From the NCBI RefSeq assembly GCF_014195485.1, contig NZ_JACIBU010000001.1, positions 124,001-188,000 of the forward strand: a stretch of DNA of 64,000 nt, given 5' to 3'. The translations under genes were made by a program, and so were the position numbers. The DNA comes from Modestobacter versicolor (lineage in GTDB: Bacteria; Actinomycetota; Actinomycetes; Mycobacteriales; Geodermatophilaceae). This document shows positions 1-64,000 of the stretch, piece after piece. Below the pieces are notes generated by a model. The model was not told where the DNA came from. It saw nothing but the letters and a program-made list of their open reading frames with translations, and ran no database searches. How positions within the stretch are numbered: the first letter of the stretch is position 1; the number at the start of each line of letters is the position of its first letter.

Positions 1-1
1 G

Positions 2-349
2 CCGCAGCTGCTGGGCCGGCTGACGTTTGGCCCGGTCGCCGTGGTGCCGGAGATGCGGACCGCGCCGATCGCGGCGGCCGAGGTGGCGACGGCGCTGGTC
101 CGGCTGGCGGAGGGTGCTCCGCGCGGGCGGGTCGCCGACCTCGGTGGCCCGGAGGAGGCCCGGCTCGCCGACCTGGCCCGGCGCTGGTCGGTCGCCGGCG
201 GGCAGCGCCGGCGGGTGGTGCAGGTGCCGCTGCCCGGGGGCAGCGGCCGGCGGATGCGGGACGGCTCGCTGCTGCCCGCCCCCGGCGCCGACCGCGGCCG
301 GCAGACGTTCGCCGAGTGGCTGGCCGACCGGCGGCCGGGTCAGAGGTAG
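2..349 (+). CDS. NAD(P)-binding (NmrA/atypical SDR) oxidoreductase, 3' part
   Basis: Only the last ~115 codons are present; the frame is open to the left edge, so the start lies outside the window. The visible part reads like the C-terminal third of an atypical short-chain dehydrogenase or NmrA-like protein: a segment PIAAAEVATALVRLAE followed by a short strand VADLGGPE and a terminal FAEWLADR helix, which is how these proteins usually close. The Rossmann glycine motif is not visible. The gene converges on the AAA ATPase gene, and its stop codon lies inside a 29-bp tandem duplication. Family assignment is by overall pattern only. Confidence 0.6.
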   Translation, partial: PQLLGRLTFGPVAVVPEMRTAPIAAAEVATALVRLAEGAPRGRVADLGGPEEARLADLARRWSVAGGQRRRVVQVPLPGGSGRRMRDGSLLPAPGADRGRQTFAEWLADRRPGQR

Positions 350-410
350 CCGGTCGGAGGCAGCCGGGTCAGAGGTAGCCGGTCGGAGGCAGCCGGGTCA
401 GAGGTAGCCG
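335..410. repeat. 29-bp tandem repeat (2.6 copies) spanning two convergent stop codons
   Basis: Two full copies of a 29-bp unit (335-363 and 364-392, starting CCGGGTCAGAGGTAGCCGG) are followed by an 18-bp partial copy (393-410). The plus-strand gene stops in the first copy (TAG at 347-349) and the minus-strand ATPase gene stops in the third (TCA at 398-400). The copies are identical, which suggests a recent slippage duplication of the shared 3' ends. No strong hairpin is visible here. Confidence 0.9.
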
Positions 411-1504
411 CCCACCTCGTGCACCGATCTGCCGCCCGGCAGGCTGCGCTCCTCGCGCAGCGCGTACAGCTCCGCGAGGGTCAGCCGGCCGGCCGGTGCG
501 GGGCTGTCCGGCCCGAGCCAGACCTGGGCCTCCGCCTGGGAGAGCGGGGAGAACTCCACCGCGCTGAGGCAGCGCCCGGGCCGGGTGATCGCCGGGTGCA
601 GGCTGCCGACGTCCTCGTTCGTGGTGAGCAGCACGAGCACCTGCAGGCCGTGGCCGAGGATGCCGTCGCAGAGGTTGAGCAGGCGGCCGAGCGAGGCGCC
701 CGCCCGCGCCTTGGCGTCGGTGCGCAGGTACTCGTCGCAGTCCTCGGCGACCACCAGCCGCCACGGCCGGGTGCGCGCCGGCGCCTCGTCCTCGTCGCCG
801 CCGGCCACCTCCAGCAGGTACTGCGGGTTGGCGAAGAGCTGCTCGGGGTCGGTGACGTAGTGCGTCTCGCACCAGTCCGACCACTGCCGGCTCAGCGCCC
901 GCACCGCGGTGGTCTTGCCGGTGCCCGGCGCGCCGTGCCACAGCACCAGCCGCCCACTGCGGCCGCGCACGTCCGACAGCCGCATCAGCGGCGCGAGCCC
1001 CGCCGCCGTCTCGCCGGTGTAGTTCGCCTGCACCGCCGCCCAGCCCGGTGCCGCGACCGTGCGGCTGGACTCGACCGGGTGGTCGCCGGAACCGGACCAG
1101 AAGCGCATCCGCACCGACCCGTCGGGGACGGCGACCGCGGCCCGGGCGGCGCCCACGACCTGCACGAGGGTCGCCTCGACCTCGGCGAGGTCCGGGCCGA
1201 CGACGGAGACGTTGCTGATGCCCCAGCGCACCGAGATGTGCACGATGCCGCCGCCGACGTCGGCGAGGACCGCGCGCCACTTCTCGGCGCGCTGGTCCAG
1301 CCGGACGCGCGCACCGGCGGGCAGCAGCGAGCCCAGGTCCTCGATGGCCCCGGGGACCTCGGCCGCCCGGTGGTACGGCATGGCGCCGTTCCACTGCGCC
1401 TGGAGCAGCACGGCGTCGCTGATGTCCTCGACGTCGTTCAGCGAGAGGCTGGGGACGACGCCGTCCGGGGCGGGGGTCACGCGGGTCTCCTGTTCGAGCG
1501 GCAA
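398..1504 (-). CDS. AAA-family ATPase (DUF5925-type N-terminus)
   Basis: A 368-residue protein with a Walker A motif GAPGTGKT near residue 200, a Walker B-like strand VVAEDCDEY, a sensor-like LLTTNE segment and an RPGRC arginine-containing motif where AAA proteins carry sensor/finger residues. The N-terminal ~180 residues resemble the DUF5925 region that precedes this ATPase in actinobacteria; its role is unknown. The protein has no signal peptide or membrane segment, so it is cytosolic. ATP-dependent remodelling of an unknown partner is the most that can be inferred. The stop codon lies in the 29-bp tandem repeat shared with the convergent neighbour. The family call is firm for the ATPase core and weaker for the N-terminal domain. 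Confidence 0.85.
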   Translation of the reverse strand: MPLEQETRVTPAPDGVVPSLSLNDVEDISDAVLLQAQWNGAMPYHRAAEVPGAIEDLGSLLPAGARVRLDQRAEKWRAVLADVGGGIVHISVRWGISNVSVVGPDLAEVEATLVQVVGAARAAVAVPDGSVRMRFWSGSGDHPVESSRTVAAPGWAAVQANYTGETAAGLAPLMRLSDVRGRSGRLVLWHGAPGTGKTTAVRALSRQWSDWCETHYVTDPEQLFANPQYLLEVAGGDEDEAPARTRPWRLVVAEDCDEYLRTDAKARAGASLGRLLNLCDGILGHGLQVLVLLTTNEDVGSLHPAITRPGRCLSAVEFSPLSQAEAQVWLGPDSPAPAGRLTLAELYALREERSLPGGRSVHEVGGYL

Positions 1505-1599
1505 CGAGCCTGCCGGACGGTACGGGGCAGGTCGGACGGTCTCGACCCGTTTCCCGGTCCCGGGGGCCGCAGCACGCAGCCCCCGGGACGGGTGCGCGG

Positions 1600-2112
1600 T
1601 CAGGCCAGGCGGCGGGCGGAGTTGAAGCCGCCCATCAGGTCGACGTCGACCACGCTGACGACGGAGCCGCTGGTCGGTGCGTGCACCATCTGCCCGTTGC
1701 CGATGTAGATGCCGACGTGGCTGACCGGGCTGTAGAAGAACACCAGGTCACCGGGCTGCAGGTCGGCGCGGGCGACCGGCGTGCCCAGCGTCGACTGCAT
1801 CCGCGACGAGTGCGGCAGCGAGATGCCGGCGGCGGCGTAGGCGAACTGGGTGAGGCCCGAGCAGTCGAAGGAGTCCGGGCCGGCCCCGGCCCAGACGTAG
1901 GGCTTGCCCTGCTGGGCCAGCGCGGTGTCGACGGCGACCTGGGTCGCCGCGGTGGGGGCGGCGACGGAGGCCACCGGGGCGGCGACCGGGGCGGCGGGGC
2001 CACCGGAGGCCTGGGCGGTCATCGGGGTCAGCACCAGACCGGCGCCGGTGAGCAGGGCGATGAGCGCCCCGCGGCCGGAACGGGCAGGGCGGGGGCGTGC
2101 GGACGTGCGCAT
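1600..2112 (-). CDS. Secreted NlpC/P60 (C40) peptidoglycan hydrolase
   Basis: A 170-residue protein with a cleavable signal peptide (basic RTSARPRPARSGR, hydrophobic ALIALLTGAGLVLT, then AQASGG) and an NlpC/P60 domain. The catalytic cysteine is in DSFDCSGLTQFAYAAAG and the histidine in SHVGIYIGNG. Such proteins cut peptide cross-links in the cell wall, outside the membrane. The ATG at 2112 is preceded by AGGAG at a good distance. A ydaO-type c-di-AMP riboswitch lies in the 5' leader (2136-2287), a common arrangement for actinobacterial wall hydrolases, so expression is probably tied to c-di-AMP, turgor and wall remodelling. The open frame runs further upstream, but the riboswitch and signal peptide fix this start. 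Confidence 0.92.
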   Translation of the reverse strand: MRTSARPRPARSGRGALIALLTGAGLVLTPMTAQASGGPAAPVAAPVASVAAPTAATQVAVDTALAQQGKPYVWAGAGPDSFDCSGLTQFAYAAAGISLPHSSRMQSTLGTPVARADLQPGDLVFFYSPVSHVGIYIGNGQMVHAPTSGSVVSVVDVDLMGGFNSARRLA

Positions 2113-2135
2113 GAGCGGTGCTCCTGGTTCTCCGG

Positions 2136-2287
2136 AACCGCCTACCGAGTTAGCTGACGGGTTCGGGCGGGGGAACTCGCCCGGCCGGCCCGCACCTGCG
2201 TGCGGGTCGCGCTTCACCCCAGGACTGCGATGGGTCCCCGGTCCGGGCACGCGCTGCCTTGCTCGGCAGCGCCCGGTTCGGCGGTGC
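2136..2287 (-). promoter_or_regulatory. c-di-AMP riboswitch (ydaO/yuaA type)
   Basis: Read on the minus strand, the leader shows the conserved ydaO blocks in order: CCGCCGAACCGGGC, a GCTGCC...GGCAGC hairpin, GGGGACCCA, GGGGTGAAGCG, a variable hairpin, then CGAACCCGTCAGCTAACTC and GTAGGCGG. The outer CCGCC (about 2280-2284) can pair with GGCGG (2138-2142) as the closing P1 helix. In known members c-di-AMP binding represses the downstream gene. The element ends about 23 bases before the ATG of the NlpC/P60 gene. Confidence 0.88.
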
Positions 2288-2338
2288 CCGACGGGTGTCA
2301 CCACGGGGGGCGGCGACGTCGTCCCCGGCAGGCGCGAC

Positions 2339-2357
2339 GAACGTAAGCGCGGCCGCG
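2339..2357 (-). promoter_or_regulatory. 19-bp element shared with the M28 peptidase promoter region
   Basis: On the minus strand this reads CGCGGCCGCGCTTACGTTC. The identical 19 bases occur at 11796-11814, upstream of the other secreted hydrolase in the window. TACGTT inside it fits a TANNNT -10 hexamer and would start transcription just upstream of the riboswitch. It could also be an activator site. Apart from this and the riboswitch, nothing further was seen between 2113 and 2579. Confidence 0.5.
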
Positions 2358-2579
2358 AGGGGCTGCTGGCGCACTCTCGGTGACCGCCACGGCGGCGCCA
2401 CGCCCGGCCGTCGAGGCCGTCCGGGCGACTCGCCGGACGCGACCTGCGAGCCGTTCCGCCGGGCCCGTGCTCACTCCGGGTGACCCTGCTGTGCAGCCCT
2501 GCTCGACCCATCTGCCAGTGCCTGCGCGTGGCTGGACGCTGCGTCACCGGAGGACGACAGGCCGCCGTCGGGTGCGGGC

Positions 2580-3662
2580 TCAGGCCAGGGCCAGGGCCTC
2601 GCGGACGCCGGCCACGAACTCCTCGGGGCGCTCCCAGGCGGCGAAGTGCCCGCCGGCGGTCTCGTCGCGCCAGCCGCGCAGGTCGAACAGCCGCTCGGCG
2701 ACCGACCGCGGCGACCGCACGAGCTCGCCGGGGAACTGCTGCACCACGGTCGGCACGTCGATCCGCTCGAACGGCGGGCTCTGCTTGGCGTAGGGGGCGA
2801 ACGACGTCCCGATCGACCCGGAGACCCAGTACGCGGTGACCCAGGTGAGCAGCTCGTCGCGGGTGAAGACCTGCTCGACGTCCCCGCCGCAGTCGCTCCA
2901 GCTGCGCAGCTTCTCCACGATCCAGGCGGCGAGGCCGGCGGGGGAGTCGCCGAGCGCGACCGCGAGGGTGTGCGGCTTGGTCGCGTGCTCGTGCATGTAG
3001 CCGCCCTCCGCCGCGCGCCACTGCGTCACCCGCTCGCGGAGGTCGCGCTCCTCGTCGCTCGCCGGCTCGGAGGTGAACGCGGCGAACAGCGGCACGTCGG
3101 TGAGGTGCAGCGCGGCGACGTCGTCGGGCCGGTGGAGCGCCAGCGACGTCGCGACGAAGCGGCCGATGTCGCCGCCCGAGACGACGTAGCGGTCGTAGCC
3201 GAGCTCGGTCATCGCGGCGGCCACGTACGGGGCCATCTCCGCCGAGGAGAGGTCCCGCTCCGGCAGCGGGGCGGCGAACGGGTAGCCGGGCAGCGCCGGG
3301 ACGACCACGTGGACGTCGGTCAGCAGCGGCAGCACCCGCTCGTACCGAAGCACTGAGTCGGGCCAGCCGTGCAGCAGGACGACGGCGGGGGCGGCCGGGT
3401 CGGCAGCGCGCTGGTGCACCACCCGCAGCCCGCCGGCCAGCTGCCACGGGAGCGCGCGGATCCGCTCCTCGTGCGGCCGCCAGTCGTACTCCCCGGCCCA
3501 GGAGGCGAGCAGCTCGGCCAGGTAGCCGGGCTCGGTGCCGCGGTCCCAGCCGTGCTCCCCGGTGCCCTCGACCGCGCGGTACGCCCGGAGGCGGGCCCGC
3601 AGGTCGTCGAGGACTGCCTGGTCGGTGCGCGGGGGAGCAGCGTCGTCCATGGCGGCGATCAT
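2580..3662 (-). CDS. Epoxide hydrolase (alpha/beta hydrolase with EHN domain)
   Basis: A 360-residue protein with the epoxide hydrolase N-terminal region (residues ~10-80) and an alpha/beta hydrolase core. HGWPDS (about residues 99-104) is the oxyanion-hole motif, SGGDIG places the nucleophilic aspartate at about residue 165, and GGHFAAWE near the C-terminus carries the catalytic histidine. It should open epoxides to diols in the cytosol. The ATG at 3662 overlaps the TGA of the upstream transporter by four bases (ATGA), so the two are translationally coupled; an in-frame ATG at 3650 is an alternative start. Coupling to an exporter suggests detoxification or processing of a small molecule. Confidence 0.88.
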   Translation of the reverse strand: MIAAMDDAAPPRTDQAVLDDLRARLRAYRAVEGTGEHGWDRGTEPGYLAELLASWAGEYDWRPHEERIRALPWQLAGGLRVVHQRAADPAAPAVVLLHGWPDSVLRYERVLPLLTDVHVVVPALPGYPFAAPLPERDLSSAEMAPYVAAAMTELGYDRYVVSGGDIGRFVATSLALHRPDDVAALHLTDVPLFAAFTSEPASDEERDLRERVTQWRAAEGGYMHEHATKPHTLAVALGDSPAGLAAWIVEKLRSWSDCGGDVEQVFTRDELLTWVTAYWVSGSIGTSFAPYAKQSPPFERIDVPTVVQQFPGELVRSPRSVAERLFDLRGWRDETAGGHFAAWERPEEFVAGVREALALA

Positions 3663-5215
3663 GCCGGGCCGCGGTCGTCGCCGCTCCCGACCGAGCGCTC
3701 GGGTCCGCGGGCGAGGACGACGACGAGCAGCACTCCCGTCACCGCGACGCCGGCCCACATCGCCTGCTGCCAGCCGTCGACGAACGCCTCCTGGGCTGCC
3801 CGGACCGCCGCCCCGGACTCCCCGCCCACTGCGAGCGCGTTGGCCACCCCGGCCCGGGCGGCCTCCGCGGCGCCGTCCGGCAGGTCGACCGCGTCGGCCA
3901 GCCGGGACTCCACGGAGCTGCGGTAGCCGGCGGACAACACCGCGCCGAGCAGCGCGACGCCGAGCGCGGTGCCGAGCTCGCGGGTGACGTCGTTGAGCGC
4001 CGAGGCGACGCCCTGGCGCTCGCGCGGCAGCGCGCTGGTGATCGCCTCGGTGGACGGGGTCATCGACAGGCCCATGCCGAGCCCCATGGCCAGCAGACCC
4101 GCCAGCACCGAGCGGTAGCCGCCCTCGACGGAGACGAACGTGGCCATCAGTGCCAGCCCGCCCTCGCCCAGCAGGATCCCGGCGGCCATGGTCAGCCGGC
4201 TGCCGATGCGTGCGGCGAGCCGCGGGGCGAGGCCGGAGGCGGCCATCATCAGCAGCGCCATCGGCATCAACGCCAGCGTCGAGCGCAGCGCCGACCAGCC
4301 GAGCACCGCCTGGAAGAACGGGAACAGCACCACGAAGACCCCGGCCTGCACGCCGAAGACGGTGAGCAGCGAGAGGGAGCCGCTGGCCAGACCGCGCTCC
4401 CGGAACAACCGGACGTCGAGCAGGGGAGCGGGCTGGCGCAGTTCCCAGCGGACGAAGCCCACCGCGGCGATGACACCGACGAGCAGGACGGTCAGCGTCT
4501 CGGGCGCCGTCCAGCCCCGCACCGGCCCCTCGTGCAGGACGACGATGAGCGCCAGGACGGCGACCACCGAGCTGAGCGAGCCGACGACGTCGAACCGGTG
4601 CAGCGACGTCTCCCTCGAGTCCGGCACCGACCGCACGGCCAGGCCCGCAGCGGCGAGCACCAGGGCGACCGGCAGCACGAACAGCCACCGCCAGCTCGCC
4701 ACGTCGACCAGCACGGCCGACAGGTACATCCCCAGGATCCCGCCACCACCGGCGACCGCCGTCCACGCGCCGATCGCCGTCGAGCGCTCCTCGTCGGGGA
4801 ACGACGAGGTGATGACGGCGAGGGTGACCGGCATGATCATCGCCGCGCCCACGCCGCTGAGGAACCGCGCGGCCAGCATCACCTCCGTCGTCGGCGCCAG
4901 CCCGGCGGCCACGCTCGCCAGCCCGAACACCGCCAGGCCCGCCAGGAGCACCGGCCGGCGGCCCCAGCGGTCGCCGACCGCGCCGAGCGGCAGCAGCAGC
5001 GCGGCCAGGGTGAGCGTGTAGGTGTTGATGACCCAGAGCACGGTGCTCTGCGTGGCGTCGAACTCGACGGCCAGCTCGGCCTGGGCGACGTTCAGCCCCG
5101 AAACCGAGGCGATGACGGCCATCAGCGCGACGCATGCCGCGACGAGCACGGCCCGGCGTCGACGGGGGTCGGTGACGATCGGTCCGTCGGCCTGGGCGGG
5201 CAGGTTCGTCCTCAT
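3659..5215 (-). CDS. MFS drug exporter, DHA2 (14-TM) family
   Basis: A 518-residue membrane protein with many hydrophobic segments, consistent with 14 helices. The N-terminal repeat contains VLWVINTYTLTLAALLLPLG and GDRWGRRPVLL, the loop 2-3 signature of the DHA2 (EmrB/QacA-like) drug:proton antiporters. The next motif-C-like block AAMIMPVTLAVIT supports this. The natural substrate is unknown. It is the first gene of a coupled pair with the epoxide hydrolase (ATGA overlap) and lies about 65 bases downstream of the methyltransferase gene, so all three could be one transcript read away from the XRE-cupin regulator. Confidence 0.87.
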   Translation of the reverse strand: MRTNLPAQADGPIVTDPRRRRAVLVAACVALMAVIASVSGLNVAQAELAVEFDATQSTVLWVINTYTLTLAALLLPLGAVGDRWGRRPVLLAGLAVFGLASVAAGLAPTTEVMLAARFLSGVGAAMIMPVTLAVITSSFPDEERSTAIGAWTAVAGGGGILGMYLSAVLVDVASWRWLFVLPVALVLAAAGLAVRSVPDSRETSLHRFDVVGSLSSVVAVLALIVVLHEGPVRGWTAPETLTVLLVGVIAAVGFVRWELRQPAPLLDVRLFRERGLASGSLSLLTVFGVQAGVFVVLFPFFQAVLGWSALRSTLALMPMALLMMAASGLAPRLAARIGSRLTMAAGILLGEGGLALMATFVSVEGGYRSVLAGLLAMGLGMGLSMTPSTEAITSALPRERQGVASALNDVTRELGTALGVALLGAVLSAGYRSSVESRLADAVDLPDGAAEAARAGVANALAVGGESGAAVRAAQEAFVDGWQQAMWAGVAVTGVLLVVVLARGPERSVGSGDDRGPA

Positions 5216-5282
5216 GCGGTCTCCTCCGAGGGCAGCGGTGCGAGGCGCCGGAGCGGTGCGCCGGCGCCGGTGGTGCGGTGGG

Positions 5283-5918
5283 TCAGCGGCGCCGGACGGC
5301 GCGGACGACGACGTCGTGCAGCGGTAGCTCGCGGCCGGGGACCGTGCGCTGCTGCTCGTCGGCGGTGACGAGGTCCCACTGGGTGCCGTCGAGGCGTGCG
5401 GTGACGGCCGCCGCGGTGGCGGTCGCCTCGGCCGGCGGGTGGTCGTCGCTGTCGTGCCCGTGCCCGCTGTCGTGCCCGTGCCCGTGGCCGCTGGTGTGCA
5501 GGTGGCCGACGACCAGCAGCGTGCCGCCGGGGGCGACCCAGCCGGCGAGGCGGTCGTAGAACTCGAGCTGCGGCATCGCGGGGTGGGCGTAGGAGGTGGT
5601 CACCAGGTCGAACGGCGCGCTCGGCTCCCAGATGGCGAGGTCGGCCTGCACCCACTGCACGCGCTCGGCGGCTCCGCTGGTGGCCGCGCGACCCGCGGCG
5701 CGGACCAGCGCCTCGGCCGAGATGTCGGCCGCGGTGACCTGCCAGCCGTGCTCGGCCAGCCAGATGGCCTCGGCTCCTGCGCCGCAGCCGGCGTCCAGCG
5801 CCGTGCCGGGTGGTAGGTCGCCCAGCTCGCGGGCCAGGTACGGGTTGGGCGGGGCGTCGCCCATCCGGCCCTGCTGCCAGTGCTGCTCCCAGTACTCCTC
5901 GTCGAACGCGTGCGTCAC
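5283..5918 (-). CDS. Class I SAM-dependent methyltransferase with His-rich loop
   Basis: A 211-residue protein with the SAM-binding motif LDAGCGAGAEAIWLA (about residues 38-52), an acidic motif II in VQADLAIW and a post-motif LLVVGHLH. The start is a GTG at 5918 (THAFDEEYW follows) preceded by GGGAGG seven bases upstream. An unusual insertion rich in His, Gly and Asp follows the VVGHLH strand and could bind metal. The family acts on small molecules; close relatives are often annotated as tellurite-resistance-like or generic class I enzymes. It is divergent from the XRE-cupin regulator at 6021, its probable controller. Confidence 0.85.
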   Translation of the reverse strand: MTHAFDEEYWEQHWQQGRMGDAPPNPYLARELGDLPPGTALDAGCGAGAEAIWLAEHGWQVTAADISAEALVRAAGRAATSGAAERVQWVQADLAIWEPSAPFDLVTTSYAHPAMPQLEFYDRLAGWVAPGGTLLVVGHLHTSGHGHGHDSGHGHDSDDHPPAEATATAAAVTARLDGTQWDLVTADEQQRTVPGRELPLHDVVVRAVRRR

Positions 5919-6003
5919 GGGTCGGCCTCCCTCATCTCTGGTCCGCGACCGGTCGGTCGACGTCCTCAGGTGGCTCGACGGTGCCGGGTGGACGCCCTCT
6001 TGT

Positions 6004-6017
6004 GCAAACGTCTTTGC
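6004..6017. promoter_or_regulatory. AT-rich inverted repeat, candidate XRE-cupin operator
   Basis: GCAAA-CGTC-TTTGC is a perfect 5-bp inverted repeat in an otherwise very GC-rich region, lying four bases before the first ATG of the XRE-cupin gene and in the divergent space with the methyltransferase. Its location suits an autoregulatory operator. This is inference from position and symmetry. Confidence 0.45.
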
Positions 6018-6020
6018 TGA

Positions 6021-6620
6021 ATGGAAAATCAGCCCATGGGCGATGCGGTGGACCGAACGCTCGACGCGGTGGGCCCGCGGCTCAAGCAGCTGCGGCAGCG
6101 CCGTGGCATCACCCTCGTCGACCTCTCCTCGGAGACGGGCATCTCCATCAGCACGCTCTCCCGCCTCGAGGCAGGGCTGCGGCGTCCTTCGCTGGAGCAG
6201 CTGCTCCCGCTGGCCCGGGCCCACGGCGTCACCCTCGACGAGCTGGTCGACGCCCCGGCAACCGGCGACCCGCGCATCCACCTCAAGCCGATCACCTCCC
6301 GGGACGGCATGGTCGTGCTGCCGCTGACCCGTCGGCCCGGGGGCATCCAGGCCTACAAGTTCGTCCTGCCGACCGGGTCCGACGACGCGGTGCCGGAGCT
6401 GCGCACCCACGAGGGGTACGACTGGGCCTACGTGCTCAACGGCACGTTGCGGCTGGTTCTCGGCGAGCACGACCTGCGCCTCCAGCCCGGAGAGGCGGCG
6501 GAGTTCGACACCCGCACCCCGCACTGGTTCGGTGCGACCAGCGCCGGCCCGGTCGAGTTCCTCAGCCTGATCGGTAAGCAGGGGGAGCGGGCGCACGTGC
6601 GCGCCGCTCCGCGGTCCTGA
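6021..6620 (+). CDS. XRE-family regulator with cupin sensor domain
   Basis: A 199-residue protein. Residues ~18-75 form an HTH_3/XRE domain (LKQLRQRRGITLVDLSSETG, then SISTLSRLEAGLRRPSLEQL) and residues ~105-190 a cupin beta-barrel (HEGYDWAYVLNGTLRLVLGE, then PGEAAEFDTRTPHWFGA). The domain order is that of SutR/PuuR-like regulators, in which the cupin senses a small ligand. It is divergent from the methyltransferase-exporter-epoxide hydrolase genes, which it probably controls together with itself. The first ATG (6021) has no clear Shine-Dalgarno; the ATG at 6036, preceded by GGAAA, is an alternative start. Confidence 0.9.
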   Translation: MENQPMGDAVDRTLDAVGPRLKQLRQRRGITLVDLSSETGISISTLSRLEAGLRRPSLEQLLPLARAHGVTLDELVDAPATGDPRIHLKPITSRDGMVVLPLTRRPGGIQAYKFVLPTGSDDAVPELRTHEGYDWAYVLNGTLRLVLGEHDLRLQPGEAAEFDTRTPHWFGATSAGPVEFLSLIGKQGERAHVRAAPRS

Positions 6621-6714
6621 CGATCGATGGGGCCGTCAAGAGCTGCATGTGATCTGTGGACAAGCGTCTGACCTGCGGATACGGGTGGTCGCGGCGCTCC
6701 TGTTCGGCTAGACT

Positions 6715-6730
6715 TCGTACGCGTGTTCGA
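6715..6730. promoter_or_regulatory. LexA (SOS) box candidate
   Basis: TCGTAC-GCGT-GTTCGA matches 11 of 12 defined positions of the actinobacterial SOS box TCGAAC-N4-GTTCGA. It abuts a -10-like TAGACT at 6709-6714 and lies 18 bases before the GTG of the DUF222-HNH gene. DUF222/13E12-type genes are known DNA-damage-induced LexA targets in mycobacteria, which supports the call. Confidence 0.7.
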
Positions 6731-6747
6731 GTCGGTCGGGAGGTGTC

Positions 6748-8043
6748 GTGAGCGAGCTGCGGTCGGTGCTGGACGCGCTGGCCGGCGACGACCTGCACGG
6801 CCTCGCCGACGGTGAGGTGCTGGAGCGGGTGGCGTTGCTGGTCGCTGTGGTCAACCAGGCCACCGCTGAGTTGACCCGGACGGTGCGCCACGCGGAGACG
6901 ACGCAGGCGGCCGAGCACGACGGGCTGAAGTCGATGCGCTCGTGGCTGATCGGGCACCGGCGGCTGGCGCCGGCGGAGGCGTCGCGGGTAATCCGGTCGG
7001 GGCGGGCGCTGGAGCACTTCCCGGCGTTGGCTGCTGGGTTCGCCGAGGGTGCGGTCACCGCGGCACAGGTGGACGTGGTCGCCGGCGCGGTGGGCGAGCG
7101 CGAACGGGCGCAGGCGGTCGAGCAGGGCATCGACCTGGCGCCGTTCGACCAGGCGTGGACCGCGGTCGCGGTCGAGGCACCGCACGACGTGCTGAAGACC
7201 GCGGTGCAGGCCTTCGCGGCCGCCCTCGACCCCGACGGACCCGAACCGGACCCGACCGAGGGACGGCGGCTGTCGATCGCCAAGCACGCCGACGGCTCGG
7301 TCACCGGCCGCTTCGACCTGGACGCCGTGGGCGGCGAGAAGGTGCAAGCCGCGATCGAGTCGATCGTGCAGGCCTCCCGCCCGAAGGGCGATGACCGCAC
7401 CCGCGGGCAGCAGAACGCCGACGCCCTCGTCCAGCTCTGCGACAACCAACTGGCCGCCGGCACCCTGCCCACGCTGCGCACGGTGAAGCCGCACGTGGTG
7501 GTCACCCTGGACATGGACGACTTCGCTGACTCAGCGGCCAGCCCCGGTGCGGCCGCGACCGGCTTCGGGGCACGCATCTCCGCCGCCCGCGCCCGCTGGC
7601 TGGCCTGCGACGGCACCATGTCCCGGATCGTGATGGGCCCCGACGGGCTCCCACTCGACTTCGGCCGCACCCACCGGGTGGTGCCCGCACACATCCGGCG
7701 GGCGGTCGAGCAGCGCGACGGGCACTGCGTGTTCACCGGCTGCACCGCCCCCACGCACTGGTGCGACGTGCACCACCTCGTGCACTGGCTGCACGGTGGA
7801 GAGACGTCGCTGCACAACTCGGCGCTGCTGTGCGAGCGCCACCACACCAAGGTCCACCACGGCTTTCGGGTCGAGCGGGATCCCGGCGGGCGGTGGCGCA
7901 CCTGGCGACCCGACGGCACCGAGATCCTGCTCGCCCAGCCACTACTCGGCCCACCGCTGCTAGACCCACCGCTGCCAGACCCACCGACGACAGAGGTCAG
8001 AAGTCGACGCGCATCACCACGCGCCGTGGTGTCGGTCGGCTGA
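6748..8043 (+). CDS. DUF222 domain HNH endonuclease (13E12-repeat family)
   Basis: A 431-residue protein. The N-terminal two thirds is a DUF222 region; the C-terminal part is an HNH nuclease, seen as HCVFTGCTAPTHWCDVHHL and LLCERHHTKVHH with paired cysteines for zinc. The GTG start follows GGGAGG. The family is highly multiplied in Geodermatophilaceae and mycobacteria; its biological role (mobile, repair or defence) is unsettled. A LexA-like box overlaps the promoter. The C-terminal tail has degenerate Pro-Leu repeats (LLGPPLLDPPLPDPP) and overlaps the convergent GNAT gene by 47 bases, so the last ~16 residues are antisense to that gene and probably dispensable. Confidence 0.9.
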   Translation: MSELRSVLDALAGDDLHGLADGEVLERVALLVAVVNQATAELTRTVRHAETTQAAEHDGLKSMRSWLIGHRRLAPAEASRVIRSGRALEHFPALAAGFAEGAVTAAQVDVVAGAVGERERAQAVEQGIDLAPFDQAWTAVAVEAPHDVLKTAVQAFAAALDPDGPEPDPTEGRRLSIAKHADGSVTGRFDLDAVGGEKVQAAIESIVQASRPKGDDRTRGQQNADALVQLCDNQLAAGTLPTLRTVKPHVVVTLDMDDFADSAASPGAAATGFGARISAARARWLACDGTMSRIVMGPDGLPLDFGRTHRVVPAHIRRAVEQRDGHCVFTGCTAPTHWCDVHHLVHWLHGGETSLHNSALLCERHHTKVHHGFRVERDPGGRWRTWRPDGTEILLAQPLLGPPLLDPPLPDPPTTEVRSRRASPRAVVSVG

Positions 8044-8602
8044 CCTCGGTGAACCCGGCATCGACGAACACGCTGTGGACGCCGACGTGCAGCTCGGTCA
8101 GCAGCGCGCTCGTCGTCGTCATCGGGTAGCCCTCGATCGCTCGGGCGCCGTTCTCCCGGGCGTGGTCCACGGCGGCCCGGGCCAGCGCCCGGCTGACCCC
8201 GCGCTTCCGGTAGCCGACCCGAGTGACGAAGCAGGTCACCGCCCACACCCCGCTGTCCGCCTTGTCCTCGGTGCGGTCCACCCACGGGACGCGGTTGTTG
8301 CGCAGCAGACCCTCGTACGCAGTGCGCGGCTCGACGGCACACCAGCCCACCGGCTCGCCGTCCAGGTACGCGACCAGCCCCGTGGTCTCGGCGGTGCCCG
8401 GGCGGTCGGGATCCGTCTGCGCGCGCAGCCGGTCCGCGCGCTCCGCCACCGGGAACCCGGCGAAGAACTCCCGCGGCCGCAGCTTGTACCGCTGGCACTG
8501 GCAGCGGGCAGGCTCGCCGCGCGTGCCGAGCACGGTCTGCAGGTCCGTCCAGCTCACCGCGTTGGCCGGCACGACGGAGATGGCGGGTCCCGGAGGCGTC
8601 AC
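7997..8602 (-). CDS. GNAT-family N-acetyltransferase (paralog 1)
   Basis: A 201-residue protein read from a GTG at 8602. Residues VWAVTCFVTRVGYRKRGVSR form the beta4 strand and the acetyl-CoA pyrophosphate loop (R-x-x-G-x-x/R). The N-terminal part carries a cysteine pair CQCQRY, and the GWCAVEPRTAYE segment precedes the core. The protein belongs to the same subfamily as the divergent neighbour at 8675, with which it shares DL..V.G.RG, GWCA..PR.AY, WAVTCFV.RVG and EGYP. The acceptor is unknown. The 3' end overlaps the DUF222-HNH gene on the other strand. Confidence 0.85.
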   Translation of the reverse strand: MTPPGPAISVVPANAVSWTDLQTVLGTRGEPARCQCQRYKLRPREFFAGFPVAERADRLRAQTDPDRPGTAETTGLVAYLDGEPVGWCAVEPRTAYEGLLRNNRVPWVDRTEDKADSGVWAVTCFVTRVGYRKRGVSRALARAAVDHARENGARAIEGYPMTTTSALLTELHVGVHSVFVDAGFTEVSRPTPRRVVMRVDF

Positions 8603-8674
8603 CCGCTCGATCCTGCCCGTCGACCAGGCGTCGGACAGCTTGTCGGAGCGCCGCCGGCCACCGAGGATCGCCGC

Positions 8675-9253
8675 ATGCCGACCGTCGTCGACGCGACCGC
8701 CGAGCGGTGGGACGACCTCGCCGCCGTCTTCGGCAGCCGGGGTGATGCCTCCCGCTGCTGGTGCCAGTGGTTCCGCCACCAGCGCCCCGGCTTCTACGCC
8801 ACCACCTCGGAGCAGCGCCGCGCCGACCTGCAGCAACAGCTGGCGGCCGAGCCGCCACCCGGTGTGCTGGTCCACGACGACGACGGTGCCCCCGCCGGCT
8901 GGTGCGCGATCGCCCCGCGCGCCGCCTACCCGCGGCTGAGCAGCTACCCGGTCGCCGCCGCGTCCGCCGACGAGGACGGGCTCTGGGCGGTCACCTGCTT
9001 CGTGGTCCGGGTCGGCAAGCGCCGGCAGGGGCTGGCGGAGGTTCTGCTCGACGGCGCCGTCGACCTCGCCCGCCGGCACGGCGCCCGGACTGTCGAGGGC
9101 TACCCGCTCGACACCTCCGTGCGCACCGCCTCCGCCGCCGAGCTCTTCCACGGCCCGCTGTCGGTCTTCCTCCGGCTCGGCTTCACCGAGGTCGCCCGCA
9201 CCAGCAAGGCCCGCCCGGTCGTCCGGCTCGCGCTGGAGGAAGGGCAGCGGTGA
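8675..9253 (+). CDS. GNAT-family N-acetyltransferase (paralog 2)
   Basis: A 192-residue protein with ATG at 8675 preceded by GAGGA. LWAVTCFVVRVGKRRQGLAE holds the acetyl-CoA-binding loop, and SRCWCQWF repeats the cysteine pair of its paralog. It is divergent from the first GNAT with only 72 bases between the starts, so both genes share a regulatory region. It ends ten bases before the esterase gene and is probably co-transcribed with it. The duplicated cysteine pair is shared by both copies and is unusual for generic GNATs. Confidence 0.87.
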   Translation: MPTVVDATAERWDDLAAVFGSRGDASRCWCQWFRHQRPGFYATTSEQRRADLQQQLAAEPPPGVLVHDDDGAPAGWCAIAPRAAYPRLSSYPVAAASADEDGLWAVTCFVVRVGKRRQGLAEVLLDGAVDLARRHGARTVEGYPLDTSVRTASAAELFHGPLSVFLRLGFTEVARTSKARPVVRLALEEGQR

Positions 9254-9263
9254 CAGTGGGCCG

Positions 9264-10136
9264 GTGAGCCTGCAGATGCGCGCCGTCGAGGTCGTCATGC
9301 GGCTGGCCTTCAAGCCGCGGATGGCCACCGTCGAGCGCGCGCGGCGGCGGATCGCCGCCCCGAAGGGCAGCACCGAACCACCGGCGAAGCTGCGCGCCCG
9401 GCACGACGTCAGCAGCCGCCAGGTCGAGGGCTTCCCGGTGCACACCGTCGCCCCGCGGGGGCGGGCCGCCCGCCGCGCCGCGGTCTACCTGCACGGCGGC
9501 GCGTACATCAGCGCGATCGCCCCGCAGCACTGGGCGCTGATCGGCAGGCTCGCCGACGCCGGCGTCCGGGTCGAGGTGCCGCACTACGGCCTCGCCCCGC
9601 AGCACACGCACCGCGAGGCGTACCCGCTCGTCACCGCGGTCTACCGCCAGCTGCTCGAGCAGTACGACCCCGGTGACGTCACCCTCGCCGGCGACTCGGC
9701 CGGGGGCGGTCTGGCGCTCGGCGTCGCCCAGACGCTGACCGACCTCCCGCGGCCCCGGCAGCTGGTGCTGCTCTCCCCGTGGCTCGACCTCACCATCAGC
9801 AATCCCGACGTCCCCGCCGTCGAGGCCCGCGACCCGTGGCTGAGCAGCGCCGGTCTGCGGGTGGCCGGCGAGGCGTGGGCCGGCGGCGACGACCCCACCG
9901 CCCCGCGGCTCAGCCCGTTGAACGGTCAGCTCACCGGGCTGCCGCCGGTGCACGTGCACGTCGGTACCCACGAGATCTGCCTGCCCGACGTCCTCGCGCT
10001 GCAGGCCCGCGGCGAGGAAGAGGGCGCCGACGTCGACGTCACCGTCTGCGCGGGCGCCGTGCACGTCTACCCGCTCGTCCCGACGCCCGAGGGCCGGGCC
10101 GCCGCCCGCGCCATCGTCGCGACCATCGCCGGCTGA
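9264..10136 (+). CDS. Alpha/beta hydrolase, HSL-type esterase
   Basis: A 290-residue protein with the hormone-sensitive-lipase signature: YLHGGAY (oxyanion hole, about residue 75), nucleophile serine in GDSAGGGLA (about residue 140), an aspartate in the GTHEICLPD region (about 240) and a histidine in GAVHVYPL (about 262). It should hydrolyse short acyl esters in the cytosol. The GTG start at 9264 lies ten bases after the GNAT gene, suggesting one transcript. A strong hairpin at 10148-10183 follows. The substrate is unknown. Confidence 0.9.
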   Translation: MSLQMRAVEVVMRLAFKPRMATVERARRRIAAPKGSTEPPAKLRARHDVSSRQVEGFPVHTVAPRGRAARRAAVYLHGGAYISAIAPQHWALIGRLADAGVRVEVPHYGLAPQHTHREAYPLVTAVYRQLLEQYDPGDVTLAGDSAGGGLALGVAQTLTDLPRPRQLVLLSPWLDLTISNPDVPAVEARDPWLSSAGLRVAGEAWAGGDDPTAPRLSPLNGQLTGLPPVHVHVGTHEICLPDVLALQARGEEEGADVDVTVCAGAVHVYPLVPTPEGRAAARAIVATIAG

Positions 10137-10147
10137 CCGGGGACAGC

Positions 10148-10183
10148 AGCGGGGCCGGACACCCGTCGGTGCCCGGCCCCGCT
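10148..10183. terminator. Bidirectional hairpin terminator
   Basis: AGCGGGGCCGG (10148-10158) pairs with CCGGCCCCGCT (10173-10183); an inner CACC/GGTG stem extends it. It lies between the convergent esterase and M28 peptidase genes. There is no U-tract, as is usual in actinobacteria. Confidence 0.75.
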
Positions 10184-10195
10184 GGTGGTCAGGCG

Positions 10196-11746
10196 TCAGG
10201 CCGCCTGGTGGTGGCCCTCGTCGTGGCCGTGCCCGTGGCCGTGCCCGTCACCGGAGCCGTGTCCGCCGCCGTGCCCGCCGCCGTGCCCGCCGCCGTGCCC
10301 GCCGCCGTGGCCATTGCCCCGGCCGTTGTCGGTGAGGTCCAGCGGCGTCGGGTCCTGCGCGAGCGACAGCGTCGCGTAGGCGATCGCCCGGCTGTTGATG
10401 CCCAGCGCCGTCGGGTCGACGTTGGTGAGGTCGTCGGCGGGGGAGTGGTAGTTCGGGTCGTAGGTGATCCCCGCCGTCCCGCCGAAGAGCGCGACCTCCT
10501 CCTCGGTCTTCACGCCGTCGGCACCGGTGAACAGCCCGCTGGCCGGGATGCCGGCCTCGATGAACGCCTGGTAGTCCGACCGACCGGAGAACTCCGTGTC
10601 CACCCACGGCTGGCGGGTCCGGTCGAAGTAGTCGGTGAACACCTGCTCCAGCGACGCCGAGCCCTCGGGCACCTCGACCGGCGCCTCGTAGGTCGACTGG
10701 TCAGCGTCGTAGACGCCGATGATGTAGTTCGGCGACCCGATCATGTCGAAGTTGAGGTAGCCGGTGATCTGCGCGGCCTCCTCCTCGGTGAGCGACGCGA
10801 CGTACTCCGACGAGCCGATCAGGCCCGACTCCTCGGCACCCCACCAGGCGAACCGGACGGCGTTCCGGGTCGGCTTGGTGTCGGCCAGCTCCAGCGCGGT
10901 CTGCAGGATCGCGGCCGAGCCGGTGCCGTTGTCGTTGATCCCCGGGCCCTCGGGCACCGAGTCCAGGTGCGCACCGAGCATGACGACGTTGTCCGGGTCG
11001 CCGTAGGGCGTCTGCGCGACGAGGTTGAACGTCGACGTCTCGGTGATCTCCACGACGACGTCCAGCACCACCGGCTGGCCGACCTGACCCAGCAGGGCCT
11101 GCCCGGCGGCCTGGGTGACGCCGCCGGCCGGGATGCCGCCGACCGCTCCGCCGAGGGTGCCGTTGAGCGGCGCGTCGGGGACGTTGTTGTAGACGACGAT
11201 GCCGGTCGCCCCGGCCGCCGTGGCGAGCTGCTGCTTGACCCCGAACGCGCAGGAGCCTCGGGAGACCAGCACCACGGTGCCGACCACGGCCGCCGGGAAG
11301 TCCGTCGCCTCGCAGCCGGGGGTCGTGTCGTCGGTGGCCAGGGCTGACAGCAGCCCGGTCGCCGTCCCGGACGGCGAGTACTCCATCGCGACGACCTCGA
11401 CGGCGGTGCCGCCGACGGTGAGCTCCTCGGTGACCGTGGTGGAGGAGGTGAAGTCGAAGGCCTGCCGTTCGACCAGGTAGCCGGCCTCCTCGAGCAGGCC
11501 CTGCACGTGGTCACCGGAGGCGTCGTAGCCCGGCGTGCCGCTCGCCCGGGTGCCGCCGTTGGCGTCGGCGATCTGCTGGAACGCCTCCAGGTGCGCCATG
11601 ACCTCGGCGGTCTTCACCCGCTGGGCGAAGCCGTTGGGGTTGGGGTTGCCGCCTGCGCCGGCGGGTGGCGCGAGCAGCACCGAGCCCGCGAGCGTGGCGG
11701 CAGCAGTGGCCAGGGTGAGACCTGTCCTGCGCGTACGGAGCGACAT
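10196..11746 (-). CDS. Secreted M28 zinc aminopeptidase with PA domain and His/Gly tail
   Basis: A 516-residue secreted protein. The signal peptide is RTRRTGLTLATAAATLAGSV ending near PPAGAGG. A PA (protease-associated) domain covers roughly residues 110-230, then the M28 domain shows the di-zinc ligands: GAHLDSV (~260), GINDNGTG (Asp), AWWGAEESG (Glu pair), LNFDMIGS (Asp) and DPNYHSPADD (His, ~433). Family members are Streptomyces-type extracellular aminopeptidases. The last ~40 residues are a Gly-His repeat (GHGGGHGGG..., then GHGHGHGHDEGHHQ) made from 12-bp DNA repeats at about 10258-10312; such tails bind metal ions. The start at 11746 is set by the signal peptide. Confidence 0.92.
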   Translation of the reverse strand: MSLRTRRTGLTLATAAATLAGSVLLAPPAGAGGNPNPNGFAQRVKTAEVMAHLEAFQQIADANGGTRASGTPGYDASGDHVQGLLEEAGYLVERQAFDFTSSTTVTEELTVGGTAVEVVAMEYSPSGTATGLLSALATDDTTPGCEATDFPAAVVGTVVLVSRGSCAFGVKQQLATAAGATGIVVYNNVPDAPLNGTLGGAVGGIPAGGVTQAAGQALLGQVGQPVVLDVVVEITETSTFNLVAQTPYGDPDNVVMLGAHLDSVPEGPGINDNGTGSAAILQTALELADTKPTRNAVRFAWWGAEESGLIGSSEYVASLTEEEAAQITGYLNFDMIGSPNYIIGVYDADQSTYEAPVEVPEGSASLEQVFTDYFDRTRQPWVDTEFSGRSDYQAFIEAGIPASGLFTGADGVKTEEEVALFGGTAGITYDPNYHSPADDLTNVDPTALGINSRAIAYATLSLAQDPTPLDLTDNGRGNGHGGGHGGGHGGGHGGGHGSGDGHGHGHGHDEGHHQAA

Positions 11747-11795
11747 CGACGTCCTCTCGTCAGGCCGCGGGTTCCGTCCCTGCGGCCGGTCCCGG

Positions 11796-11814
11796 GAACG
11801 TAAGCGCGGCCGCG
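11796..11814 (-). promoter_or_regulatory. 19-bp element shared with the NlpC/P60 promoter region
   Basis: The minus-strand sequence is identical over 19 bases to 2339-2357 and lies about 50 bases before the M28 peptidase ATG. Both target genes encode exported wall/periphery hydrolases on the minus strand, so a common promoter or activator site is likely. The rest of the 342-base divergent space (11747-12088) shows no other recognisable site beyond the Shine-Dalgarno of the DUF3048 gene. Confidence 0.5.
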
Positions 11815-12088
11815 CGCCGCCGTCGAGGGTCGGGCCGGAGCCGGGACGCCGGCTCCGCCCTGTGTCGCGGGTCAGCACCGACTGTGAACCCGCAGGTGGG
11901 GCAGGTGTCTGCTCGGCCCCGGAAGCACGTTGATCGTCCGGACACGCCGCGTGACGACACGCCGAGCGAGGTGACGGAGCAGTACCGGTACGACCACGGG
12001 CCAGGCCCGCCGATGACGACAGGTGACCGACCACGGTCGCGCGGAGAGCCCCAGGCGACCGCGTCCGCACCGACGCAGGAGCCCGCAC

Positions 12089-13150
12089 GTGAACGCACGT
12101 CCCGCTCGTCGCCGTCTCGCCGCCGTCCTGCTCGCCGGGGCCGCGCTCGGCGGCACCGTCAGCTGCGGCGCCGACATCGTCCCCACCTCGTCCGCCGCGC
12201 CCGCCCCGTCGACCACCCCGGCGCCGCCGCCTCCGCCCCCGCCGCCGGTGCTGTGGCCGCTCACCGGGCTGGAGAGCGGCCCGGTCGTGCCGCACCCCGC
12301 GCTCGCGGTGAAGATCGAGAACTCGCTCGACGCTCGCCCGCAGACCGGGCTGAACTCCGCCGACATCGTCTGGGAGCAGGTCGTCGAGGGCGGCATCTCC
12401 CGCTTCGTCGCCGTCTACCACTCCGTGCTGCCCGCCGAGGTCGGCCCGGTGCGCTCGGTCCGCCCGATGGACCCGGCCATCGCCGCGCCGCTGCACGGGG
12501 TGTTCGCCTTCTCCGGCGGCCAGGCCGGCTACGTCGGCGCCGTGGCCGAGGCCGGCATGCAGGTGCTCAGCTTCGACAACGGCAACGACGGCTTCTACCG
12601 GATCGACACCCGCTACGCCCCGCACAACGTCTACGCGGCCCCGCTCACGCTCGTCGCGCAGGCCGACGCCGAGCACCAGGCCGCCCCGGTGCCGCAGTTC
12701 GACCTGGCGCCGACGCCGGCCCAGGCCACCGGCGCCACCGCGGGCACCCCGGCGACCCGGCTCGACCTGCGCCTGTCGCCGTCGGCCCGCCCGAACTGGA
12801 CGTGGGACCCGACCTACCAGGTGTGGGTGCGCGCCGAGGGCACGATGCCGGCCGTCGAGGCCGACGGCACCCCGCTGCGCGCCACCAACGTGGTCGTGGT
12901 CCGGGTGGACGTCGTCGCCACCAGCGCGGTCGACCCGGCCGGCAACCCCGTGCCGGAGACCGTGGTCGAGGGCCGGGGCGAGGCGCTGGTCGCCAGCGGC
13001 GGTCGCACCCTGCCGGTCACCTGGGTGAAGAACTCCGCCACCGACCGGCTCGTGCTGCTCGGGGCCGACGGCAACCCGGTGCTGCTCGCACCGGGCACCA
13101 CCTGGGTCGAGCTCGTGCCCAACGAGGGCGGCGCCGTCACCGTCGGGTGA
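12089..13150 (+). CDS. DUF3048 (YerB-like) lipoprotein
   Basis: A 353-residue exported protein. A GTG at 12089 preceded by AGGAG gives a short basic start, a hydrophobic stretch LAAVLLAGAALGG and then TVSCGAD. The cysteine looks like a lipid anchor although the lipobox is imperfect (Thr at -3). A Pro-rich linker precedes the DUF3048 N-terminal domain (WPLTGLESG, AVKIENSLDARPQTGLNSAD, GPVRSVRPMD) and the smaller C-terminal domain. The family is widespread in Gram-positives; its function is unknown. An upstream in-frame ATG at 12023 would bury the signal sequence and is less likely. Confidence 0.88.
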   Translation: MNARPARRRLAAVLLAGAALGGTVSCGADIVPTSSAAPAPSTTPAPPPPPPPPVLWPLTGLESGPVVPHPALAVKIENSLDARPQTGLNSADIVWEQVVEGGISRFVAVYHSVLPAEVGPVRSVRPMDPAIAAPLHGVFAFSGGQAGYVGAVAEAGMQVLSFDNGNDGFYRIDTRYAPHNVYAAPLTLVAQADAEHQAAPVPQFDLAPTPAQATGATAGTPATRLDLRLSPSARPNWTWDPTYQVWVRAEGTMPAVEADGTPLRATNVVVVRVDVVATSAVDPAGNPVPETVVEGRGEALVASGGRTLPVTWVKNSATDRLVLLGADGNPVLLAPGTTWVELVPNEGGAVTVG

Positions 13151-13172
13151 CCGGCGCCGCGCCCCAGCGGAC

Positions 13173-14009
13173 TCAGGTGCGCGACATCGCCGGGCGGGCC
13201 TTGGCCCACTGCAGGAAGCGCGCGGCCTGCTGCAGGTCGGGGATGTCGTTGCCGACCAGCGAGCGCAGCAGGTCGTTGCTCCACACGGCCAGGCGGCCGA
13301 TCGTGTAGGCGCCCTTCTCCACCGGCGGCAGGTCGAGGTCGAACACCAGCTTGGCCAGCTCCTTCTTGCCGCCGGCGGCCGCGGTGTACTTGACCACCGG
13401 CAGGAAGCGCTCGGGCTCGACGACGCACAGCACCTTGGTGAGCAGGGACTCCTTGAACGACGGGAAGCCCAGGCCCTTCTTGCTGCCCTCGACGAGGTGG
13501 GTGAACCGGTCCTCCAGGGCCAGGCTCTCCGGCCCGAAGAGCAGGTAGTCGATCGTCGCCCGCACCTGGGTGGCTGCCTTGTCCGGGCCGGCGGTCTTCC
13601 ACGCCCGGTTGAAGCCGGACATGTTGGCCGGGTCGGCGACCGTCGTGGAGTTGGCGAAGTGCAGCAGCTGCTCCGGCGTGGCCGAGCGCAGCCCGTCCTG
13701 GGTGAACAGCGCCGCGTAGCGCGACCGGTACGCCTCGACGTCCGGGTCGGGCTCCGGGCGGTCCATCAGGAACTCCGACGTCAGCAGCATGACCCGCTCG
13801 CGCACGTCCGGGCGGACGTCGGCGGCGGTCGGGAACGACGCGTGCAGCGAGTCGCTCGTGCGGACGGCGGGCCGGGCCGGGTCGCGCCGGGCCTCGCCAC
13901 GCAGCCACTCGTGACCGCAGTCGTTGCAGTGGATCAGCAGCCGGCTGTCCGGCTGCGGCGTGCCGTTGATGTCCTCGGATGAGCAGGTGGGGCAGTTGAT
14001 CAGTGCCAA
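13173..14009 (-). CDS. Zinc-ribbon protein of unknown function
   Basis: A 278-residue protein starting at a TTG (14009), chosen because the zinc ribbon begins at once: CPTC near residue 5 and CNDCGHEW near residue 30 make a four-cysteine ribbon. The rest is helical. The stretch LRSATPEQLLHFANSTTV...LEDRFTHLVEGSKKG...LLTKVLCVVEPERFLPVV vaguely resembles the region before the ATPase in McrB-like restriction proteins, but there is no ATPase here. I do not recognise a named family. It is divergent from the metallophosphoesterase gene with 118 bases between the starts. Confidence 0.72.
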   Translation of the reverse strand: MALINCPTCSSEDINGTPQPDSRLLIHCNDCGHEWLRGEARRDPARPAVRTSDSLHASFPTAADVRPDVRERVMLLTSEFLMDRPEPDPDVEAYRSRYAALFTQDGLRSATPEQLLHFANSTTVADPANMSGFNRAWKTAGPDKAATQVRATIDYLLFGPESLALEDRFTHLVEGSKKGLGFPSFKESLLTKVLCVVEPERFLPVVKYTAAAGGKKELAKLVFDLDLPPVEKGAYTIGRLAVWSNDLLRSLVGNDIPDLQQAARFLQWAKARPAMSRT

Positions 14010-14127
14010 AGGGAGCCCCGTTCGTCGGCGACGAGTCGGCGAGCGCGTCGTCGTCGGTCGGTACCAGGGTCCCACGCCGGACGTCCCTCCCGCGTCGCGG
14101 CGTGCGCGACTGGGACGATGGACGGCG

Positions 14128-15912
14128 ATGGCACGCACCCCGGACGACGGCGACCAGCTCTCCCTGCCCTTCCCCACCAGCCGCACGGCCCGGGCCCGGC
14201 ACGCCGCCCGCCGCGCCGGCGCGGTGCTCGGCCGGGTGCTGCAGGGCGCCGTGCGGTGGCTGCTCCGGCTCGTCCTCCCGCTGCTCGCCGCGGCCGCGAT
14301 GCTGCAGGCTTTCCCGTACCACGCGACCGTGCAGGGCGTCCCGTTCGAGGTGCAGGGCACGCTGTTCACCCGCCCGGGCCTCTCCGCGGACACCACCCTG
14401 GGCAGCTGGGAGTTCCCCGACGTCAGCGGGGTGCCGTTCGGCGTGCACGTCAGCCCCGAGGACGTCGACGTCCTGGAGCTGACCCGGCTCGCCGACGGCG
14501 ACCTGCCCGGGTTCGTGGAGCGGCTGCAGGCCGACTTCGCCGCCCAGCTGCCGCGGATCGCCGCCTGGCTGGTCGCCGAGTTCCTGCTCGGGCTGGCGAT
14601 CGGGCTGACCGCGGCCGCGGCGATCAACATGTCGGTGCGCTACCTGCGGGGCCGGCCGCGGCGGGAGCACGAGCTGCGGTACCGGGCGCTCGAGGCCGGG
14701 GTGGCGGTGCTGGTCACCGTGGCCGTCGCGGCGTACGGCGTCCTGACCTACAACCCGGACTGGGTGCGCGACTCCCGGCTCACCGGCACGCTGGCCGCCG
14801 CGCAGCTGTTCCCCGACCAGCTGTCGGCCTACTACTCGCAGCAGTCGAAGGCGCTGGACGTGCTCGGCTCGGTGGTCGGCATCCAGGCGGCGCTGCAGGC
14901 GCAGATCGAGGACGACCAGACGCCGGAGACGGCGCTGCGGATCATGTACGTCTCGGACATGCACCTGGCCGCGAACTGGCCGCTGGTCGGGCAGTACGCC
15001 ACCAACTACGACGTCGACCTGATCATCAACACCGGCGACGAGAGCGCGTTCGGCACCGAGCTGGAGCTCACGCCGACCTACCTGGCGAGCATCGCCGCGG
15101 TCACCTCGACCACCCCGATGCTGTGGATCCCCGGCAACCACGACTCCCCGGCGACGGCCACGGTGATGGCCACCGTCCCCGGCGTCACCGTGCTGGGCAC
15201 CAAGACCGCCACCGCGGACGGCTACCGGGTCACCGCCGGGGTCGTGCAGGCCTACGGGCTCACCATCGCCGGCCTCGGCGACCCGCGGGTGTACGGCGGC
15301 CCGGGCCCGTACGGCTCCGACGACACCGCGGTGACCGAGCCGCTGGAACGCGAGTCGGTCGCGGACGCGGTCGGCCGCCCCGACGAGGACGAGGAGGACG
15401 GCGACACCACGTCCTCCGCTCCGGCGGACGGCGCGGCGGTCGAGCGGCCCGACCCGATCGACGTCTTCGCCGTCCACGAGCCGGTGCAGGCCGAGGCGGT
15501 GCACGAGGAGCTGCCCGGGCTGGTCCGGCAGACGGTCTCCGGGCACGTCCACGCCCAGAACGACAGCGCCGACATCCAGGACGACGACACGATCGACCTG
15601 GTCGAGGGGTCGACCGGCGCGGGCGGCCTGGACAACATCGTGCGCGGCACCGAGCGGCCACCGGTGGAGTTCAGCATCGGGTCGGTGGGCGCGGACTGCC
15701 AGTTCACCCGGGTCATCCGCTTCTCGATCGCGCCGAAGGCGGACGCGGCGATCCTGGTCGAGGGCGCGACCAGCGGGGACACCCCGCAGGCCTACGGCGA
15801 CGACGTCACCGCCTCCACCGTGTACTTCCGGCCGCAGGACGTCGAGCCGGACCGCACCTGCGGCACCCAGCTCGGCATCGGCACCGAGCAGCCCTGGCCC
15901 GGGTCGGGCTGA
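14128..15912 (+). CDS. Membrane-anchored metallophosphoesterase
   Basis: A 594-residue protein with three hydrophobic segments in the first ~220 residues (LLRLVLPLLAAAAMLQAF, WLVAEFLLGLAIGLTAAAAI and VAVLVTVAVAAYGVLTY), then a calcineurin-like phosphoesterase domain. The metal-site motifs appear in order: VSDMH (~274), NTGDES, PGNHDS and SGHVHAQN, with FAVHEP supplying another histidine. The GDxHxxD motif is degenerate in its first position (D-x-H kept). An acidic low-complexity insert (PDEDEEDGD) splits the domain. The catalytic part probably faces outside. The start ATG at 14128 was preferred over longer in-frame extensions that would overlap the divergent gene. Confidence 0.88.
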   Translation: MARTPDDGDQLSLPFPTSRTARARHAARRAGAVLGRVLQGAVRWLLRLVLPLLAAAAMLQAFPYHATVQGVPFEVQGTLFTRPGLSADTTLGSWEFPDVSGVPFGVHVSPEDVDVLELTRLADGDLPGFVERLQADFAAQLPRIAAWLVAEFLLGLAIGLTAAAAINMSVRYLRGRPRREHELRYRALEAGVAVLVTVAVAAYGVLTYNPDWVRDSRLTGTLAAAQLFPDQLSAYYSQQSKALDVLGSVVGIQAALQAQIEDDQTPETALRIMYVSDMHLAANWPLVGQYATNYDVDLIINTGDESAFGTELELTPTYLASIAAVTSTTPMLWIPGNHDSPATATVMATVPGVTVLGTKTATADGYRVTAGVVQAYGLTIAGLGDPRVYGGPGPYGSDDTAVTEPLERESVADAVGRPDEDEEDGDTTSSAPADGAAVERPDPIDVFAVHEPVQAEAVHEELPGLVRQTVSGHVHAQNDSADIQDDDTIDLVEGSTGAGGLDNIVRGTERPPVEFSIGSVGADCQFTRVIRFSIAPKADAAILVEGATSGDTPQAYGDDVTASTVYFRPQDVEPDRTCGTQLGIGTEQPWPGSG

Positions 15913-15939
15913 GGGGCACCGCACCGGAGCGGCGCGGGT

Positions 15940-16110
15940 TCAGGGCAGCGCGGTCAGCCGTACCGCCCCGCTGTCGGCCGCGGGCGCCGGCGGCAGCAGC
16001 GCGACCGACGACCTGAGGTACCGCGGGCCGGTCGGCAGGCGACCGGCCGCCTGACGATGGGCGGGCAGCGGCGGGACGCTGCGGAGCAGGGGGCGGGCAG
16101 CTCGGGGCAC
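15940..16110 (-). CDS. Small basic Pro-rich protein (56 aa), putative member of the CHAT/sigma regulon
   Basis: The GTG at 16110 is preceded by GAGGAGA at ideal distance and opens a 56-codon frame rich in Pro, Arg and Leu (for example PRAARPLLRSVPPLPAH). About 60 bases further upstream lies promoter copy A of the cluster motif, in the right orientation, so the short ORF is likely to be transcribed and translated. No domain or signal peptide is recognised. Function is unknown; it could be a peptide effector, a protease substrate or a leader. A non-coding transcript from the same promoter is the alternative. Confidence 0.45.
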   Translation of the reverse strand: MPRAARPLLRSVPPLPAHRQAAGRLPTGPRYLRSSVALLPPAPAADSGAVRLTALP

Positions 16111-16170
16111 GGGGTCTCCTCGGTCGGCACGGCGGGCACGCGGCGGGGTCAGGGCCGCGCTCGGACAGAT

Positions 16171-16196
16171 GAGCGGCGCAGGGGGCCCGGTGATAC
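16171..16196 (-). promoter_or_regulatory. Cluster promoter copy A (upstream of the small ORF)
   Basis: On the minus strand GTATCA (16196-16191), a 16-base spacer and GCTC (16174-16171). The GTATCA sits in the loop of a GGGGGCCCGG/CCGGGCCCCC hairpin (16181-16208) that may also end peroxidase transcription. The 56-codon ORF starts about 60 bases downstream. It matches copies B, C and D. Confidence 0.68.
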
Positions 16197-16229
16197 ACCC
16201 GGGCCCCCGCGACTTCGGGCGTGCGCGGT

Positions 16230-17969
16230 TCAGGCCACCGGAGAGAGCCGCACCGGCTCGTCGCCCGGCGCCCGGGGGGCCGGTGCGACGGGCGCCGGGG
16301 CGGCCGTGCCGAGCGGGTTGATGACCTCGGCCCGGCCGTCGGCGGCGTGCAGCAGCAGGTCGACCATCCGGAAGGTGTCCTCGTCCGGGCCCAGCGCCGG
16401 CCGCCAGCCGGGCTCGCGCACGATCGAAGTGCAGCTGCCCTCCATCGCCCGGTGGAAGACCTCCGCCACGATCCGCGCACCCACCCCGGCCAGCCGGCCG
16501 CCGTTGAGCTCGGCCTCGCGCAGCACGTAGAACCACAGCGGCGTCCGCTCGACGAGGGCGTCGGCCTGCTCGGTGCTCAGCCCGGTGACCACGACGTCCC
16601 CGGCCCCGGTGAGGACCTGCTCCCGGGTCAGCGGCTCGACCTGCATCATCGCGGCCAGCTGCGGCCCGCTGGCCAGGTCGACCATCGCGGCGCGCTTGAG
16701 GTTGCGGAAGGCCAGGTTCCGCTGCATCGCCGTGCTCGGCGCCTCGGGGGCGCGACCGCCGAAGCTGCCGGCGGGCAGCTGGGCCAGCGGGTCGACCAGG
16801 CCGGTGTCGATGCGCTTGGCCCGGTCCGGTCCGCCGTCCGGCGTCAGCTCCGGGCGCTGGGCCTCGGCGAAGTCGTAGAGCCGGCCGAAGTCGGCGATCC
16901 AGTTGCTCGGCAGCCGCAGCGACTCCGGCGAGGCGTCCGGTTCGTCCAGCTGCTGCAGCGACAGGTTGTCCAGCGCGCCGGAGACGCCGCTGAAGGCGAA
17001 GAGCTGGAGCAGCGTCGCCGGGCCCCCCGGGCCGCCGGTGCTGAAGACCCGGTTCCACTGGTACCGGCCGCGGACCTGGCTGTGGCCGAGCCGGAACGCC
17101 GCGACCGAGAACTCGATCGGCATCGTCGGCCGGCAGGCCGGGTAGGGCGCGTCGGCCTCGAAGAACCGGCGGCCGTGGGTGAACACGTCCTCGACGACCG
17201 CGGGGTCGCAGATCCGCGGCAGGTAGTCGGTGGCCATCATCCACTGGTAGTGCCGGACGACGATCCGGCGTGCCTGCTCGAACAGGTCGTCCTCCGCGAC
17301 GCCGTCCGCGGCGAGGGTGTCGACGACCCGGTTGTGGAACCGGATGAACGCCAGGTGCGTCTGCGCGACGGCCAGGTTCTCGTCGTTGCGCGCGTCCGGG
17401 ATGAGCGGGGCGCGCTTGTCCGCCGCCGTCTGCGGCCGGGTCGGGTCGACGCCCACCCGGGGCAGGTCGAAGCCGGGCTGGTCGGCCTGCGCCACCGGGT
17501 CGGCAGGCGGGAACGGGCTGCCGGCGGTGACGCCCATCCGCAGGTGCGCGTCGCCGGAGTAGTACTTCCGGTCGTAGAGGTGCCACGGACCCCGCCCGTA
17601 CAGCGAGTCGAGGTCCAGCGTCGGCGAGCGGCCCTGCAGCAGCGCCTCGACGGTGAGCTCAGTGCCCAGCGCCTTGCCGGTGACGTCCTTGGTCAGGTCG
17701 TGGTCGACGAACTGGCCGAGGTAGGTGTAGCCGGCCGGCACACCGTCGGCGTCGGCGTGCTCGACGGTGGGCGCGGTCATCGCCTCGGCGACCGCCTGCA
17801 GCACGGCGTCGTCCAGGTCGGCACCGCCCTGCGGGCCGAGCCGGGAGAACTGGAACCGGCGTTCCCGCTCCACCGTGGTGGGCCGGCGGCGGCACGGCGC
17901 GCCCTGCCCGTCCTGGCCGACGATCCCCTCGCCGACGACGTGGTACTCCTCCTGCGCGTGACGGTGCAC
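16230..17969 (-). CDS. Animal-type haem peroxidase (peroxinectin/cyclooxygenase superfamily)
   Basis: A 579-residue protein. The distal haem motif is GQFVDHDLT with the histidine at about residue 90, and the proximal histidine is in FRLGHSQVRG at about residue 294, where this family keeps it. HNRVVDTL matches the conserved helix between them. The C-terminal segment LNGGRLAGVGARIVAEVFH is typical. There is no signal peptide, so it acts in the cytosol or is exported by another route. A GTG at 17969 preceded by GGAGGAG is the best start; an ATG at 17984 is possible. It lies behind promoter copy B, directly downstream of the S8 protease gene. Oxidation of a substrate such as lipid, phenol or halide is expected from the family; the real one is unknown. 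Confidence 0.9.
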   Translation of the reverse strand: MHRHAQEEYHVVGEGIVGQDGQGAPCRRRPTTVERERRFQFSRLGPQGGADLDDAVLQAVAEAMTAPTVEHADADGVPAGYTYLGQFVDHDLTKDVTGKALGTELTVEALLQGRSPTLDLDSLYGRGPWHLYDRKYYSGDAHLRMGVTAGSPFPPADPVAQADQPGFDLPRVGVDPTRPQTAADKRAPLIPDARNDENLAVAQTHLAFIRFHNRVVDTLAADGVAEDDLFEQARRIVVRHYQWMMATDYLPRICDPAVVEDVFTHGRRFFEADAPYPACRPTMPIEFSVAAFRLGHSQVRGRYQWNRVFSTGGPGGPATLLQLFAFSGVSGALDNLSLQQLDEPDASPESLRLPSNWIADFGRLYDFAEAQRPELTPDGGPDRAKRIDTGLVDPLAQLPAGSFGGRAPEAPSTAMQRNLAFRNLKRAAMVDLASGPQLAAMMQVEPLTREQVLTGAGDVVVTGLSTEQADALVERTPLWFYVLREAELNGGRLAGVGARIVAEVFHRAMEGSCTSIVREPGWRPALGPDEDTFRMVDLLLHAADGRAEVINPLGTAAPAPVAPAPRAPGDEPVRLSPVA

Positions 17970-18027
17970 GGTGCTCTCCTCCATCGGGTCGCTGGACGCG
18001 GCGGGGGCACGGCCGCGCTGCAGAGGA

Positions 18028-18053
18028 GAGCGCCGCGGCCCGCCCGGTGATAC
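18028..18053 (-). promoter_or_regulatory. Cluster promoter copy B (upstream of the peroxidase)
   Basis: Minus-strand GTATCA (18053-18048), a 16-base spacer and GCTCTCC beginning at 18031. It is about 60 bases upstream of the peroxidase GTG. The -35-like block lies in a CCGCCCG/CGGGCGG inverted repeat (18040-18059). Confidence 0.7.
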
Positions 18054-18071
18054 GGGCGGACCGCGGTGGGT

Positions 18072-19217
18072 TCAGGCGGCGGTCGGGGCGGCCTGCTGCT
18101 GGTCCCAGGTGGCCAGCCGGACCACCGGGACGGCCGGGACGGCGCCGTCGGGACGGGTCCACCCGGAGGAGTACGCGCCGCTGCGCAGCGCCGCGACGGC
18201 CTCCTTCGCGGTGAGCGGCCGGCGACCGGTCATCAGCCGGGCGATCGCGCCCGCGGCGACGGCGGCGGCGAACGACGTCCCCGACCACCGGGCCCAGCCC
18301 TCGTAGCGCAGCTGCTCGCCGTCGGTGGTGGCGACCGTGCCCTCGACGAACGTGCTGACCAGCCGGGACCCGGGTGCGGCCAGGTCGACCCAGCGGCCGC
18401 GGTTGCTCCACTCCGCCCACCGCGTCGACGTGGGCGTCTCCACGGCACCCACCGCGACGACGTCGCGCAGCGCGGCCGGCCAGAAGTCCTCCGGCGTCGC
18501 CGGCTCGCCCGGGCCGCCGAGGTTGCCCGCGGCGGCGACGACCACCATCTCCGGGCTCACCGCGTGCAGGTCGTCGACCAGCTGCTGCATGACCTCGCGG
18601 GAGTTCGGGTCGTCGGCGAAGCAGCCCAGCGACAGGTTCAGCACCTGCACCCCGCGCCGGGCCAGGGTCATCGCCGCCTCGGCGACCTGGCTGGACAGCG
18701 CCTCGCCGGTCGGGCCGAGCGCCCGCTCCACCCAGACGCCGGCGGCGGGGGCCTGCTGGAGCACCAGCCCGGCGATGAACGTGCCGTGCCCGACCTCGAG
18801 CGGCTCGGTCGGGCCGGCGCCGTCGCCGGCGGCGGGGTGCGGCTCGAAGTCCGACGGTGCGGACAGGTAGCCGCCGGCCAGCCACGGGTGCGGCTGCACA
18901 CCGGTGTCGACCGTGCCGACCAGCACGCCCTCGCCGGTCCACGCGCCACCGGGGGAGTCGCGGCGGTCGCGCAGCTGGGCGCGGGTGGGCATCGGTGCAC
19001 CCTCGCCGCGCATGTGCATCGGTGCGCCGGAGACCGGCACGGCCATGACCCGGTCCTCGTCCACCCCCGTGCAGCGCTCCCGCGCCGAGGCGTAGACGGC
19101 GTCGGGCAGGTCGATCCGGCGGAGCCCGCCGGTACCGACGGACGTCCAGCCGTCGCGCCGGCCGATCACGTCCCGGACGAGCGGGACGGCGCGGTCGACG
19201 ACGAGGAGTGCGGGCAC
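18072..19217 (-). CDS. S8 (subtilisin-like) serine protease, no signal peptide
   Basis: A 381-residue protein with the subtilase triad in order: Asp in VGTVDTGVQ (~102), His in GHGTFIAG (~143) and Ser in SGTSFAAAVAAG (~312); AAAGNLGG supplies the oxyanion asparagine. The GTG at 19217 preceded by GGAGG gives a ~100-residue N-terminal region that could be a propeptide or sensor but has no hydrophobic signal sequence, so a cytosolic role is likely. The open frame continues upstream, but the Shine-Dalgarno and promoter copy C favour this start. It is divergent from the CHAT protease gene. The pairing of an intracellular subtilase with a CHAT protease and a sigma factor suggests a proteolytic signalling or execution pathway. 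Confidence 0.9.
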   Translation of the reverse strand: MPALLVVDRAVPLVRDVIGRRDGWTSVGTGGLRRIDLPDAVYASARERCTGVDEDRVMAVPVSGAPMHMRGEGAPMPTRAQLRDRRDSPGGAWTGEGVLVGTVDTGVQPHPWLAGGYLSAPSDFEPHPAAGDGAGPTEPLEVGHGTFIAGLVLQQAPAAGVWVERALGPTGEALSSQVAEAAMTLARRGVQVLNLSLGCFADDPNSREVMQQLVDDLHAVSPEMVVVAAAGNLGGPGEPATPEDFWPAALRDVVAVGAVETPTSTRWAEWSNRGRWVDLAAPGSRLVSTFVEGTVATTDGEQLRYEGWARWSGTSFAAAVAAGAIARLMTGRRPLTAKEAVAALRSGAYSSGWTRPDGAVPAVPVVRLATWDQQQAAPTAA

Positions 19218-19349
19218 GGGGACCTCCGGGGTCTCGAGGGGTGGGGGAGACGTCGGCTGCCACCGTGGCACCGGGGGCCTCGTCACCGGGGGAACGGCGG
19301 CGTGGCACGTGCCGGTGCCACGGGGCAGGCCGGGTCGTGCGCGAGGGAA

Positions 19350-19374
19350 GAGCGACGAGATCGGCCGCTGATAC
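19350..19374 (-). promoter_or_regulatory. Cluster promoter copy C (upstream of the S8 protease)
   Basis: Minus-strand GTATCA (19374-19369), a 15-base spacer and GCTCTTCC beginning at 19353. It sits in the CHAT/S8 divergent space with a predicted 5' leader of about 125 bases before the S8 GTG. Confidence 0.7.
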
Positions 19375-19378
19375 ACCG

Positions 19379-19407
19379 GTGACCGAACCGCGCGCGACCC
19401 CTACGCT
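19379..19407 (+). promoter_or_regulatory. Housekeeping-like promoter of the CHAT gene
   Basis: GTGACC (19379-19384), exactly 17 bases, then TACGCT (19402-19407) fits a sigma70-like promoter with a TANNNT -10. It points at the CHAT gene 30 bases away. The GTATCA motif is not found in this orientation, so CHAT seems to be driven separately from the rest of the cluster. Confidence 0.45.
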
Positions 19408-19436
19408 CGGCGGCACCCCCGTCCCCTGGAGAGGTG

Positions 19437-22043
19437 ATGACCGCAGCGCGCACGCTCGCCGAGCAGGCGCTGCGGGAGTACCTCGCCGACCCGGTGGCCG
19501 GACGGGCCGCGGCGACCCGGGCGCGGGACGAGGCGCTGGCCGAGCGGGACTGGTCGACGGCGTCGCTCGCCGAGCGCGTGCTGGCGCTGATCGCCGGTCA
19601 CCTCGCCGACAGCGTCGCCGCCCAGCGGCACGGCGAGGCCGCCGTACGGCACGGCACGCGGGCCGGCGACGCCGGGGCGGTGGCGCTGGCGCGGGCCGAC
19701 CTCGCCTACGTGCACGCCCGCTGCGGGCGCACCCAGGCGGCGCTGCGCGAGCTCGCCCGGGTGCCGGACGTCCCGGGCCCGGACGCCGGCAGCCTGCTGA
19801 TGAAGCGCGCGCTGGCCCTGGAGACCCTCGGCCGCTGGAACGCCGCGCTGGAGACCTACGAGCGGGCGCTGCGCGTCGTCCGGAGGTCCGGCGACGGGCA
19901 GGAGCTGGGCCTCCTGCTGGCCAACCGGGGCGTGCTGCACATCCGGCTCGGCCGGGCCGGCGCGGCCGAGCACGACTTCCTGGAGGCCGACGCGCTGCTG
20001 GCGACCGTCGGCTCCGGCATGCACCGCACGATCGTCCAGCACAACCTCGGCTACGTCGCCGCGCTGCGGGGCCACGTACCGCTCGCGCTGTCCCGCTACG
20101 ACGACGCCGAGCGCGGCTACCTGGAGCACCGCGAGGTCCCGCTCGAGCTGTGGATGGACCGCTGCGAGCTGCTGCTCGCCGCCGGTCTCGGTGCCGAGGC
20201 GCGGGCGGCCGCGCAGCGGGCCGTCGAGCTGGCCACCGCGCGCCGCGAGCCGGCCGAGCTGGCCGAGGCCCGGCTCCGGCTGGCCCAGGCGGCCCTGGCC
20301 GACGGCGACCCGGCGGCCGCCCAGGACCTCGCCGACTCCGCCGCCCGCGCGCTGTCCCGGCAGCGGCGGCCCGGCTGGGCGGCGCTGGCGTACTGGACCC
20401 GGCTGCAGGCCTGCGCCGTCCAGCAGCCGGACGGCGTCGACGTGCCGCTGCTGCGCCGGGCGGCCACCCGGCTGGAGCGGGCCGGCTGGCCGGGCACCGC
20501 GCTGGAGGCCCGGCTGCAGGCGGCGCAGGTGGCGCTGGCCCTCGGCCGCCGGGACACCGCGCTGGCCGACCTGGCGCAGGTCCGGGCGGCGCGCTCGACC
20601 GGCCCGGTCTGGCACCGGCAGCTGGGCTGGCACGCCGAGGCGCTGCACCGGCTGTCCACCGGCGACCGCACCGGTGCGCTGCGGGCGGCGGCCCGCGGCA
20701 TCGCCCTGGTCGACGAGCACCGGGCCACCCTCGGCGCCACCGACCTGCGGGCGGCGGCCTCCGGGCGGGCCGAGGCCCTCGCCGCCCTCGGGCTGGAGCT
20801 GGCCGTGGCCGGGGGCCGGGCGGAGACGGTGTGGTGCTGGACAGAGCGCACCCGGGCCGCGGCGCTGCTCCGGCCGCCGGCGCAGCCCCGCGACACCGAG
20901 GACGTCGAGACCGACCTCGCCGAGCTGCGTGCCCTGGTCCGGCAGCACCAGCAGGCGGCGCAGGCCGCCGAGCCCGACCCGGCGCTGGTGCGCCGCCAGG
21001 TGCAGCTGGAGGAGCGCATCCGGCGGGCTCCCCGCCGGGCCGACGGCGACGGCGGGCCGGGGCAGCGGTTCGAGCCGCGGCAGGTGCTCGCCGCGCTGGG
21101 GGAGCGGGCGCTCGTCGAGTTCGCCGTCGTCGACGGCCGGCTGACCGCGGTGGTCGCCGTCGCCGGTCGGGTCCGGGTGCACCGGCTGGGGCCGGTCGAC
21201 GCGGTCGCCCGGGAGATGCACCACCTGTTCTTCGCGCTGCGGCGGATGGCCGGGCCGGTGGCCGGGCCGGGGCTGCGGAGCCGGCTGGCCACGGCGGCCG
21301 CCCGGATCGACGCCGCGGTGCTCGCGCCGCTGGCCGCGGAGTTCGGTGACCGCGACCTCGTCGTCGTCCCCACCCAGCCGCTGCACGCGCTGCCCTGGTC
21401 GGTGCTGCCCTCCTGCCGGGGCCGGGCGGTGTCCGTGGCGCCGTCGGCTGCGCTCTGGCTCACCGCGACCGGCCGCCCGATGCCGGCCGGCGGGCGCACC
21501 GTGCTGGTGGCCGGGCCGGACCTCGTGCACGCCGAGCTGGAGGTCAAGGAGCTGGCCGAGCTGCACCCGGGCGCCACGGTGCTCACCGGCGACCGGGCCC
21601 GGGTCGCCGACGTGCTCACCGCGACGGCCGGCGCCGCGCTGGTGCACCTGGCCGCGCACGGCCGCTTCCGGGCCGACGCCCCGCAGTTCTCCGCGCTCGA
21701 CCTGGCCGACGGTCCGCTCACCGGGCACGACGTCGAGCGGCTGCCGGTGGCCCCGGGGTGCGCCGTGCTGTCGGCCTGCGAGACCGGCACGACCGCCGTC
21801 CTGGCCGGCGGCGAGCTGCTCGGGCTGGCCGCCTCGCTGCTCGCGATCGGCGTGCGCACGGTGATCGCCCCGGTGCTCCAGGTGCCCGACGCGGAGACCG
21901 CCCCGCTGATGACCGGGCTGCACTCCGGGCTCCGGGCCGGGCAGCCGGCCGCGGCCGCGCTCGCCGCGGCGGCCGAGCGGGCGGCGGCGGGTTCCGACGC
22001 CGACGCCGCCACCGCGGCGGCCTTCATCTGCGTGGGTGCGTGA
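19437..22043 (+). CDS. CHAT-domain (caspase-like) protease with TPR-like N-terminus
   Basis: An 868-residue protein. Residues ~1-450 are tandem helical hairpins of TPR type (for example GRWNAALETYERALRVVRR, LLANRGVLHIRLGRAGAAEH); ~460-560 is a charged linker; ~560-868 is a CHAT domain (caspase-HetF associated with TPRs). The catalytic dyad is clear: His741 in VHLAAHGRF and Cys781 in VLSACETGTT. CHAT enzymes are cysteine proteases, including Craspase of type III-E CRISPR, and their TPRs usually receive the activating signal. The ATG at 19437 has GGAG five bases upstream; a GTG at 19434 is adjacent. The gene overlaps the promoter and possible start of the sigma gene, so sigma can also be read from this transcript. 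Confidence 0.93.
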   Translation: MTAARTLAEQALREYLADPVAGRAAATRARDEALAERDWSTASLAERVLALIAGHLADSVAAQRHGEAAVRHGTRAGDAGAVALARADLAYVHARCGRTQAALRELARVPDVPGPDAGSLLMKRALALETLGRWNAALETYERALRVVRRSGDGQELGLLLANRGVLHIRLGRAGAAEHDFLEADALLATVGSGMHRTIVQHNLGYVAALRGHVPLALSRYDDAERGYLEHREVPLELWMDRCELLLAAGLGAEARAAAQRAVELATARREPAELAEARLRLAQAALADGDPAAAQDLADSAARALSRQRRPGWAALAYWTRLQACAVQQPDGVDVPLLRRAATRLERAGWPGTALEARLQAAQVALALGRRDTALADLAQVRAARSTGPVWHRQLGWHAEALHRLSTGDRTGALRAAARGIALVDEHRATLGATDLRAAASGRAEALAALGLELAVAGGRAETVWCWTERTRAAALLRPPAQPRDTEDVETDLAELRALVRQHQQAAQAAEPDPALVRRQVQLEERIRRAPRRADGDGGPGQRFEPRQVLAALGERALVEFAVVDGRLTAVVAVAGRVRVHRLGPVDAVAREMHHLFFALRRMAGPVAGPGLRSRLATAAARIDAAVLAPLAAEFGDRDLVVVPTQPLHALPWSVLPSCRGRAVSVAPSAALWLTATGRPMPAGGRTVLVAGPDLVHAELEVKELAELHPGATVLTGDRARVADVLTATAGAALVHLAAHGRFRADAPQFSALDLADGPLTGHDVERLPVAPGCAVLSACETGTTAVLAGGELLGLAASLLAIGVRTVIAPVLQVPDAETAPLMTGLHSGLRAGQPAAAALAAAAERAAAGSDADAATAAAFICVGA

Positions 22044-22048
22044 CCGGT

Positions 22049-22073
22049 GTATCAACCGGCGCCCCCGCTGCTC
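22049..22073 (+). promoter_or_regulatory. Cluster promoter copy D (upstream of the sigma factor)
   Basis: Plus-strand GTATCA (22049-22054), a 15-base spacer and GCTCTCC starting at 22070. It overlaps the end of the CHAT gene and points at the sigma gene. A transcript starting six to nine bases after GCTC would begin near the GTG at 22082, giving a leaderless or near-leaderless mRNA. Confidence 0.7.
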
Positions 22074-22081
22074 TCCTCGTC

Positions 22082-22693
22082 GTGCAGACAGCTCCCGACC
22101 CGCCGCCGCGCGCGGCCTGGCTCGTGACCGCGCCGGAGGTCTCGACGGCGGACCTGGTCCGGGCTGCCGCCACCGGCGACCGCGGCGCCTGGGACACGCT
22201 GGTCGGGCGGTACGCCGGGCTGGTCTGGTCGGTGGCCCGCGGCCACCGGCTGCAGGGGGAGGACGCCGCCGACGTCTTCCAGACGACCTGGCTGCGGCTG
22301 GTCGAGCAGTTGCCGCGGATCCGCGAGCCCGAGCGGGTCGGCGCCTGGCTGGCCACCACCGCGCGGCGGGAGTGCCTGCGGGTGCTGCGCCGGTCGGGCC
22401 GGGAGACCGTGAGCCGGGCCGAGGTGCTGGAGGCGGTGCCCGACGACGTGCCGGGGTTCGACGAGAGCCTGGTGCGGGCTGAGCAGCGAGAGGCCCTGTG
22501 GCACCACCTGCAGACGTCGTCCGACCGGTGCCGGCGGCTGCTGCGAGTGCTGGTCGCCGACCCGCCGCTGAGCTACACGGAGGTGGCGGAGGTGCTGGAG
22601 ATGCCGATCGGCAGCATCGGGCCGACCCGGCGCCGCTGCCTGGAGCAGCTGCGCCGGCGGCTGGAGGAGGCGGGCGTCGATGTCGACCTCTGA
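22082..22693 (+). CDS. ECF-type RNA polymerase sigma factor
   Basis: A 203-residue protein with region 2 (ADLVRAAATGDRGAWDTLVG, then AADVFQTTWLRLVEQL) and region 4 helix-turn-helix (YTEVAEVLEMPIGSIGPTRR). There is no region 3, as in group IV/ECF factors. Several starts are possible: GTG 22082 (chosen, at the predicted transcription start of promoter D), GTG 22040 overlapping the CHAT stop as GTGA, and GTG 22124. It probably recognises the GTATCA/GCTC promoters in front of the S8, peroxidase and small-ORF genes as well as its own, which would make it autoregulatory. The following small gene overlaps its 3' end by 14 bases. Confidence 0.9.
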   Translation: MQTAPDPPPRAAWLVTAPEVSTADLVRAAATGDRGAWDTLVGRYAGLVWSVARGHRLQGEDAADVFQTTWLRLVEQLPRIREPERVGAWLATTARRECLRVLRRSGRETVSRAEVLEAVPDDVPGFDESLVRAEQREALWHHLQTSSDRCRRLLRVLVADPPLSYTEVAEVLEMPIGSIGPTRRRCLEQLRRRLEEAGVDVDL

Positions 22694-23138
22694 CCTGCCC
22701 GACGACGAGCTGGTGCGCCGGCTCGCCCGCGCCGTCGCCGTCCACGACCCGGTGCCGCCCGAGCTGCTCGCCTTCGCCCGCGAGGCGTTCACCTGGCGCA
22801 CGGTCGACGCCGAGCTGGCCGAGCTGGTCGCCGACTCCCGCGAGACCGCCGGCGCCGGGCTGCGCGGGCCGTCCGACGTCCGGCTGCTCACCTTCAGCGC
22901 CGGCGACCAGCAGCTGGACCTCGAGCTGCTCGTCGACGGCGCCACCCGGCGGCTGGTGGGGGAGCTGACCCCGGCCGGCCCGGCGCACGTCGTCGTCGAG
23001 CACGCGGGCGGCACGCTGACCGAGGACGCCGACGAGCTCGGCCGGTTCCTGGTGGCCGGCGTCCCGCCCGGCCGGATCCGCGTGCGCTGCGAGCCGGCCG
23101 GCGGCACCGCGGTCGTCACGCCCTGGCTGGACGACTGA
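22680..23138 (+). CDS. Uncharacterised sigma-linked protein, candidate anti-sigma or CHAT substrate
   Basis: A 152-residue protein starting inside the sigma gene (14-base overlap), so the two are made together. The N-terminal ~55 residues are helical (DDELVRRLARAVAVHDPVPP), and the C-terminal half is predicted beta-rich (QQLDLELLVDGATRRLVGEL, then GRFLVAGVPPGRIRVRC), like a small beta-sandwich. It has no transmembrane segment and no ZAS zinc motif, so it is not a classical anti-sigma. The tight coupling makes an anti-sigma, sigma adaptor or protease-cleavable partner the natural hypothesis. No family name is assigned with confidence. Confidence 0.75.
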   Translation: MSTSDLPDDELVRRLARAVAVHDPVPPELLAFAREAFTWRTVDAELAELVADSRETAGAGLRGPSDVRLLTFSAGDQQLDLELLVDGATRRLVGELTPAGPAHVVVEHAGGTLTEDADELGRFLVAGVPPGRIRVRCEPAGGTAVVTPWLDD

Positions 23139-23139
23139 C

Positions 23140-23167
23140 GGCCGGTCTCCCTCGCGGGAGACCGGCC
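23140..23167. terminator. Hairpin terminator between convergent genes
   Basis: GGCCGGTCTCCC (23140-23151), loop TCGC, GGGAGACCGGCC (23156-23167): a perfect 12-bp stem immediately after the sigma-linked gene and before the convergent RtcB stop. Confidence 0.85.
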
Positions 23168-23172
23168 GCTGC

Positions 23173-24336
23173 TCAGTTGCCCTTGACGTTCACGATCTGG
23201 CGCAGCGTGTGCCGCACCTCGACGAGGTCCGCGGCGTCGGCCATCACCTGGTCGATCGGCTTGTAGGCGTCGGGGTGCTCGTCGAGGAACGCGTCCGAGT
23301 GCCCCCAGGCGATGCCGCTCATCCGGGCGTCCAGGTCGGCCCGGCTGAACAGCCGCCGGGCGGCGTTCCGCGAGTGGTTCCGGCCGGCGCCGTGCGGTGA
23401 GGACATCAGCGAGGGCACGTTCCCCTTGCCGGTGACCACGTAGGACGCCGTCCCCATCGACCCCGGGATCAGCCCCGGCTGCCCGGCCCGCGCGGAAATC
23501 GCGCCCTTGCGGGACAGCCACACGTCACGGCCGTAGTGCCGCTCCCGCTCGGTGTAGTTGTGGTGGCAGTTCACCGTCTCGAGCCGCTCGACGTCCCGCC
23601 GCAGGAACCGGCCGACCTGGTCGACGACGCGGTCCATCATCTCCTCGCGGTTGAGGTAGGCGAACCGCTGCGCCCAGCGCAGTGCCTCGATGTAGGCGTC
23701 GAACTCCGGGTCGCCCTCCACCAGGTAGGCGAGGTCGGGGTCGGCGAGCTCGATGAAGCGCTGCCGGCAGAGCTCCTGGGCCTTCCGGATGTGCCGCTGG
23801 GCCAGCTTGTTGCCCACCCCCCGGGAGCCGGAGTGCAGGAACAGCCACACCTGGTCGGTCTCGTCGAGCGACACCTCGATGAAGTGGTTGCCCGAGCCCA
23901 GCGACCCGAGCTGCTGCGGCCAGTGCCCCACGGCCGTGTCGGCCTGGTGCGCACCGGGCATCGCGCGCAGCTCGGCGATCCGCGGCTCGGCGCTGTGCCG
24001 GATCTTGGTGTTCCGGCCACCGGCCGACAGCGGGACAGCCCGGGAGATCTGGCCGTGCAGCACGTCGAGGTCCTGCCCGGCGAGGTCGCCGGCGCTGAAC
24101 TGGGTGCGGACGGCCATCATCCCGCAGCCGATGTCGACCCCGACCGCCGCCGGGATGATCGCGCCCTCGGTCGGGATGACCGAGCCGACGGTCGCGCCCT
24201 TGCCGAGGTGCGCGTCGGGCATCAACGCCAGGTGCGGGTGGATGAAGGGCATCGCCGCGGTGCGCTCGGCCTGCTCGCGGGTGGTGGGCTCGAGGATGGA
24301 CGCCCAGTTCAGCAGGCGTCCGTTGATCTTCTCCAT
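23173..24336 (-). CDS. rtcB: RtcB-family RNA ligase
   Basis: A 387-residue RtcB protein. Metal and catalytic signatures are intact: PDAHLGKGATVG and GVDIGCGM (first Mn ligands, including the Cys), GSLGSGNHFIEV, FLHSGSRG, NCHHNYT and SPHGAGR, whose histidine is the guanylylated residue in RtcB. Members join 2',3'-cyclic-phosphate or 3'-phosphate RNA ends to 5'-OH ends using GTP, in tRNA splicing or RNA repair. No archease or RtcA gene is adjacent, so here it is more likely to serve RNA repair. ATG at 24336; the gene is transcribed away from the Nudix gene across a 150-base divergent space. Confidence 0.92.
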   Translation of the reverse strand: MEKINGRLLNWASILEPTTREQAERTAAMPFIHPHLALMPDAHLGKGATVGSVIPTEGAIIPAAVGVDIGCGMMAVRTQFSAGDLAGQDLDVLHGQISRAVPLSAGGRNTKIRHSAEPRIAELRAMPGAHQADTAVGHWPQQLGSLGSGNHFIEVSLDETDQVWLFLHSGSRGVGNKLAQRHIRKAQELCRQRFIELADPDLAYLVEGDPEFDAYIEALRWAQRFAYLNREEMMDRVVDQVGRFLRRDVERLETVNCHHNYTERERHYGRDVWLSRKGAISARAGQPGLIPGSMGTASYVVTGKGNVPSLMSSPHGAGRNHSRNAARRLFSRADLDARMSGIAWGHSDAFLDEHPDAYKPIDQVMADAADLVEVRHTLRQIVNVKGN

Positions 24337-24365
24337 GGTCCTTTCTCGTCTCTGGGTGCGGCGCC

Positions 24366-24379
24366 CTCGTGGCCACGAG
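24366..24379. promoter_or_regulatory. 14-bp perfect palindrome in the rtcB/Nudix divergent region
   Basis: CTCGTGGCCACGAG is a perfect palindrome about 30 bases upstream of the rtcB ATG. It may be a binding site for a dimeric regulator, but GC-rich palindromes also arise by chance. Confidence 0.3.
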
Positions 24380-24486
24380 CGCGCCGCCGGGGGAGTGGGT
24401 GGTGCCCCGGGGCCGGTGCAGTCAACGCGCCAGGCGCCGTCCGCGCACCTGCTTTACCCCGGGGGCCGCCGTGGAAAGCTGCTCCG

Positions 24487-24957
24487 GTGCCAGTCACCAG
24501 GAGCGCCGGGGTCCTGCTCTACCGGCGCGCGGGCGGCGGCGGCGTCGAGGTGCTCATCGGGCACATGGGCGGGCCGTTCTGGGCGCGCAAGGACGCCGCC
24601 GGGTGGTCGATCCCCAAGGGCGAGGCCGGTCCGGACGAGGAGCCCTTCGACGTCGCCCGGCGCGAGTTCGCCGAGGAGCTGGGCTCGCCGGTGCCGGCGA
24701 CGGAGTTCCTGGACCTGGGTGAGCTGCGGGTCTCCGGCGGCAAGCTGCTCACCGTGTGGGCGGCCGAGGGCGACCTCGATGCCGCCGCCACCGTGAGCAA
24801 CACCTTCGCGATGGAGTGGCCGCCGCGCTCGGGCCGCGTGCAGGGGTTCCCGGAGATCGACCGGTCGGCGTGGTTCCCCGTCGACGCTGCCCGGGAGAAG
24901 CTGGTCCGCGGCCAGGTGCCCTTCCTCGACCGGCTGCTGGTGGCCCTCGGGTCGTGA
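24487..24957 (+). CDS. Nudix hydrolase
   Basis: A 156-residue protein with a complete Nudix box: GEAGPDEEPFDVARREFAEE followed by LG (about residues 44-65), preceded by WSIPKG. It resembles the bacterial NTP pyrophosphohydrolases related to human NUDT2/Ap4A-type enzymes (GVLLYRR start, GGPFWARKD). GTG at 24487. It should hydrolyse a nucleoside diphosphate linked to another group; the exact substrate cannot be read from sequence. It converges on the MarR gene six bases away. Confidence 0.9.
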   Translation: MPVTRSAGVLLYRRAGGGGVEVLIGHMGGPFWARKDAAGWSIPKGEAGPDEEPFDVARREFAEELGSPVPATEFLDLGELRVSGGKLLTVWAAEGDLDAAATVSNTFAMEWPPRSGRVQGFPEIDRSAWFPVDAAREKLVRGQVPFLDRLLVALGS

Positions 24958-24963
24958 GCGGCG

Positions 24964-25434
24964 TCAGGGCCCGAGCGGGTCCGGGCCGACGTCGCCGACG
25001 TTGCGCGCGATCGCGGACAGCAGGTCGGTGAGCCGCTGCCGGTCGGCGCTGCTGAGCCCGACGACGGTGCGTCGTTCGAGCTCGGCCCAGATCTGCTCGA
25101 CCCGCCCGCGCAGGTCGCGCCCCTTCGGGGTGAGGGAGACCAGCACGACCCGGCGGTCGTCGGTGGACCGCTCGCGGGTGAGGAAGCCCGCCTCCTCCAG
25201 CCGGGCCACGGCCTTGACCGCGGTGGGCGGCTCGACGCCGAGCTCCCTGGCCAGCTCGCCTGGGGAGCGGGGTTCGTGCGCCCACAGCAGCATCAGCAGC
25301 AGTTCCTGGCCCGGATAGAGGCCGACCTCGCGCAGCAGCTGCCCGGCGAGGGTGCGGTGCGCCCGGGCGACCGCGGGGATGAGCGCGCTGATCGGACCCA
25401 CCCGCTCGACCGGTCCTGGAGCCAGTTCGTCCAC
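24964..25434 (-). CDS. MarR-family transcriptional regulator
   Basis: A 156-residue winged-helix protein: the recognition helix region is RSPGELARELGVEPPTAVKA and the wing contains STDDRRVVLVSLTPKG, both typical of MarR. It is divergent from the NmrA-like oxidoreductase gene at 25515, with direct repeats in between, so it probably controls that gene and itself in response to a small ligand or redox signal. Confidence 0.92.
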   Translation of the reverse strand: MDELAPGPVERVGPISALIPAVARAHRTLAGQLLREVGLYPGQELLLMLLWAHEPRSPGELARELGVEPPTAVKAVARLEEAGFLTRERSTDDRRVVLVSLTPKGRDLRGRVEQIWAELERRTVVGLSSADRQRLTDLLSAIARNVGDVGPDPLGP

Positions 25435-25450
25435 CCCCGGAATGTATGTG

Positions 25451-25473
25451 GTCGGCTATCAGTTAGTCGGCTA
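25451..25473. promoter_or_regulatory. Direct repeats in the MarR/NmrA divergent region
   Basis: GTCGGCTA occurs at 25451-25458 and again at 25466-25473 (15-base period) in an AT-richer stretch between the divergent genes. Position and periodicity suit a MarR binding site or the overlapping promoters. Confidence 0.45.
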
Positions 25474-25514
25474 CAGAAACCGCACGAGGCGGCTTCCACC
25501 CGAGGGAGTACAGC

Positions 25515-26381
25515 ATGAGCACCGATCAGGACACCCCGCTCGTCGCCGTCGTCGGCGCCACCGGGCAGCAGGGCGGCGCGACCGCCCGGGCGCTGCTGGC
25601 CGACGGCGGCCGGGTGCGGGCCCTCGTCCGCGACCCGGCGAAGCCCGCCGCCCGCGCGCTGGCCGAGCGCGGCGCCGAGCTGGTCCGCGCCGACCTCACC
25701 GACCCCGCGTCGCTGCGCGGTGCGCTCTCCGGCGTCGACCGGGTCTTCGCGATGACCACGTTCGCCGGCAGCCGCGGCATCGAGGGCGAGGTGGCCGACG
25801 GCCGCAACCTGGCCGACGCCGCCGTCGCAGCGGGCGTGCGGCACCTCGTCTACAGCAGCGTCGGCGGCGCCGAGCGGCACACCGGCGTGCCGCACTTCGA
25901 GAGCAAGCGCCGGGTCGAGGAGCACGTCGAGGCCCTCGGCGTCCCGCACACCTTCCTGCGGCCGGTGTTCTTCATGGAGAACCTGGGCGCCACCGTGGAG
26001 GACGGCGTCGTCGTCCTCCGGCTGCCCCTCCCCGGCGACGTGCCGCTGCAGATGGTGGCGGTGCAGGACATCGGGGCCGCCGCCGCGACCGTGCTGACCG
26101 ACCCGGGCCAGGTGGCCGGCGGTGCGATCGAGCTCGGCGGTGACGAGCTGACCGGCGACCAGATCGCCGCCCGCCTCGGGGCCCGGGCCGGGCTGCCGGC
26201 GCGCTACGAGGAACTGCCGCTGTCCGTGCTCGGTGGCGACGAGGACATGACCCGGATGTTCAGCTGGTTCGCCCAGCGGCCGGCCTACCAGGCCGACCTG
26301 GCGGGGACCCGGGCGCTGGTGCCCGGCGTGCACGACCTGGCCGGCTGGCTGGAGAGCACCGGCTGGGCGCCGGCGGCCTGA
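25515..26381 (+). CDS. NmrA-family NAD(P)-binding oxidoreductase
   Basis: A 288-residue atypical short-chain dehydrogenase. The N-terminal Rossmann motif is VVGATGQQGGATARALL, with ALVRDP after beta2 and YSSVGG after beta5. The substrate region ends in LAGWLESTGW. NmrA-like proteins either reduce small substrates or sense NAD(P) redox state; which applies is not clear. ATG at 25515 is preceded by GAGGGAG-like purines. It is divergent from the MarR regulator, a common pair for quinone or electrophile responses. Confidence 0.9.
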   Translation: MSTDQDTPLVAVVGATGQQGGATARALLADGGRVRALVRDPAKPAARALAERGAELVRADLTDPASLRGALSGVDRVFAMTTFAGSRGIEGEVADGRNLADAAVAAGVRHLVYSSVGGAERHTGVPHFESKRRVEEHVEALGVPHTFLRPVFFMENLGATVEDGVVVLRLPLPGDVPLQMVAVQDIGAAAATVLTDPGQVAGGAIELGGDELTGDQIAARLGARAGLPARYEELPLSVLGGDEDMTRMFSWFAQRPAYQADLAGTRALVPGVHDLAGWLESTGWAPAA

Positions 26382-26435
26382 CGGCCCCCGCTGCCTCGTT
26401 CCGCCGCTTTCCTGCCATCCGTTCGGCGGAGGAGC

Positions 26436-27071
26436 ATGCGGGGCACGGGCGGGCGGCAGACTCCGCCCGTGCCTCCCGCTCTCCTCGATGCCGTGCCCGA
26501 CACGGCCGCCGCCCGGTCCGCCCTCCAGGTCGCCGGGGCCTTCCACTCACCCGCCCTGCTGCACCACTGCCGCCGGTCCTACCTGTGGGCCGCGGAGTAC
26601 GGCCGCTCGCGTGGCATCGGCTTCGACGACGAGCTGCTGTTCGTCTCCGCGATGCTGCACGACATCGGCCTGGTGCCGGTGTTCGACAGCGCCAACGTGC
26701 CGTTCGAGGAGGCCGGTGGCGCGGTCGCCTGGGTCTTCGCCGCGGGCGCGGGCTGGGACGCCGACCGGCGCCGGCGGACGGCCGAGGTGATCGTCGCGCA
26801 CATGGCCGACGAGGTCGACGTCGCCGTGGACCCGGAGGGGCACCTGCTGGAGCTGGCCACCGGGCTGGACATCTCCGGGCGCAACCCCGGCGACTGGCCC
26901 GCGGAGTTCCGCGCCGCCGTGCTCGACCGGTTCCCGCGGCTCGGGCTGATCGAGGAGTTCGTCGGCTGCTTCGAGAGCCAGGCCCGCCGCAAGCCGACGT
27001 CGCTGGCCGGCCGGTTCGTCGGCTCGGGCTTCGCCGCCCGGGCCCGGGCCAACCCGCTCGACGCCGGCTGA
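26436..27071 (+). CDS. HD-domain phosphohydrolase-like protein
   Basis: A 211-residue protein with the HD metal site: His in HHCRRSYLWA, the HD pair in AMLHDIGLV, and a later IVAHMADE histidine. It resembles the small cyanamide-hydratase-like HD proteins common in actinobacteria rather than nucleotide-specific HD-GYP enzymes. The ATG at 26436 follows GGAGGAGC closely; a GTG at 26469 is an alternative start. The substrate is unknown. A perfect 16-bp hairpin follows the gene. Confidence 0.85.
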   Translation: MRGTGGRQTPPVPPALLDAVPDTAAARSALQVAGAFHSPALLHHCRRSYLWAAEYGRSRGIGFDDELLFVSAMLHDIGLVPVFDSANVPFEEAGGAVAWVFAAGAGWDADRRRRTAEVIVAHMADEVDVAVDPEGHLLELATGLDISGRNPGDWPAEFRAAVLDRFPRLGLIEEFVGCFESQARRKPTSLAGRFVGSGFAARARANPLDAG

Positions 27072-27087
27072 GGGGACCCCGGCGCGA

Positions 27088-27124
27088 GTAGTGCTCTGCT
27101 CCCACGTGGGGAGCAGAGCACTAC
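27088..27124. terminator. Strong 16-bp hairpin terminator
   Basis: GTAGTGCTCTGCTCCC (27088-27103) pairs perfectly with GGGAGCAGAGCACTAC (27109-27124) around a five-base loop, between the convergent HD and helicase genes. Confidence 0.85.
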
Positions 27125-27152
27125 GTTCGGCAGGGCGGGGTGGTCCTCCGGC

Positions 27153-30100
27153 TCAGGCGGTGACCAGGCCGTTCGGCTGCTCGGTGAGCCGGCCGCGGGC
27201 GACGGTCGCGACGAGCGCGGCCTCGAGCAGCGGGAGCAGCGCCGGGGTGCGGCGCCGATACCCGAACACCTCGAGCGTGCGCAGGTGCAGCTCGTCGCGG
27301 GCCATGCCGGCGCTGGCCCGGCAGAGCGCGACCATGGCGTTGCCGATCTCCTCCGGCGCGACCTGGTCCAGCGGCCGGTCGGCGCTGGTGGCCTGACGGC
27401 GGAAGAACGTCCAGGTCTCGCGGTCCAGCCCGGGCGGCCACACGAAGTCGCCGTCGGCCGTCGCGTTCTTCGGCAGCAGCGCGAGCAGCGCGTCGCGCCG
27501 GGCCTCGGTGACCCGGGTGAGACCGAACGCGGCCGCGGTCAGCCGGGTGAGCCGGTCGCGGTGCACCGGGCCCTCGGCCTTGACCCCGGCGGTCAGCACC
27601 CGGCGCACCAGCCGGGCGACGGCGGGGTCGGACAGCTGGTCGAGCTGCTTCTTCACCCCGGCCGGCTTTGGCGCCCAGGGGAAGAACGGCAGCTCCTCGT
27701 CCAGCGGCGCGGCCACCGTCGTGGCCGGGGCCTTCGGAGCGGCCTTGCGGGGAGCAGGCGGCGCCGGGACGGCGGCCGGCTCGGGCTCGACCACGGCGAC
27801 GGGCTCGGGCTCGGTGGGCTCGGGCTCCACGGCGGCGACGGGCTCGGGCTCCACGACGACGGGCTCGACCACGGTGACCGGCTCGACGACAGCGACAGGC
27901 TCCACCGGCGCGGGGCGCAGCTGGATGACGTCAGCGAGCGGGCCGTCGTAGGCGGGCTCGGGCTCCACCGCGGCCGGCTCGGGCTCCGGGGTGATGGGCT
28001 CGGTCGGCTCAGCAGCGGTCGGCTCAGCAGCGGCGGGCTCAGCAGCCGACTCGACGGCGGCCGGGCCCGGGGACACGGCCTGCACGGTCGCGACCAGCCG
28101 GTCCAGCACCTCGTCGCGCTCGGCCAGCCAGGTGGGCAGCCAGACCCGCTCGACCGCCGGCCAGCGCAGCAGCTCGCCGAGCACCTCGACCGGCAGGCCG
28201 TCGCGGTCGCCGACCGTCTTCCGCCGCGCCCAGGCGGGGCCGTCGAGCAGCACCGCGAGCAGCGGGGCGTCCGGGGCCTCGGTGCGGGCGACGGTCAGGT
28301 CGACCCGGAAGTCCGACAGCCCGACGTCCGTGCGCACCACCAGCCCGCGCTCGCGCAGCGCGGCGGCGATCTCGTCGCGGTGCCGGTCGCGGGCACCGGC
28401 GGCCCGCGGCGGACGCGGCAGCGCGTCGGCGCCGAGCGCGGCCACGTCCAGGTAGGCGCGCAGGTGCTTGATGCCCACCGAGGCGGTCTCCTCGGCGCGC
28501 AGCTGCTCGGGGTCGAAGGAGGTGAAGACCACGACCTGGCGGCGGGCCCGGGTGATCGCCACGTTGAGCCGCCGCTCGCCCCCGCTGCGGTTCAGCGGGC
28601 CGAAGTTCAGCGGCAGCCGGCCGGAGCGGTCGGGGCTGAAGCCGGTGGAGAACAGCACGACGTCCCGCTCGTCGCCCTGCACGTTCTCCAGGTTCTTCAC
28701 GAACAGGCCCTCGCCGTCGCTGCGGTCCAGCGCCTCGGTCACCCGCTCGTCGCCGGAGTCGCGCAGCAGCGTCTCGATGAGGGTCCGCTGCGGCGCGTTG
28801 AAGGTGACCACGCCGATCGAGGGGACGGCGGAGCCGGCCAGCGAGAAGCGGTGCAGCACCTCGGCGACGACCGCCTGCGCCTCGACCGGGTTGGTGCGCA
28901 GGCCCGGGCCCGAGCGCAGGAAGGTGCCCTCGACCCGGACCAGCGAGACGCCGCGGCCGTCGGGGCCGGGGGAGGACGGGCCGTGCACCGGCGCCGGGAA
29001 CGAGGACAGCCGGTTCTCGTAGTACTGGGCGTTGCTGAAGGCGATCAGCGTCTCGTCCTGGCTGCGGTAGTGCCAGGACAGCCACTGCCGGGGCACGCGC
29101 GCCTGCACGCACTCGGACAGGATGCTCTCCTCGTCGGGCACGGCGTCCTCGCCGGTGCCCTCGACCGCCTCGGCCGAGGCGTCGTCGTCGGAGCCGGTCG
29201 ACTCACCGAAGCTCGTCGGCGGCATCTGCTTGCTGTCGCCGACGACGACCGCGGCGTGCGCCCGGCCCAGCGCGCCCACCGCGTCGGCCACCCGGATCTG
29301 CGAGGCCTCGTCGAACACGACCAGGTCGAACAGCCCGGCGGTGGCGGGGAAGAAGCGGGCCACCGAGTCGGGGCTGACCAGCACGCACGGCATGACGGCG
29401 GTGACCAGCTCGCCGTAGGTCGACAGCAGCCCGCGCACGCCCAGCCCGCGACGCTGCTTGCCCAGCTCGCGCTGCAGCGCGCCGACCTGGCCGTTGCCGG
29501 TGGCGGCGTCGAACGGCCGGGCGGCGAGCACCCCGGCGGGCAGCGCGGCGGTCAGGTGCGAGCGGACCGCGCGGGAGGCGGCGGCGAAGCGGTTGATGGT
29601 GCGCTCGTGCAGCCCGGCGTCGAAGGCGTCCAGGCCGGTGGCCGCCAGCCGCTCGGCCACCGACGCCTCGGCCAGCCCGCGGTCGAAGGCGCGCACCGCG
29701 TCGTCTGCCCGCACCAGGCCGTTGCGCAGCCGGCTGCGGGCCTCGACGAGCCCGGCCAGCCGGAGCGGCTCGAGGGTGTCCAGCAGGCTCACCCAGCGCC
29801 GCAGCGACATCGGGTGCACGTACTCCACCCCGCGCTCCGGGCGGGTCATCGTCCAGCGCAGCACCAGCCCGTGCTCGCCGCACCAGGCGGCGAGCAGCTC
29901 GGAGTCGCTGGAGCAGGCGGTGAGCAGGTGGGTGACGGCGTCCCGGAGCTTGGCGACGACCCGCGCGCTGGAGGCGTCGGCGACCGGCCCGGCGGCCAGG
30001 AACCGGCGCAGCGCACCGGCGAAGCCGGACGTCCCGTCGACGGAGGCGGCCGCTCGGCGCAGCCAGCGCATCTCGGCGTCCAGCACGAACCGGCCGCCAT

Positions 30101-33100
30101 CGGTGAACGGGTTCCACGACGCGGGCACCTGCAGCCCCGGGACGGTCGCCGCGCGGGCGGCGATCCCGTGCACCGCGGCCTGCACGCGGCCCAGCGACTC
30201 CAGCAGCGCCGGCACCTCGCGGGGCTTGAGCGAGGAGCCGGGCAGCAGCACCGGGGTGAGCTCGTCGCGCAGCGCGGCGAGCTGACCCCGTCGGGCCCAC
30301 CAGCCGGCGTCCGAGGCCGCCTGCGCCCGGGCGGCCAGGTCCGCCAGCGGCAGCGTGAGCGCCTCGGGGCCGACCACCTCGAACGACGGGTGCAGCGCAC
30401 CGGTCAGCGCCGCGACCTCGCCGGACACGTCGGCGGTGGCCGCCGCCCAGCGCTGGGTGCGCACCTCGTCGAGCACGTCGAGCCCCACCCGGGGCCCGGC
30501 GAGCAGGTGCACCAGGGCGTCGAGCTCCTCCGGCGTCCGGGCGGCGCGCACCGCGGCGGCCAGCCCGCCCTCGCCGGGCACGTCGCGCACCGCGGTGTCG
30601 ACGGCGACCGCCGCCTGCTGCACCTCGGTGATGTCGATGTCGATGGTGTCCAGGAAGCCCCAGGCGTGGCCGGCCGAGGGGCGGGCCAGGTCGGCGATGT
30701 CGGGCAGCAGCGCGAGCGCGCGGCGGACGGCGGTCACCACGTCCGCGTCCGCGCGGCCGGCGAAGGCGGCGGTGACCGGCAGGGCGTCGATGCCCTCGCC
30801 GGCGGCCAGCACGGCGGTGCGCGCCGAGTAGAACGACAGCCCGGCCGGGTTCAGGGCGTGCAGCCGCTCGGCGTAGCGCTCCAGGCTGCGGGAGGCCGAG
30901 CGCAGGTCCTCCGCGTCGGCGGCTAGCCCCTGGTCGTCGACCTCCACCGCGTGCTCGAGCGCCGCGCGGATCTGCGCCCGGACGACGGCCGGCCGGCTGC
31001 CCTTGTCGTGCAGGTCCAGCGCGAACGGCCCCATGCCCACCGCGTCCAGCCGGCGGGCGACGACGTCGAGGGCGGCCCGCTTCTCCGCGACGAACAGCAC
31101 CCGTTTGCCCTCGGCGACCGCGCGGGTGAGCAGGTTGGTGATGGTCTGCGACTTGCCGGTGCCGGGCGGGCCCTCGAGCACGAACGTGCGCCCGGCCAGC
31201 GCCTCGGCGACGGCCCGCAGCTGCGAGGCGTCGGCGGGCACGGGGCACTGCGCGGCCAGCTCGTCGAGGTCGACGCTCCCCGCGGTGTCCGGTGCCGGGT
31301 CGGCGAACGGCTCGTCGGGGTCGGTCAGCAGGTGGGCGACGAGCGGGTTGGCGGCGAACTCCGACCAGTGCTCGTCCAGGTCCTTCCAGAGCCGGAACTT
31401 GGCGAACTGGAGGACGGCGAGGTCCGCGGTCGACTCGACCCGCCAGGGCAGCTGGTGCTCGGCCAGCACCGTGCGCACCGCTTGCAGCGCCGCGGTCAGG
31501 TCGATGCCGGCGCCGTCCTCGGCCGGTGCGGCCAGGCCGGGCACGCTGAGGCCGTGCAGCTGGCGGAGCTTCTCCAGCAGGCACCAGTTGGGGGTGGCCG
31601 CGCCGGCCTCGTCGGCGGTGAGCCGGTAGGCCCCGGTGCGCGAGGCGGGGGTCAGCACGACGGGCACCAGCACCAGCGGCGAGCGCAGCGGGCGGCCGTC
31701 GAGCTCCCAGACCAGGCTGCCCAGGGCCAGGTAGAGGTTGTTGGCGCCGGTCTCCTCGACCACGGTGCGGGCCCGGTGGGCCAGCCCGCGCAGTCGCGGC
31801 AGGTAGCCGGCCTCCGGGACGTCGACGTGCACCGACCGGCGCTCGGTCAGCAGCTCGGTCAGCTGCTGGGGCGGCAGGTCGCGGGCCGAGCGCAGCCCCC
31901 GCTCCACCTGCACGCCGGCGATCCGGTCGCCGGGCAGCAGGGTGACCGTCGCCCCGTTGCCGACCAGGTCCTCGAGCGTGGCGAGGGCGTCGTGCGGCAC
32001 GGTGAGCGGCAGCCCGGAGCGCTCGGTGTAGTTGATCAGCCGGTTGCGCAGGCTGAGGTCGAGCAGCGCGTTCTTCCACTGCTGCACCCGGGCCGGGGCC
32101 TGGGGGGCGGCGTCCGGCGCCGGGGCGGCCGGCCGGGCCGGCTCGTGCGCCGGGGCGCTGTGCTCGGCCGGCCGGTACTCCACCACGTGCACGGTGCCCT
32201 CGTCGTCGCGGGTGCGGGCCGGCAGCGGCAGCACGCCGTCGCGCCGGGCGCGGTGGACGTCGGTGACGCCCAGGACCCGGGAGAGGTCGCCGGACAGCCA
32301 GGCGTAGGCCGGGCCGTGCAGGTCGGTGCGGGTGTCGCCGCGGTCGGTGAGCAGCGTCGTCTCGACCAGCCGGACCAGGCCCAGGTCGACGAGGTTCACC
32401 AGGGCGGAGACGTCGGTGGTGGCGGCGGTCTCGGCGCTGCGCTCCTCGCGCCAGTAGCCGAGGAAGGCGTGGCCCTCGACGATCCAGAGCAGCGGGCGGA
32501 TGCCGGCCTGCTCGAAGGCGGCGGCCAGGGTGACCACGGTGTCCAGGCAGGTGCCCACCCGGCCGTCGAGGACCTCGCCGGGGGTGCGGACCTGCTGGCC
32601 GGTCTCGCCCCAGCTGGCCGGCGGCTCGCTGTAGCGGATGCCGCGCCGGCGGACGGCCCAGGTGAGCGCCTCGGCCACCTCGTCGACGCGCTCGGCGTCG
32701 TCGGCGTACCCGGCCATGCTGCCGCTGCCGGTGCCCTCCTCGAGCAGCTCGGCGGCCTCGGCCAGCAGGGCCTGCACGGCGGGGTGGTTGGGCTGGACGT
32801 GCGCGGCGAGCATCTCCAGCGCGAGCGGCAGGGGGGTGGCCAGCCACTGGGCGGCGGCCAGCACCTGCACCGGGACCCGCTGCTCGGCCAGCACCCGCCC
32901 GTCGGCCACCAGCTCGACCCGCACCGAGCCCGGGCGCGGTTCCTCCAGCTGCAGCATCGCGGCCGGGTCGAGGGTCAGGCCGACGTCGTTGAGCACCGTG
33001 GTCTGCCCGGCGTCCAGGTCGACCAGCCGCTCGACGCCGGCGCCGATCGCGCCCTCGGCGTCGGCCACGGACAGCCGGAGGGTGGCGCCGCGCAGGGTCG

Positions 33101-33260
33101 CGGTGCCGCTGGTCAGCGTGACCCGGGAGACCACCGGGACCGCGTTGTGGGCGAGCGCGTAGCTCACCACCGGGGTGGCCGTGACGTCGACCGAGACGAC
33201 CGGAGACGACGGTGGCACCGGGCCCTCGGTTGCCCACTGCAGGTCGGCGGCGTTCCCCAT
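27153..33260 (-). CDS. DUF4011 - SF1 helicase - Vsr-like nuclease - DUF3320 protein (Hhe-like defence protein)
   Basis: A 2035-residue multidomain protein. Residues ~225-290 look transglutaminase-like (GTCLDTVVTLAAAF, Cys ~238; EGHAFLGYW, His ~264). DUF4011 begins near 390 (QWKNALLDLSLRNRLINY). The SF1 helicase has Walker A GPPGTGKSQTI (~695), Walker B VVFDEASQI (~1316), GDSKQMPPTSF, WHYRSQDE, NVQGDERDVVLFS and RRLNVAITRARR (~1566). A Vsr-like PD-(D/E)xK segment follows (FRVDLTV, LLAVLLDG), then a ~130-residue Pro/Glu/Val-rich linker and DUF3320 near 1880. Single proteins with this domain order have been reported as phage-defence proteins (named Hhe, from memory). It lies alone between two terminators; no partner gene is evident. 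Confidence 0.9.
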   Translation of the reverse strand: MGNAADLQWATEGPVPPSSPVVSVDVTATPVVSYALAHNAVPVVSRVTLTSGTATLRGATLRLSVADAEGAIGAGVERLVDLDAGQTTVLNDVGLTLDPAAMLQLEEPRPGSVRVELVADGRVLAEQRVPVQVLAAAQWLATPLPLALEMLAAHVQPNHPAVQALLAEAAELLEEGTGSGSMAGYADDAERVDEVAEALTWAVRRRGIRYSEPPASWGETGQQVRTPGEVLDGRVGTCLDTVVTLAAAFEQAGIRPLLWIVEGHAFLGYWREERSAETAATTDVSALVNLVDLGLVRLVETTLLTDRGDTRTDLHGPAYAWLSGDLSRVLGVTDVHRARRDGVLPLPARTRDDEGTVHVVEYRPAEHSAPAHEPARPAAPAPDAAPQAPARVQQWKNALLDLSLRNRLINYTERSGLPLTVPHDALATLEDLVGNGATVTLLPGDRIAGVQVERGLRSARDLPPQQLTELLTERRSVHVDVPEAGYLPRLRGLAHRARTVVEETGANNLYLALGSLVWELDGRPLRSPLVLVPVVLTPASRTGAYRLTADEAGAATPNWCLLEKLRQLHGLSVPGLAAPAEDGAGIDLTAALQAVRTVLAEHQLPWRVESTADLAVLQFAKFRLWKDLDEHWSEFAANPLVAHLLTDPDEPFADPAPDTAGSVDLDELAAQCPVPADASQLRAVAEALAGRTFVLEGPPGTGKSQTITNLLTRAVAEGKRVLFVAEKRAALDVVARRLDAVGMGPFALDLHDKGSRPAVVRAQIRAALEHAVEVDDQGLAADAEDLRSASRSLERYAERLHALNPAGLSFYSARTAVLAAGEGIDALPVTAAFAGRADADVVTAVRRALALLPDIADLARPSAGHAWGFLDTIDIDITEVQQAAVAVDTAVRDVPGEGGLAAAVRAARTPEELDALVHLLAGPRVGLDVLDEVRTQRWAAATADVSGEVAALTGALHPSFEVVGPEALTLPLADLAARAQAASDAGWWARRGQLAALRDELTPVLLPGSSLKPREVPALLESLGRVQAAVHGIAARAATVPGLQVPASWNPFTDGGRFVLDAEMRWLRRAAASVDGTSGFAGALRRFLAAGPVADASSARVVAKLRDAVTHLLTACSSDSELLAAWCGEHGLVLRWTMTRPERGVEYVHPMSLRRWVSLLDTLEPLRLAGLVEARSRLRNGLVRADDAVRAFDRGLAEASVAERLAATGLDAFDAGLHERTINRFAAASRAVRSHLTAALPAGVLAARPFDAATGNGQVGALQRELGKQRRGLGVRGLLSTYGELVTAVMPCVLVSPDSVARFFPATAGLFDLVVFDEASQIRVADAVGALGRAHAAVVVGDSKQMPPTSFGESTGSDDDASAEAVEGTGEDAVPDEESILSECVQARVPRQWLSWHYRSQDETLIAFSNAQYYENRLSSFPAPVHGPSSPGPDGRGVSLVRVEGTFLRSGPGLRTNPVEAQAVVAEVLHRFSLAGSAVPSIGVVTFNAPQRTLIETLLRDSGDERVTEALDRSDGEGLFVKNLENVQGDERDVVLFSTGFSPDRSGRLPLNFGPLNRSGGERRLNVAITRARRQVVVFTSFDPEQLRAEETASVGIKHLRAYLDVAALGADALPRPPRAAGARDRHRDEIAAALRERGLVVRTDVGLSDFRVDLTVARTEAPDAPLLAVLLDGPAWARRKTVGDRDGLPVEVLGELLRWPAVERVWLPTWLAERDEVLDRLVATVQAVSPGPAAVESAAEPAAAEPTAAEPTEPITPEPEPAAVEPEPAYDGPLADVIQLRPAPVEPVAVVEPVTVVEPVVVEPEPVAAVEPEPTEPEPVAVVEPEPAAVPAPPAPRKAAPKAPATTVAAPLDEELPFFPWAPKPAGVKKQLDQLSDPAVARLVRRVLTAGVKAEGPVHRDRLTRLTAAAFGLTRVTEARRDALLALLPKNATADGDFVWPPGLDRETWTFFRRQATSADRPLDQVAPEEIGNAMVALCRASAGMARDELHLRTLEVFGYRRRTPALLPLLEAALVATVARGRLTEQPNGLVTA

Positions 33261-33393
33261 GGGGCCTGTCTACCCGCTCGGACGGACCGTTCCCGTCAGG
33301 CCGGGTGGTCGGGTGGGGCTGCTGTGACAGCAGGGGTCCGGTGGTGACGGAATTCGCCGGATCGCCCCCGGCCGGAGCGGTCCGGCCGGCCGG

Positions 33394-33633
33394 TCAGAGC
33401 CGGGCGAGCTGGTCGCAGTCGGGGCAGAGCGCGGTGCTGGCCTCGCTCTGGGGCGGCCAGGGGACCTCCTCGTCGCGGGCCACGTAGGCGCCGCAGAGGG
33501 CCTTGCGTCCCCGTGCGCCGGAGAGGCCCAGCGTGGCGTGCGCGGGTCCGATCAGCCGGGCCGTCTGGCCGGCCGGGTCGCTCAGCGACCCGACCATCAT
33601 CACGGCGCGTGCCGTGCGGTACGGAAAGCCCAT
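33394..33633 (-). CDS. Small zinc-ribbon-like protein
   Basis: A 79-residue protein with a cysteine in ALCGAYV and a CPDC pair near the C-terminus, a partial zinc-ribbon pattern seen in several small actinobacterial proteins. ATG at 33633 lacks a strong Shine-Dalgarno (GGTGGGGGC); an internal ATG pair (MMVG) is possible. Function is unknown. It lies between the helicase gene and the membrane-protein gene with no obvious operon partner. Confidence 0.6.
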   Translation of the reverse strand: MGFPYRTARAVMMVGSLSDPAGQTARLIGPAHATLGLSGARGRKALCGAYVARDEEVPWPPQSEASTALCPDCDQLARL

Positions 33634-33815
33634 GCCCCCACCATGGGAGGCGGGGGCGGCATCGTCGGCGCAACACGCTCATCGCGCCAGTGCTGCCGCC
33701 CCACTCGCCTCACGGGTCACGCTGCGGGGCAGGTGGCCCCGGACGTGCAGGAGCCGTACCGCCGCCGCTGGCCTTCCCCCAGGCCAACGGTGACGGTACG
33801 GCTGGTGTGCACCGG

Positions 33816-34481
33816 TCAGGCGTCGAAGCCCGCCCGGTCGACCTTGCGGTGGAACCGCTCGCCGAGCTTGCCGCCGAGGACGGCGCCGATCAGCGTGACC
33901 ACCAGGACGGCGACCAGCGCCACGATGCCTGCGGTGGTGGCGGTGCCCTCGTCGATCGGGATGCGCGGGAGGTTCAGCTGCGACAGCACGTTGTACTTCG
34001 CGCCCAGCACCGCGCCGAGGACGGCGAGGGCGATGACGACGAGCAGGCCGATGACCCACACCGCGATGCCCTGGCGGATCCCGTCGAAGCGGGACATCCG
34101 GCCGGCGACGTAGCCACCGGCCAGGTAGGCCAGGAAGAGGATGACCAGCATCGCGATGCCGCCACCGATGCCGATGCCGCTGGCGTTGTCCGTCGCGGTG
34201 TCGGCGGCGGTGTCGGCCGACGGCAGGCCCTGGGTGAGGCCGATGGCCACCCCGCCGGCCGACAGCGCGGCGATGAGCAGCACCGCCAGACCGTTGGCGG
34301 ACAGCCAGCCGAAGAACGCGGCGCCCCACTTGATCCCGCCGAAGCGCTCGTGCTGGGCGTCGACGGCGTCGCGCGCGACGCCCTTGCTGGCGCGGGCGCC
34401 CGAGCTGGCGGTGTTGTTGCGGAACGTCGTCTCACGGGCGCTGGTCGCGCTCGAGGACTCCGGGGACGAACTGGTGGCCAT
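33816..34481 (-). CDS. Four-helix membrane protein of unknown function
   Basis: A 221-residue protein with a Ser/Thr-rich cytoplasmic start, then four hydrophobic segments: WLSANGLAVLLIAALSAGGV, GIAMLVILFLAYLAGGYVAG, GIAVWVIGLLVVIALAVLGA and AGIVALVAVLVVTLIGAVLG. A pattern of small residues (GGYVAGRMSRFDG) recalls the YrzE/TIGR04086-like membrane proteins. ATG at 34481 follows GGAGAGACCC. It lies 84 bases downstream of the PRC-barrel/DUF2382 gene on the same strand and may be part of the same stress-responsive unit. Confidence 0.82.
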   Translation of the reverse strand: MATSSSPESSSATSARETTFRNNTASSGARASKGVARDAVDAQHERFGGIKWGAAFFGWLSANGLAVLLIAALSAGGVAIGLTQGLPSADTAADTATDNASGIGIGGGIAMLVILFLAYLAGGYVAGRMSRFDGIRQGIAVWVIGLLVVIALAVLGAVLGAKYNVLSQLNLPRIPIDEGTATTAGIVALVAVLVVTLIGAVLGGKLGERFHRKVDRAGFDA

Positions 34482-34565
34482 GGGTCTCTCCAGGGAAGGG
34501 GGTGAGGTCGGCGCGGCCGGCGGGCGAGCAGCCGCTCGCCGGCCGCGCCGAGATCAAGGGGCCGG

Positions 34566-35411
34566 TCAGCGGCGGTTGATGTCCGTGATGCCGTCGGTGT
34601 CGGCCTCGATCTGCTCCTTGCGGACCGTGTCGGTCACCGTCTCCTGCTCCGTGACGACCTGGGTGTCCAGCCGCACGCGCTCGACCGGGACGGCCTCCTT
34701 GGCGACCACCGGGCGCTCGGCGTGCAGGACGACCTCGTGCTCCTCCTCGGAGATGGCCGGGCCGTCGAGGGCGTCGCCGATGTTGGCGTCGGTGATCGGC
34801 TCGCGCTCGATCCGGACCTCCTCGTGGGAGACCGGGACCGTGGTCGTGACGTTCTCGGTCACGATGAACTTGCGGAGGCGGGCGCGGCCGGCCTCGACCT
34901 GCTGGGTGCCGACGCGGAGCTGCTCCTCGGAGCGGGTCATCGCGCTGTCGGTCGTCGGGCCGGAGGTGTCGTGGCCGACGGTGCCGTGGCGGTTGGTGTC
35001 CGTCGTGGTGTCCGTGTAGCCGGCGGTGGTCGTGTCCGTGTAGCCCGCGGTGCCGGTCGTGGTGTCGGTCGTGGTGTCGGTGTAGCCGGCGGTGCCGGTG
35101 CCGATGCCGTAGTAGCGGTAGAGCTCCTCCTCCTCGGCGGGGGAGAGGTGGCCCTGGTCGGCGTCCACGCGCGGGGCGTCCTTGACCTTGGCCTTCTCGT
35201 AGGGCACGCGGAGGGTGCCGCCGCTGACGGTGGCGTCGGTGAGCGGGACGAAGGTCTCCGAGGTCCCGAACAGGCCGGTGCTGACCGTGGCCCACTCCGG
35301 GCGGCCGGTCTGGTCGTCCAGGTAGACCTGGCCGACCTTGCCCAGCTTGTCGCCGTCGTTGTCCACGGCGTTGCTGCCGATGATGCTGGTGATGTCCTGC
35401 TGGCTGATCAC
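34566..35411 (-). CDS. PRC-barrel / DUF2382 stress protein
   Basis: A 281-residue protein. Residues ~1-90 are a PRC-barrel (NDGDKLGKVGQVYLDDQTGR, EWATVSTGLFG), ~95-160 a linker with repeated AGYTDTTTD units encoded by DNA repeats at about 35002-35102, and ~165-275 a DUF2382 domain (EEQLRVGTQQVEAGRARLRK, HEEVRIEREPI). This architecture is common in desiccation- and radiation-tolerant actinobacteria and is usually stress-induced; its biochemical role is unknown. GTG at 35411 follows GGAGGAAA. A perfect TetR-type palindrome lies about 85 bases upstream, so the neighbouring TetR protein is the probable repressor. Confidence 0.9.
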   Translation of the reverse strand: MISQQDITSIIGSNAVDNDGDKLGKVGQVYLDDQTGRPEWATVSTGLFGTSETFVPLTDATVSGGTLRVPYEKAKVKDAPRVDADQGHLSPAEEEELYRYYGIGTGTAGYTDTTTDTTTGTAGYTDTTTAGYTDTTTDTNRHGTVGHDTSGPTTDSAMTRSEEQLRVGTQQVEAGRARLRKFIVTENVTTTVPVSHEEVRIEREPITDANIGDALDGPAISEEEHEVVLHAERPVVAKEAVPVERVRLDTQVVTEQETVTDTVRKEQIEADTDGITDINRR

Positions 35412-35493
35412 GGGGTTTCCTCCAGGGGGGTCTGGGTGGGGTGCAGGCCTCCGCCGTGGTGCGCGGTGGCCGCTGGACCCCCCTGTGCCCCCG

Positions 35494-35512
35494 CCGTTTA
35501 CAACGTAAACGG
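35494..35512. promoter_or_regulatory. Perfect 19-bp palindrome, TetR operator candidate
   Basis: CCGTTTAC-AAC-GTAAACGG has 8-bp perfect arms and is AT-rich inside a GC-rich stretch, lying between the TetR gene end and the DUF2382 gene start. GTTTAC-N3-GTAAAC is a typical TetR-family operator form. Confidence 0.75.
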
Positions 35513-35621
35513 CTTCTGGACGACGATTCGGTGAACGCCGCTCGATGCCGGGCGGCGGCGGACGTCCTCCTGGTGGACTCCCCGCGCACGACCCCGGGGG
35601 GACCACCGCCCGGGTCCATGG

Positions 35622-36419
35622 TCAGGCGAGGTCGCCGACCTCGCCATCCGAGTTCTTCGCCTCGTGCAGCACCCGCTCCAGCCGGTCCAGCAGGTTCTCC
35701 AGGGACTCCTCGAACTCCGCGGCCGACTTGTCCTGGCCGAGCAGCTGCTCGGTGCGCAGGAGGTTCGGGTACTCGGTGAGATCGGTGCGCTCCTGGGCCT
35801 CCGGGTCGCCCTCGGGCTGGTCGAGCAGGCTGACCTGGGCCCCGATCTGGGTGACCTCGAGCAGCAGGTGGCCGAGCAGGAAGCTGGAGTAGGCGCGGTA
35901 GGCGGCGACCGCGGCCGGGTCGGAGAAGCCGGCGTCGTGCAGCGTGCCCAGGAAGGACTCGACCAGGCGCAGGCTGCGCAGCGGCGGGCGCACCCACGGG
36001 GCGGCCGGCGGGCGGCTGGCGATCAGCGGGAAGACCGCCGGGTGGGCCAGGGCGATCCGGCGCATGCCGTGGGCCAGCCGGACCAGGTAGTCCTGCCAGC
36101 CGTTGTGGTCGGTGATGAAGACGTCGTCGCCGTCCTGGTCGTCGAAGAGCGTCTCGACGACCCGGTCCACCACGCCGTCCAGCAGGTCCTCGCGACCGGG
36201 CACGTAGCGGTAGAGCGCCATCGCCTCGACACCGAGCGAGGAGCCGAGGCGACGCATGGTCAGCGCGGCCAGACCCTGGTCGTCGATGAAGTCGATCGCC
36301 GCCTTGAGGATGCGCTCGCGGTCCAGCCCGGCCGGGCGGGTCAGCTCCTGGGCTGCCTGCGGGCCCTCCTGGACGGCGATCAGGTCCGGATCGCGCTCGT
36401 CGTCACTCGTCGTCGCCAT
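35622..36419 (-). CDS. TetR/AcrR-family regulator
   Basis: A 265-residue protein with the TetR N-terminal HTH (LDRERILKAAIDFIDDQGLA, MRRLGSSLGVEAMALYRYV) at residues ~32-80 and a C-terminal TetR_C-type ligand-binding region. It is on the same strand as and directly upstream of the PRC-barrel gene; the perfect palindrome at 35494-35512 between them is its likely operator. The N-terminal extension of ~30 residues is polar and disordered. The ligand is unknown. Confidence 0.92.
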   Translation of the reverse strand: MATTSDDERDPDLIAVQEGPQAAQELTRPAGLDRERILKAAIDFIDDQGLAALTMRRLGSSLGVEAMALYRYVPGREDLLDGVVDRVVETLFDDQDGDDVFITDHNGWQDYLVRLAHGMRRIALAHPAVFPLIASRPPAAPWVRPPLRSLRLVESFLGTLHDAGFSDPAAVAAYRAYSSFLLGHLLLEVTQIGAQVSLLDQPEGDPEAQERTDLTEYPNLLRTEQLLGQDKSAAEFEESLENLLDRLERVLHEAKNSDGEVGDLA

Positions 36420-36535
36420 GGTGCACCTCCTGGTGTCGGCCCCACTGTCCTCGTCGTCCCGCGTCGGTGGGCAGGCCGCCCTGGGCGGCTACCCCCCGTG
36501 AGGTAGACGTGCGCCGATCGGGTGTGACGACGGAC

Positions 36536-36568
36536 ACTGCTAGCACCACGCTTGCTGGAGTTAGCAGT
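36536..36568. promoter_or_regulatory. Spaced inverted repeat upstream of the ferritin-like gene
   Basis: ACTGCTA (36536-36542) and TAGCAGT (36562-36568) are complementary arms 19 bases apart, with TTGCTGGA between them. The position about 60-90 bases before the ATG at 36626 suits an operator or promoter. It does not match CIRCE or HAIR. Confidence 0.35.
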
Positions 36569-36625
36569 GGGCCGCGAGTGGGCAGTAGGGAGGAGTCAGG
36601 TCACACCCGACCCCTTGGAGTCCCC

Positions 36626-37594
36626 ATGACCGACGCCACGCTCATCACCCAGCTCCGCGTACTCCTGACGCTGACGCAGACCGAGGAGCAGATCGCCCGC
36701 ATCCGGGTCGGCCAGGCCCGCACCGACGCCGTCCGCCGCGAGCTGCAGCAGAACGCCGACAACGCCGCCGAGCGGTCGACGGCCATCACCGAGCAGCTCC
36801 GCGAGCTGGCCGGTTTCGGCGACGTCGTCGCCCCGGTGCTCGGCCGGCTGACCGCCCTGGTCAAGGGCACGCTGGAGCAGGCCGAGCCCATCGACGAGGC
36901 GCTGCTGCAGGACCTGCAGCTGGAGCACCAGCTGCTCGACCGGGCCACCTACGTCAAGGTGCTCGCCGAGGCGGCGGGGAAGCCCGCGGTCAAGGCGCTG
37001 GCCGAGCGGTTGATCGTGGCCCACTCGGCCACCGTCGAGTGGTTGACCGTCGTGCTGGCCGAGCAGGCCCTCGGTGGCCCCGCCGCGCTGCAGGCCACGC
37101 CGTTCCAGCGCGTTGCCGGCGGGGCGACCAAGCTGGCCAACCTGCCGGTCCGGTTCGCCGCGAACACCGTCAACCGCGCCATCGGCAGCACCCAGCAGGC
37201 CGGCGGCACGCTCAACTCGGTCGTGGACGACGTCGCGCACCGGGCGACGGCGTTCTCCGGCGCCGTCCGGGAGACGCTCACCGTCGGCCGGGTCGCCTCG
37301 CTGCGCCGGGCCGAGCGGATCGCCGAGCGGGAGGGCAACACCACCGCGGCCGAGGCCGTGGCCGCCACCCGGCGCGAGCTGGGTGACGTCTCCGCCGACG
37401 AGCTGCCGATCAAGGGCTACGACTCGATGTCCACCGCGCAGATCGCCGCGGCAGTGAAGCAGCTCGACGACCCCGCCGACATCACCACGGTCATCCGCTA
37501 CGAGGAGGCCCACAAGGCCCGCTCGAGCGTCGTCAGCGCCGTGCAGACCCGGCTGGCCGCGCTCGCCAAGCAGGCCGTCGGCGTTCCCGACTGA
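36626..37594 (+). CDS. Ferritin-like domain protein
   Basis: A 322-residue, mostly helical protein. Residues ~1-150 have the spacing of a ferritin-like helical bundle (TEEQIARIRVGQARTDAVRR, LEHQLLDRATYVKVLAEAAG). The end carries LPIKGYDSMSTAQIAAAVKQ and YEEAHKARSSV, a tail found in many actinobacterial ferritin-like and lipid-droplet-associated-type proteins. Metal ligands cannot be assigned with confidence. ATG at 36626 follows GGAG at six bases. It is divergent from the TetR gene, so the same stress regulation is possible. Confidence 0.72.
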   Translation: MTDATLITQLRVLLTLTQTEEQIARIRVGQARTDAVRRELQQNADNAAERSTAITEQLRELAGFGDVVAPVLGRLTALVKGTLEQAEPIDEALLQDLQLEHQLLDRATYVKVLAEAAGKPAVKALAERLIVAHSATVEWLTVVLAEQALGGPAALQATPFQRVAGGATKLANLPVRFAANTVNRAIGSTQQAGGTLNSVVDDVAHRATAFSGAVRETLTVGRVASLRRAERIAEREGNTTAAEAVAATRRELGDVSADELPIKGYDSMSTAQIAAAVKQLDDPADITTVIRYEEAHKARSSVVSAVQTRLAALAKQAVGVPD

Positions 37595-37610
37595 CCGAGC
37601 GTCACCACGG

Positions 37611-37644
37611 GGGGCCGGCACCCACCCAGCCGGGTGGCGGCCCC
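37611..37644 (+). terminator. Hairpin after the ferritin-like gene
   Basis: GGGGCCG (37611-37617) with CACCC pairs with GGGTG and CGGCCCC (ending 37644), a near-perfect stem 16 bases after the stop codon. Confidence 0.65.
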
Positions 37645-37753
37645 TCGCGTGCCGTCCCAGGTCGAGCACGCGGAGCGAGCGAGGCCCGGCACGGCGCCGA
37701 GAGGAACCTCACGTTGCGTTACAACTCGTCGACTTCCGGCAATGCTGTGCCTC

Positions 37754-38212
37754 ATGACCACTCTGCCCGAGGTCGCCACCACCCCCGAGGTGCTGGAGAG
37801 CGAGTTCTCGCTCCTGACCGCAGTGACCCGGCTGGACTTCCTCAGCCGTCGTGACAACGTCGTCGTCGACGAGCCGAACGACAGCGCGGACGACGACGAC
37901 GACTGGATGCGGATCAAGGACGTCACCACCACGCTCGACGTGGAGGAGGCGCTGGAGCTGCTGGCCCTCGGCGAGGTGGTCGCCCGCAAGGCCCACGAGC
38001 ACCGCCAGCTGGGCATCCGAGCCGCCCTGCGCGGCGGCGCGGACTGGGCGCAGGTCGGCCGGGCGATGAGCATCTCCGCGCGGGCGGCCTGGGAGCGCCA
38101 CGTGAGCTGGCTCAACGAGCAGGCCGCGGCCCGCCGGGCCGGCGACCCCACCGCGCTCGACGAGGCGGAGCTCGCCCAGGCCCGGGAGCTCGCCGGCCGC
38201 CGTCCCGCCTAG
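37754..38212 (+). CDS. Hypothetical protein with HTH-like C-terminal region
   Basis: A 152-residue protein of no named family. An acidic run (NDSADDDDDW) follows a short helical start; residues ~95-125 (GIRAALRGGADWAQVGRAMS, then ISARAAWERHVSWL) could form a helix-turn-helix of the kind seen in small actinobacterial regulators. ATG at 37754 is chosen; an in-frame ATG at 37742 is an alternative. The upstream TTGCGTTACAACTCG stretch is AT-rich and may hold the promoter. It converges with the phosphotriesterase gene with a four-base overlap of stops. Confidence 0.7.
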   Translation: MTTLPEVATTPEVLESEFSLLTAVTRLDFLSRRDNVVVDEPNDSADDDDDWMRIKDVTTTLDVEEALELLALGEVVARKAHEHRQLGIRAALRGGADWAQVGRAMSISARAAWERHVSWLNEQAAARRAGDPTALDEAELAQARELAGRRPA

Positions 38213-39192
38213 CCCGGCTCGAAGTACCGCCGCGGGGCCTCCACCAGCATCTGGTCCAGCTGCTCCGCGGTGACCCCGTGCTCGGTCAGCATCGGCAGCA
38301 CGTCGCGGGGCACGTGGGTGTACGTCCAGTTCGGCATCGCCCGGGCCACCGCCGTCCGGGCCTCGCCGGGGAACCAGTCGATGTAGCAGCTGGCGTCCTG
38401 GGAGAGCACCATCCGGTCGGCGTAGCCCTCGCCGGCCAGCGTGGCGATCGTGGCCACCCGCGCCGGGGTGGGGTTGTAGACGTCGAGGCCGAAGCGGTCC
38501 ATGCCGAGCAGGCAGCCGGCGTCGGCCAGCTCGCGCAGGTAGTCCAGGTCGTTGCTGTCCCCGGCGTGCCCGATGACGACCTTGGTGAGGTCCGCGCCCT
38601 CCTCGCGCAGCACCCCGACCACCAGCCGGCCGGTGCGCGCCGCCGCCGAGGTGTGCACGGTGATCGGCGCCCCGGTCTCCCGGTGCGTGGCGGCCACGGC
38701 GCGCAGCGTGCGCTCGACGCCGGGGGTGAGCCCCTGGGCCTCGACGGCGCACTTGAGGAAGGCGGCGTGCACCCCGGTGTCGGCGATGCCGGTGACGACG
38801 TCGCGGGTGAAGTCCTCGACCATCGGGTCCGTCGGGGTGTCGACGAGCGTGCCCGGGCCGCGGTGCGCGTACTGGAACGGGACGTCGGCGTAGGTGTAGA
38901 GCCCGGTCGCGACGACGATGTTGAGCTCGGTCTGCGCCGCCACCCGTTGCACCCGGGGCAGGTACCGGCCCAACCCCCACACCGTCGGGTCCACGATCGT
39001 GTCGATGCCCAGCGCCTTGAGCTCGTCGAGCTTGGCGACCGCGTCGGCGACCCGTTCCTCCTCGTCCCACCAGTCGCCGGTCCCGTAGTTCTGCTGGTGC
39101 TCGGTGGACAGCACGAAGACGTGCTCGTGCATGAGGGTGCGGCCGAGGTCGGCGGTGTCGATCGGGCCGCGGACGGTCTGCACGGTGGGCAC
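38209..39192 (-). CDS. Phosphotriesterase-like amidohydrolase (PTE family)
   Basis: A 327-residue TIM-barrel metallohydrolase. Metal ligands: HEH in LMHEHVF (~22-24), the bridging carboxylated lysine in AFLKCAVE (~150), His in TVHTSA, His in VIGHAGD and Asp in LSQDASC. Family members include phosphotriesterases and lactonases; most natural substrates are lactones or phosphate esters. The thioesterase gene lies 12 bases upstream on the same strand, and the LarA-like gene is divergent; together they suggest carboxylate or lactone metabolism. Confidence 0.9.
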   Translation of the reverse strand: MPTVQTVRGPIDTADLGRTLMHEHVFVLSTEHQQNYGTGDWWDEEERVADAVAKLDELKALGIDTIVDPTVWGLGRYLPRVQRVAAQTELNIVVATGLYTYADVPFQYAHRGPGTLVDTPTDPMVEDFTRDVVTGIADTGVHAAFLKCAVEAQGLTPGVERTLRAVAATHRETGAPITVHTSAAARTGRLVVGVLREEGADLTKVVIGHAGDSNDLDYLRELADAGCLLGMDRFGLDVYNPTPARVATIATLAGEGYADRMVLSQDASCYIDWFPGEARTAVARAMPNWTYTHVPRDVLPMLTEHGVTAEQLDQMLVEAPRRYFEPG

Positions 39193-39204
39193 GGCTGCCC
39201 CAGC

Positions 39205-39579
39205 TCAGCGGTGGAGCACGGCGAAGGTGGCGACCGCGTGCACCAGGGTGCGGCCCTCCTGCTCGACGTCGGCCTCGCAGACCGTGAGGTGGTCACCGGA
39301 CTTGCTCACCCGGCCCGTCACCTCGAGGAGGCCGGGTCGGCCGGGGCGCAGGTAGGTGACGGTCAGCTGGCTGGTCGCCGGGACGTCGGCGTCACCGGTG
39401 GTGCTGCGCACCGCCTGGCCCATCGCGGTGTCGACCAGGGTGGCGAGGACGCCGCCGTGCACCGTGCCGGCCTCGTTGAGGTGCTGCTCGGTCGCGTCGA
39501 GCTCCAGGCGCGCCGTCCCGTCGTCCGCCGTCCGGCCCCGGACGCCGAGGGTGTCCGCGAAGCTCGCGTCGTCTGCCAT
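39205..39579 (-). CDS. PaaI-family hotdog thioesterase
   Basis: A 124-residue hotdog-fold protein. The PaaI motif is present as LNEAGTVHGGVLATLVDTAM, with HGG as the oxyanion/loop signature and the Asp/Glu side near NEAG as the likely catalytic acid. It should hydrolyse an acyl-CoA thioester, often an aryl-acyl-CoA. ATG at 39579. It is the first gene of the pair with the phosphotriesterase and divergent from the LarA-like gene. Confidence 0.9.
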   Translation of the reverse strand: MADDASFADTLGVRGRTADDGTARLELDATEQHLNEAGTVHGGVLATLVDTAMGQAVRSTTGDADVPATSQLTVTYLRPGRPGLLEVTGRVSKSGDHLTVCEADVEQEGRTLVHAVATFAVLHR

Positions 39580-39667
39580 CCGCGGCAGCTACCCGGAGTC
39601 GACTCGTCGACACGTCGACCGGGCACCCGCGTGGTCTGATGGGGCACGCGACGTCGAGGAGGACACC

Positions 39668-40939
39668 GTGCAGGCAGTGACGCTCGCCTACGGGCGCGGA
39701 GGGCTGACCGTCGAGCTGCCCGACGACGCGGCGGTGATCACCCCGGTGCAGCACCCCGCCGCCCCCGACGTGGCCGCCGAGCTGCGCCGGGCGCTGCGCG
39801 AGCCGGTGGGCGGCCCACCGCTGCGCGAGCGGGTGCGCCCCGGCCAGACCGTGGCGATCTCCGCCTGCGACGGCACCCGCGCCCAGCCCCGGCACCTGAT
39901 GATCCCGGCGGTGCTCGAGGAGCTCGACGGCATCGTGCGGCTGGAGGACGTCGTCGTCCTGGTCGCCACCGGCACCCACCGGGCCAACACCGACGCCGAG
40001 CTGCGGGCGATGTTCGGCGACGAGGTCGTCGACTCGGTGCGGATCGTCAACCACGACTCCCGCGCGGGCGACACGCACCGCTGGGTGGGCACCTTCGGCG
40101 ACGGGGTGCCGGTCTGGCTCAACGAGCAGTGGGTGGACGCCGACGTCCGGCTGACCACCGGCTTCGTCGAGCCGCACTTCTTCGCCGGGTTCTCCGGGGG
40201 GCCGAAGATGGTCGCGCCCGGGCTCGCCGCGCTGGACACCGTGCTGGTGCTGCACGACGCGAAGCGGATCGGCGACGAGCGGGCGACCTGGGGCGTCACC
40301 CAGGGCAACCCGGTGCACGACGACGTCCGGGCGATCGCCGCGGCCACCGACGTCACCTACTCCTTCGACGTCGTGCTGAACACCCGGCAGGAGGTCATCG
40401 CGGCGTTCGGCGGCGACGTGCTGGAGATGCACGCGACGGCGATCGAGCGGGCCCGCGAGGTGGCGATGGCCCCGGTGGACGCCCCGTTCGACGTCGTCGT
40501 CACCACCGGCTCGGGCTTCCCGCTGGACCAGAACCTGTACCAGTCGGTGAAGGGGATGTCCGCCGCCGCGCAGGTGACCAAGCCCGACGGGCTGATCGTC
40601 TGCGCCGCCGCCTGCGAGGACGGCTTCCCCGACCACGGCTCCTACCGCGAGGTGCTCACCTCCGCGGCGTCCCCGGAGGCGCTGCTCGAGCTGATCAGCG
40701 CCCGCGAGCAGACGGTGCCCGACCAGTGGCAGGTGCAGATCCAGGCCCGGATCCAGTCCGCGCACCGGGTGGTCATGCACACCGACCACCTCAGCGACGC
40801 CCAGCTCGCCGAGGCGCACCTGGAGCAGACCGCCGACATCGCCGCGACCGTCGCCGAGGCCGTGGAGAAGGCCGGCCCGGGCGCCCGGGTGTGCGTGCTC
40901 CCGGAGGGCCCGCAGACGATCCCCTATGTGAGGAGCTGA
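39668..40939 (+). CDS. LarA-family (nickel-pincer type) lactate racemase-like protein
   Basis: A 423-residue protein of the LarA/DUF2088 fold. The nucleotide-binding ACDGTRAQP and catalytic-region motifs VATGTHRANT and NHDSRAGD match LarA, and EPHFFAGFSGGPKMV is the diagnostic domain-2 signature. LarA enzymes racemise or epimerise 2-hydroxyacids using a nickel-pincer nucleotide. No larB, larC or larE is visible nearby, so the cofactor genes, if present, are elsewhere. GTG at 39668 follows AGGAGG. The substrate need not be lactate. Confidence 0.88.
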   Translation: MQAVTLAYGRGGLTVELPDDAAVITPVQHPAAPDVAAELRRALREPVGGPPLRERVRPGQTVAISACDGTRAQPRHLMIPAVLEELDGIVRLEDVVVLVATGTHRANTDAELRAMFGDEVVDSVRIVNHDSRAGDTHRWVGTFGDGVPVWLNEQWVDADVRLTTGFVEPHFFAGFSGGPKMVAPGLAALDTVLVLHDAKRIGDERATWGVTQGNPVHDDVRAIAAATDVTYSFDVVLNTRQEVIAAFGGDVLEMHATAIERAREVAMAPVDAPFDVVVTTGSGFPLDQNLYQSVKGMSAAAQVTKPDGLIVCAAACEDGFPDHGSYREVLTSAASPEALLELISAREQTVPDQWQVQIQARIQSAHRVVMHTDHLSDAQLAEAHLEQTADIAATVAEAVEKAGPGARVCVLPEGPQTIPYVRS

Positions 40940-40946
40940 GAAAGGA

Positions 40947-40997
40947 CCCCGTCGCCCCCACCCCTCGCTCCGCTCGGGCCGGGCCCCTGCGACGGGG
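40947..40997. terminator. Possible hairpin between LarA-like and UBP genes
   Basis: CCCCGTCGC (40947-40955) pairs with GCGACGGGG (40989-40997) around a 33-base GC-rich loop, between two convergent stops. Confidence 0.5.
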
Positions 40998-41000
40998 CCG

Positions 41001-41297
41001 TCAGAGCTGGGACGCGGGGAGGAGCAGGGCGCTGTCGGGGTAGCACCACGCCCAGTGCTCGCGGGGCTCGGCGGAGGCGACCACCGGGTGGGCGGTCGCG
41101 CCGGCGTGAGCGGTGGCGTGCCGGTGCGGTGAGGAGTCGCAGCAGCCGACGTGGTCGCAGGTCAGGCAGCGGCGCAGGTGCACCCACTGCCCGCCGGTGC
41201 GGAGGCAGTCCTCGCACGCCGTCGCCGGACCCGGGGCGGGCGGTGCGTCGGCGGCGTGCGCGCAGGCCACCCCGTCCTGCACCGCCCAGCGGCTCAC
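41001..41297 (-). CDS. UBP-type zinc-finger protein
   Basis: A 98-residue protein consisting of one UBP (ubiquitin-hydrolase-type) zinc finger: CEDCLRTGGQWVHLRRCLTC, then CCDSSPHRHATAHAGATAHP, with the usual Cys/His ligands. Bacterial versions have no ubiquitin to bind and are strongly linked to redox two-component genes. GTG at 41297 overlaps the kinase stop by four bases (GTGA), so it is the third gene of a translationally coupled operon and probably an adaptor for it. Confidence 0.9.
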   Translation of the reverse strand: MSRWAVQDGVACAHAADAPPAPGPATACEDCLRTGGQWVHLRRCLTCDHVGCCDSSPHRHATAHAGATAHPVVASAEPREHWAWCYPDSALLLPASQL

Positions 41298-42724
41298 CCG
41301 CGGGTTCGGCTGCGCGGCAGCCGCACGCAGAACGTCGTCCCCTCCGGCCCGGTGGTGTAGCTCAGCGAGCCGCCGTGCCGGCGCTCGACGATCCGGCGGG
41401 CCGTCTCCAGGCCGAGCCCGCTGCCCTCACCGGCCGGCTTGGTGGTGACGAAGGCGTCGAACAGGCTGGTGCGCACCGACTCCGGCACGCCCGGCCCGTC
41501 GTCGCCGACCTCGACGAAGACCGCGTCGGCGTCGGCCCGGGTGCGCAGGGTGAGCAGGCCACCGCCGGCCATCGCGTCGGCGGCGTTGTCGATGAGGTTG
41601 GTCCACACCTGGTTGAGCTCGGCCGGGTAGCCGGGGACGGTGGGCAGGTCGGCCGCGTACTCGCGGTGCACCTGGATGCCGTTGAGCTTGCGGGCCAGCA
41701 TCACCAGCGTGCTCTCGATGCCGGGCTTGACGTCGAGGTCCTGGTGCTGGGCCTGGTCCATGTGCGAGTACTGCTTGACCGCGCCGACCAGCGAGGAGAT
41801 GCGGGTGGCCGCCTCCTCGATCTCGTCCATCAGGGTCTCGGTCTCCAGCGTGTAGCGCAGCCAGCCGAACGCCGCGCTCCACTCCAGCCCGGAGTCGACC
41901 TGCTCCACGACGTCGTCGACCCACTGCGCGTCCATGCCGGCGGTGGCGAACACCGGGGCCAGGTCGTAGGCGTTGTCCACGCCGACCTCGTCGAGCCGCT
42001 CGGCGATCGACTCCTCGAGGTCGCTCTCCTCCAGCGCGGTGAGGTCGGGGCGGGGCTTGCTCGCCCGCTCGACCGCGATCTCCTGGGCCTTGACCAGCCG
42101 GCCGACCAGCTCCGGGGACAGCCCGCTGCCGGCGAGCAGGCCGAGCTTGTGCCGGATGCCGCTCAGCCGGCCGCGCAGCTGCTCGGTGGCGCGCACGGCG
42201 GCGGCCGCGGGGTTGTTCAGCTCGTGGGCGAGGTTCGCCGACAGGTGCCCGAGCTGGACCAGGTGCTCGCGCTGGCGCATGGCGGACTCTGTGGCCCGCA
42301 CCCCCTCGTACAGCCCGTCGAGCAGGTGGACGGCCATCGGGCACTGCTGGGTCACCAGCGTCGCGAAGTCGGCGGCGGACAGCCAGAGGAAGCGGCTGGG
42401 CCGGGTGGTGCGCAGCGTGGTCTGGTACTCCTCCGGGTGGCCGGTGGCGTAGGCCCGCACCGCGCCGGAGTACGCGCCGCGAAACGTGGTGTCGTTGATG
42501 ACGACGTCCTCGCCGTCGGCGTGCTTGGTGAGCAGCAGCCCGCCGTCGAGCAGCATGTACAGCGCGTCGGCCGGCTCGCCCTCGGCGAAGACGACGACGT
42601 CGCCGTCGAAGACCCGCACCTCGGCCCGCTCGGCGACCCACTGCAACTCGGGGTCGCCGAGGGACTCGAACAGGAACAGCGTGCGCAGCTCGGCGATGTC
42701 GACCTGCGGGGTGGTGGCGGTCAT
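41294..42724 (-). CDS. Sensor histidine kinase with cyclic-nucleotide-binding-type N-terminal domain
   Basis: A 476-residue soluble protein. Residues ~10-125 are a CAP/cNMP-binding-like barrel (FDGDVVVFAEGEPADALYML, RPSRFLWLSAADF). The H-box is LSANLAHELNNPAAA with His167, and the ATP-binding domain shows the N box DNAADAM, the G1 box GDDGPGVP and the G2 box GSGLGLE. It has no membrane segment, so it senses a cytosolic signal. ATG at 42724 overlaps the upstream stop (ATGA). The operon partner carries a receiver domain, so a phosphorelay between the two is likely. Confidence 0.92.
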   Translation of the reverse strand: MTATTPQVDIAELRTLFLFESLGDPELQWVAERAEVRVFDGDVVVFAEGEPADALYMLLDGGLLLTKHADGEDVVINDTTFRGAYSGAVRAYATGHPEEYQTTLRTTRPSRFLWLSAADFATLVTQQCPMAVHLLDGLYEGVRATESAMRQREHLVQLGHLSANLAHELNNPAAAAVRATEQLRGRLSGIRHKLGLLAGSGLSPELVGRLVKAQEIAVERASKPRPDLTALEESDLEESIAERLDEVGVDNAYDLAPVFATAGMDAQWVDDVVEQVDSGLEWSAAFGWLRYTLETETLMDEIEEAATRISSLVGAVKQYSHMDQAQHQDLDVKPGIESTLVMLARKLNGIQVHREYAADLPTVPGYPAELNQVWTNLIDNAADAMAGGGLLTLRTRADADAVFVEVGDDGPGVPESVRTSLFDAFVTTKPAGEGSGLGLETARRIVERRHGGSLSYTTGPEGTTFCVRLPRSRTRG

Positions 42725-44385
42725 GCGTGGGCCTCCAGGTAGCGGTGCACGAGCGTGACGGCCATGGCGCCCTCGCCGACCGCGGACGCGACGCGCTTGA
42801 CCGAGTCGGCCCGCACGTCGCCGGCGACGAAGACGCCCGGCACGGAGCACTCCAGGTGGAACGGGGCCCGGGACAGCGGCCAGTCCGCCGGCGGGCGGCC
42901 CTCGGCGTCCAGCAGGTCGGGGCCGGTCTGCAGGAAGCCGCGCTGGTCGCGGGCGAAGGCGTCGCCCAGCCAGCCGGTCGGCGGCTGGGCGCCGATGAAG
43001 ACGAACAGCCGGGACGCCGGCACGGTGTGCGTGGCGCCGCTCTGCGAGTTGGCCAGCACCAGCCGCTCGACGTGGTCGGAGCCCTCGACGGCGACGACCT
43101 GGGTGCAGGTGAGCACCTCGATCGCCGAGTTGGACTCGATCCGGCTGACCAGGTACTCGGACATGCTGCGGCGGATGTCGGTGCCGCGGCACAGCATCAC
43201 CACCCGGCTGGCGAACTTGGCGAAGTGCAGCGCCGCCTGGCCCGCGGAGTTGGCCGCGCCGACCACGTAGACCACCTCGCCCTTGCAGTCGGCCGCCTCG
43301 TGCGCGGCGGCGCCGTAGTAGACGCCGCGGCCGGCGAACTCGGTGGCCCCGCGGGCGGGCAGCATCGTCCAGGAGACGCCGGTGGCCAGCACGACGGCGT
43401 GCGCGGTGACCTCGCTGCCGTCGGCGAAGTGCAGCGCCCGGCCGTCGCCGTTGGGCGAGATCGAGGTGACCTCGCTGGCGGTGAGCACCTCGACGCCGAA
43501 GCGGACCGCCTGGTCGCGGGCGCGCTGGGCGAGCTCGGCCCCGGAGACGCCGTTCGGGAAGCCGAGGTAGTTCTCGATCCGGCTGCTCTGCCCGGCCTGG
43601 CCGCCGGTCGCGGTGCGCTCCACCAGCAGCGTGCGCAGGCCCTCGCTGGCGGCGTAGACCGCCGCGCCCAGCCCGGCCGGGCCGGCGCCGACGACCACGA
43701 CGTCGTAGAACGGGCTGCCCGCGGTGGTGGCCAGCCCGCACTTGTTCGCCACCTCGCGCAGCGACGGGCGGCTGAGCACGGTGCCGTCGGGGAAGACGGT
43801 GGCCGGCAGCTGGGCGTCGTCCTCGAGCTCCGCGGCCTTGCGGATGCCGGCGGCGTCCTCGCCCTGCAGGTGCCGGTAGGGCACCTGGTTGCGGGCCAGG
43901 AACTCCTTGAGCTCCTGGGTCTCCGCCGACCACTGGTGCCCGAGCAGGGTGAGCCCGTCGAAGGGGGCGCGGGCCGCCCGGCTCCAGGCCTCCAGCAGCT
44001 CGTCGAGCACCGGATAGAGCAGCTCCTCCGGGGGGTCCCACGGCTTGAGCAGGTAGTGGTCGAGGTCGACGTCGTTGATCGCCCGGATGGCGGCGTCGGT
44101 GTCGGCGTAGGCGGTGAGCAGCACCCGCTTGGCGGTGGGCACCAGGTCCATCGCCTGCTCGAGGAACTCGACGCCGGTCATCCCGGGCATCCGGTGGTCG
44201 GCCAGCAGCAGGGCGGTGGTCTCGCCGCGGGCGGTGAGCTCGCGCAGCACGGCCAGCGCGTCGGCGCCGCTCTCGGCGCGCACGATGCGGTAGCGGTCGC
44301 CGTAGTGGCGTCGCAGGTCACGGGCGACGGCGCGGCTCACCGCGCGGTCGTCGTCGACGGTGAGCAGGACAGGTCGAGCGGGCAC
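42721..44385 (-). CDS. Receiver domain fused to a thioredoxin-reductase-like FAD/NAD(P) protein without CxxC
   Basis: A 554-residue fusion. Residues ~5-125 are a response-regulator receiver (DDD at 11-13, phospho-acceptor Asp63 in LLADHRMPG, Lys in YLLKPWD). A thioredoxin-fold segment without CxxC follows (~150-230), then a two-domain flavoprotein: FAD motif VVVGAGPAGLGAAVYA (~235) and NADP-side motif VVYVVGAANSAGQAALHFA. Where TrxR has CATC, this protein has YYGAAAHEAADC, so it cannot pass electrons to thioredoxin by the standard route. GTG at 44385 follows GGAGG. It heads the operon with the kinase and UBP finger; flavin redox state may control phosphorylation or the reverse. Confidence 0.9.
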   Translation of the reverse strand: MPARPVLLTVDDDRAVSRAVARDLRRHYGDRYRIVRAESGADALAVLRELTARGETTALLLADHRMPGMTGVEFLEQAMDLVPTAKRVLLTAYADTDAAIRAINDVDLDHYLLKPWDPPEELLYPVLDELLEAWSRAARAPFDGLTLLGHQWSAETQELKEFLARNQVPYRHLQGEDAAGIRKAAELEDDAQLPATVFPDGTVLSRPSLREVANKCGLATTAGSPFYDVVVVGAGPAGLGAAVYAASEGLRTLLVERTATGGQAGQSSRIENYLGFPNGVSGAELAQRARDQAVRFGVEVLTASEVTSISPNGDGRALHFADGSEVTAHAVVLATGVSWTMLPARGATEFAGRGVYYGAAAHEAADCKGEVVYVVGAANSAGQAALHFAKFASRVVMLCRGTDIRRSMSEYLVSRIESNSAIEVLTCTQVVAVEGSDHVERLVLANSQSGATHTVPASRLFVFIGAQPPTGWLGDAFARDQRGFLQTGPDLLDAEGRPPADWPLSRAPFHLECSVPGVFVAGDVRADSVKRVASAVGEGAMAVTLVHRYLEAHA

Positions 44386-44487
44386 AGCACCTCCGGTCAG
44401 CGCCGTCGGGGGTGGCCGCCCGGGTGAGCGGGCCCCCGGTGGCCCCTCCATCCAACCCGGGAAAGGTGAACAGCGGTAGTCCCGCGG

Positions 44488-45735
44488 TCAGGCCGCCGGA
44501 CGCGCCTGGCGGGGCATCGCCAGGGCGGCGAGCAGGCCCAGCCCCAGCACGGCCGCGCTCACCGCGAACGCCACCTGGAAGGAGAACGCGTCGGTGAGCC
44601 AGCCGGCCACCAGCGGCCCGACGACCGCGCCGAGGTCGGCGACCATCTGGAAGACCGCCACCACCCGGCCGCCGCGGGCCGGGCTCACGTCGCCGACCAC
44701 CGCGGCCGGCACGCTGGCCAACAGCGAGGCGCCCAGCCCGAACGTGGCCATGGCCAGCAGGAACGCGCCGGTCGCCGGGGGGAGCACCAGGACGGCGATC
44801 GACGCGGTCGCCAGCCCGGTGCCCACCACCAGCGACGGTCGCCGCCCCCAGGAGTCCGACAGCCGGCCGGCCCGCAGCAGACCGACCGCCTGCGCCACCG
44901 ACCCGGCGAGCAGCCCGGCGCCGGCCCAGGCCACCGTCTGGCCGAGCTCCTCGGTCACGTACAGCGGCACCAGCGAGTTGCGCACCCCGAACAGCACCCA
45001 GCCGACGCCGAGGTTCGCCACCAGCGCAGCGACGTAGGCGCGCGAGCGCAGCGCCGACCGCAGCCCGCCGTCCCCGGCGCCGGGCGGCGGGACGGCGGCG
45101 GTCGAGGGCTCCGGGCCGCCGCCGTCGTCCACCGCGGGGCCGGCCGGCGGGTCGGCCGGGGGCAGCGCCGCCGGCCGGAGCAGCACCAGGGCGACCGCCC
45201 CGGCGATCAGCAGGAACCCGGCGTAGACGAAGAACGGCACCCGGGGGGAGATCTCGGCGAGGAAGCCGCCGGCGGCCGGGCCGGCGATGCCGCCGAGGAT
45301 GAAGCCGCCCTGGTACGTCGCCGCGGCCCGGCCGCGCTGCGCCGCCGGCGCGGTCCGCAGCAGCAGGGAGAGGGCTGCCACGGTGAACATCGCGCTGCCG
45401 ATGCCGCCGGCGGCGCGCAGCGTGACGAACAGCGGGAAGTTGCCGGCCAGGCCGGCCAGCCCCGTGGTGACGGCGACGACCGCCAGCCCGGCGGCCAGCA
45501 CGGCGCGCTCGCCGGCCCGCTCGACCAGGGCGCCGCTGCCGAACGCGGAGACGAACCGGAAGAAGGCGAAGGCGCTGACCGCGAACCCGACCGCCGTCGT
45601 CCCGACGCCGTAGTCGCGGACGAACAACGGGATCGCGGGGGCGACGACGCCGAAGCCGAGCGCCACCACGAAGGCGACGATCGCCAGCACGCCGACCTCG
45701 CGGGGGAGCGAGCCGTCCTCGCCGCGTCGTCGCAC
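44488..45735 (-). CDS. MFS transporter (12-TM)
   Basis: A 415-residue transporter with about 12 hydrophobic helices. The first half has RAAGGIGSAMFTVAALSLLL and the loop GRAAATYQGGFILGGIAGPA; the second half repeats this as GRLSDSWGRRPSLVVG. The central loop is long and Pro/Asp-rich. It resembles drug or sugar exporters of the DHA1 type; the substrate is unknown. GTG at 45735. It is divergent from the potassium channel gene. Confidence 0.88.
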   Translation of the reverse strand: MRRRGEDGSLPREVGVLAIVAFVVALGFGVVAPAIPLFVRDYGVGTTAVGFAVSAFAFFRFVSAFGSGALVERAGERAVLAAGLAVVAVTTGLAGLAGNFPLFVTLRAAGGIGSAMFTVAALSLLLRTAPAAQRGRAAATYQGGFILGGIAGPAAGGFLAEISPRVPFFVYAGFLLIAGAVALVLLRPAALPPADPPAGPAVDDGGGPEPSTAAVPPPGAGDGGLRSALRSRAYVAALVANLGVGWVLFGVRNSLVPLYVTEELGQTVAWAGAGLLAGSVAQAVGLLRAGRLSDSWGRRPSLVVGTGLATASIAVLVLPPATGAFLLAMATFGLGASLLASVPAAVVGDVSPARGGRVVAVFQMVADLGAVVGPLVAGWLTDAFSFQVAFAVSAAVLGLGLLAALAMPRQARPAA

Positions 45736-45811
45736 GAGGGCCGATCCTCACACGCGCCGGCGCGCGCCCGGTCGGCGCCTGCCGGCCCGGTCGTCCTGGC
45801 ACGCTGCACGG

Positions 45812-46708
45812 GTGTCCGGAGTGCAGGCGTGGGCGGTCACCGCCCTCGGCGCGGCCGTGCTGGCCGTCGGGTTGCGGGACGTCTTCCACACGCTGTGGCA
45901 CCCCAGCGGTCACGGGGGCGTGAGCCGCCGGGTGATGGCCGCGGTGTGGCGGGCCGGGCGGCGCGCCCGGCAGCAGGGCCGGTCTAGCGTGCTGGCCGGC
46001 CCGCTGGCGATGGTGGTCGTCGTGTTCACCTGGGTGACCCTGGTGGTGCTGGGCTGCACGCTCGTCTACTGGCCGCACCTGCCCGCCGGCTTCGTCACGA
46101 GCAGCGAGCTGGAGTTCCAGGAGGGGCCGCTGTTCCTGGACGCGCTCTACCTGTCGACGGTCACCGTGGCCACGCTCGGCTTCGGCGACATCGTGCCGGT
46201 GTCGGAGTGGCTGCGGGTGCTCGTCCCGCTGCAGGCGCTCATCGGCTTCGCCCTGGTGACGGCCGCGGTGACCTGGGTGCTGCAGATCTACCCGGCGCTG
46301 ACCCGGCGGCGGGCGCTGGCGATCCGGCTCTCCCTCCTGCACCGGGTCGACGCCCGCCGGCTGGTCGACGACGCGGACAGCGACCTGGCCGCGCCCGTGC
46401 TGGAGAGCCTGGCCACCGAGCTGGTGCAGAGCCGGGTCGACCTCACCCAGTACTCCGAGACCTACTACTTCCGGGACGGCGACGACCAGGCCTCGCTGCC
46501 GGCGATGCTGGGCGTGGCCGTGCACCTGCGGGGAGCGGCGCGGGAGGCGCCGCGCTCCGACGTCCGGATCGCCGGGGAGCTGCTGGGGCACGCGATCGAC
46601 GACTTCGCCCGGATCGTGGCCCTGCAGTTCCTGCGTGACGGCCTCCCCCCGGACGACGTGGTGGACGCCTACGCCGCCGACCACGGGCACCAGGTCACCC
46701 GCCCCTGA
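45812..46708 (+). CDS. Two-TM potassium channel
   Basis: A 298-residue protein with an N-terminal helix (VTALGAAVLAVGLRDVFH), a second helix (AMVVVVFTWVTLVVLGC), then the pore with selectivity filter TVATLGFGD followed by IVPVSEW and a third helix (VPLQALIGFALVTAAVTWVL). The filter TLGFGD is a recognised variant of TVGYGD. The ~150-residue C-terminal part is soluble and carries no RCK glycine motif. GTG at 45812. It could be a leak or stretch-gated K+ channel. Confidence 0.85.
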   Translation: MSGVQAWAVTALGAAVLAVGLRDVFHTLWHPSGHGGVSRRVMAAVWRAGRRARQQGRSSVLAGPLAMVVVVFTWVTLVVLGCTLVYWPHLPAGFVTSSELEFQEGPLFLDALYLSTVTVATLGFGDIVPVSEWLRVLVPLQALIGFALVTAAVTWVLQIYPALTRRRALAIRLSLLHRVDARRLVDDADSDLAAPVLESLATELVQSRVDLTQYSETYYFRDGDDQASLPAMLGVAVHLRGAAREAPRSDVRIAGELLGHAIDDFARIVALQFLRDGLPPDDVVDAYAADHGHQVTRP

Positions 46709-46714
46709 CCCGAC

Positions 46715-46769
46715 GGGCAGCGGGGCTCAGGGCAGCGGGGCTCAGGGCAGCGGGGCTCAGGGCAGCGGG
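46715..46769. repeat. 15-bp tandem repeat (3.7 copies) at a convergent gene junction
   Basis: GGGCAGCGGGGCTCA at 46715-46729, 46730-46744 and 46745-46759, with a partial copy GGGCAGCGGG to 46769. The minus-strand small gene stops (TCA, 46757-46759) in the third copy, so earlier copies repeat its last codons and stop downstream. The pattern resembles the one at 335-410. Confidence 0.9.
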
Positions 46770-46975
46770 TCGACCCGGCGCAGGAACGACCGCAGCGCGA
46801 GGTGGTGCGACAGCGGCTCGCGGTGCTCGGCGCACGCCGTCCACACCTTCTCCCGGTCCGGCGCGTGCAGCTTCGGGTTGTTCCAGACCAGCGCGAAGCC
46901 GGCCGGTTCGCGGCAGCCCTTCGCAGAGCAGATGACCGTCTCCTCGCCCACGTCCAGCAGTCTCGTCCCCGGCAC
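46757..46975 (-). CDS. Small Cys/His protein, conserved actinobacterial type
   Basis: A 72-residue protein with C-x4-C in ICSAKGCRE and CAEHREP further on, a Cys/His layout that suggests one zinc site. Similar short proteins in actinobacteria carry misleading names such as acetone carboxylase subunit; no enzyme activity can be supported. GTG at 46975. Its last codons and stop lie in the 15-bp tandem repeat. Confidence 0.72.
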   Translation of the reverse strand: MPGTRLLDVGEETVICSAKGCREPAGFALVWNNPKLHAPDREKVWTACAEHREPLSHHLALRSFLRRVDPLP

Positions 46976-47089
46976 CCAGGGAACTGTCAGGGGGGAGTGC
47001 CAGCCTCACCGCAGGCCGTACCCCCTGCTCCCGGGTGCGGCGCCACCGTCCGCCGGGCGGTGCCTGCGCTCCGGGTGAGAGGACCGTCG

Positions 47090-47239
47090 ATGACCGCTCC
47101 GACGATCGAGTCGGCCCTGCTGGTCTCCGCCCGCCAGCTCGCCGAGGAGGCCCGCGAGCGCCGCTGGGCCGGCCCTGCGCAGCGCCGTCGTCCGGTCCCG
47201 CTCGTCGTCCGCCCGGGTCGCCGCACCGCCGGGCGCTGA
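47090..47239 (+). CDS. Small basic protein (49 aa)
   Basis: The ATG at 47090 follows AGAGGA at seven bases and opens a 49-codon frame: a helix SALLVSARQLAEEARERRW, then an Arg/Pro-rich end. No family is recognised, and it is short enough to be chance, but the ribosome site is good and it fills the space between the small Cys/His gene and the SDR gene. Confidence 0.45.
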   Translation: MTAPTIESALLVSARQLAEEARERRWAGPAQRRRPVPLVVRPGRRTAGR

Positions 47240-47299
47240 CGCCCGGATCCGTCCTCGGAGCGGGTTCGGCCGGCGCGGCGGAGGGGTACCCGGGCCGAC

Positions 47300-48109
47300 A
47301 TGACGCAGAACGTGACAGAGCCCCAGATCAAGCCCCTCGCGCTCGTCACCGGTGCCTCCAGCGGCATCGGGTTCGAGCTCGCCAAGCAGTTCGCCGAGCA
47401 CGGCTACGACGTGGTGGTGAACGCCGAGGACGCCGGGATCGAGAAGGCCGCGATGCTCGTGCAGGCCTCCGGCGCCCAGGTGATCCCGGTGCAGGCCGAC
47501 CTGCGCACCGAGCAGGGGGTCGCCCAGCTGTGGTCCCGGGTGCAGGAGCTCGGCCGGCCGCTGGAGGCCGCCGCGATCAACGCCGGCGTGGGCCAGAGCG
47601 GGTCGTTCGTCGACACCGACTGGGCCGACGACCTGTCGATCATGCAGCTGAACGTGGTGTCCACCGCCGCGCTGCTCAAGCTGGCGCTGGTCGAGATGAC
47701 CGCCCGCGACTCCGGCCGGGTGCTGGTCACCTCCTCGATCGCCTCGACCATGCCCGGCGCCTACCAGCCGGTCTACAACGCCTCCAAGTCCTTCGTGCAG
47801 TCGCTGACCGAGGCGGTGCAGACCGAGCTCAAGGACAAGAAGTCCTCGGTCACCGTCACCGCGCTGATGCCCGGGCCGACCGACACCGACTTCTTCGACC
47901 GGGCCGGCCTGGACGACACCTCGATGGGCCAGGGCCCCAAGGACCCGGCCGACGAGGTGGCTGCGCAGGGCTTCGAGGCGATGATGGCCGGCGAGCGCAA
48001 GGTGGTCGCCGCGTCGAAGGCCGTGAAGGCCCAGGCAGCCGCGAACAAGGTGCTGCCCGACGCCGTCAAGGCGGCCGCGCACAAGGTGATGGCCAAGCCG
48101 AAGGACTGA
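47300..48109 (+). CDS. SDR-family oxidoreductase
   Basis: A 269-residue classical short-chain dehydrogenase: cofactor motif TGASSGIG (~17-24), NAG in INAGVG (~95), catalytic Ser in VTSSIAS and YNASK (Tyr and Lys, ~158-162). The C-terminal Ala/Lys-rich tail (ASKAVKAQAAANKV) is longer than usual. The motif set suits NAD(P)-dependent alcohol/ketone chemistry on an unknown substrate. ATG at 47300 with weak Shine-Dalgarno GGAGGGG. A clear hairpin terminator follows. Confidence 0.9.
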   Translation: MTQNVTEPQIKPLALVTGASSGIGFELAKQFAEHGYDVVVNAEDAGIEKAAMLVQASGAQVIPVQADLRTEQGVAQLWSRVQELGRPLEAAAINAGVGQSGSFVDTDWADDLSIMQLNVVSTAALLKLALVEMTARDSGRVLVTSSIASTMPGAYQPVYNASKSFVQSLTEAVQTELKDKKSSVTVTALMPGPTDTDFFDRAGLDDTSMGQGPKDPADEVAAQGFEAMMAGERKVVAASKAVKAQAAANKVLPDAVKAAAHKVMAKPKD

Positions 48110-48119
48110 CCTCGGGGCT

Positions 48120-48155
48120 GCGCGTCACGTCCCTCGGGAGGGGGACGTGACGCGC
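48120..48155 (+). terminator. Hairpin terminator after the SDR gene
   Basis: GCGCGTCACGTCCC (48120-48133) pairs perfectly with GGGACGTGACGCGC (48142-48155), 11 bases after the stop. Confidence 0.8.
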
Positions 48156-48238
48156 CGACTGTGGGCGGACGGTGCGCTCCCTGAGCGCTGATGAGACAAG
48201 ATCTGCCCCGACCGCACCCCTGAGACCAGGAGATCGAT

Positions 48239-48796
48239 GTGAGCACCCCCGGCCCCGGCGGCCCCCAGCCGCCCGAGCAGAACCCCGGCCAGCCGGGCCA
48301 GCCCGCGAGCTGGGGTCAGCAGCCGCCCGCCGGCCAGCAGCCGCAGCAGCCCTGGGGCACCCCCGACCAGCCGGCCGCGCCGCAGGGCTTCGGCCAGCCG
48401 GCCGGTCAGCCCTTCGGCGGCCAGCCGGGTGGCGCGACGCCGTTCGGCCAGCCCGCCGAGCCGCAGAAGCCCAAGCGCAAGTGGCTGCCGATCGTCGGCG
48501 GTGTGATCGCCCTGCTCGTCGTCCTGGGTGCGCTGACCACCTTCCTCGGCGCCGGCGAGCCGGAGGTCGGTGACTGCATCCAGCAGACCGACGCCTCCGA
48601 GTTCGAGACCGTCGACTGCGACTCCGACGAGGCGCAGTACCGGATCGAGGGCACCGACTCGGACATGACCGGCGACGAGTTCAACGCCGCCGCCGACACC
48701 GACCTCTGCGAGGACGTCCCGAGCACCACGTTCGTGCTGTGGTCGGGCACCGACGAGTCCGAGGACGGCAACGTCTACTGCGCGTCGGACGTCTGA
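48239..48796 (+). CDS. Proline/glutamine-rich membrane-anchored protein (LppU/SCO3897-like)
   Basis: A 185-residue protein: ~75 residues rich in Pro, Gln and Gly (cytoplasmic), one transmembrane helix (LPIVGGVIALLVVLGALTTF) and an extracytoplasmic domain with four cysteines (VGDCIQ, VDCDSD, DLCEDV, VYCASD) likely forming two disulfides. This layout matches small actinobacterial LppU-like membrane proteins of unknown function. GTG at 48239 follows AGGAG. A strong terminator follows, so it is probably monocistronic. Confidence 0.85.
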   Translation: MSTPGPGGPQPPEQNPGQPGQPASWGQQPPAGQQPQQPWGTPDQPAAPQGFGQPAGQPFGGQPGGATPFGQPAEPQKPKRKWLPIVGGVIALLVVLGALTTFLGAGEPEVGDCIQQTDASEFETVDCDSDEAQYRIEGTDSDMTGDEFNAAADTDLCEDVPSTTFVLWSGTDESEDGNVYCASDV

Positions 48797-48817
48797 TCCG
48801 CCGCTGAGCACCGCTGC

Positions 48818-48850
48818 GACGCCCCTCCCGGTCCGTCCGGGAGGGGCGTC
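48818..48850 (+). terminator. Strong 14-bp hairpin terminator
   Basis: GACGCCCCTCCCGG (48818-48831), loop TCCGT, CCGGGAGGGGCGTC (48837-48850). Confidence 0.85.
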
Positions 48851-48933
48851 GTCGCGTCCCGGGCCGGTTCCGGCTTCCACCCAGCGGTCGGTCGGGCTGC
48901 GCCGGGGTGGGGGAGCGGTGGCAGAGTTGGGGC

Positions 48934-50151
48934 ATGGACGACGTCGTCATCTGCTCCCCGCTGCGCACCCCGGTCGGCCGCTTCGGCGGGGTCTTCGCCG
49001 GGTTGAGCGCCAACCAGCTGGCCGCCGCCGCGCTCCGCGGGCTGGCCGAGCGCACCGGGCTCGGTGAGGGCGAGGTCGACGACGTCATCCTCGGCAACTG
49101 CAGCCCGAGCGGGGAGAACCCGGCCATCGGGCGGATCGCCGCCCTGGACGCCGGGCTCGGCGTGCAGGTGCCCGGGCTGCAGATCGACCGGCGCTGCGGC
49201 TCCGGGCTGCAGGCGGTGATCTACGCCGCGATGCAGGTCGCCGCCGGTGCCGGGAAGGTCGTCGTCGCCGGTGGCGTGGAGTCGATGAGCAACGTCGAGC
49301 ACTACGCGCTGGGGCTGCGCACCGGCGCCAAGGGCGACGGCGTCATGCTGCACGACCGGCTGGCCCGCGCCCGGGAGACCGCCGGCGGCATCCACCACCC
49401 GGTGCCCGGCGGCATGCTGGAGACGGCGGAGAACGTGCGCCGGGAGTACAAGATCGACCGGCTGGAGCAGGACGCCTGGGCGCTGCGCTCGCAGCAGGCC
49501 GCGGGCGCGGCGATCCGCGAGGGGCGCTTCGCCGACGAGATCATCGGCGTCGAGGTGCCAGCCACCCGGAAGACCCCGGCCCGGCTGGTCACCGAGGACG
49601 AGCACCCCCGCCCGGAGACCACCATCGAGGACCTCGCCAAGCTGCGCCCGGTCATGGGCGCGGTCGACCCCGAGGCGACGGTGACCGCCGGCAACGCCTC
49701 CGGGCAGAACGACGGCGCCGCGGTCTGCCTCGTCACCACCCGCGACGAGGCCGAGCGCCGCGGCTGGGAGCCGATGGTGCGGCTGGTCGGCTGGTCGGTG
49801 GCGGGCGTGCCGCCGGAGACCATGGGCATCGGCCCGGTGCCGGCCACCGCCGCGGTGCTCGAGCGGACCGGCCTGCAGCTGTCCGACATGGACCTCATCG
49901 AGCTCAACGAGGCCTTCGCCAGCCAGGTCCTCGCCTGCCTCGGCGAGTGGGGCCTGGAGGGCGAGGACCGCGACCGGGTGAACGTCAACGGGTCGGGCAT
50001 CTCCCTCGGCCACCCCGTCGGCGCCACGGGTGCCCGCATCCTGGCCACCCTCGCGCACGAGATGCGCCGCCGCGAGGCGCGCTACGGCCTGGAGACGATG
50101 TGCATCGGCGGCGGCCAGGGGCTCGCCGCGGTGTTCGAGCGGGTCAGCTGA
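48934..50151 (+). CDS. Acetyl-CoA acetyltransferase (thiolase)
   Basis: A 405-residue thiolase with all catalytic groups: nucleophilic Cys in RRCGSGLQA (~91), His in SGISLGHPVGATG (~355) and the proton-shuttle Cys in TMCIGGGQG near the C-terminus. It joins or cleaves acetyl-CoA and acyl-CoA in beta-oxidation or ketogenic steps. ATG at 48934; a GTG at 48907 would add nine residues. It converges on the LacI regulator with an eight-base overlap. No adjacent fatty-acid genes are present. Confidence 0.92.
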   Translation: MDDVVICSPLRTPVGRFGGVFAGLSANQLAAAALRGLAERTGLGEGEVDDVILGNCSPSGENPAIGRIAALDAGLGVQVPGLQIDRRCGSGLQAVIYAAMQVAAGAGKVVVAGGVESMSNVEHYALGLRTGAKGDGVMLHDRLARARETAGGIHHPVPGGMLETAENVRREYKIDRLEQDAWALRSQQAAGAAIREGRFADEIIGVEVPATRKTPARLVTEDEHPRPETTIEDLAKLRPVMGAVDPEATVTAGNASGQNDGAAVCLVTTRDEAERRGWEPMVRLVGWSVAGVPPETMGIGPVPATAAVLERTGLQLSDMDLIELNEAFASQVLACLGEWGLEGEDRDRVNVNGSGISLGHPVGATGARILATLAHEMRRREARYGLETMCIGGGQGLAAVFERVS

Positions 50152-51163
50152 CCCGCGGCGGCGCGGTGGAGCCGCGGACGACGAGCAGCGGCTCCACCAG
50201 CTCCGCCCGCCGCACCGGCTCGTCGACGCCCGCGCCGGTGAGCTGGGCGAGCAGCAGGGCCGCCGCCCGCTGCGCCTGCAGCGCAGCCCGGTTGTCGACC
50301 GTGGTCAGCGGTGGCGACCACCAGCTGTAGAACGGCTCGTCCTCGGTGCAGACCACCGACAGCTCACCGGGCACCTCCAGCCCCCGCTCGCCCAGCGCGG
50401 GCAGCGCACCGAAGGACGCCTCGTGGTTGCTCACCAGCAGCGCGGTCGGCGGCTCGGGATGGGCCATCAGCTCCTTCGCCGCGGCCTGGCCGACGTCGGG
50501 GGTGAACGGGCCGCGGTGGACGAGGTCCGGGTCGACGGGGAGCCCCGCGGCGGCCATCGCGGCGGTGAAGCCGGCGTGGTGCAGCCGGCCGGAGGTCACC
50601 TCCGGCGGGCCGCCGATCACCCCGATGCGCACGTGCCCGAGCCCGATCAGGTGCTCGGTGGCGAGCCGGGCGGCCTGCTCGTAGGCCGACATGACCGACG
50701 GGGCCAGCGACCCGGGCACCTCGCGGTTCATCGTCACCACGGCGCGGCCGTCCTCCACCAGCCCGTTCACCAGGTCGGTGTTGGCGCCGGACCCGGCCAC
50801 CACCACGCCGTCGAAGTGGTGGGCGCGCACCGACCGCAGGAAGTCGGCCTCGCGGTCGGGGTTGCCGCCGGTGGTGCAGACCAGCACCTGGTAGTCGTGG
50901 TCGCCGGCCCAGGACTGCAGCGTCTCGGCGATCGTGTGGAAGGTCGCCGTCCGCAGGTTGTTGACCACCAGCCCGAGCAGCCCGGTGCGCCGGGTGCGCA
51001 GCGCGCTGGCGGTCCGGTTCGGCTGGTAGCGCAGCGCGGCGGCGGCCGCCTCCACCCGGGCCCGGGTCGTGGGCAGGACGCTCGGGTGCCCGGAGAGGGC
51101 GCGGCTGGCTGTGCTGGTGCTGACCCCAGCGGCCACCGCGACGGAGTTCAGCGTCGCCGGCAC
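50144..51163 (-). CDS. LacI-family transcriptional regulator
   Basis: A 339-residue protein with the LacI HTH (LNSVAVAAGVSTSTASRALS) and hinge helix (LRYQPNRTASALRTRRTG), followed by a periplasmic-binding-protein-like sensor (GLVVNNLRTATFHTIAETLQ). The sensor normally binds a sugar or related effector. No sugar transporter is next to it; its target may be the divergent nuclease/helicase gene's region or lie elsewhere. Starts at ATG 51163. Confidence 0.92.
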   Translation of the reverse strand: MPATLNSVAVAAGVSTSTASRALSGHPSVLPTTRARVEAAAAALRYQPNRTASALRTRRTGLLGLVVNNLRTATFHTIAETLQSWAGDHDYQVLVCTTGGNPDREADFLRSVRAHHFDGVVVAGSGANTDLVNGLVEDGRAVVTMNREVPGSLAPSVMSAYEQAARLATEHLIGLGHVRIGVIGGPPEVTSGRLHHAGFTAAMAAAGLPVDPDLVHRGPFTPDVGQAAAKELMAHPEPPTALLVSNHEASFGALPALGERGLEVPGELSVVCTEDEPFYSWWSPPLTTVDNRAALQAQRAAALLLAQLTGAGVDEPVRRAELVEPLLVVRGSTAPPRVS

Positions 51164-51397
51164 AGCTGATTCCTACCGGGACGCATCCGTGGCGAAACGG
51201 CTGCCCCGGCCGCCCGCCGGGGGTCGTAGGTGTGCTTCCGGCCGGGGTGCACGAGGCGATGTGCCGATGTGCACACGGGTCGTGTGCCACCCGGTGCAGC
51301 CCGCCCGGACCGGCGGCGGGGGAGGGCCCGGAACCGTCGGACCCCCGCCGTACGGTCGGCTGCGGCTCCTCCACCGGGGGTCGGGACAGGGGGCAGC

Positions 51398-54300
51398 GTG
51401 TACGAGTCCGACGCCGCACTGGTCGTCAGCGCCAGCGACCTGACCGGCTTCCTGGAGTGCGAGCACCTCACCCGGCTCTCCCTCGAGGTCGCCCGGGGCC
51501 TCCGGTCCCGGCCCGCGGCGGTCGACCCGATGACCCAGCTGGTCGCCCAGCACGGCATCGACCACGAGGCCCGGCACGTCCAGCGGCTGCGCGACCGCGG
51601 GCTGTCGGTCGTCGAGATCGACGCACCGACCGGCAAGGACGCCGCCGGGCTGCGCCGCGCCCAGGCCGACACCCTCGCCGCGATGCGGGCCGGCGCCGAT
51701 GTCGTCTACCAGGCCACCTTCTTCGACGGCACGTGGCGCGGGCACGCCGACTTCCTGCTCAAGCGCACCGACCGGGCCAGCGACCTCGGCCCGTGGGCCT
51801 ACGACGTCGCCGACACCAAGCTCGCCCGGCGGATCAAGGTCCCGGCGCTGCTGCAGATGGCGCTCTACGGCGACCTCCTGGCCGGCCTCCAGGGCGTGCC
51901 CCCGGAGCTGCTCACCGTGGTCACCGGCGACCAGCAGGAGCTGGTGTTCCGCTACTCCGACGCCGAGGCCTACGCCCGGGCGGCCCGCGACCGCTTCCAG
52001 CAGCGGCTGGCCGACGGCGAGCTGGCCGCGCCCTACCCCAACGCGCACTGCGGCGTGTGCCCCTGGCGGGAGACCTGCACGGCCCGCTGGGAGGAGGAGG
52101 ACTCGCTGTCGCTGGTCGCCTTCATGCGCCGCGACCACGCCACCGCGCTGGCCGAGGCCGGCATCACCACGGTCGCCGAGCTGGCCGCCCGCCGTCCCGA
52201 GGAGCTGCCCGACGCGGTCGGCCGCACCTCCCGGGAGCGGCTCACCCAGCAGGCGCGGCTCCAGCTCGCCGAGCGGGTGACCGGCGCCCCCTCCTACGAG
52301 TTCCTGCCCCGCGAGCACGGCCGGGGCTTCGAGCTGCTGCCCCCGCCCAGCCGGGGCGACCTGTTCTTCGACATCGAGGGCGACCCGTTCGCCGGCGACG
52401 CGGGCCTCGAGTACCTCTGGGGCGTGCTGGACACCGCCGGGGAGTTCACCGCCTTCTGGGGCTGCGACCCGGCGGCCGCCGACCAGTCCGCGGCCGAGCG
52501 GGCCGCGTTCGAGGCCCTCGTCGACCACCTGAGCGCGGTGCACGCCGCCGACCCGTCGATGCACGTCTTCCACTACGCGCCGTACGAGCCGACCCGGCTC
52601 AAGACGCTCTCCGCGCGGCTCCAGACCCGCGAGGCCGAGGTCGACCGGCTGCTCCGGGCCGACGTGCTGGTCGACCTGTACGCGGTGGTCCGCCAGGGGC
52701 TGCGGCTGAGCAAGGCGTCGTACTCCATCAAGCAGGTCGAGGACTTCTACCGCGGCCACACCCGGGCCCACGACGAGGAGGTCTCCGACGCGGGCGAGAG
52801 CATCGTCGCCTTCGAGCGATGGCTGGCCACCCGCGACCAGGCCCTGCTGGACCAGATCGAGGCCTACAACCGCGACGACTGCGTCTCCACCCGCGAGCTG
52901 CGCGACTGGCTGGAGGGGCGGCGCACCGAGCTGCTCGCGTCCGGCGCGCTGCTGCGCCGGCCCGAGGACGGCGACCCGGACGGCTCCGCGGAGAACGCCG
53001 CGGCCCAGGGGCTGCGCGAGGAGCTCGAGCAGCGGCTGGTCGCCGACCTGCCCGACACCGGTCGCACGCCCGAGCAGGAGGCGACCTGGCTGCTCGCCCA
53101 GCAGCTGGGCTGGCACGCCCGCGAGGCGCGGTCGGCGTGGTGGGAGTACTTCCGGCTGCGCGACCTGCCGGCCGACGAGCTCGAGCGGGAGACCGCCGCC
53201 CTCGGTCCGCTGGAGGGGCCGGAGCTGGTCGGTGCGGACAAGCGGTCCCAGCACTGGCGGTACCGCTTCCCGCCGCAGGAGACCAAGGTGTCGGCCGGCA
53301 GCCGGTTCGAGCACCTGCTGCCCGCCGCCGACGGCACCCGGATCACCAGCTCGGTGGTGGAGGTCGACCCCACGGCCGGCTGGGTGGTGCTCTCCCGCGG
53401 CAGCAGCTCACCGCACGACCACCCGACCGGGCTGCTGCCCACGTCGCCGCCGAGCGACAGGCTGTTCCGGGCGGCGCTGCACGACCTCGGCGAGCAGGTG
53501 GCCGGCTGCGGGGTCGACGGGCCCGGTCCGTGGCGGGCGGCCCGCGACCTGCTGCTGCGCCGGCCACCACGGCTCGCCGCCGGCACCGCGCTGCGGCTCC
53601 CGGGCGAGGGGGCCGCCGAAGCCGTCCGTCGGCTGGCCGGCCGGCTCGACGGTGGGGTCCTCGCCGTGCAGGGCCCGCCCGGGGCGGGCAAGACCTACAC
53701 CGGTGCCCGGGCCGTCGTCGACCTGGTCCGCGCCGGCAAGCGGGTGGGGCTGACCGCCTCCAGCCACAAGGTGATCGGCAACCTGCTCGACGCGGTGATG
53801 GCCGCGGCCCGTGAGGCGGGCGTGCCCGTCCGCGCCCTGCAGAAGGCCGACGACCTGCAGCGGTGCAGCGACGCCGACGTGCAGTGCGTGGGCAGCAACG
53901 GGCAGGTCGTCGACGCCCTCGACGGCGGCGACGTCGACCTGGTGGCCGGCACCTCCTGGCTGTTCGCCCGGCCCGACCTGGCCGGGCGGCTCGACGTGCT
54001 GGTCGTAGACGAGGCCGGCCAGCTGTCGCTGGCGAACACCCTGGCGGTCAGCCGCGCGGCGGCGAACCTGGTGCTGCTCGGCGACCCGCAGCAGCTGCGC
54101 CAGCCCGGCCGCGGCATCCACCCCGACGGCGCCGACGTCTCGGCGCTGCAGCACGTGCTCGGCGACGACGAGGTGCTCACCGACGACCGCGGCGTCTTCC
54201 TCGACCGCAGCTGGCGGATGGCCCCGGCGCTGTGCCGGGTGGTCTCCGAGCTCTCCTACCGCGGCGAGCTGCAGCCCGCGCCGGTGACCGCGGGCAACGC

Positions 54301-54841
54301 CGTCGACGTTCCCGCGCGCTGGGCCGCGCCGGCCGGCATCGGCTGGGTGCCGGTGGTGCACGAGGGCAACGGGTCGGCGTCCGCGGAGGAGGCCGCCGTG
54401 GTCGCCGCGCTGATCACCGACCTGATGGGCTGCAGCTGGCGCAGCGCCGGGGTGGAGGCGGTCATGCGGCCGTCCGACGTGCTGGTCGTGACGCCGTACA
54501 ACGCGCAGGTGAACCAGGTGCGGGGTGCGCTGGCCGCGGTCGGGCTGGGCGGGGTGGAGGTGGGCACGGTCGACAAGTTCCAGGGCCGCGAGGCCGCGGT
54601 CGCCGTGTTCACGCTGGCGGCGTCCAGCGGTGCGCACGTGCCCCGGCGGCTGGACTTCCTGCTCGACCGGCACCGGCTCAACGTGGCGCTGTCCCGGGCC
54701 AAGACGGTCGCCTACCTGGTCGGCAGCCCGGCGCTGCTCACCTCGCCGGTGCAGACCCCCGAGCAGCTGCGCCTGGTCAACGGCCTCTGCCGGCTGGTCG
54801 AGACCGCCACCGCCGCCGCGCTGGCCCCCGCCGGTCGGTGA
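51398..54841 (+). CDS. TM0106-type RecB-like nuclease/SF1 helicase
   Basis: A 1147-residue protein. The N-terminal RecB-like nuclease keeps a Cas4/AddB-like cysteine set: FLECEHL (C21) and CGVCPWRETC (~218-227), which likely bind [4Fe-4S]. Next comes an RNase H-like 3'-5' exonuclease segment (LFFDIEGDPF ~324; YNRDDCVSTRELRDW). The C-terminal SF1 helicase has Walker A GPPGAGKTYTG (~759), VVDEAGQLS, GDPQQLRQPG, RSWRM, TVDKFQGREAAV and RLNVALSRAK. The family is annotated TM0106 (RecB-like putative nuclease). It probably processes DNA or RNA ends in repair or defence. GTG at 51398; a short overlapping ORF follows. Confidence 0.9.
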   Translation: MYESDAALVVSASDLTGFLECEHLTRLSLEVARGLRSRPAAVDPMTQLVAQHGIDHEARHVQRLRDRGLSVVEIDAPTGKDAAGLRRAQADTLAAMRAGADVVYQATFFDGTWRGHADFLLKRTDRASDLGPWAYDVADTKLARRIKVPALLQMALYGDLLAGLQGVPPELLTVVTGDQQELVFRYSDAEAYARAARDRFQQRLADGELAAPYPNAHCGVCPWRETCTARWEEEDSLSLVAFMRRDHATALAEAGITTVAELAARRPEELPDAVGRTSRERLTQQARLQLAERVTGAPSYEFLPREHGRGFELLPPPSRGDLFFDIEGDPFAGDAGLEYLWGVLDTAGEFTAFWGCDPAAADQSAAERAAFEALVDHLSAVHAADPSMHVFHYAPYEPTRLKTLSARLQTREAEVDRLLRADVLVDLYAVVRQGLRLSKASYSIKQVEDFYRGHTRAHDEEVSDAGESIVAFERWLATRDQALLDQIEAYNRDDCVSTRELRDWLEGRRTELLASGALLRRPEDGDPDGSAENAAAQGLREELEQRLVADLPDTGRTPEQEATWLLAQQLGWHAREARSAWWEYFRLRDLPADELERETAALGPLEGPELVGADKRSQHWRYRFPPQETKVSAGSRFEHLLPAADGTRITSSVVEVDPTAGWVVLSRGSSSPHDHPTGLLPTSPPSDRLFRAALHDLGEQVAGCGVDGPGPWRAARDLLLRRPPRLAAGTALRLPGEGAAEAVRRLAGRLDGGVLAVQGPPGAGKTYTGARAVVDLVRAGKRVGLTASSHKVIGNLLDAVMAAAREAGVPVRALQKADDLQRCSDADVQCVGSNGQVVDALDGGDVDLVAGTSWLFARPDLAGRLDVLVVDEAGQLSLANTLAVSRAAANLVLLGDPQQLRQPGRGIHPDGADVSALQHVLGDDEVLTDDRGVFLDRSWRMAPALCRVVSELSYRGELQPAPVTAGNAVDVPARWAAPAGIGWVPVVHEGNGSASAEEAAVVAALITDLMGCSWRSAGVEAVMRPSDVLVVTPYNAQVNQVRGALAAVGLGGVEVGTVDKFQGREAAVAVFTLAASSGAHVPRRLDFLLDRHRLNVALSRAKTVAYLVGSPALLTSPVQTPEQLRLVNGLCRLVETATAAALAPAGR

Positions 54842-54996
54842 CTGACGACCTCCGGGTCGCGCCTCCGCCCAGCTCGGCGGTCGTCCGCGACCGGTTCCGC
54901 CGGCAGGGCCGCCGGGACACGGTCGTCGAGCGCATCTGCGCGGAGGTGGCCGCGGGGAGATCTCCGGCCGGCCGTTCCGTTCCCGGGCCTGGTTAG
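54838..54996 (+). CDS. Short overlapping ORF (52 aa), doubtful
   Basis: The GTG at 54838 overlaps the nuclease/helicase stop as GTGA and opens a 52-codon Arg/Val-rich frame (RDRFRRQGRRDTVVERICAE) that ends within the iron box. Translational coupling would make it real, but it has no recognisable fold and the overlap can arise by chance. Confidence 0.3.
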   Translation: MTDDLRVAPPPSSAVVRDRFRRQGRRDTVVERICAEVAAGRSPAGRSVPGPG

Positions 54997-55006
54997 GCTA
55001 GCCTCA
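54988..55006. promoter_or_regulatory. DtxR/IdeR iron box
   Basis: CCTGGTTAGGCTAGCCTCA aligns to the 19-bp actinobacterial iron box TTAGGTTAGGCTAACCTAA, with the core GGTTAGGCTA and right arm GCCT kept. It lies about 50 bases upstream of the siderophore-interacting-protein gene, as expected for Fe-dependent repression by IdeR/DmdR1. Confidence 0.78.
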
Positions 55007-55057
55007 CCAAGGTCGGTCCCCGCTGGAGCCGGCAGGACGAGCACCGGGAGACGAGCG

Positions 55058-56014
55058 ATGACGACGGCCACCACCGAACGGCCCGCGGCGGCGCTTCCCG
55101 TCCAGCAGCCGGTGTCCGCGCCGGAGTACCGGTTCTTCTCCGCCACCGTCGCCCGCGTGCAGCGGCTGAGCCCCAGCTTCCTCCGGCTCACCTTCGCCGG
55201 CCCCGAGCTCACCGGCTTCGGCGCCGGCGGGGCCGACCAGCGGATCAAGCTGGTCCTCTCCCGCGACGGCGCCCCGGTCGGCGACCTGCTCACCGACGGC
55301 CCCGGCTGGTACCAGGACTACTGCGCCCTCCCCGACGATCGCCGCCCGTACCTGCGCACCTACACCGTCCGCGACGCCCGCCCGCAGCTCGGCGAGATCG
55401 TCGTCGACGTCGTGCTGCACGGCGTCGACGACGGCCACCCCGGCCCCGCCGCCGGCTGGGCAGCCGCCGCGGTCGTCGGCGACCCGGTCGTCGTGCTCGG
55501 CCCCGACCGCCCCGGCACCGGCCGCGCCTGGGGCGTCGAGTGGGCCCCGCCGGCCGAGGGCACGCTGTTCCTCGCCGGCGACGAGACCGCGGTCCCGGCG
55601 ATCAGCGCCATCGTCGAGGCGCTGCCCGCGGGCCGGCGCACCGTGGCCGTGCTGGAGGTCCCCGACGCCGGCGACGTGCTGTCCCTCGTCGTCCCGGCCG
55701 GTGTCGAGGTCCGCTGGCTGGTGCGCGGCCGGCGCGCCCGCGGCGAGGCCCTCGGCCCGGCGGTGCACGCCGCGCTCTGCGAGCTGGGCGTCGCGGCACC
55801 GGCCGCCGGCGTCGAGCCCGAGGACGTCGACCTCGACGGCGGCATCCTCTGGGAGGTCCCCGAGGCCGGCGCCGACGGCTGCTACGCCTGGCTCGCCGGT
55901 GAGGCCGGGATGGTCAAGAAGCTGCGCCGCCGGCTGGTCCGCGACCTCGGCGTCCCGCGCACCTCGGTGGCCTTCATGGGCTACTGGCGGCTGGGCGCCG
56001 CCGAGGGCAGCTGA
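55058..56014 (+). CDS. Siderophore-interacting protein (FAD ferric reductase)
   Basis: A 318-residue ViuB/SIP-family flavoprotein: FAD-binding domain with LRTYTVRDARPQLGEIVVDV (RxYTxR signature, ~105), then a NAD(P)-side domain with LFLAGDETAVPAISAIVEAL and the C-terminal GYWRLGAAE end. It reduces ferric siderophores in the cytosol to release iron. ATG at 55058. The DtxR/IdeR iron box upstream predicts induction under iron limitation. Confidence 0.93.
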   Translation: MTTATTERPAAALPVQQPVSAPEYRFFSATVARVQRLSPSFLRLTFAGPELTGFGAGGADQRIKLVLSRDGAPVGDLLTDGPGWYQDYCALPDDRRPYLRTYTVRDARPQLGEIVVDVVLHGVDDGHPGPAAGWAAAAVVGDPVVVLGPDRPGTGRAWGVEWAPPAEGTLFLAGDETAVPAISAIVEALPAGRRTVAVLEVPDAGDVLSLVVPAGVEVRWLVRGRRARGEALGPAVHAALCELGVAAPAAGVEPEDVDLDGGILWEVPEAGADGCYAWLAGEAGMVKKLRRRLVRDLGVPRTSVAFMGYWRLGAAEGS

Positions 56015-56034
56015 CCGCCCGCTACGGTCGGACC

Positions 56035-56181
56035 GTGGCCCGCTTCCTCCTCCTGCTGCTCGCCGTCTGGCTGGTCCTGATCGTGGTCGGCTGGGTGGTC
56101 AAGGGCCTGTTCTGGCTCGCCGTCGTCGGCCTGCTCTTCTTCATCGGGACCGCCGTCCTCAGCTCCTCGCGGCGCCGCTGA
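56035..56181 (+). CDS. Small two-helix membrane protein (48 aa)
   Basis: GTG at 56035 opens a 48-codon ORF almost wholly hydrophobic: ARFLLLLLAVWLVLIVVGWV, then a second helix LFWLAVVGLLFFIGTAVL, ending SSSRRR. It is too short for most gene callers. It sits between the siderophore gene and the NYN/PIN-like gene on the same strand, five bases before the next start, so it is likely co-transcribed. Function is unknown. Confidence 0.62.
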   Translation: MARFLLLLLAVWLVLIVVGWVVKGLFWLAVVGLLFFIGTAVLSSSRRR

Positions 56182-56185
56182 CCCG

Positions 56186-56587
56186 GTGACCGTCGTGCTG
56201 GTCGACGTCGCCAACGCCGTCGGCTCGCGGCCCGACGGCTGGTGGCGCGACCGCGCCGGGGCCACCACCCGGCTGCTCGACCGGCTGGCACCGCTGCTCG
56301 GCACCGAGTTCACCGGGCCGGACGGCGCCACCGTCTCCGTCGGCGCTCTCGTGGCGGTCGTGGAGGGCCGGGCCCGGCACGTCGCGGCACCACCCGGCGT
56401 GCGCGTGGTCCGGGCCGAGGGCAACGGCGACGACGCGCTGGCCGCTGTCGCCGCCGAGTTGGCCGACGGCGGCGACGCCCTGCTGGTGGTCACCTCCGAC
56501 CGCGGCCTGCGCGACCGGCTGCCGGCCACCGCGCGGGTCACCGGACCCGGCTGGCTGCTCGCCGCGGCCGACGCGGCGGCCGGGTAG
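56186..56587 (+). CDS. NYN/PIN-like nuclease-domain protein
   Basis: A 133-residue protein with a PIN/NYN arrangement: N-terminal strand VVLVDVANAVG (first acidic residue), GNGDDALAAV and VVTSDRGLRDRL with the remaining acidic positions. NTP-pyrophosphohydrolase-like names are used for relatives, but the motif order fits a YacP-like NYN fold better. RNA cleavage is plausible; the target is unknown. GTG at 56186. Confidence 0.75.
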   Translation: MTVVLVDVANAVGSRPDGWWRDRAGATTRLLDRLAPLLGTEFTGPDGATVSVGALVAVVEGRARHVAAPPGVRVVRAEGNGDDALAAVAAELADGGDALLVVTSDRGLRDRLPATARVTGPGWLLAAADAAAG

Positions 56588-56701
56588 CCCCCCCGCCCGG
56601 CGGAGACGGTTCCCCCGCGCGGGGGAGCCCCGGCGCCGCCGCCGCCCCGAGGCTGGACGTGCCCCCGGGACCGGCCCGGGCCGCACCTCCGGAGGTCCGC
56701 G

Positions 56702-57907
56702 GTGACCGTCACCCCCACGCCCGAGGCACCACCCCGCACCACGGCTGCACCCCCGTCCCGCACCGTGCAGCGATTGCTGCTGGGCGCGGCCGGCTGGAGC
56801 CTCGCGCAGCTGCTGATCGCGCTGCGCTGGCTGCTCGACCCGGGCAGCTGGCCCGGCTTCGACGACGACGGGCGGGTGGGCCTCCTCGCCGTGCTGCACC
56901 GCGTCCCGTCGGCGTGGGCGCTGATCGGGCTGGCCGCGGCCGGCCTGCTGCTCGCCGCCCTGGCCACCCGGCGCCCGGCGTCCCGGGCGGTCGCCGGCGC
57001 GCTGGCGGTCCAGACCGGGCTGCTGCTGGTGGTCTCCGCCGACGTCGGCGTGCTGACCCTGCTCGGCTACCTCTGCGCGATCGTCGGCCCGGCCGCCTTC
57101 CTGGTCGTCTTCCTCGTCGGTGCGGTGCGCGCCCGGCGGGCCCGGCCGTGGCTGCTGGGCGTGCTGGCCCTCGTCGTGGCGGGCGTCGCCTCCGGGGTGC
57201 TGCGCCCCGGCACCGTCGGCCGGCTGGCCGGTGAGCTGGGCGACGGCTTCGCCCGCCATGCCGGCCCGCCGGCCCACCTGGGGCTGGTGCTCGTCGGTGC
57301 CGCGCTGTTCGGCACCGCCGCGGTGCTGCTGCGGCGTGCGGCCACCGGGCGCTGCCGCGCGTGCGGCCGGCCCGGCGCCCGGTGGACCGAGCCGGACGCC
57401 GTCCGCCGGTGGAGCCGGATCGCCACCTGGACAGCCGTCGCCGGCCCGCTGCCCTACGCGCTGGTCAGGATGACCTGGCTGACCCCGTGGCCGCTGGGCA
57501 TGCCCGAGGGCGGCGACCTGGAGCCGGCGATGCGGCTGTTCGGCCTCGGGCTCGGGTTCGCCGCGCTGGGCGGCGCCGTGCTGACCGCCGGGCTGGTCCG
57601 CCCGTGGGGCGAGGTCTGGCCCGGTTGGGTGCCGGTGCTCCGCGGCCGCCCGGTGCCGGTCGCCGTGCCCGTCCTCGCCGGCGGGCTGGTCGCCACCGTG
57701 CTGCTGGTGTCGACCCCCGGGATGGTGGCGCTCGCCGTCGAGGGGATCGGGGACGAGGACCCGATGGGCTGGCTGATGCTGCTGGTCTTCCCGACCCTGC
57801 CCTGGGGGCTGGCGCTGGCGGCCGCGGTCACCGGCTACGCCCTCCGCCGCCGCGGCACCTGCCGCAGCTGCGGGCGGGGCGAGCCGGCCCGGCCGGTCGG
57901 TGCCTGA
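56702..57907 (+). CDS. Multi-TM membrane protein with two zinc-ribbon-like Cys pairs
   Basis: A 401-residue membrane protein with about ten hydrophobic segments. Two loops carry C-x2-C motifs: CRACGRPG (~220) and CRSCGRGE near the C-terminus, together able to bind one zinc. No transport motif is recognised. GTG at 56702 follows GGAGG. The histidine kinase gene starts 56 bases downstream, so this protein may be its sensory or regulated partner. Confidence 0.8.
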   Translation: MTVTPTPEAPPRTTAAPPSRTVQRLLLGAAGWSLAQLLIALRWLLDPGSWPGFDDDGRVGLLAVLHRVPSAWALIGLAAAGLLLAALATRRPASRAVAGALAVQTGLLLVVSADVGVLTLLGYLCAIVGPAAFLVVFLVGAVRARRARPWLLGVLALVVAGVASGVLRPGTVGRLAGELGDGFARHAGPPAHLGLVLVGAALFGTAAVLLRRAATGRCRACGRPGARWTEPDAVRRWSRIATWTAVAGPLPYALVRMTWLTPWPLGMPEGGDLEPAMRLFGLGLGFAALGGAVLTAGLVRPWGEVWPGWVPVLRGRPVPVAVPVLAGGLVATVLLVSTPGMVALAVEGIGDEDPMGWLMLLVFPTLPWGLALAAAVTGYALRRRGTCRSCGRGEPARPVGA

Positions 57908-57962
57908 GACCGCCGTCCGGTCCGGTCTTCCCGGACCGGACGGCGGCGGCCAGGATGGCGCG

Positions 57963-59201
57963 GTGGCACACGCGGCGCGGGGGGCTGCGGTCCGCCGGTC
58001 GCTGCTGCGCTGGCTGTACCTGCTGATCGGCGGGGCGCTCGGCATCTCGGTCGGGCTCGTGCTGGCCTGGCCCGCGGAGGCGCTCGCCACCGCGGGCCTG
58101 CCGCCCGTGGTCGCCGGGCTGCTGGTGCTGCTGCTGGTCGGCGCTCCGGTGCTGGCGATCGGCGCGCTGGGCGAGGTCCGGCCGGTGGAGGCGGTGGCCG
58201 TCGGCGGGCTGCTCGCCCCGGGGTACACCGAGCGCCCGGGCCCGGCCACCACCTGGCGGCAGCGGAGCCGCACCGCGCTGCTGCTGGCGCTGCACGTGCT
58301 GGCCGGCTCGGCCGCGGGAGCGCTGCTCGTCATCGGGTTCCCGTCCGCGGTGCTGGTCCTGGTCGAGCCGGACGGCGGTGGGGGAGTGGACCTGCTCTCC
58401 TGGGCGAGCCCCGGGCCGTGGCCGCTCCGGCTGCTGCTCGCCGTCGGCGTGCTCCTGCTCGGCGTCGTCGGCGGGGAGCTGCTCGGCCGGGGGCTGGCCG
58501 CGCTGGCGCCCCGGCTGCTCGCCGGCCCGGCGGCCGAGCGGCTGGCCGCCGCCGAGGCGTCGGTGTCGGTGCTGACCGGCCGCGACCGGCTGGCCCGCGA
58601 GCTGCACGACAGCGTCGGGCACGCGCTCAGCCTGGCCAGCGTGCAGGCCGGCGCCGCCCGCCGGCTGCTGGTGCGCGACCCGGCCGCGGCCGAGCAGGCG
58701 ATCCGGGCCACCGAGGACGCCACCCGCCGCGCGCTCGTCGACCTGGACCACGTGCTGGGTCTGCTCCGCGAGGAGGAGGCCGGGCCCGGCGCGGTCGCCC
58801 CGGCCCCGGACCTGCGCGACCTCGACGCCCTGGTCGCCACCGCCCGCGCCGCCGGGGCCGCGGTGACCGTGCAGGTCAGCGGAGCGGTGGACGCCCTGCC
58901 GGCGGTGGTCTCCCGGGAGGCCTACCGGATCGTCCAGGAGGGGCTCACCAACGTGCTGCGGCACGCCCCGGGCGCCGGCTGCGCGGTGCAGGTGGACGCC
59001 GGCGGCAGCGACCTGGTGCTCCGGCTGACCAACAGCACGGCCGGCGCGGTCGTGGGGGAGACCGGCGGCGGGCGCGGCCTGCTCGGGGTGACCGAGCGCG
59101 TCCGCGACCTCCGGGGCAGCGTCACCAGCGGCCCGGACGGCGACGGCCGGTGGCAGCTCGCCGCACGGCTCCCGGTGCACGCGCGGGGGGCGGCGCGTTG
59201 A
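57963..59201 (+). CDS. Sensor histidine kinase, NarL-partner (HisKA_3) type
   Basis: A 412-residue protein with four to five N-terminal membrane segments (LYLLIGGALGISVGLVLAW and later), then the dimerisation/phospho-acceptor helix with ARELHDSVGHALSLAS (H-box His ~216) and a short HATPase (REAYRIVQEGLTNVLRHAPG, GGGRGLLGVTERV). It belongs to the HisKA_3 group that pairs with LuxR-type response regulators. GTG at 57963 follows AGGA. Its stop overlaps the TTG of the regulator gene. Confidence 0.92.
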   Translation: MAHAARGAAVRRSLLRWLYLLIGGALGISVGLVLAWPAEALATAGLPPVVAGLLVLLLVGAPVLAIGALGEVRPVEAVAVGGLLAPGYTERPGPATTWRQRSRTALLLALHVLAGSAAGALLVIGFPSAVLVLVEPDGGGGVDLLSWASPGPWPLRLLLAVGVLLLGVVGGELLGRGLAALAPRLLAGPAAERLAAAEASVSVLTGRDRLARELHDSVGHALSLASVQAGAARRLLVRDPAAAEQAIRATEDATRRALVDLDHVLGLLREEEAGPGAVAPAPDLRDLDALVATARAAGAAVTVQVSGAVDALPAVVSREAYRIVQEGLTNVLRHAPGAGCAVQVDAGGSDLVLRLTNSTAGAVVGETGGGRGLLGVTERVRDLRGSVTSGPDGDGRWQLAARLPVHARGAAR

Positions 59202-59842
59202 CGATCCGGGTGGCCCTGGTGGACGACGAGCCGCTGATCCGCAGCGGGCTGGCCGCGGTGCTGCGCAGCGAGGACGACCTGCTCGTCGTCGGCGAGGCCG
59301 GCGACGGCGCCGACGTGCTGGACCTGGTGGGCCGCACCGCGCCCGACGTCGTGCTGATGGACGTGCGGATGCCCGGCGTCGACGGGATCGCCGCCACCCG
59401 CGCCCTGGTCCGGGCCGGGTCGGCCGCCCGGGTGCTGGTGCTGACCACCTTCGCCAACGACGACCACGTCGTCGAGGCGCTCGCCGCGGGGGCCGACGGG
59501 TTCCTGCTCAAGCGCTCGTCGCCGGAGGAGCTGCTGCACGGCATCCGCACCGTCGCCCGCGGGGAGTCGCTGCTCTTCCCCGACGCGGTGCGCGAGCTGG
59601 CCCGGCGGCACGTCCGGGCCCCGGACCCGGCCGGCGCCCCCGGGCTGGACCGGCTCACCGCCCGCGAGCAGGAGGTGCTCCGGCTGATGGCCGAGGGGCT
59701 GAGCAACGCCGAGATCGCCGAGCGGCTGGTGCTGGGCGTGGAGACCGTGCGCAGCCACGTGGCCGCCGTGCTGGCCAAGACCGGCACCCGGGACCGCACC
59801 CAGGCGGTCGTGCTGGCCTACCGCTCGGGCTTCGTCGGCTGA
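59198..59842 (+). CDS. LuxR/NarL-type response regulator
   Basis: A 214-residue protein: receiver with DDEP near the start, phospho-acceptor Asp in VVLMDVRMPG (~54) and Lys in FLLKRSS; then a GerE/LuxR HTH (LTAREQEVLRLMAEGLSNAE, IAERLVLGVETVRSHVAAVL). The TTG at 59198 overlaps the kinase stop as TTGA, so the two are translationally coupled. It should bind DNA when phosphorylated by the upstream kinase. Its 3' end overlaps the AraC gene on the other strand by 25 bases. Confidence 0.93.
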   Translation: MTIRVALVDDEPLIRSGLAAVLRSEDDLLVVGEAGDGADVLDLVGRTAPDVVLMDVRMPGVDGIAATRALVRAGSAARVLVLTTFANDDHVVEALAAGADGFLLKRSSPEELLHGIRTVARGESLLFPDAVRELARRHVRAPDPAGAPGLDRLTAREQEVLRLMAEGLSNAEIAERLVLGVETVRSHVAAVLAKTGTRDRTQAVVLAYRSGFVG

Positions 59843-60651
59843 CCGGCCGCAGCCCGGGCGTAGCGGGCCGGTGGCTCGCCGACGACCCGGGCGAAGTCGC
59901 GCACCAGGTGCGACTGGTCGGCGTACCCGAGCTCGGTGGCCAGCGCCGCCCAGGCCACCGGGCCACCGGACGCCCGGGCCGCTGCCTCGTGCAGCCGGGC
60001 GCACCGCACCAGCCAGGTCGGGCCCACGCCCACCCACTCCGCGCACAGCCGCTGCAGGCTGCGCACGCCCAGCCCGGCAAGCTCGGCCAGGTCGGCGGCC
60101 CGCCGGATCGACGGATCGTGCTGCACCTGCTCGACCAGGCCGGCCACCCGGTCGACGGTCGGGTCCGGCGCCGGGCGCAGCGGCACCAGGGCGGCGTCGA
60201 CCAGGGCGGCCGCGGCGGCGGCGTCCGGGGCGTCCTGCACGGCGGCGCTCAGGGCTGCGGCGTCCAGCTCCGCCAGCTCGCGCACCGGTGCCTCGCGGTC
60301 GGTGAGCGCCGACACGGGGCCAGCCAGCCACGGCCGGGCCCCGCCGGGGCGGAACCGGACGCCGATCACCCGGCCGGCGCCGGTGAGCCGGTACTCGAAC
60401 GCCGCCCGGCGCCGGCTCAGCCCGGTGACCCGGGACAGCGCCGGTTCGAAGGACAGGTGCACCGAGGGGTTGGGCAGGATCCGCTGCACGTGCGCCGGCC
60501 GCCCGGTGCGGTCCCACTGCACCGACCACAGGTACTCCACGAACGGCGCCAGCTCGGCCGAGGGCGGGTACCGGCCCAGCGCGAACGCGTCGGCCGCTGC
60601 CCGCGCGTGCAGGATGCCGCGCGGGTCGCCGGCCGGCTCGGGGACGCCCAC
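59818..60651 (-). CDS. AraC-family transcriptional regulator
   Basis: A 277-residue protein. The N-terminal ~150 residues resemble the DUF6597 sensor found in actinobacterial AraC proteins (LAPFVEYLWSVQWDRTGRPA, RILPNPSVHLSFEP). The C-terminal double HTH contains ADLAELAGLGVRSLQRLCAE and LGYADQSHLVRDFARVVGEP. GTG at 60651. It is divergent from the TIGR03086 gene at 60712, its likely target. Confidence 0.9.
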   Translation of the reverse strand: MGVPEPAGDPRGILHARAAADAFALGRYPPSAELAPFVEYLWSVQWDRTGRPAHVQRILPNPSVHLSFEPALSRVTGLSRRRAAFEYRLTGAGRVIGVRFRPGGARPWLAGPVSALTDREAPVRELAELDAAALSAAVQDAPDAAAAAALVDAALVPLRPAPDPTVDRVAGLVEQVQHDPSIRRAADLAELAGLGVRSLQRLCAEWVGVGPTWLVRCARLHEAAARASGGPVAWAALATELGYADQSHLVRDFARVVGEPPARYARAAAGQPTKPER

Positions 60652-60711
60652 GCCCGGGATTGTGTCGCGGAAGTGCAAGACCGCGGACGGCGGCGAGGGC
60701 AGGCTGGGGCC

Positions 60712-61314
60712 ATGACCGAGACCCTCACCCCCACGTCCGCGGTGCGCGCCGCCTCCGACCTGGCGGCCGGTCCGCTCCGCGCCGTCACCGCCGGCCAGCT
60801 CACCGCGGCCACCCCGTGCCGCGACTACGACGTCCGCGCGCTCGTCGACCACCTGGCCTGGGCGGCCGTGCTCTCCCAGCGGTCGGCCACCCGCACCCCG
60901 TTCGAGCACGACTGGAGCAGCCTCACCCCGGCGCCCTTCCTGGACGGCGTGCCGGTGGAGCAGTGGGCGGCCGCCGTCCCCGCCGAGCTGGACACCGCGG
61001 CCGACGCCTGGGCCGACCCGGCCGCCTGGGAGGGGGAGACCCTGATGGGCACCGCACCCATGCCCGCGGAGGTGGTCGGGCCGATGATGCTCGCCGAGTT
61101 CGTGCTGCACGGCTGGGACCTGGCCCGGGCGGTCGGGGCGCCCTACGACGTCCCGGCCGAGCTGGGGGCGGCCGTGCTCGCCGCCGTGCAGCCGCTCGCC
61201 CAGATGGGCCGGGACGGCGGCTGGTACGGACCCGAGGTGCCGGTGCCCGCCGACGCCCCGGCCTTCGACCGGGCGCTCGGGCTCACCGGCCGCGACCCGG
61301 CCTGGGGCGGCTGA
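60712..61314 (+). CDS. TIGR03086-family (DinB-like, mycothiol-dependent type) protein
   Basis: A 200-residue four-helix DinB/MDMPI-like protein. The N-terminal signature ATPCRDYDVRALVDHLAWAA supplies the first metal-ligand histidine and VLHGWDLARAVG the later one, the pattern of TIGR03086 metal-binding proteins, often mycothiol-dependent. ATG at 60712. It is divergent from the AraC regulator. The substrate is not identifiable; a thiol transfer or isomerase role is typical. Confidence 0.88.
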   Translation: MTETLTPTSAVRAASDLAAGPLRAVTAGQLTAATPCRDYDVRALVDHLAWAAVLSQRSATRTPFEHDWSSLTPAPFLDGVPVEQWAAAVPAELDTAADAWADPAAWEGETLMGTAPMPAEVVGPMMLAEFVLHGWDLARAVGAPYDVPAELGAAVLAAVQPLAQMGRDGGWYGPEVPVPADAPAFDRALGLTGRDPAWGG

Positions 61315-61318
61315 TCCC

Positions 61319-62275
61319 TCAGCCGGCGGGCACCAGGGTCAGCCGGGTCGAGCGGCGCCGGCCGGGCAGGCAGGCCACCGCGGCGAGCAGCAGCGCCGCG
61401 CCGTCCTCGACCAGCGCGGCCTGCAGGTCGGGCACCCGGGCGCCGGCCCACTTCCGCCAGGCCAGCCCGCCGAACGACCCGGCGGCCGAGCCGGCGATCC
61501 CGGCGAGCACCGGAAGGGCGGCGTTGGCGCCCTGGCGGCGGGCCAGCAGCGCACCGCCGCCGGCGCCGCTGGCCAGCCGCGCGGGCAGGGCGCCGGCGCT
61601 GGTCCGCTCCGGCGTGGCCGGCTGCTTGTCGGCGTAGAGCTCCCCGGCCAGCGAGGCGAGGGAGGCGAGCTTCTTCACCGCGCCGGTGTCCGCGGCGCTC
61701 AGCGTGGGCCCGGCGATGCCCAGCGAGCTCCGGCCGCCGGCGGCGACGCCCAGCAGCAGCGACCGGCCGACCAGGCCGCCGGTCGCCTTCTGCCGGGGGA
61801 GCACCCGCTCCTTCGGCGTCGGGATCGAGGAGACCACCGCCTGCGCGACCGCGCCGTAGGCCAGGTGCGGGACGGCGTCGGCGATCCAGTCCTCCCGCGA
61901 CCACCTCCGCGGGTCGCTGACCCCGAGGGCGGCGACCGGGACGTCGGTGGCCGCCATCGCCGCGGCGCCCTTCACGACCGCGCCGACCGGGAACGGCATC
62001 CGCACCCCGGCCGACCGGACCAGGCTGAACACCACCCCGAGCCCCACCCCGTTGGCGATGCCGGCGAGCTCGCCCAGCCCCCGCCGGCGGGCGTCCCGGG
62101 TCGAGCCGTGGCCGGGCACCGCGGTGCCGGTGGCGTCGGCTACGGCGTCGACGAGCTGCTCGGGCACGGTGCTGGCCGGCCGGCCGCGCAGGGCCATGTC
62201 GAGGTAGGTGACGGCGTGCAGGGCGGCGGTGCCGGCAGCGCCGGCGACCAGTCCGCGGGAGAAGGTCCCGGTCAT
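61319..62275 (-). CDS. Membrane-associated protein of unknown function
   Basis: A 318-residue protein with moderately hydrophobic segments (GLVAGAAGTAALHAVTYLDM, IANGVGLGVVFSLVRSAG, ALLLAAVACLPG) and Ala/Gly-rich helices between them. N- and C-terminal halves look like two fused small membrane modules of the DUF1440/DUF4126 kind, which I cannot confirm. ATG at 62275. It converges on the TIGR03086 gene and is divergent from the MFS gene. Confidence 0.75.
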   Translation of the reverse strand: MTGTFSRGLVAGAAGTAALHAVTYLDMALRGRPASTVPEQLVDAVADATGTAVPGHGSTRDARRRGLGELAGIANGVGLGVVFSLVRSAGVRMPFPVGAVVKGAAAMAATDVPVAALGVSDPRRWSREDWIADAVPHLAYGAVAQAVVSSIPTPKERVLPRQKATGGLVGRSLLLGVAAGGRSSLGIAGPTLSAADTGAVKKLASLASLAGELYADKQPATPERTSAGALPARLASGAGGGALLARRQGANAALPVLAGIAGSAAGSFGGLAWRKWAGARVPDLQAALVEDGAALLLAAVACLPGRRRSTRLTLVPAG

Positions 62276-62506
62276 CACCGGAGCCTCTCCGGGCTCGGCG
62301 GCTGCGGCAACCGCAGGGGCGCTCGGGCCCGGCTGTGACGGACGTGACGGCACCGTGGCCACACTCACGCGCCCCGCACCCGGTCCCGGCCCGCACGGCT
62401 CGCGTGCGGCTGGCACCGTGGAGGCAGCGCCCGAGGTCGTGTGCTCCTCCGACCCCCGCCCACCGCACTGCGGTGCCGGCCGCGTCCCCTCCCCGTGAAG
62501 GTCCCC

Positions 62507-63838
62507 ATGCTGCGTTCCGTCCTGTCCCGTGCCCGTGCCACCCCGCCCTCGCTGTCCCGGCTGCGTGCCGCCGTCGCCGTCCTGTTCGCCCTGGACGGCT
62601 TCGTCTTCGGCAGCTGGGCCGCGCGGGTCCCCGACGTCAGCGCCGCGACCGGCGCCGGTCACACCGCCCTCGGCGTCGCCCTGCTGTGCCTGTCCCTCGG
62701 TGCGCTGGCCTGCATGCACCTCACCGGCGCCCTGTGCAGCCGGCTGGGCACCGGGCTGACCGCCGCGCTGGCCGGCGTGCTCGCCAGCGTCTGCGCCGTC
62801 CTGCCCGGCCTGGCCACCGGCGTCCCGGCCCTCTGCGCCGGGCTGCTCGTCTTCGGCGCCGCGACCGGCGCGGTCAACGTCGCCGCCAACAGCGTCGGCG
62901 TGCAGGTCGAGGCCCGGGCCGGCCGGCCGCTGCTCTCCGGGCTGCACGCGGCCTTCAGCGCCGGCGGGCTGCTCGGTGCCCTGGTCGGCGGGCTCGCCTC
63001 GGCGGTGGTCGGCGTGGAGCCGCACCTGGCCGCCGTCGCCGTCCTGGGGCTGGTGGTGATGGCCTGGGCCGGCCCGGTGCTGGTGGGGGCCGATGCCGGT
63101 TCCCGCGCTGCCGCCGCCGGCCGGTCCGCCGGGGCCGACGCCGGTCCGCGGCCGACGGCGGTGCTGATCGTGCTCGGCGCCGTCGCCGGGGCCACGGCCT
63201 ACGGCGAGGGTGCGCTGTCGGACTGGGGCGCGCTGCACCTGCGCGAGCAGCTGCACGCCGCCCCGGCCCTGGCCGCTGCGGGCTACGCCGGCTTCTCCTC
63301 GGCCATGGCCGCCGGCCGGCTGGCCGGGGGCCGGCTGGTGGCGGCCGTCGGCGAGCGGCGGCTGCTCGTCGGTGGCGCGCTGCTGGCCGCCGCCGGTGCG
63401 CTCACCGCGGTGACGACGGCGTCCCTGCCGGTGGCGCTGGGCGGCTTCGTGCTCGTCGGGCTCGGCCTGGCCAACGTCTTCCCGCTGGCGATCGCCCGGG
63501 CCGGCGCGCTGGGCGGGCCCTCGGGCGTCGCGCTGGCCACCACCGTCGGCTACACCGGGCTGCTCGGCGGCCCGCCGGTCATCGGCTTCCTCGCCGAGCA
63601 CGCCGGGCTGCCGACGGCGCTCGGCACGGTCGCGCTGATGGCGGTGCTGGCCGCGGTGCTGGTGCTGGGCATCGAGGGGTCGGCACTGCGCCGGCCGTCG
63701 CTGCCGCGGGGCGGCTGGGCCCAGCCGGTGCTCTTCGGCCGCCGCCCGGTGGCCGTGGTGCTCGCCCCCGCCGCGGCCCGGGTGCGCCGCGGCACCGGCA
63801 GCTACGTGCGCGACCTGACGCTGCTCGAGGTGGGCTGA
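62507..63838 (+). CDS. MFS transporter
   Basis: A 443-residue transporter with about 12 hydrophobic helices, including LFALDGFVFGSWAARVPDVS at helix 1 and GLHAAFSAGGLLGALVGGLA mid-protein. The RVPDV and HAAFSAGG signatures are those of the YbjJ/fucose-permease-like MFS group, common in actinobacteria, whose substrates are largely unknown. ATG at 62507 follows GAAGG; a GTG at 62495 is an alternative. The C-terminal ~45 residues are basic and soluble. Confidence 0.88.
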   Translation: MLRSVLSRARATPPSLSRLRAAVAVLFALDGFVFGSWAARVPDVSAATGAGHTALGVALLCLSLGALACMHLTGALCSRLGTGLTAALAGVLASVCAVLPGLATGVPALCAGLLVFGAATGAVNVAANSVGVQVEARAGRPLLSGLHAAFSAGGLLGALVGGLASAVVGVEPHLAAVAVLGLVVMAWAGPVLVGADAGSRAAAAGRSAGADAGPRPTAVLIVLGAVAGATAYGEGALSDWGALHLREQLHAAPALAAAGYAGFSSAMAAGRLAGGRLVAAVGERRLLVGGALLAAAGALTAVTTASLPVALGGFVLVGLGLANVFPLAIARAGALGGPSGVALATTVGYTGLLGGPPVIGFLAEHAGLPTALGTVALMAVLAAVLVLGIEGSALRRPSLPRGGWAQPVLFGRRPVAVVLAPAAARVRRGTGSYVRDLTLLEVG

Positions 63839-63858
63839 CCACCTGGCAGGCTCGCCGG

Positions 63859-64000
63859 GTGACCACCGCCCCCGTGCGCCTCTCCTCCTGGCCCACCCCG
63901 CTCGACCCCGCGCCCCGGCTGGCCGCCGCGCTCGGCCTGGCGCCGGACGACCTGTGGGTCAAGCGCGACGACCTCACCTCCTTCGCCGGGGGCAACAAGG
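63859..64000 (+). CDS. PLP-dependent D-cysteine desulfhydrase/ACC-deaminase-like protein, 5' part
   Basis: Only the first 47 codons are in the window; the gene runs off the right edge. They read LSSWPTPLDPAPRLAAALGL then LWVKRDDLTSFAGGNK, the classic N-terminus of ACC deaminase/D-cysteine desulfhydrase-like enzymes, where the lysine after GGN binds pyridoxal phosphate. GTG at 63859, 20 bases after the MFS stop, so the two may be co-transcribed. Confidence 0.82.
   Translation, partial: MTTAPVRLSSWPTPLDPAPRLAAALGLAPDDLWVKRDDLTSFAGGNK

Follow-up and report, generated by a model that had tools for sequence, protein, structure and literature searches.

Among the closest described relatives of the system reported here are the ECF54 sigma factors and the CASP system of type III-E CRISPR. 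The account of ECF54 in PMC8999054 gives SFT86700.1 from Geodermatophilus amargosae as the model protein and CHAT, subtilase and "carboxypeptidase" proteins as the conserved context; it proposes, without experiment, that peptidases hold the sigma factor inactive through degradation and without an anti-sigma factor. In CASP, as described in PMC10028731, Csx30 binds an ECF sigma factor and is cut by Csx29, and this cleavage relieves inhibition; the cut is placed between residues 427 and 429 of Csx30, a description that names no arginine. The locus analyzed here, within a window of 64 kb (the whole stretch of DNA under study), contains five intact adjoining genes encoding a TPR-CHAT protease, an ECF sigma factor, a small partner protein, a subtilase and a haem peroxidase, all as the initial annotation had named them. 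That annotation was partly pre-empted by the link of ECF54 to CHAT, subtilase and "carboxypeptidase" in PMC8999054; what is new relative to that account is the wiring, a promoter-like element and its predicted targets. We conclude that the genes of this locus very probably work as one circuit.

The TPR-CHAT protease (868 residues; 19437..22043, plus strand; Pfam CHAT, E=2.2e-33) has an AF2 model with a pLDDT of 92.3, and structure comparison identifies a Craspase- and separase-like fold whose protease domain superposes on separase at 2.9-3.0 Å over 303-313 residues. The two residues picked out in it at the outset, His741 and Cys781, are numbered correctly. Downstream lies the ECF sigma factor (189 residues, sigma2-sigma4; 22124..22693, plus strand); in its longer ORF form (21758-22693) it matches TIGR02937 at E=4e-22. 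This match runs to near the C-terminus, leaving regions 2 and 4 without a long C-terminal extension, presumably a trait of ECF54 judging from the group's description in PMC8999054. Five other matches occur in the same genome, all of them distant, the best one having E=1.7e-9 and 36% identity. Because its gene neighbourhood matches, with CHAT, subtilase and carboxypeptidase-type proteins recurring beside it, the sigma factor is a probable member of ECF54. The gene for the small partner (152 residues; 22680..23138, plus strand) overlaps that of the sigma factor, as had been noted, by 14 nt.

The two remaining genes lie on the minus strand. The S8 subtilase (381 residues; 18072..19217; Pfam Peptidase_S8, E=9.1e-32) has the triad Asp104/His144/Ser315 and a GTG start, the choice of the gene caller, with GGAGG upstream. 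The peroxidase (584 residues; 16230..17984; Pfam An_peroxidase, E=9.5e-20) has Gln91/His95 and His301 in motifs that we take to be of distal and proximal type, respectively. Domain and motifs together mark an animal-type haem peroxidase, with lactoperoxidase and myeloperoxidase as relatives of solved structure. Signal peptides were assessed by hydropathy alone, in the proteins of the window: the peroxidase has a non-hydrophobic N-terminus, with a 15-residue maximum of 0.09, and the subtilase a moderately hydrophobic one (1.41). The initial annotation also counted a 56-codon ORF (19283-19453, minus strand); it is probably not a gene, because its GC content is flat across codon positions (0.74/0.77/0.72) and tblastn against 88 related loci returned nothing better than E=0.32.

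The neighbourhood is more than chance, since 56 of 89 loci across Actinomycetota have all four of the sigma factor, small protein, CHAT and S8 genes, loci from one genus not being independent of each other. The conserved five-gene neighbourhood that had been envisaged thus holds for these four genes and not for the peroxidase, which lies inside the module stretch in only 2 of 51 cases and, in a third genome (G009), about 11 kb from the module.

A bipartite promoter-like element, GTATCA-N16/17-CTC, precedes the peroxidase, subtilase and sigma genes. Motif search places the predicted peroxidase promoter (GTATCA-N17-CTCT; 18027..18053, minus strand) 69 nt before the ATG and a predicted autoregulatory promoter for the sigma-small pair (GTATCA-N16-CTCT; 22049..22074, plus strand) 75 nt before the sigma gene; the predicted subtilase promoter (GTATCA-N16-CTCT; 19349..19374, minus strand) lies in the divergent intergenic region between S8 and CHAT, 157 nt before the start. 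Three of the six copies of the close form in the 4.59-Mb genome are at this locus. The motif was first spotted by eye in the same loci that gave the discovery counts; 38 fresh loci then bore it out. In these, 18 of the 40 sigma genes and 27 of the 34 S8 genes have no recognisable copy before them. An antisense copy precedes 9 of the 40 sigma genes, in most cases because the region is shared with a divergent gene. Before CHAT the element was not found in sense orientation in either the discovery or the fresh loci (0/42 and 0/33 genes).

The element led, in two genomes, to subtilase-CHAT pairs on other contigs, and in two genomes beyond the three with a peroxidase in or near the module a homologue of it lies on other contigs under the same GTATCA-N16/17-CTC element; these are draft assemblies, and separate contigs in G076, G029 and G031 (where the module contig is 3.8 kb) may be linked. 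Of the 12 genomes in which a peroxidase homologue and the small protein are both encoded, only three have the element before the peroxidase, the upstream DNA being unavailable for G067. Candidate outputs behind it in different genomes include an animal-type haem peroxidase, an IDO-cytochrome b5 haem dioxygenase, a haloperoxidase-like PAP2 enzyme, a DyP peroxidase, a subtilisin, a caspase and, by eye, a metalloprotease-like protein. Regulon clustering drew on 174 stretches, mostly chosen for module or motif, so that its family counts describe rather than test, and for 62 of its 203 sites there was no gene that fitted. Genome-wide matches were listed in full for the genome studied here, G017 and sets of 12 and 10 genomes, and as per-genome totals for 117 genomes; the sites taken up for study are a subset of these matches. 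Because the element precedes these genes, recurs in fresh loci and on other contigs and is absent in sense at CHAT, the sigma factor very probably controls itself, its partner, the subtilase and the peroxidase, with CHAT upstream; it would then be the reader of GTATCA-N16/17-CTC. The earlier proposal, activation of a second protease and a peroxidase by the sigma factor, is in this way supported in silico, by an element that within the genome is nearly confined to the locus.

The small partner is a candidate anti-sigma factor and protease substrate. It consists of two helices (residues 8-22 and 27-56), a disordered linker (58-64) and a beta-sandwich (69-139). The protein has no Pfam or NCBIfam match at 1e-3, and its profile matched none of the solved chains at E<=1; of 56 small proteins, 26 hit CarboxypepD_reg at E<=0.1, the strongest at 1.4e-6. 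For the N-terminal helices no anti-sigma family rose above noise, RsdA_SigD_bd matching 1 of the 56 weakly (E=0.027). The candidate cleavage site is Arg62 in the linker (codon 22863..22865, plus strand). This position is arginine in 99% of 193 homologues, a set that includes near-identical proteins (112 clusters at 70% among 195), and, once the set is thinned at 70% identity, in 110 of 111 proteins, although linker length varies; histidine replaces it in two homologues. Arg62-like arginines are also kept in loci without CHAT nearby (L076-L078), and the conservation may therefore serve binding.

We envision a protease-gated sigma switch, a model to which we give about an even chance of being right as a whole. 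TPR-CHAT would be made independently of the sigma factor and await a signal sensed via its TPR half, while the small protein holds the sigma factor by its conserved N-terminal helices. Once triggered, CHAT would cut the disordered linker after Arg62, parting the helices from the beta-sandwich and freeing the sigma factor, which could then bind GTATCA-N16/17-CTC promoters and activate the subtilase and haem peroxidase genes along with its own operon. This would give a more specific form to the earlier idea that CHAT activation frees or modifies the sigma factor. A cut by CHAT at the linker is suggested by the conserved arginine and by the likeness of CHAT in fold to Csx29 and separase, of which separase cuts after arginine. 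The module of four genes, the element with its sense orientation and the predicted targets have the support of comparative genomics; we infer the binding of small protein to sigma factor, the cut, the protease that makes it, the trigger and the physiological outcome, for which the stress, developmental or suicide programme suggested at the outset is a conjecture.

The cutting protease could be S8 rather than CHAT. In that case the regulon would be the same, and the subtilase, at once output and feedback, would remove the small protein or the sigma factor. The subtilase is itself under the element, and peptidases are proposed, in the account of PMC8999054, to keep such sigma factors inactive by degradation. 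However, CHAT alone falls outside the regulon, as expected for an upstream component. The linker arginine, moreover, fits a separase-like enzyme by what is generally known of its specificity, and we consider removal by the subtilase unlikely. An exposed, nearly invariant arginine in a disordered loop would also suit an inhibitor or pseudosubstrate of CHAT or S8, with the Arg62 loop in the active site and the sigma factor governed by its own transcription only. This we judge quite improbable, as the small gene is tied to that of the sigma factor (64 of 70 adjacent pairs have the order sigma-small, and in 58 of these 64 the two genes overlap or are no more than 20 nt apart), and both occur in full-length stretches without CHAT or S8 (L033, L076-L078).

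It is very unlikely that CHAT is instead a non-proteolytic anti-sigma factor or scaffold like DdvA, an anti-sigma protein of TPR-CHAT-type architecture. The DdvA entries (PDB 8rot, 8rw5) are titled transmembrane, whereas CHAT here is apparently soluble: its most hydrophobic stretch (residues 788-814; top 19-residue hydropathy 1.95) lies inside the protease core and its helical repeats start at residue 3. In addition, 99-100% of 70-71 relatives retain His741 and Cys781. Finally, the link between sigma factor and motif is one that we infer, and the motif might be read by another regulator in what is merely a hotspot of genes. We regard this as extremely unlikely: an excess of the motif is seen only where a genome encodes the small protein, and the motif occupies an autoregulatory position before the sigma gene, has -35/-10-like spacing (16-17 nt in 31 of 32 sites) and found S8 on another contig.

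What the protease-gated switch would bring to ECF54 is a proposed promoter element together with a list of targets, a candidate antagonist in which a single scissile bond is predicted, and a protease acting upstream. If this switch is right, sigma release gated by a TPR-CHAT protease would be a general bacterial device of which type III-E CRISPR is one version. Its broadest form, which we advance as a doubtful speculation, is a separase-like switch of protease and sigma factor, free of CRISPR, that is thrown by a cut at one linker arginine and sets off oxidation and proteolysis as a programme of actinobacteria. If true, bacteria would possess a counterpart to the caspase-triggered response of myeloperoxidase plus serine protease.

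The TPR-CHAT protease has the fold of Csx29 in CASP. The partner differs, having 152 residues against 565 for Csx30 (PMC10028731), and its profile was compared with solved chains only. Neither CRISPR-like repeats in the 64-kb window nor a Cas domain in the 15 of its 58 called genes that were scanned could be found, and within this scope the Cas7-11 and CRISPR array that mark type III-E were thus not seen. Separase, the eukaryotic cohesin protease, shares a helical-repeat arm joined to a caspase-like protease but has no known link to a sigma factor. The EACC2-caspase neighbourhoods, which include ECF sigma and TPR genes, share the idea of a caspase-type protease system tied to an ECF sigma factor, but their partners, as described in PMC8195603, are EACC2, TRADD-N and DUF1822, and we set them apart by description. 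ECF54, in the account of PMC8999054, likewise has an ECF sigma gene beside CHAT, subtilase and "carboxypeptidase" genes. Control there is described as proteolytic and without an anti-sigma factor, whereas in our locus the "carboxypeptidase" seems to consist of a CarboxypepD_reg-like sandwich carried by a helical domain. The ECF54 model organism is in Geodermatophilaceae, to which we take Modestobacter, the source of the closest named relatives of our small protein, to belong as well. The promoter element and its targets, the haem peroxidase among them, are proposed here.

The initial annotation had proposed that five neighbouring genes form one system. A codon-based gene caller combined with Pfam and NCBIfam domain searches places all five side by side in the window, with their catalytic residues in place in the window sequence: a haem peroxidase (16230-17984, minus strand), an S8 subtilase (18072-19217, minus), a TPR-CHAT protease (19437-22043, plus), an ECF sigma factor (22124-22693, plus) and, from the gene caller alone, a small protein of 152 aa (22680-23138, plus). 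His741 and Cys781 of the CHAT protease and Asp104 of the subtilase are kept in 99-100% of relatives. Within its own genome the CHAT gene is present in one copy and the sigma factor has distant paralogues only; the closest named homologues of the small protein are from Modestobacter. Elsewhere in the window lie a 2035-aa protein (27153-33260, minus) with DUF4011, AAA helicase parts, an MTES_1575 nuclease and DUF3320, which we take to resemble the helicase-nucleases of anti-phage defence, an 1147-aa protein (51398-54841, plus) that combines an RNase H-like nuclease with AAA helicase parts, and short tandem repeats at 330-416 (period 29 nt) and 46715-46769 (period 15 nt).

Small-protein homologues occur in 42 of 117 related genomes, and 50 fetched neighbourhoods of small-protein matches together with the window make up a discovery set of 51 loci. 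By HMM label, 47 of these loci carry the small protein, 39 CHAT, 37 sigma, 33 S8 and 2 the peroxidase; some of the stretches are cut off at the ends of short contigs. All four module genes (sigma, small protein, CHAT and S8) are present in 26 of the 51 and in 30 of the 38 loci of a second, named set from Nocardioides, Saccharothrix, Pseudonocardia, Cellulomonas, Kineococcus and others. Thus a conserved neighbourhood stands for four of the five genes originally grouped, but not for the peroxidase. Gene order varies between loci; S8 and CHAT lie head to head in 51 of 58 adjacent pairs, and sigma precedes the small protein in 64 of 70, the remaining 6 being convergent.

Upstream DNA of the discovery loci contains a recurring, bipartite promoter-like element, first spotted by eye, that reads in sense orientation GTATCA, often with T or G before it, then CTCT or CTCC; the 5' base is variable and is C at the window peroxidase. 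The spacer is 16 or 17 nt in 31 of 32 module-gene sites; the core letters follow from the pattern used for searching. Within the window the element lies at -69 of the peroxidase, -157 of S8 and -75 of sigma. The form GTATCA-N14..17-CTCY has 6 matches in the 4.59-Mb genome, 3 of them in the module, and its reversed control has none; the related genome G017 has 4 matches, 3 within the module. A fourth plausible promoter in the window's own genome (L092 3329-3739, contig C1 at ~2117 kb) stands at -75 of a 111-aa ORF that has no Pfam match.

In the discovery loci the element lies upstream in sense of 12/37 S8, 9/39 sigma, 11/48 small-protein and 1/2 peroxidase genes, and of 23/525 other genes. Antisense copies number 1 for S8, 2 for sigma, 13 for CHAT and 6 for other genes, the 13 at CHAT being divergent S8 promoters. 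Because the element had been found by eye in these loci, the 38 named loci served to retest it with the same pattern and slightly less upstream DNA per gene. Only 3 of them show any alignment longer than 800 nt when compared with the 50 discovery stretches that were fetched (largest alignment at 72-79% identity). The retest gave sense elements at sigma 22/40, S8 7/34, small 3/36 and other 9/401 (Fisher p=6e-16), with no matches to the reversed pattern; the strict form gave sigma 9/40, S8 7/34, small 2/36, CHAT 0/33 and other 9/401 (p=2.5e-7). No CHAT gene has a sense element in either set (0/42 and 0/33). Each of the 9 other genes appears to belong to the regulon: 8, in 7 loci, make up a single ~128-aa family located beside sigma in Nocardioides and in a related MAG, and the ninth is a caspase gene adjoining the module in Kineococcus. 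The ~128-aa family also accounts for most of the antisense hits in the named loci (sigma 9, CHAT 1, other 9). Across the 117 genomes, element matches and reversed matches number 405 and 119 where the small protein is present, and 287 and 262 where it is absent. The idea that the sigma factor turns on a second protease and a peroxidase is supported at the level of sequence, since the element precedes S8, peroxidase and sigma and held in the second locus set. Three loci (L076, L077, L078) carry 133-aa small-protein variants after two sigma-like genes, with an element at -125 of the small-protein gene and no CHAT or S8 labelled nearby.

The element also points to genes on other contigs. G101 (sigma and small protein) and G076 (small protein) have no CHAT or S8 near these genes, and scanning each genome for the motif turned up, on a different contig, an S8 gene that adjoins a CHAT gene. 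In G101 this S8 sits 126 kb within a 992-kb contig, and the three strict matches in 3.4 Mb are sigma, this S8 and one more; the G076 assembly is fragmented, and its S8-CHAT contig may still be linked to the small-protein gene at ~10 kb or more. Peroxidase homologues occur in 20 of the 117 genomes (E<=1e-20), and in three, all with the small protein, an element lies within 70 nt upstream (window -69, G029 -64, G031 -51), in the draft assemblies of G029 and G031 on a contig other than that of the module. No element was seen at a fitting distance of the peroxidase in the other 9 small-protein genomes (G067 without upstream DNA) or in 8 genomes lacking the small protein; one peroxidase fragment in this survey had no gene called. 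In G017 an orphan element (L095 5937-5962) lies ~18 nt after the S8 stop, matching the place of the window peroxidase promoter, and no gene, peroxidase or peroxidase remnant was found behind it. It is apparently either the scar of a peroxidase loss or a promoter that preceded the arrival of the peroxidase. A hairpin-like sequence follows it.

To survey further candidate targets, we took 203 distinct sites from 174 stretches and clustered the 141 genes that follow them at a distance of 20-260 nt; these stretches were picked for module or motif, and the family counts are descriptive. Besides sigma (29), S8 (21) and small-protein (9) genes, they include the ~128-aa family (8), 62-85-aa proteins (4), a ~115-aa family (2), SARP/BTAD (4) and LuxR-type (4) regulators, a DoxX-related family (3; of two members scanned, one matched Pfam DoxX), a family judged metalloprotease-like by eye (3; one member scanned, no Pfam match), haem peroxidases (3), IDO-cytochrome b5 proteins (2), and presumably haloperoxidase-like PAP2/DUF6851 proteins (2). 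Many further genes are singletons, one of which encodes a DyP peroxidase (Pfam). Redox enzymes and proteases turn up repeatedly among these candidates. Members of the ~128-aa family (L132, L139, L141, L144, L148, L150, L152) start with MTW.ETH or similar and have their own element at about -80; two members scanned gave no Pfam match. In Kineococcus indalonis a caspase gene (Peptidase_C14; L126 8338-9165, minus) adjoins the module with an element at -42. A module copy in G046 (contig C54, ~262-316 kb; L096-L098) has ten strict matches in 34 kb. Its neighbours encode an acyltransferase-carrier protein, identified by Pfam, together with a transporter-like protein and a 1971-aa protein with a ketoreductase-like start, both judged by eye; the region may be a biosynthetic cluster controlled by the module sigma factor.

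AlphaFold2 models of 56 small-protein homologues (mean pLDDT 84.8) predict helices at 8-22 and 27-56 and seven strands between 69 and 139, joined by a linker whose residues 58-64 fall below pLDDT 50. Helix 33-53 (AFTWRTVDAELAELVxDS) is strongly conserved, and the sandwich matches CarboxypepD_reg, a non-catalytic domain, at E<=0.1 in 26 of the 56. Within the disordered linker, whose length varies between homologues, position 62 is occupied in 193 sequences, 99% of which have Arg; once the set is thinned at 70% identity, 110/111 do. Two homologues have His instead, and two other exceptions come from truncated gene models. Val precedes position 62 in 71%, and Gly, Ser or Ala follows in ~95%. Because it is predicted to be exposed, is near-invariant and is followed by small residues, the Arg62 region looks like a protease site. 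A similar arginine is also kept in loci without CHAT nearby, and Arg62 may therefore serve in binding instead of cleavage.

The absence of a sense element at CHAT and its presence at sigma-small, S8 and peroxidase genes suggest a circuit in which CHAT, as a sensor-protease, would act upstream of a self-amplifying sigma factor made together with its antagonist, with effector genes downstream. The small protein would be a non-enzymatic antagonist and CHAT the activator. In the type III-E CRISPR system CASP, according to a passage of PMC10028731, the TPR-CHAT protease Csx29 cleaves Csx30, lifting inhibition of CASP-sigma. Since a repeat search and the scanned window genes revealed no CRISPR parts in the window, membership of CASP fails and the parallel is functional. 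The window sigma very likely belongs to the published group ECF54, judging from sequence and gene context, because the ECF54 passage of PMC8999054 names a Geodermatophilus model sigma with the same three neighbour types: CHAT, subtilase and a "carboxypeptidase", which we think is the CarboxypepD_reg-like sandwich. Beyond that passage a literature search did not find the circuit; the primary ECF54 sources lay outside its coverage and may list a promoter for this group. The proposal in that passage is that the peptidases degrade sigma and so keep it off, whereas in our reading CHAT would activate sigma and the "carboxypeptidase" would antagonise it.
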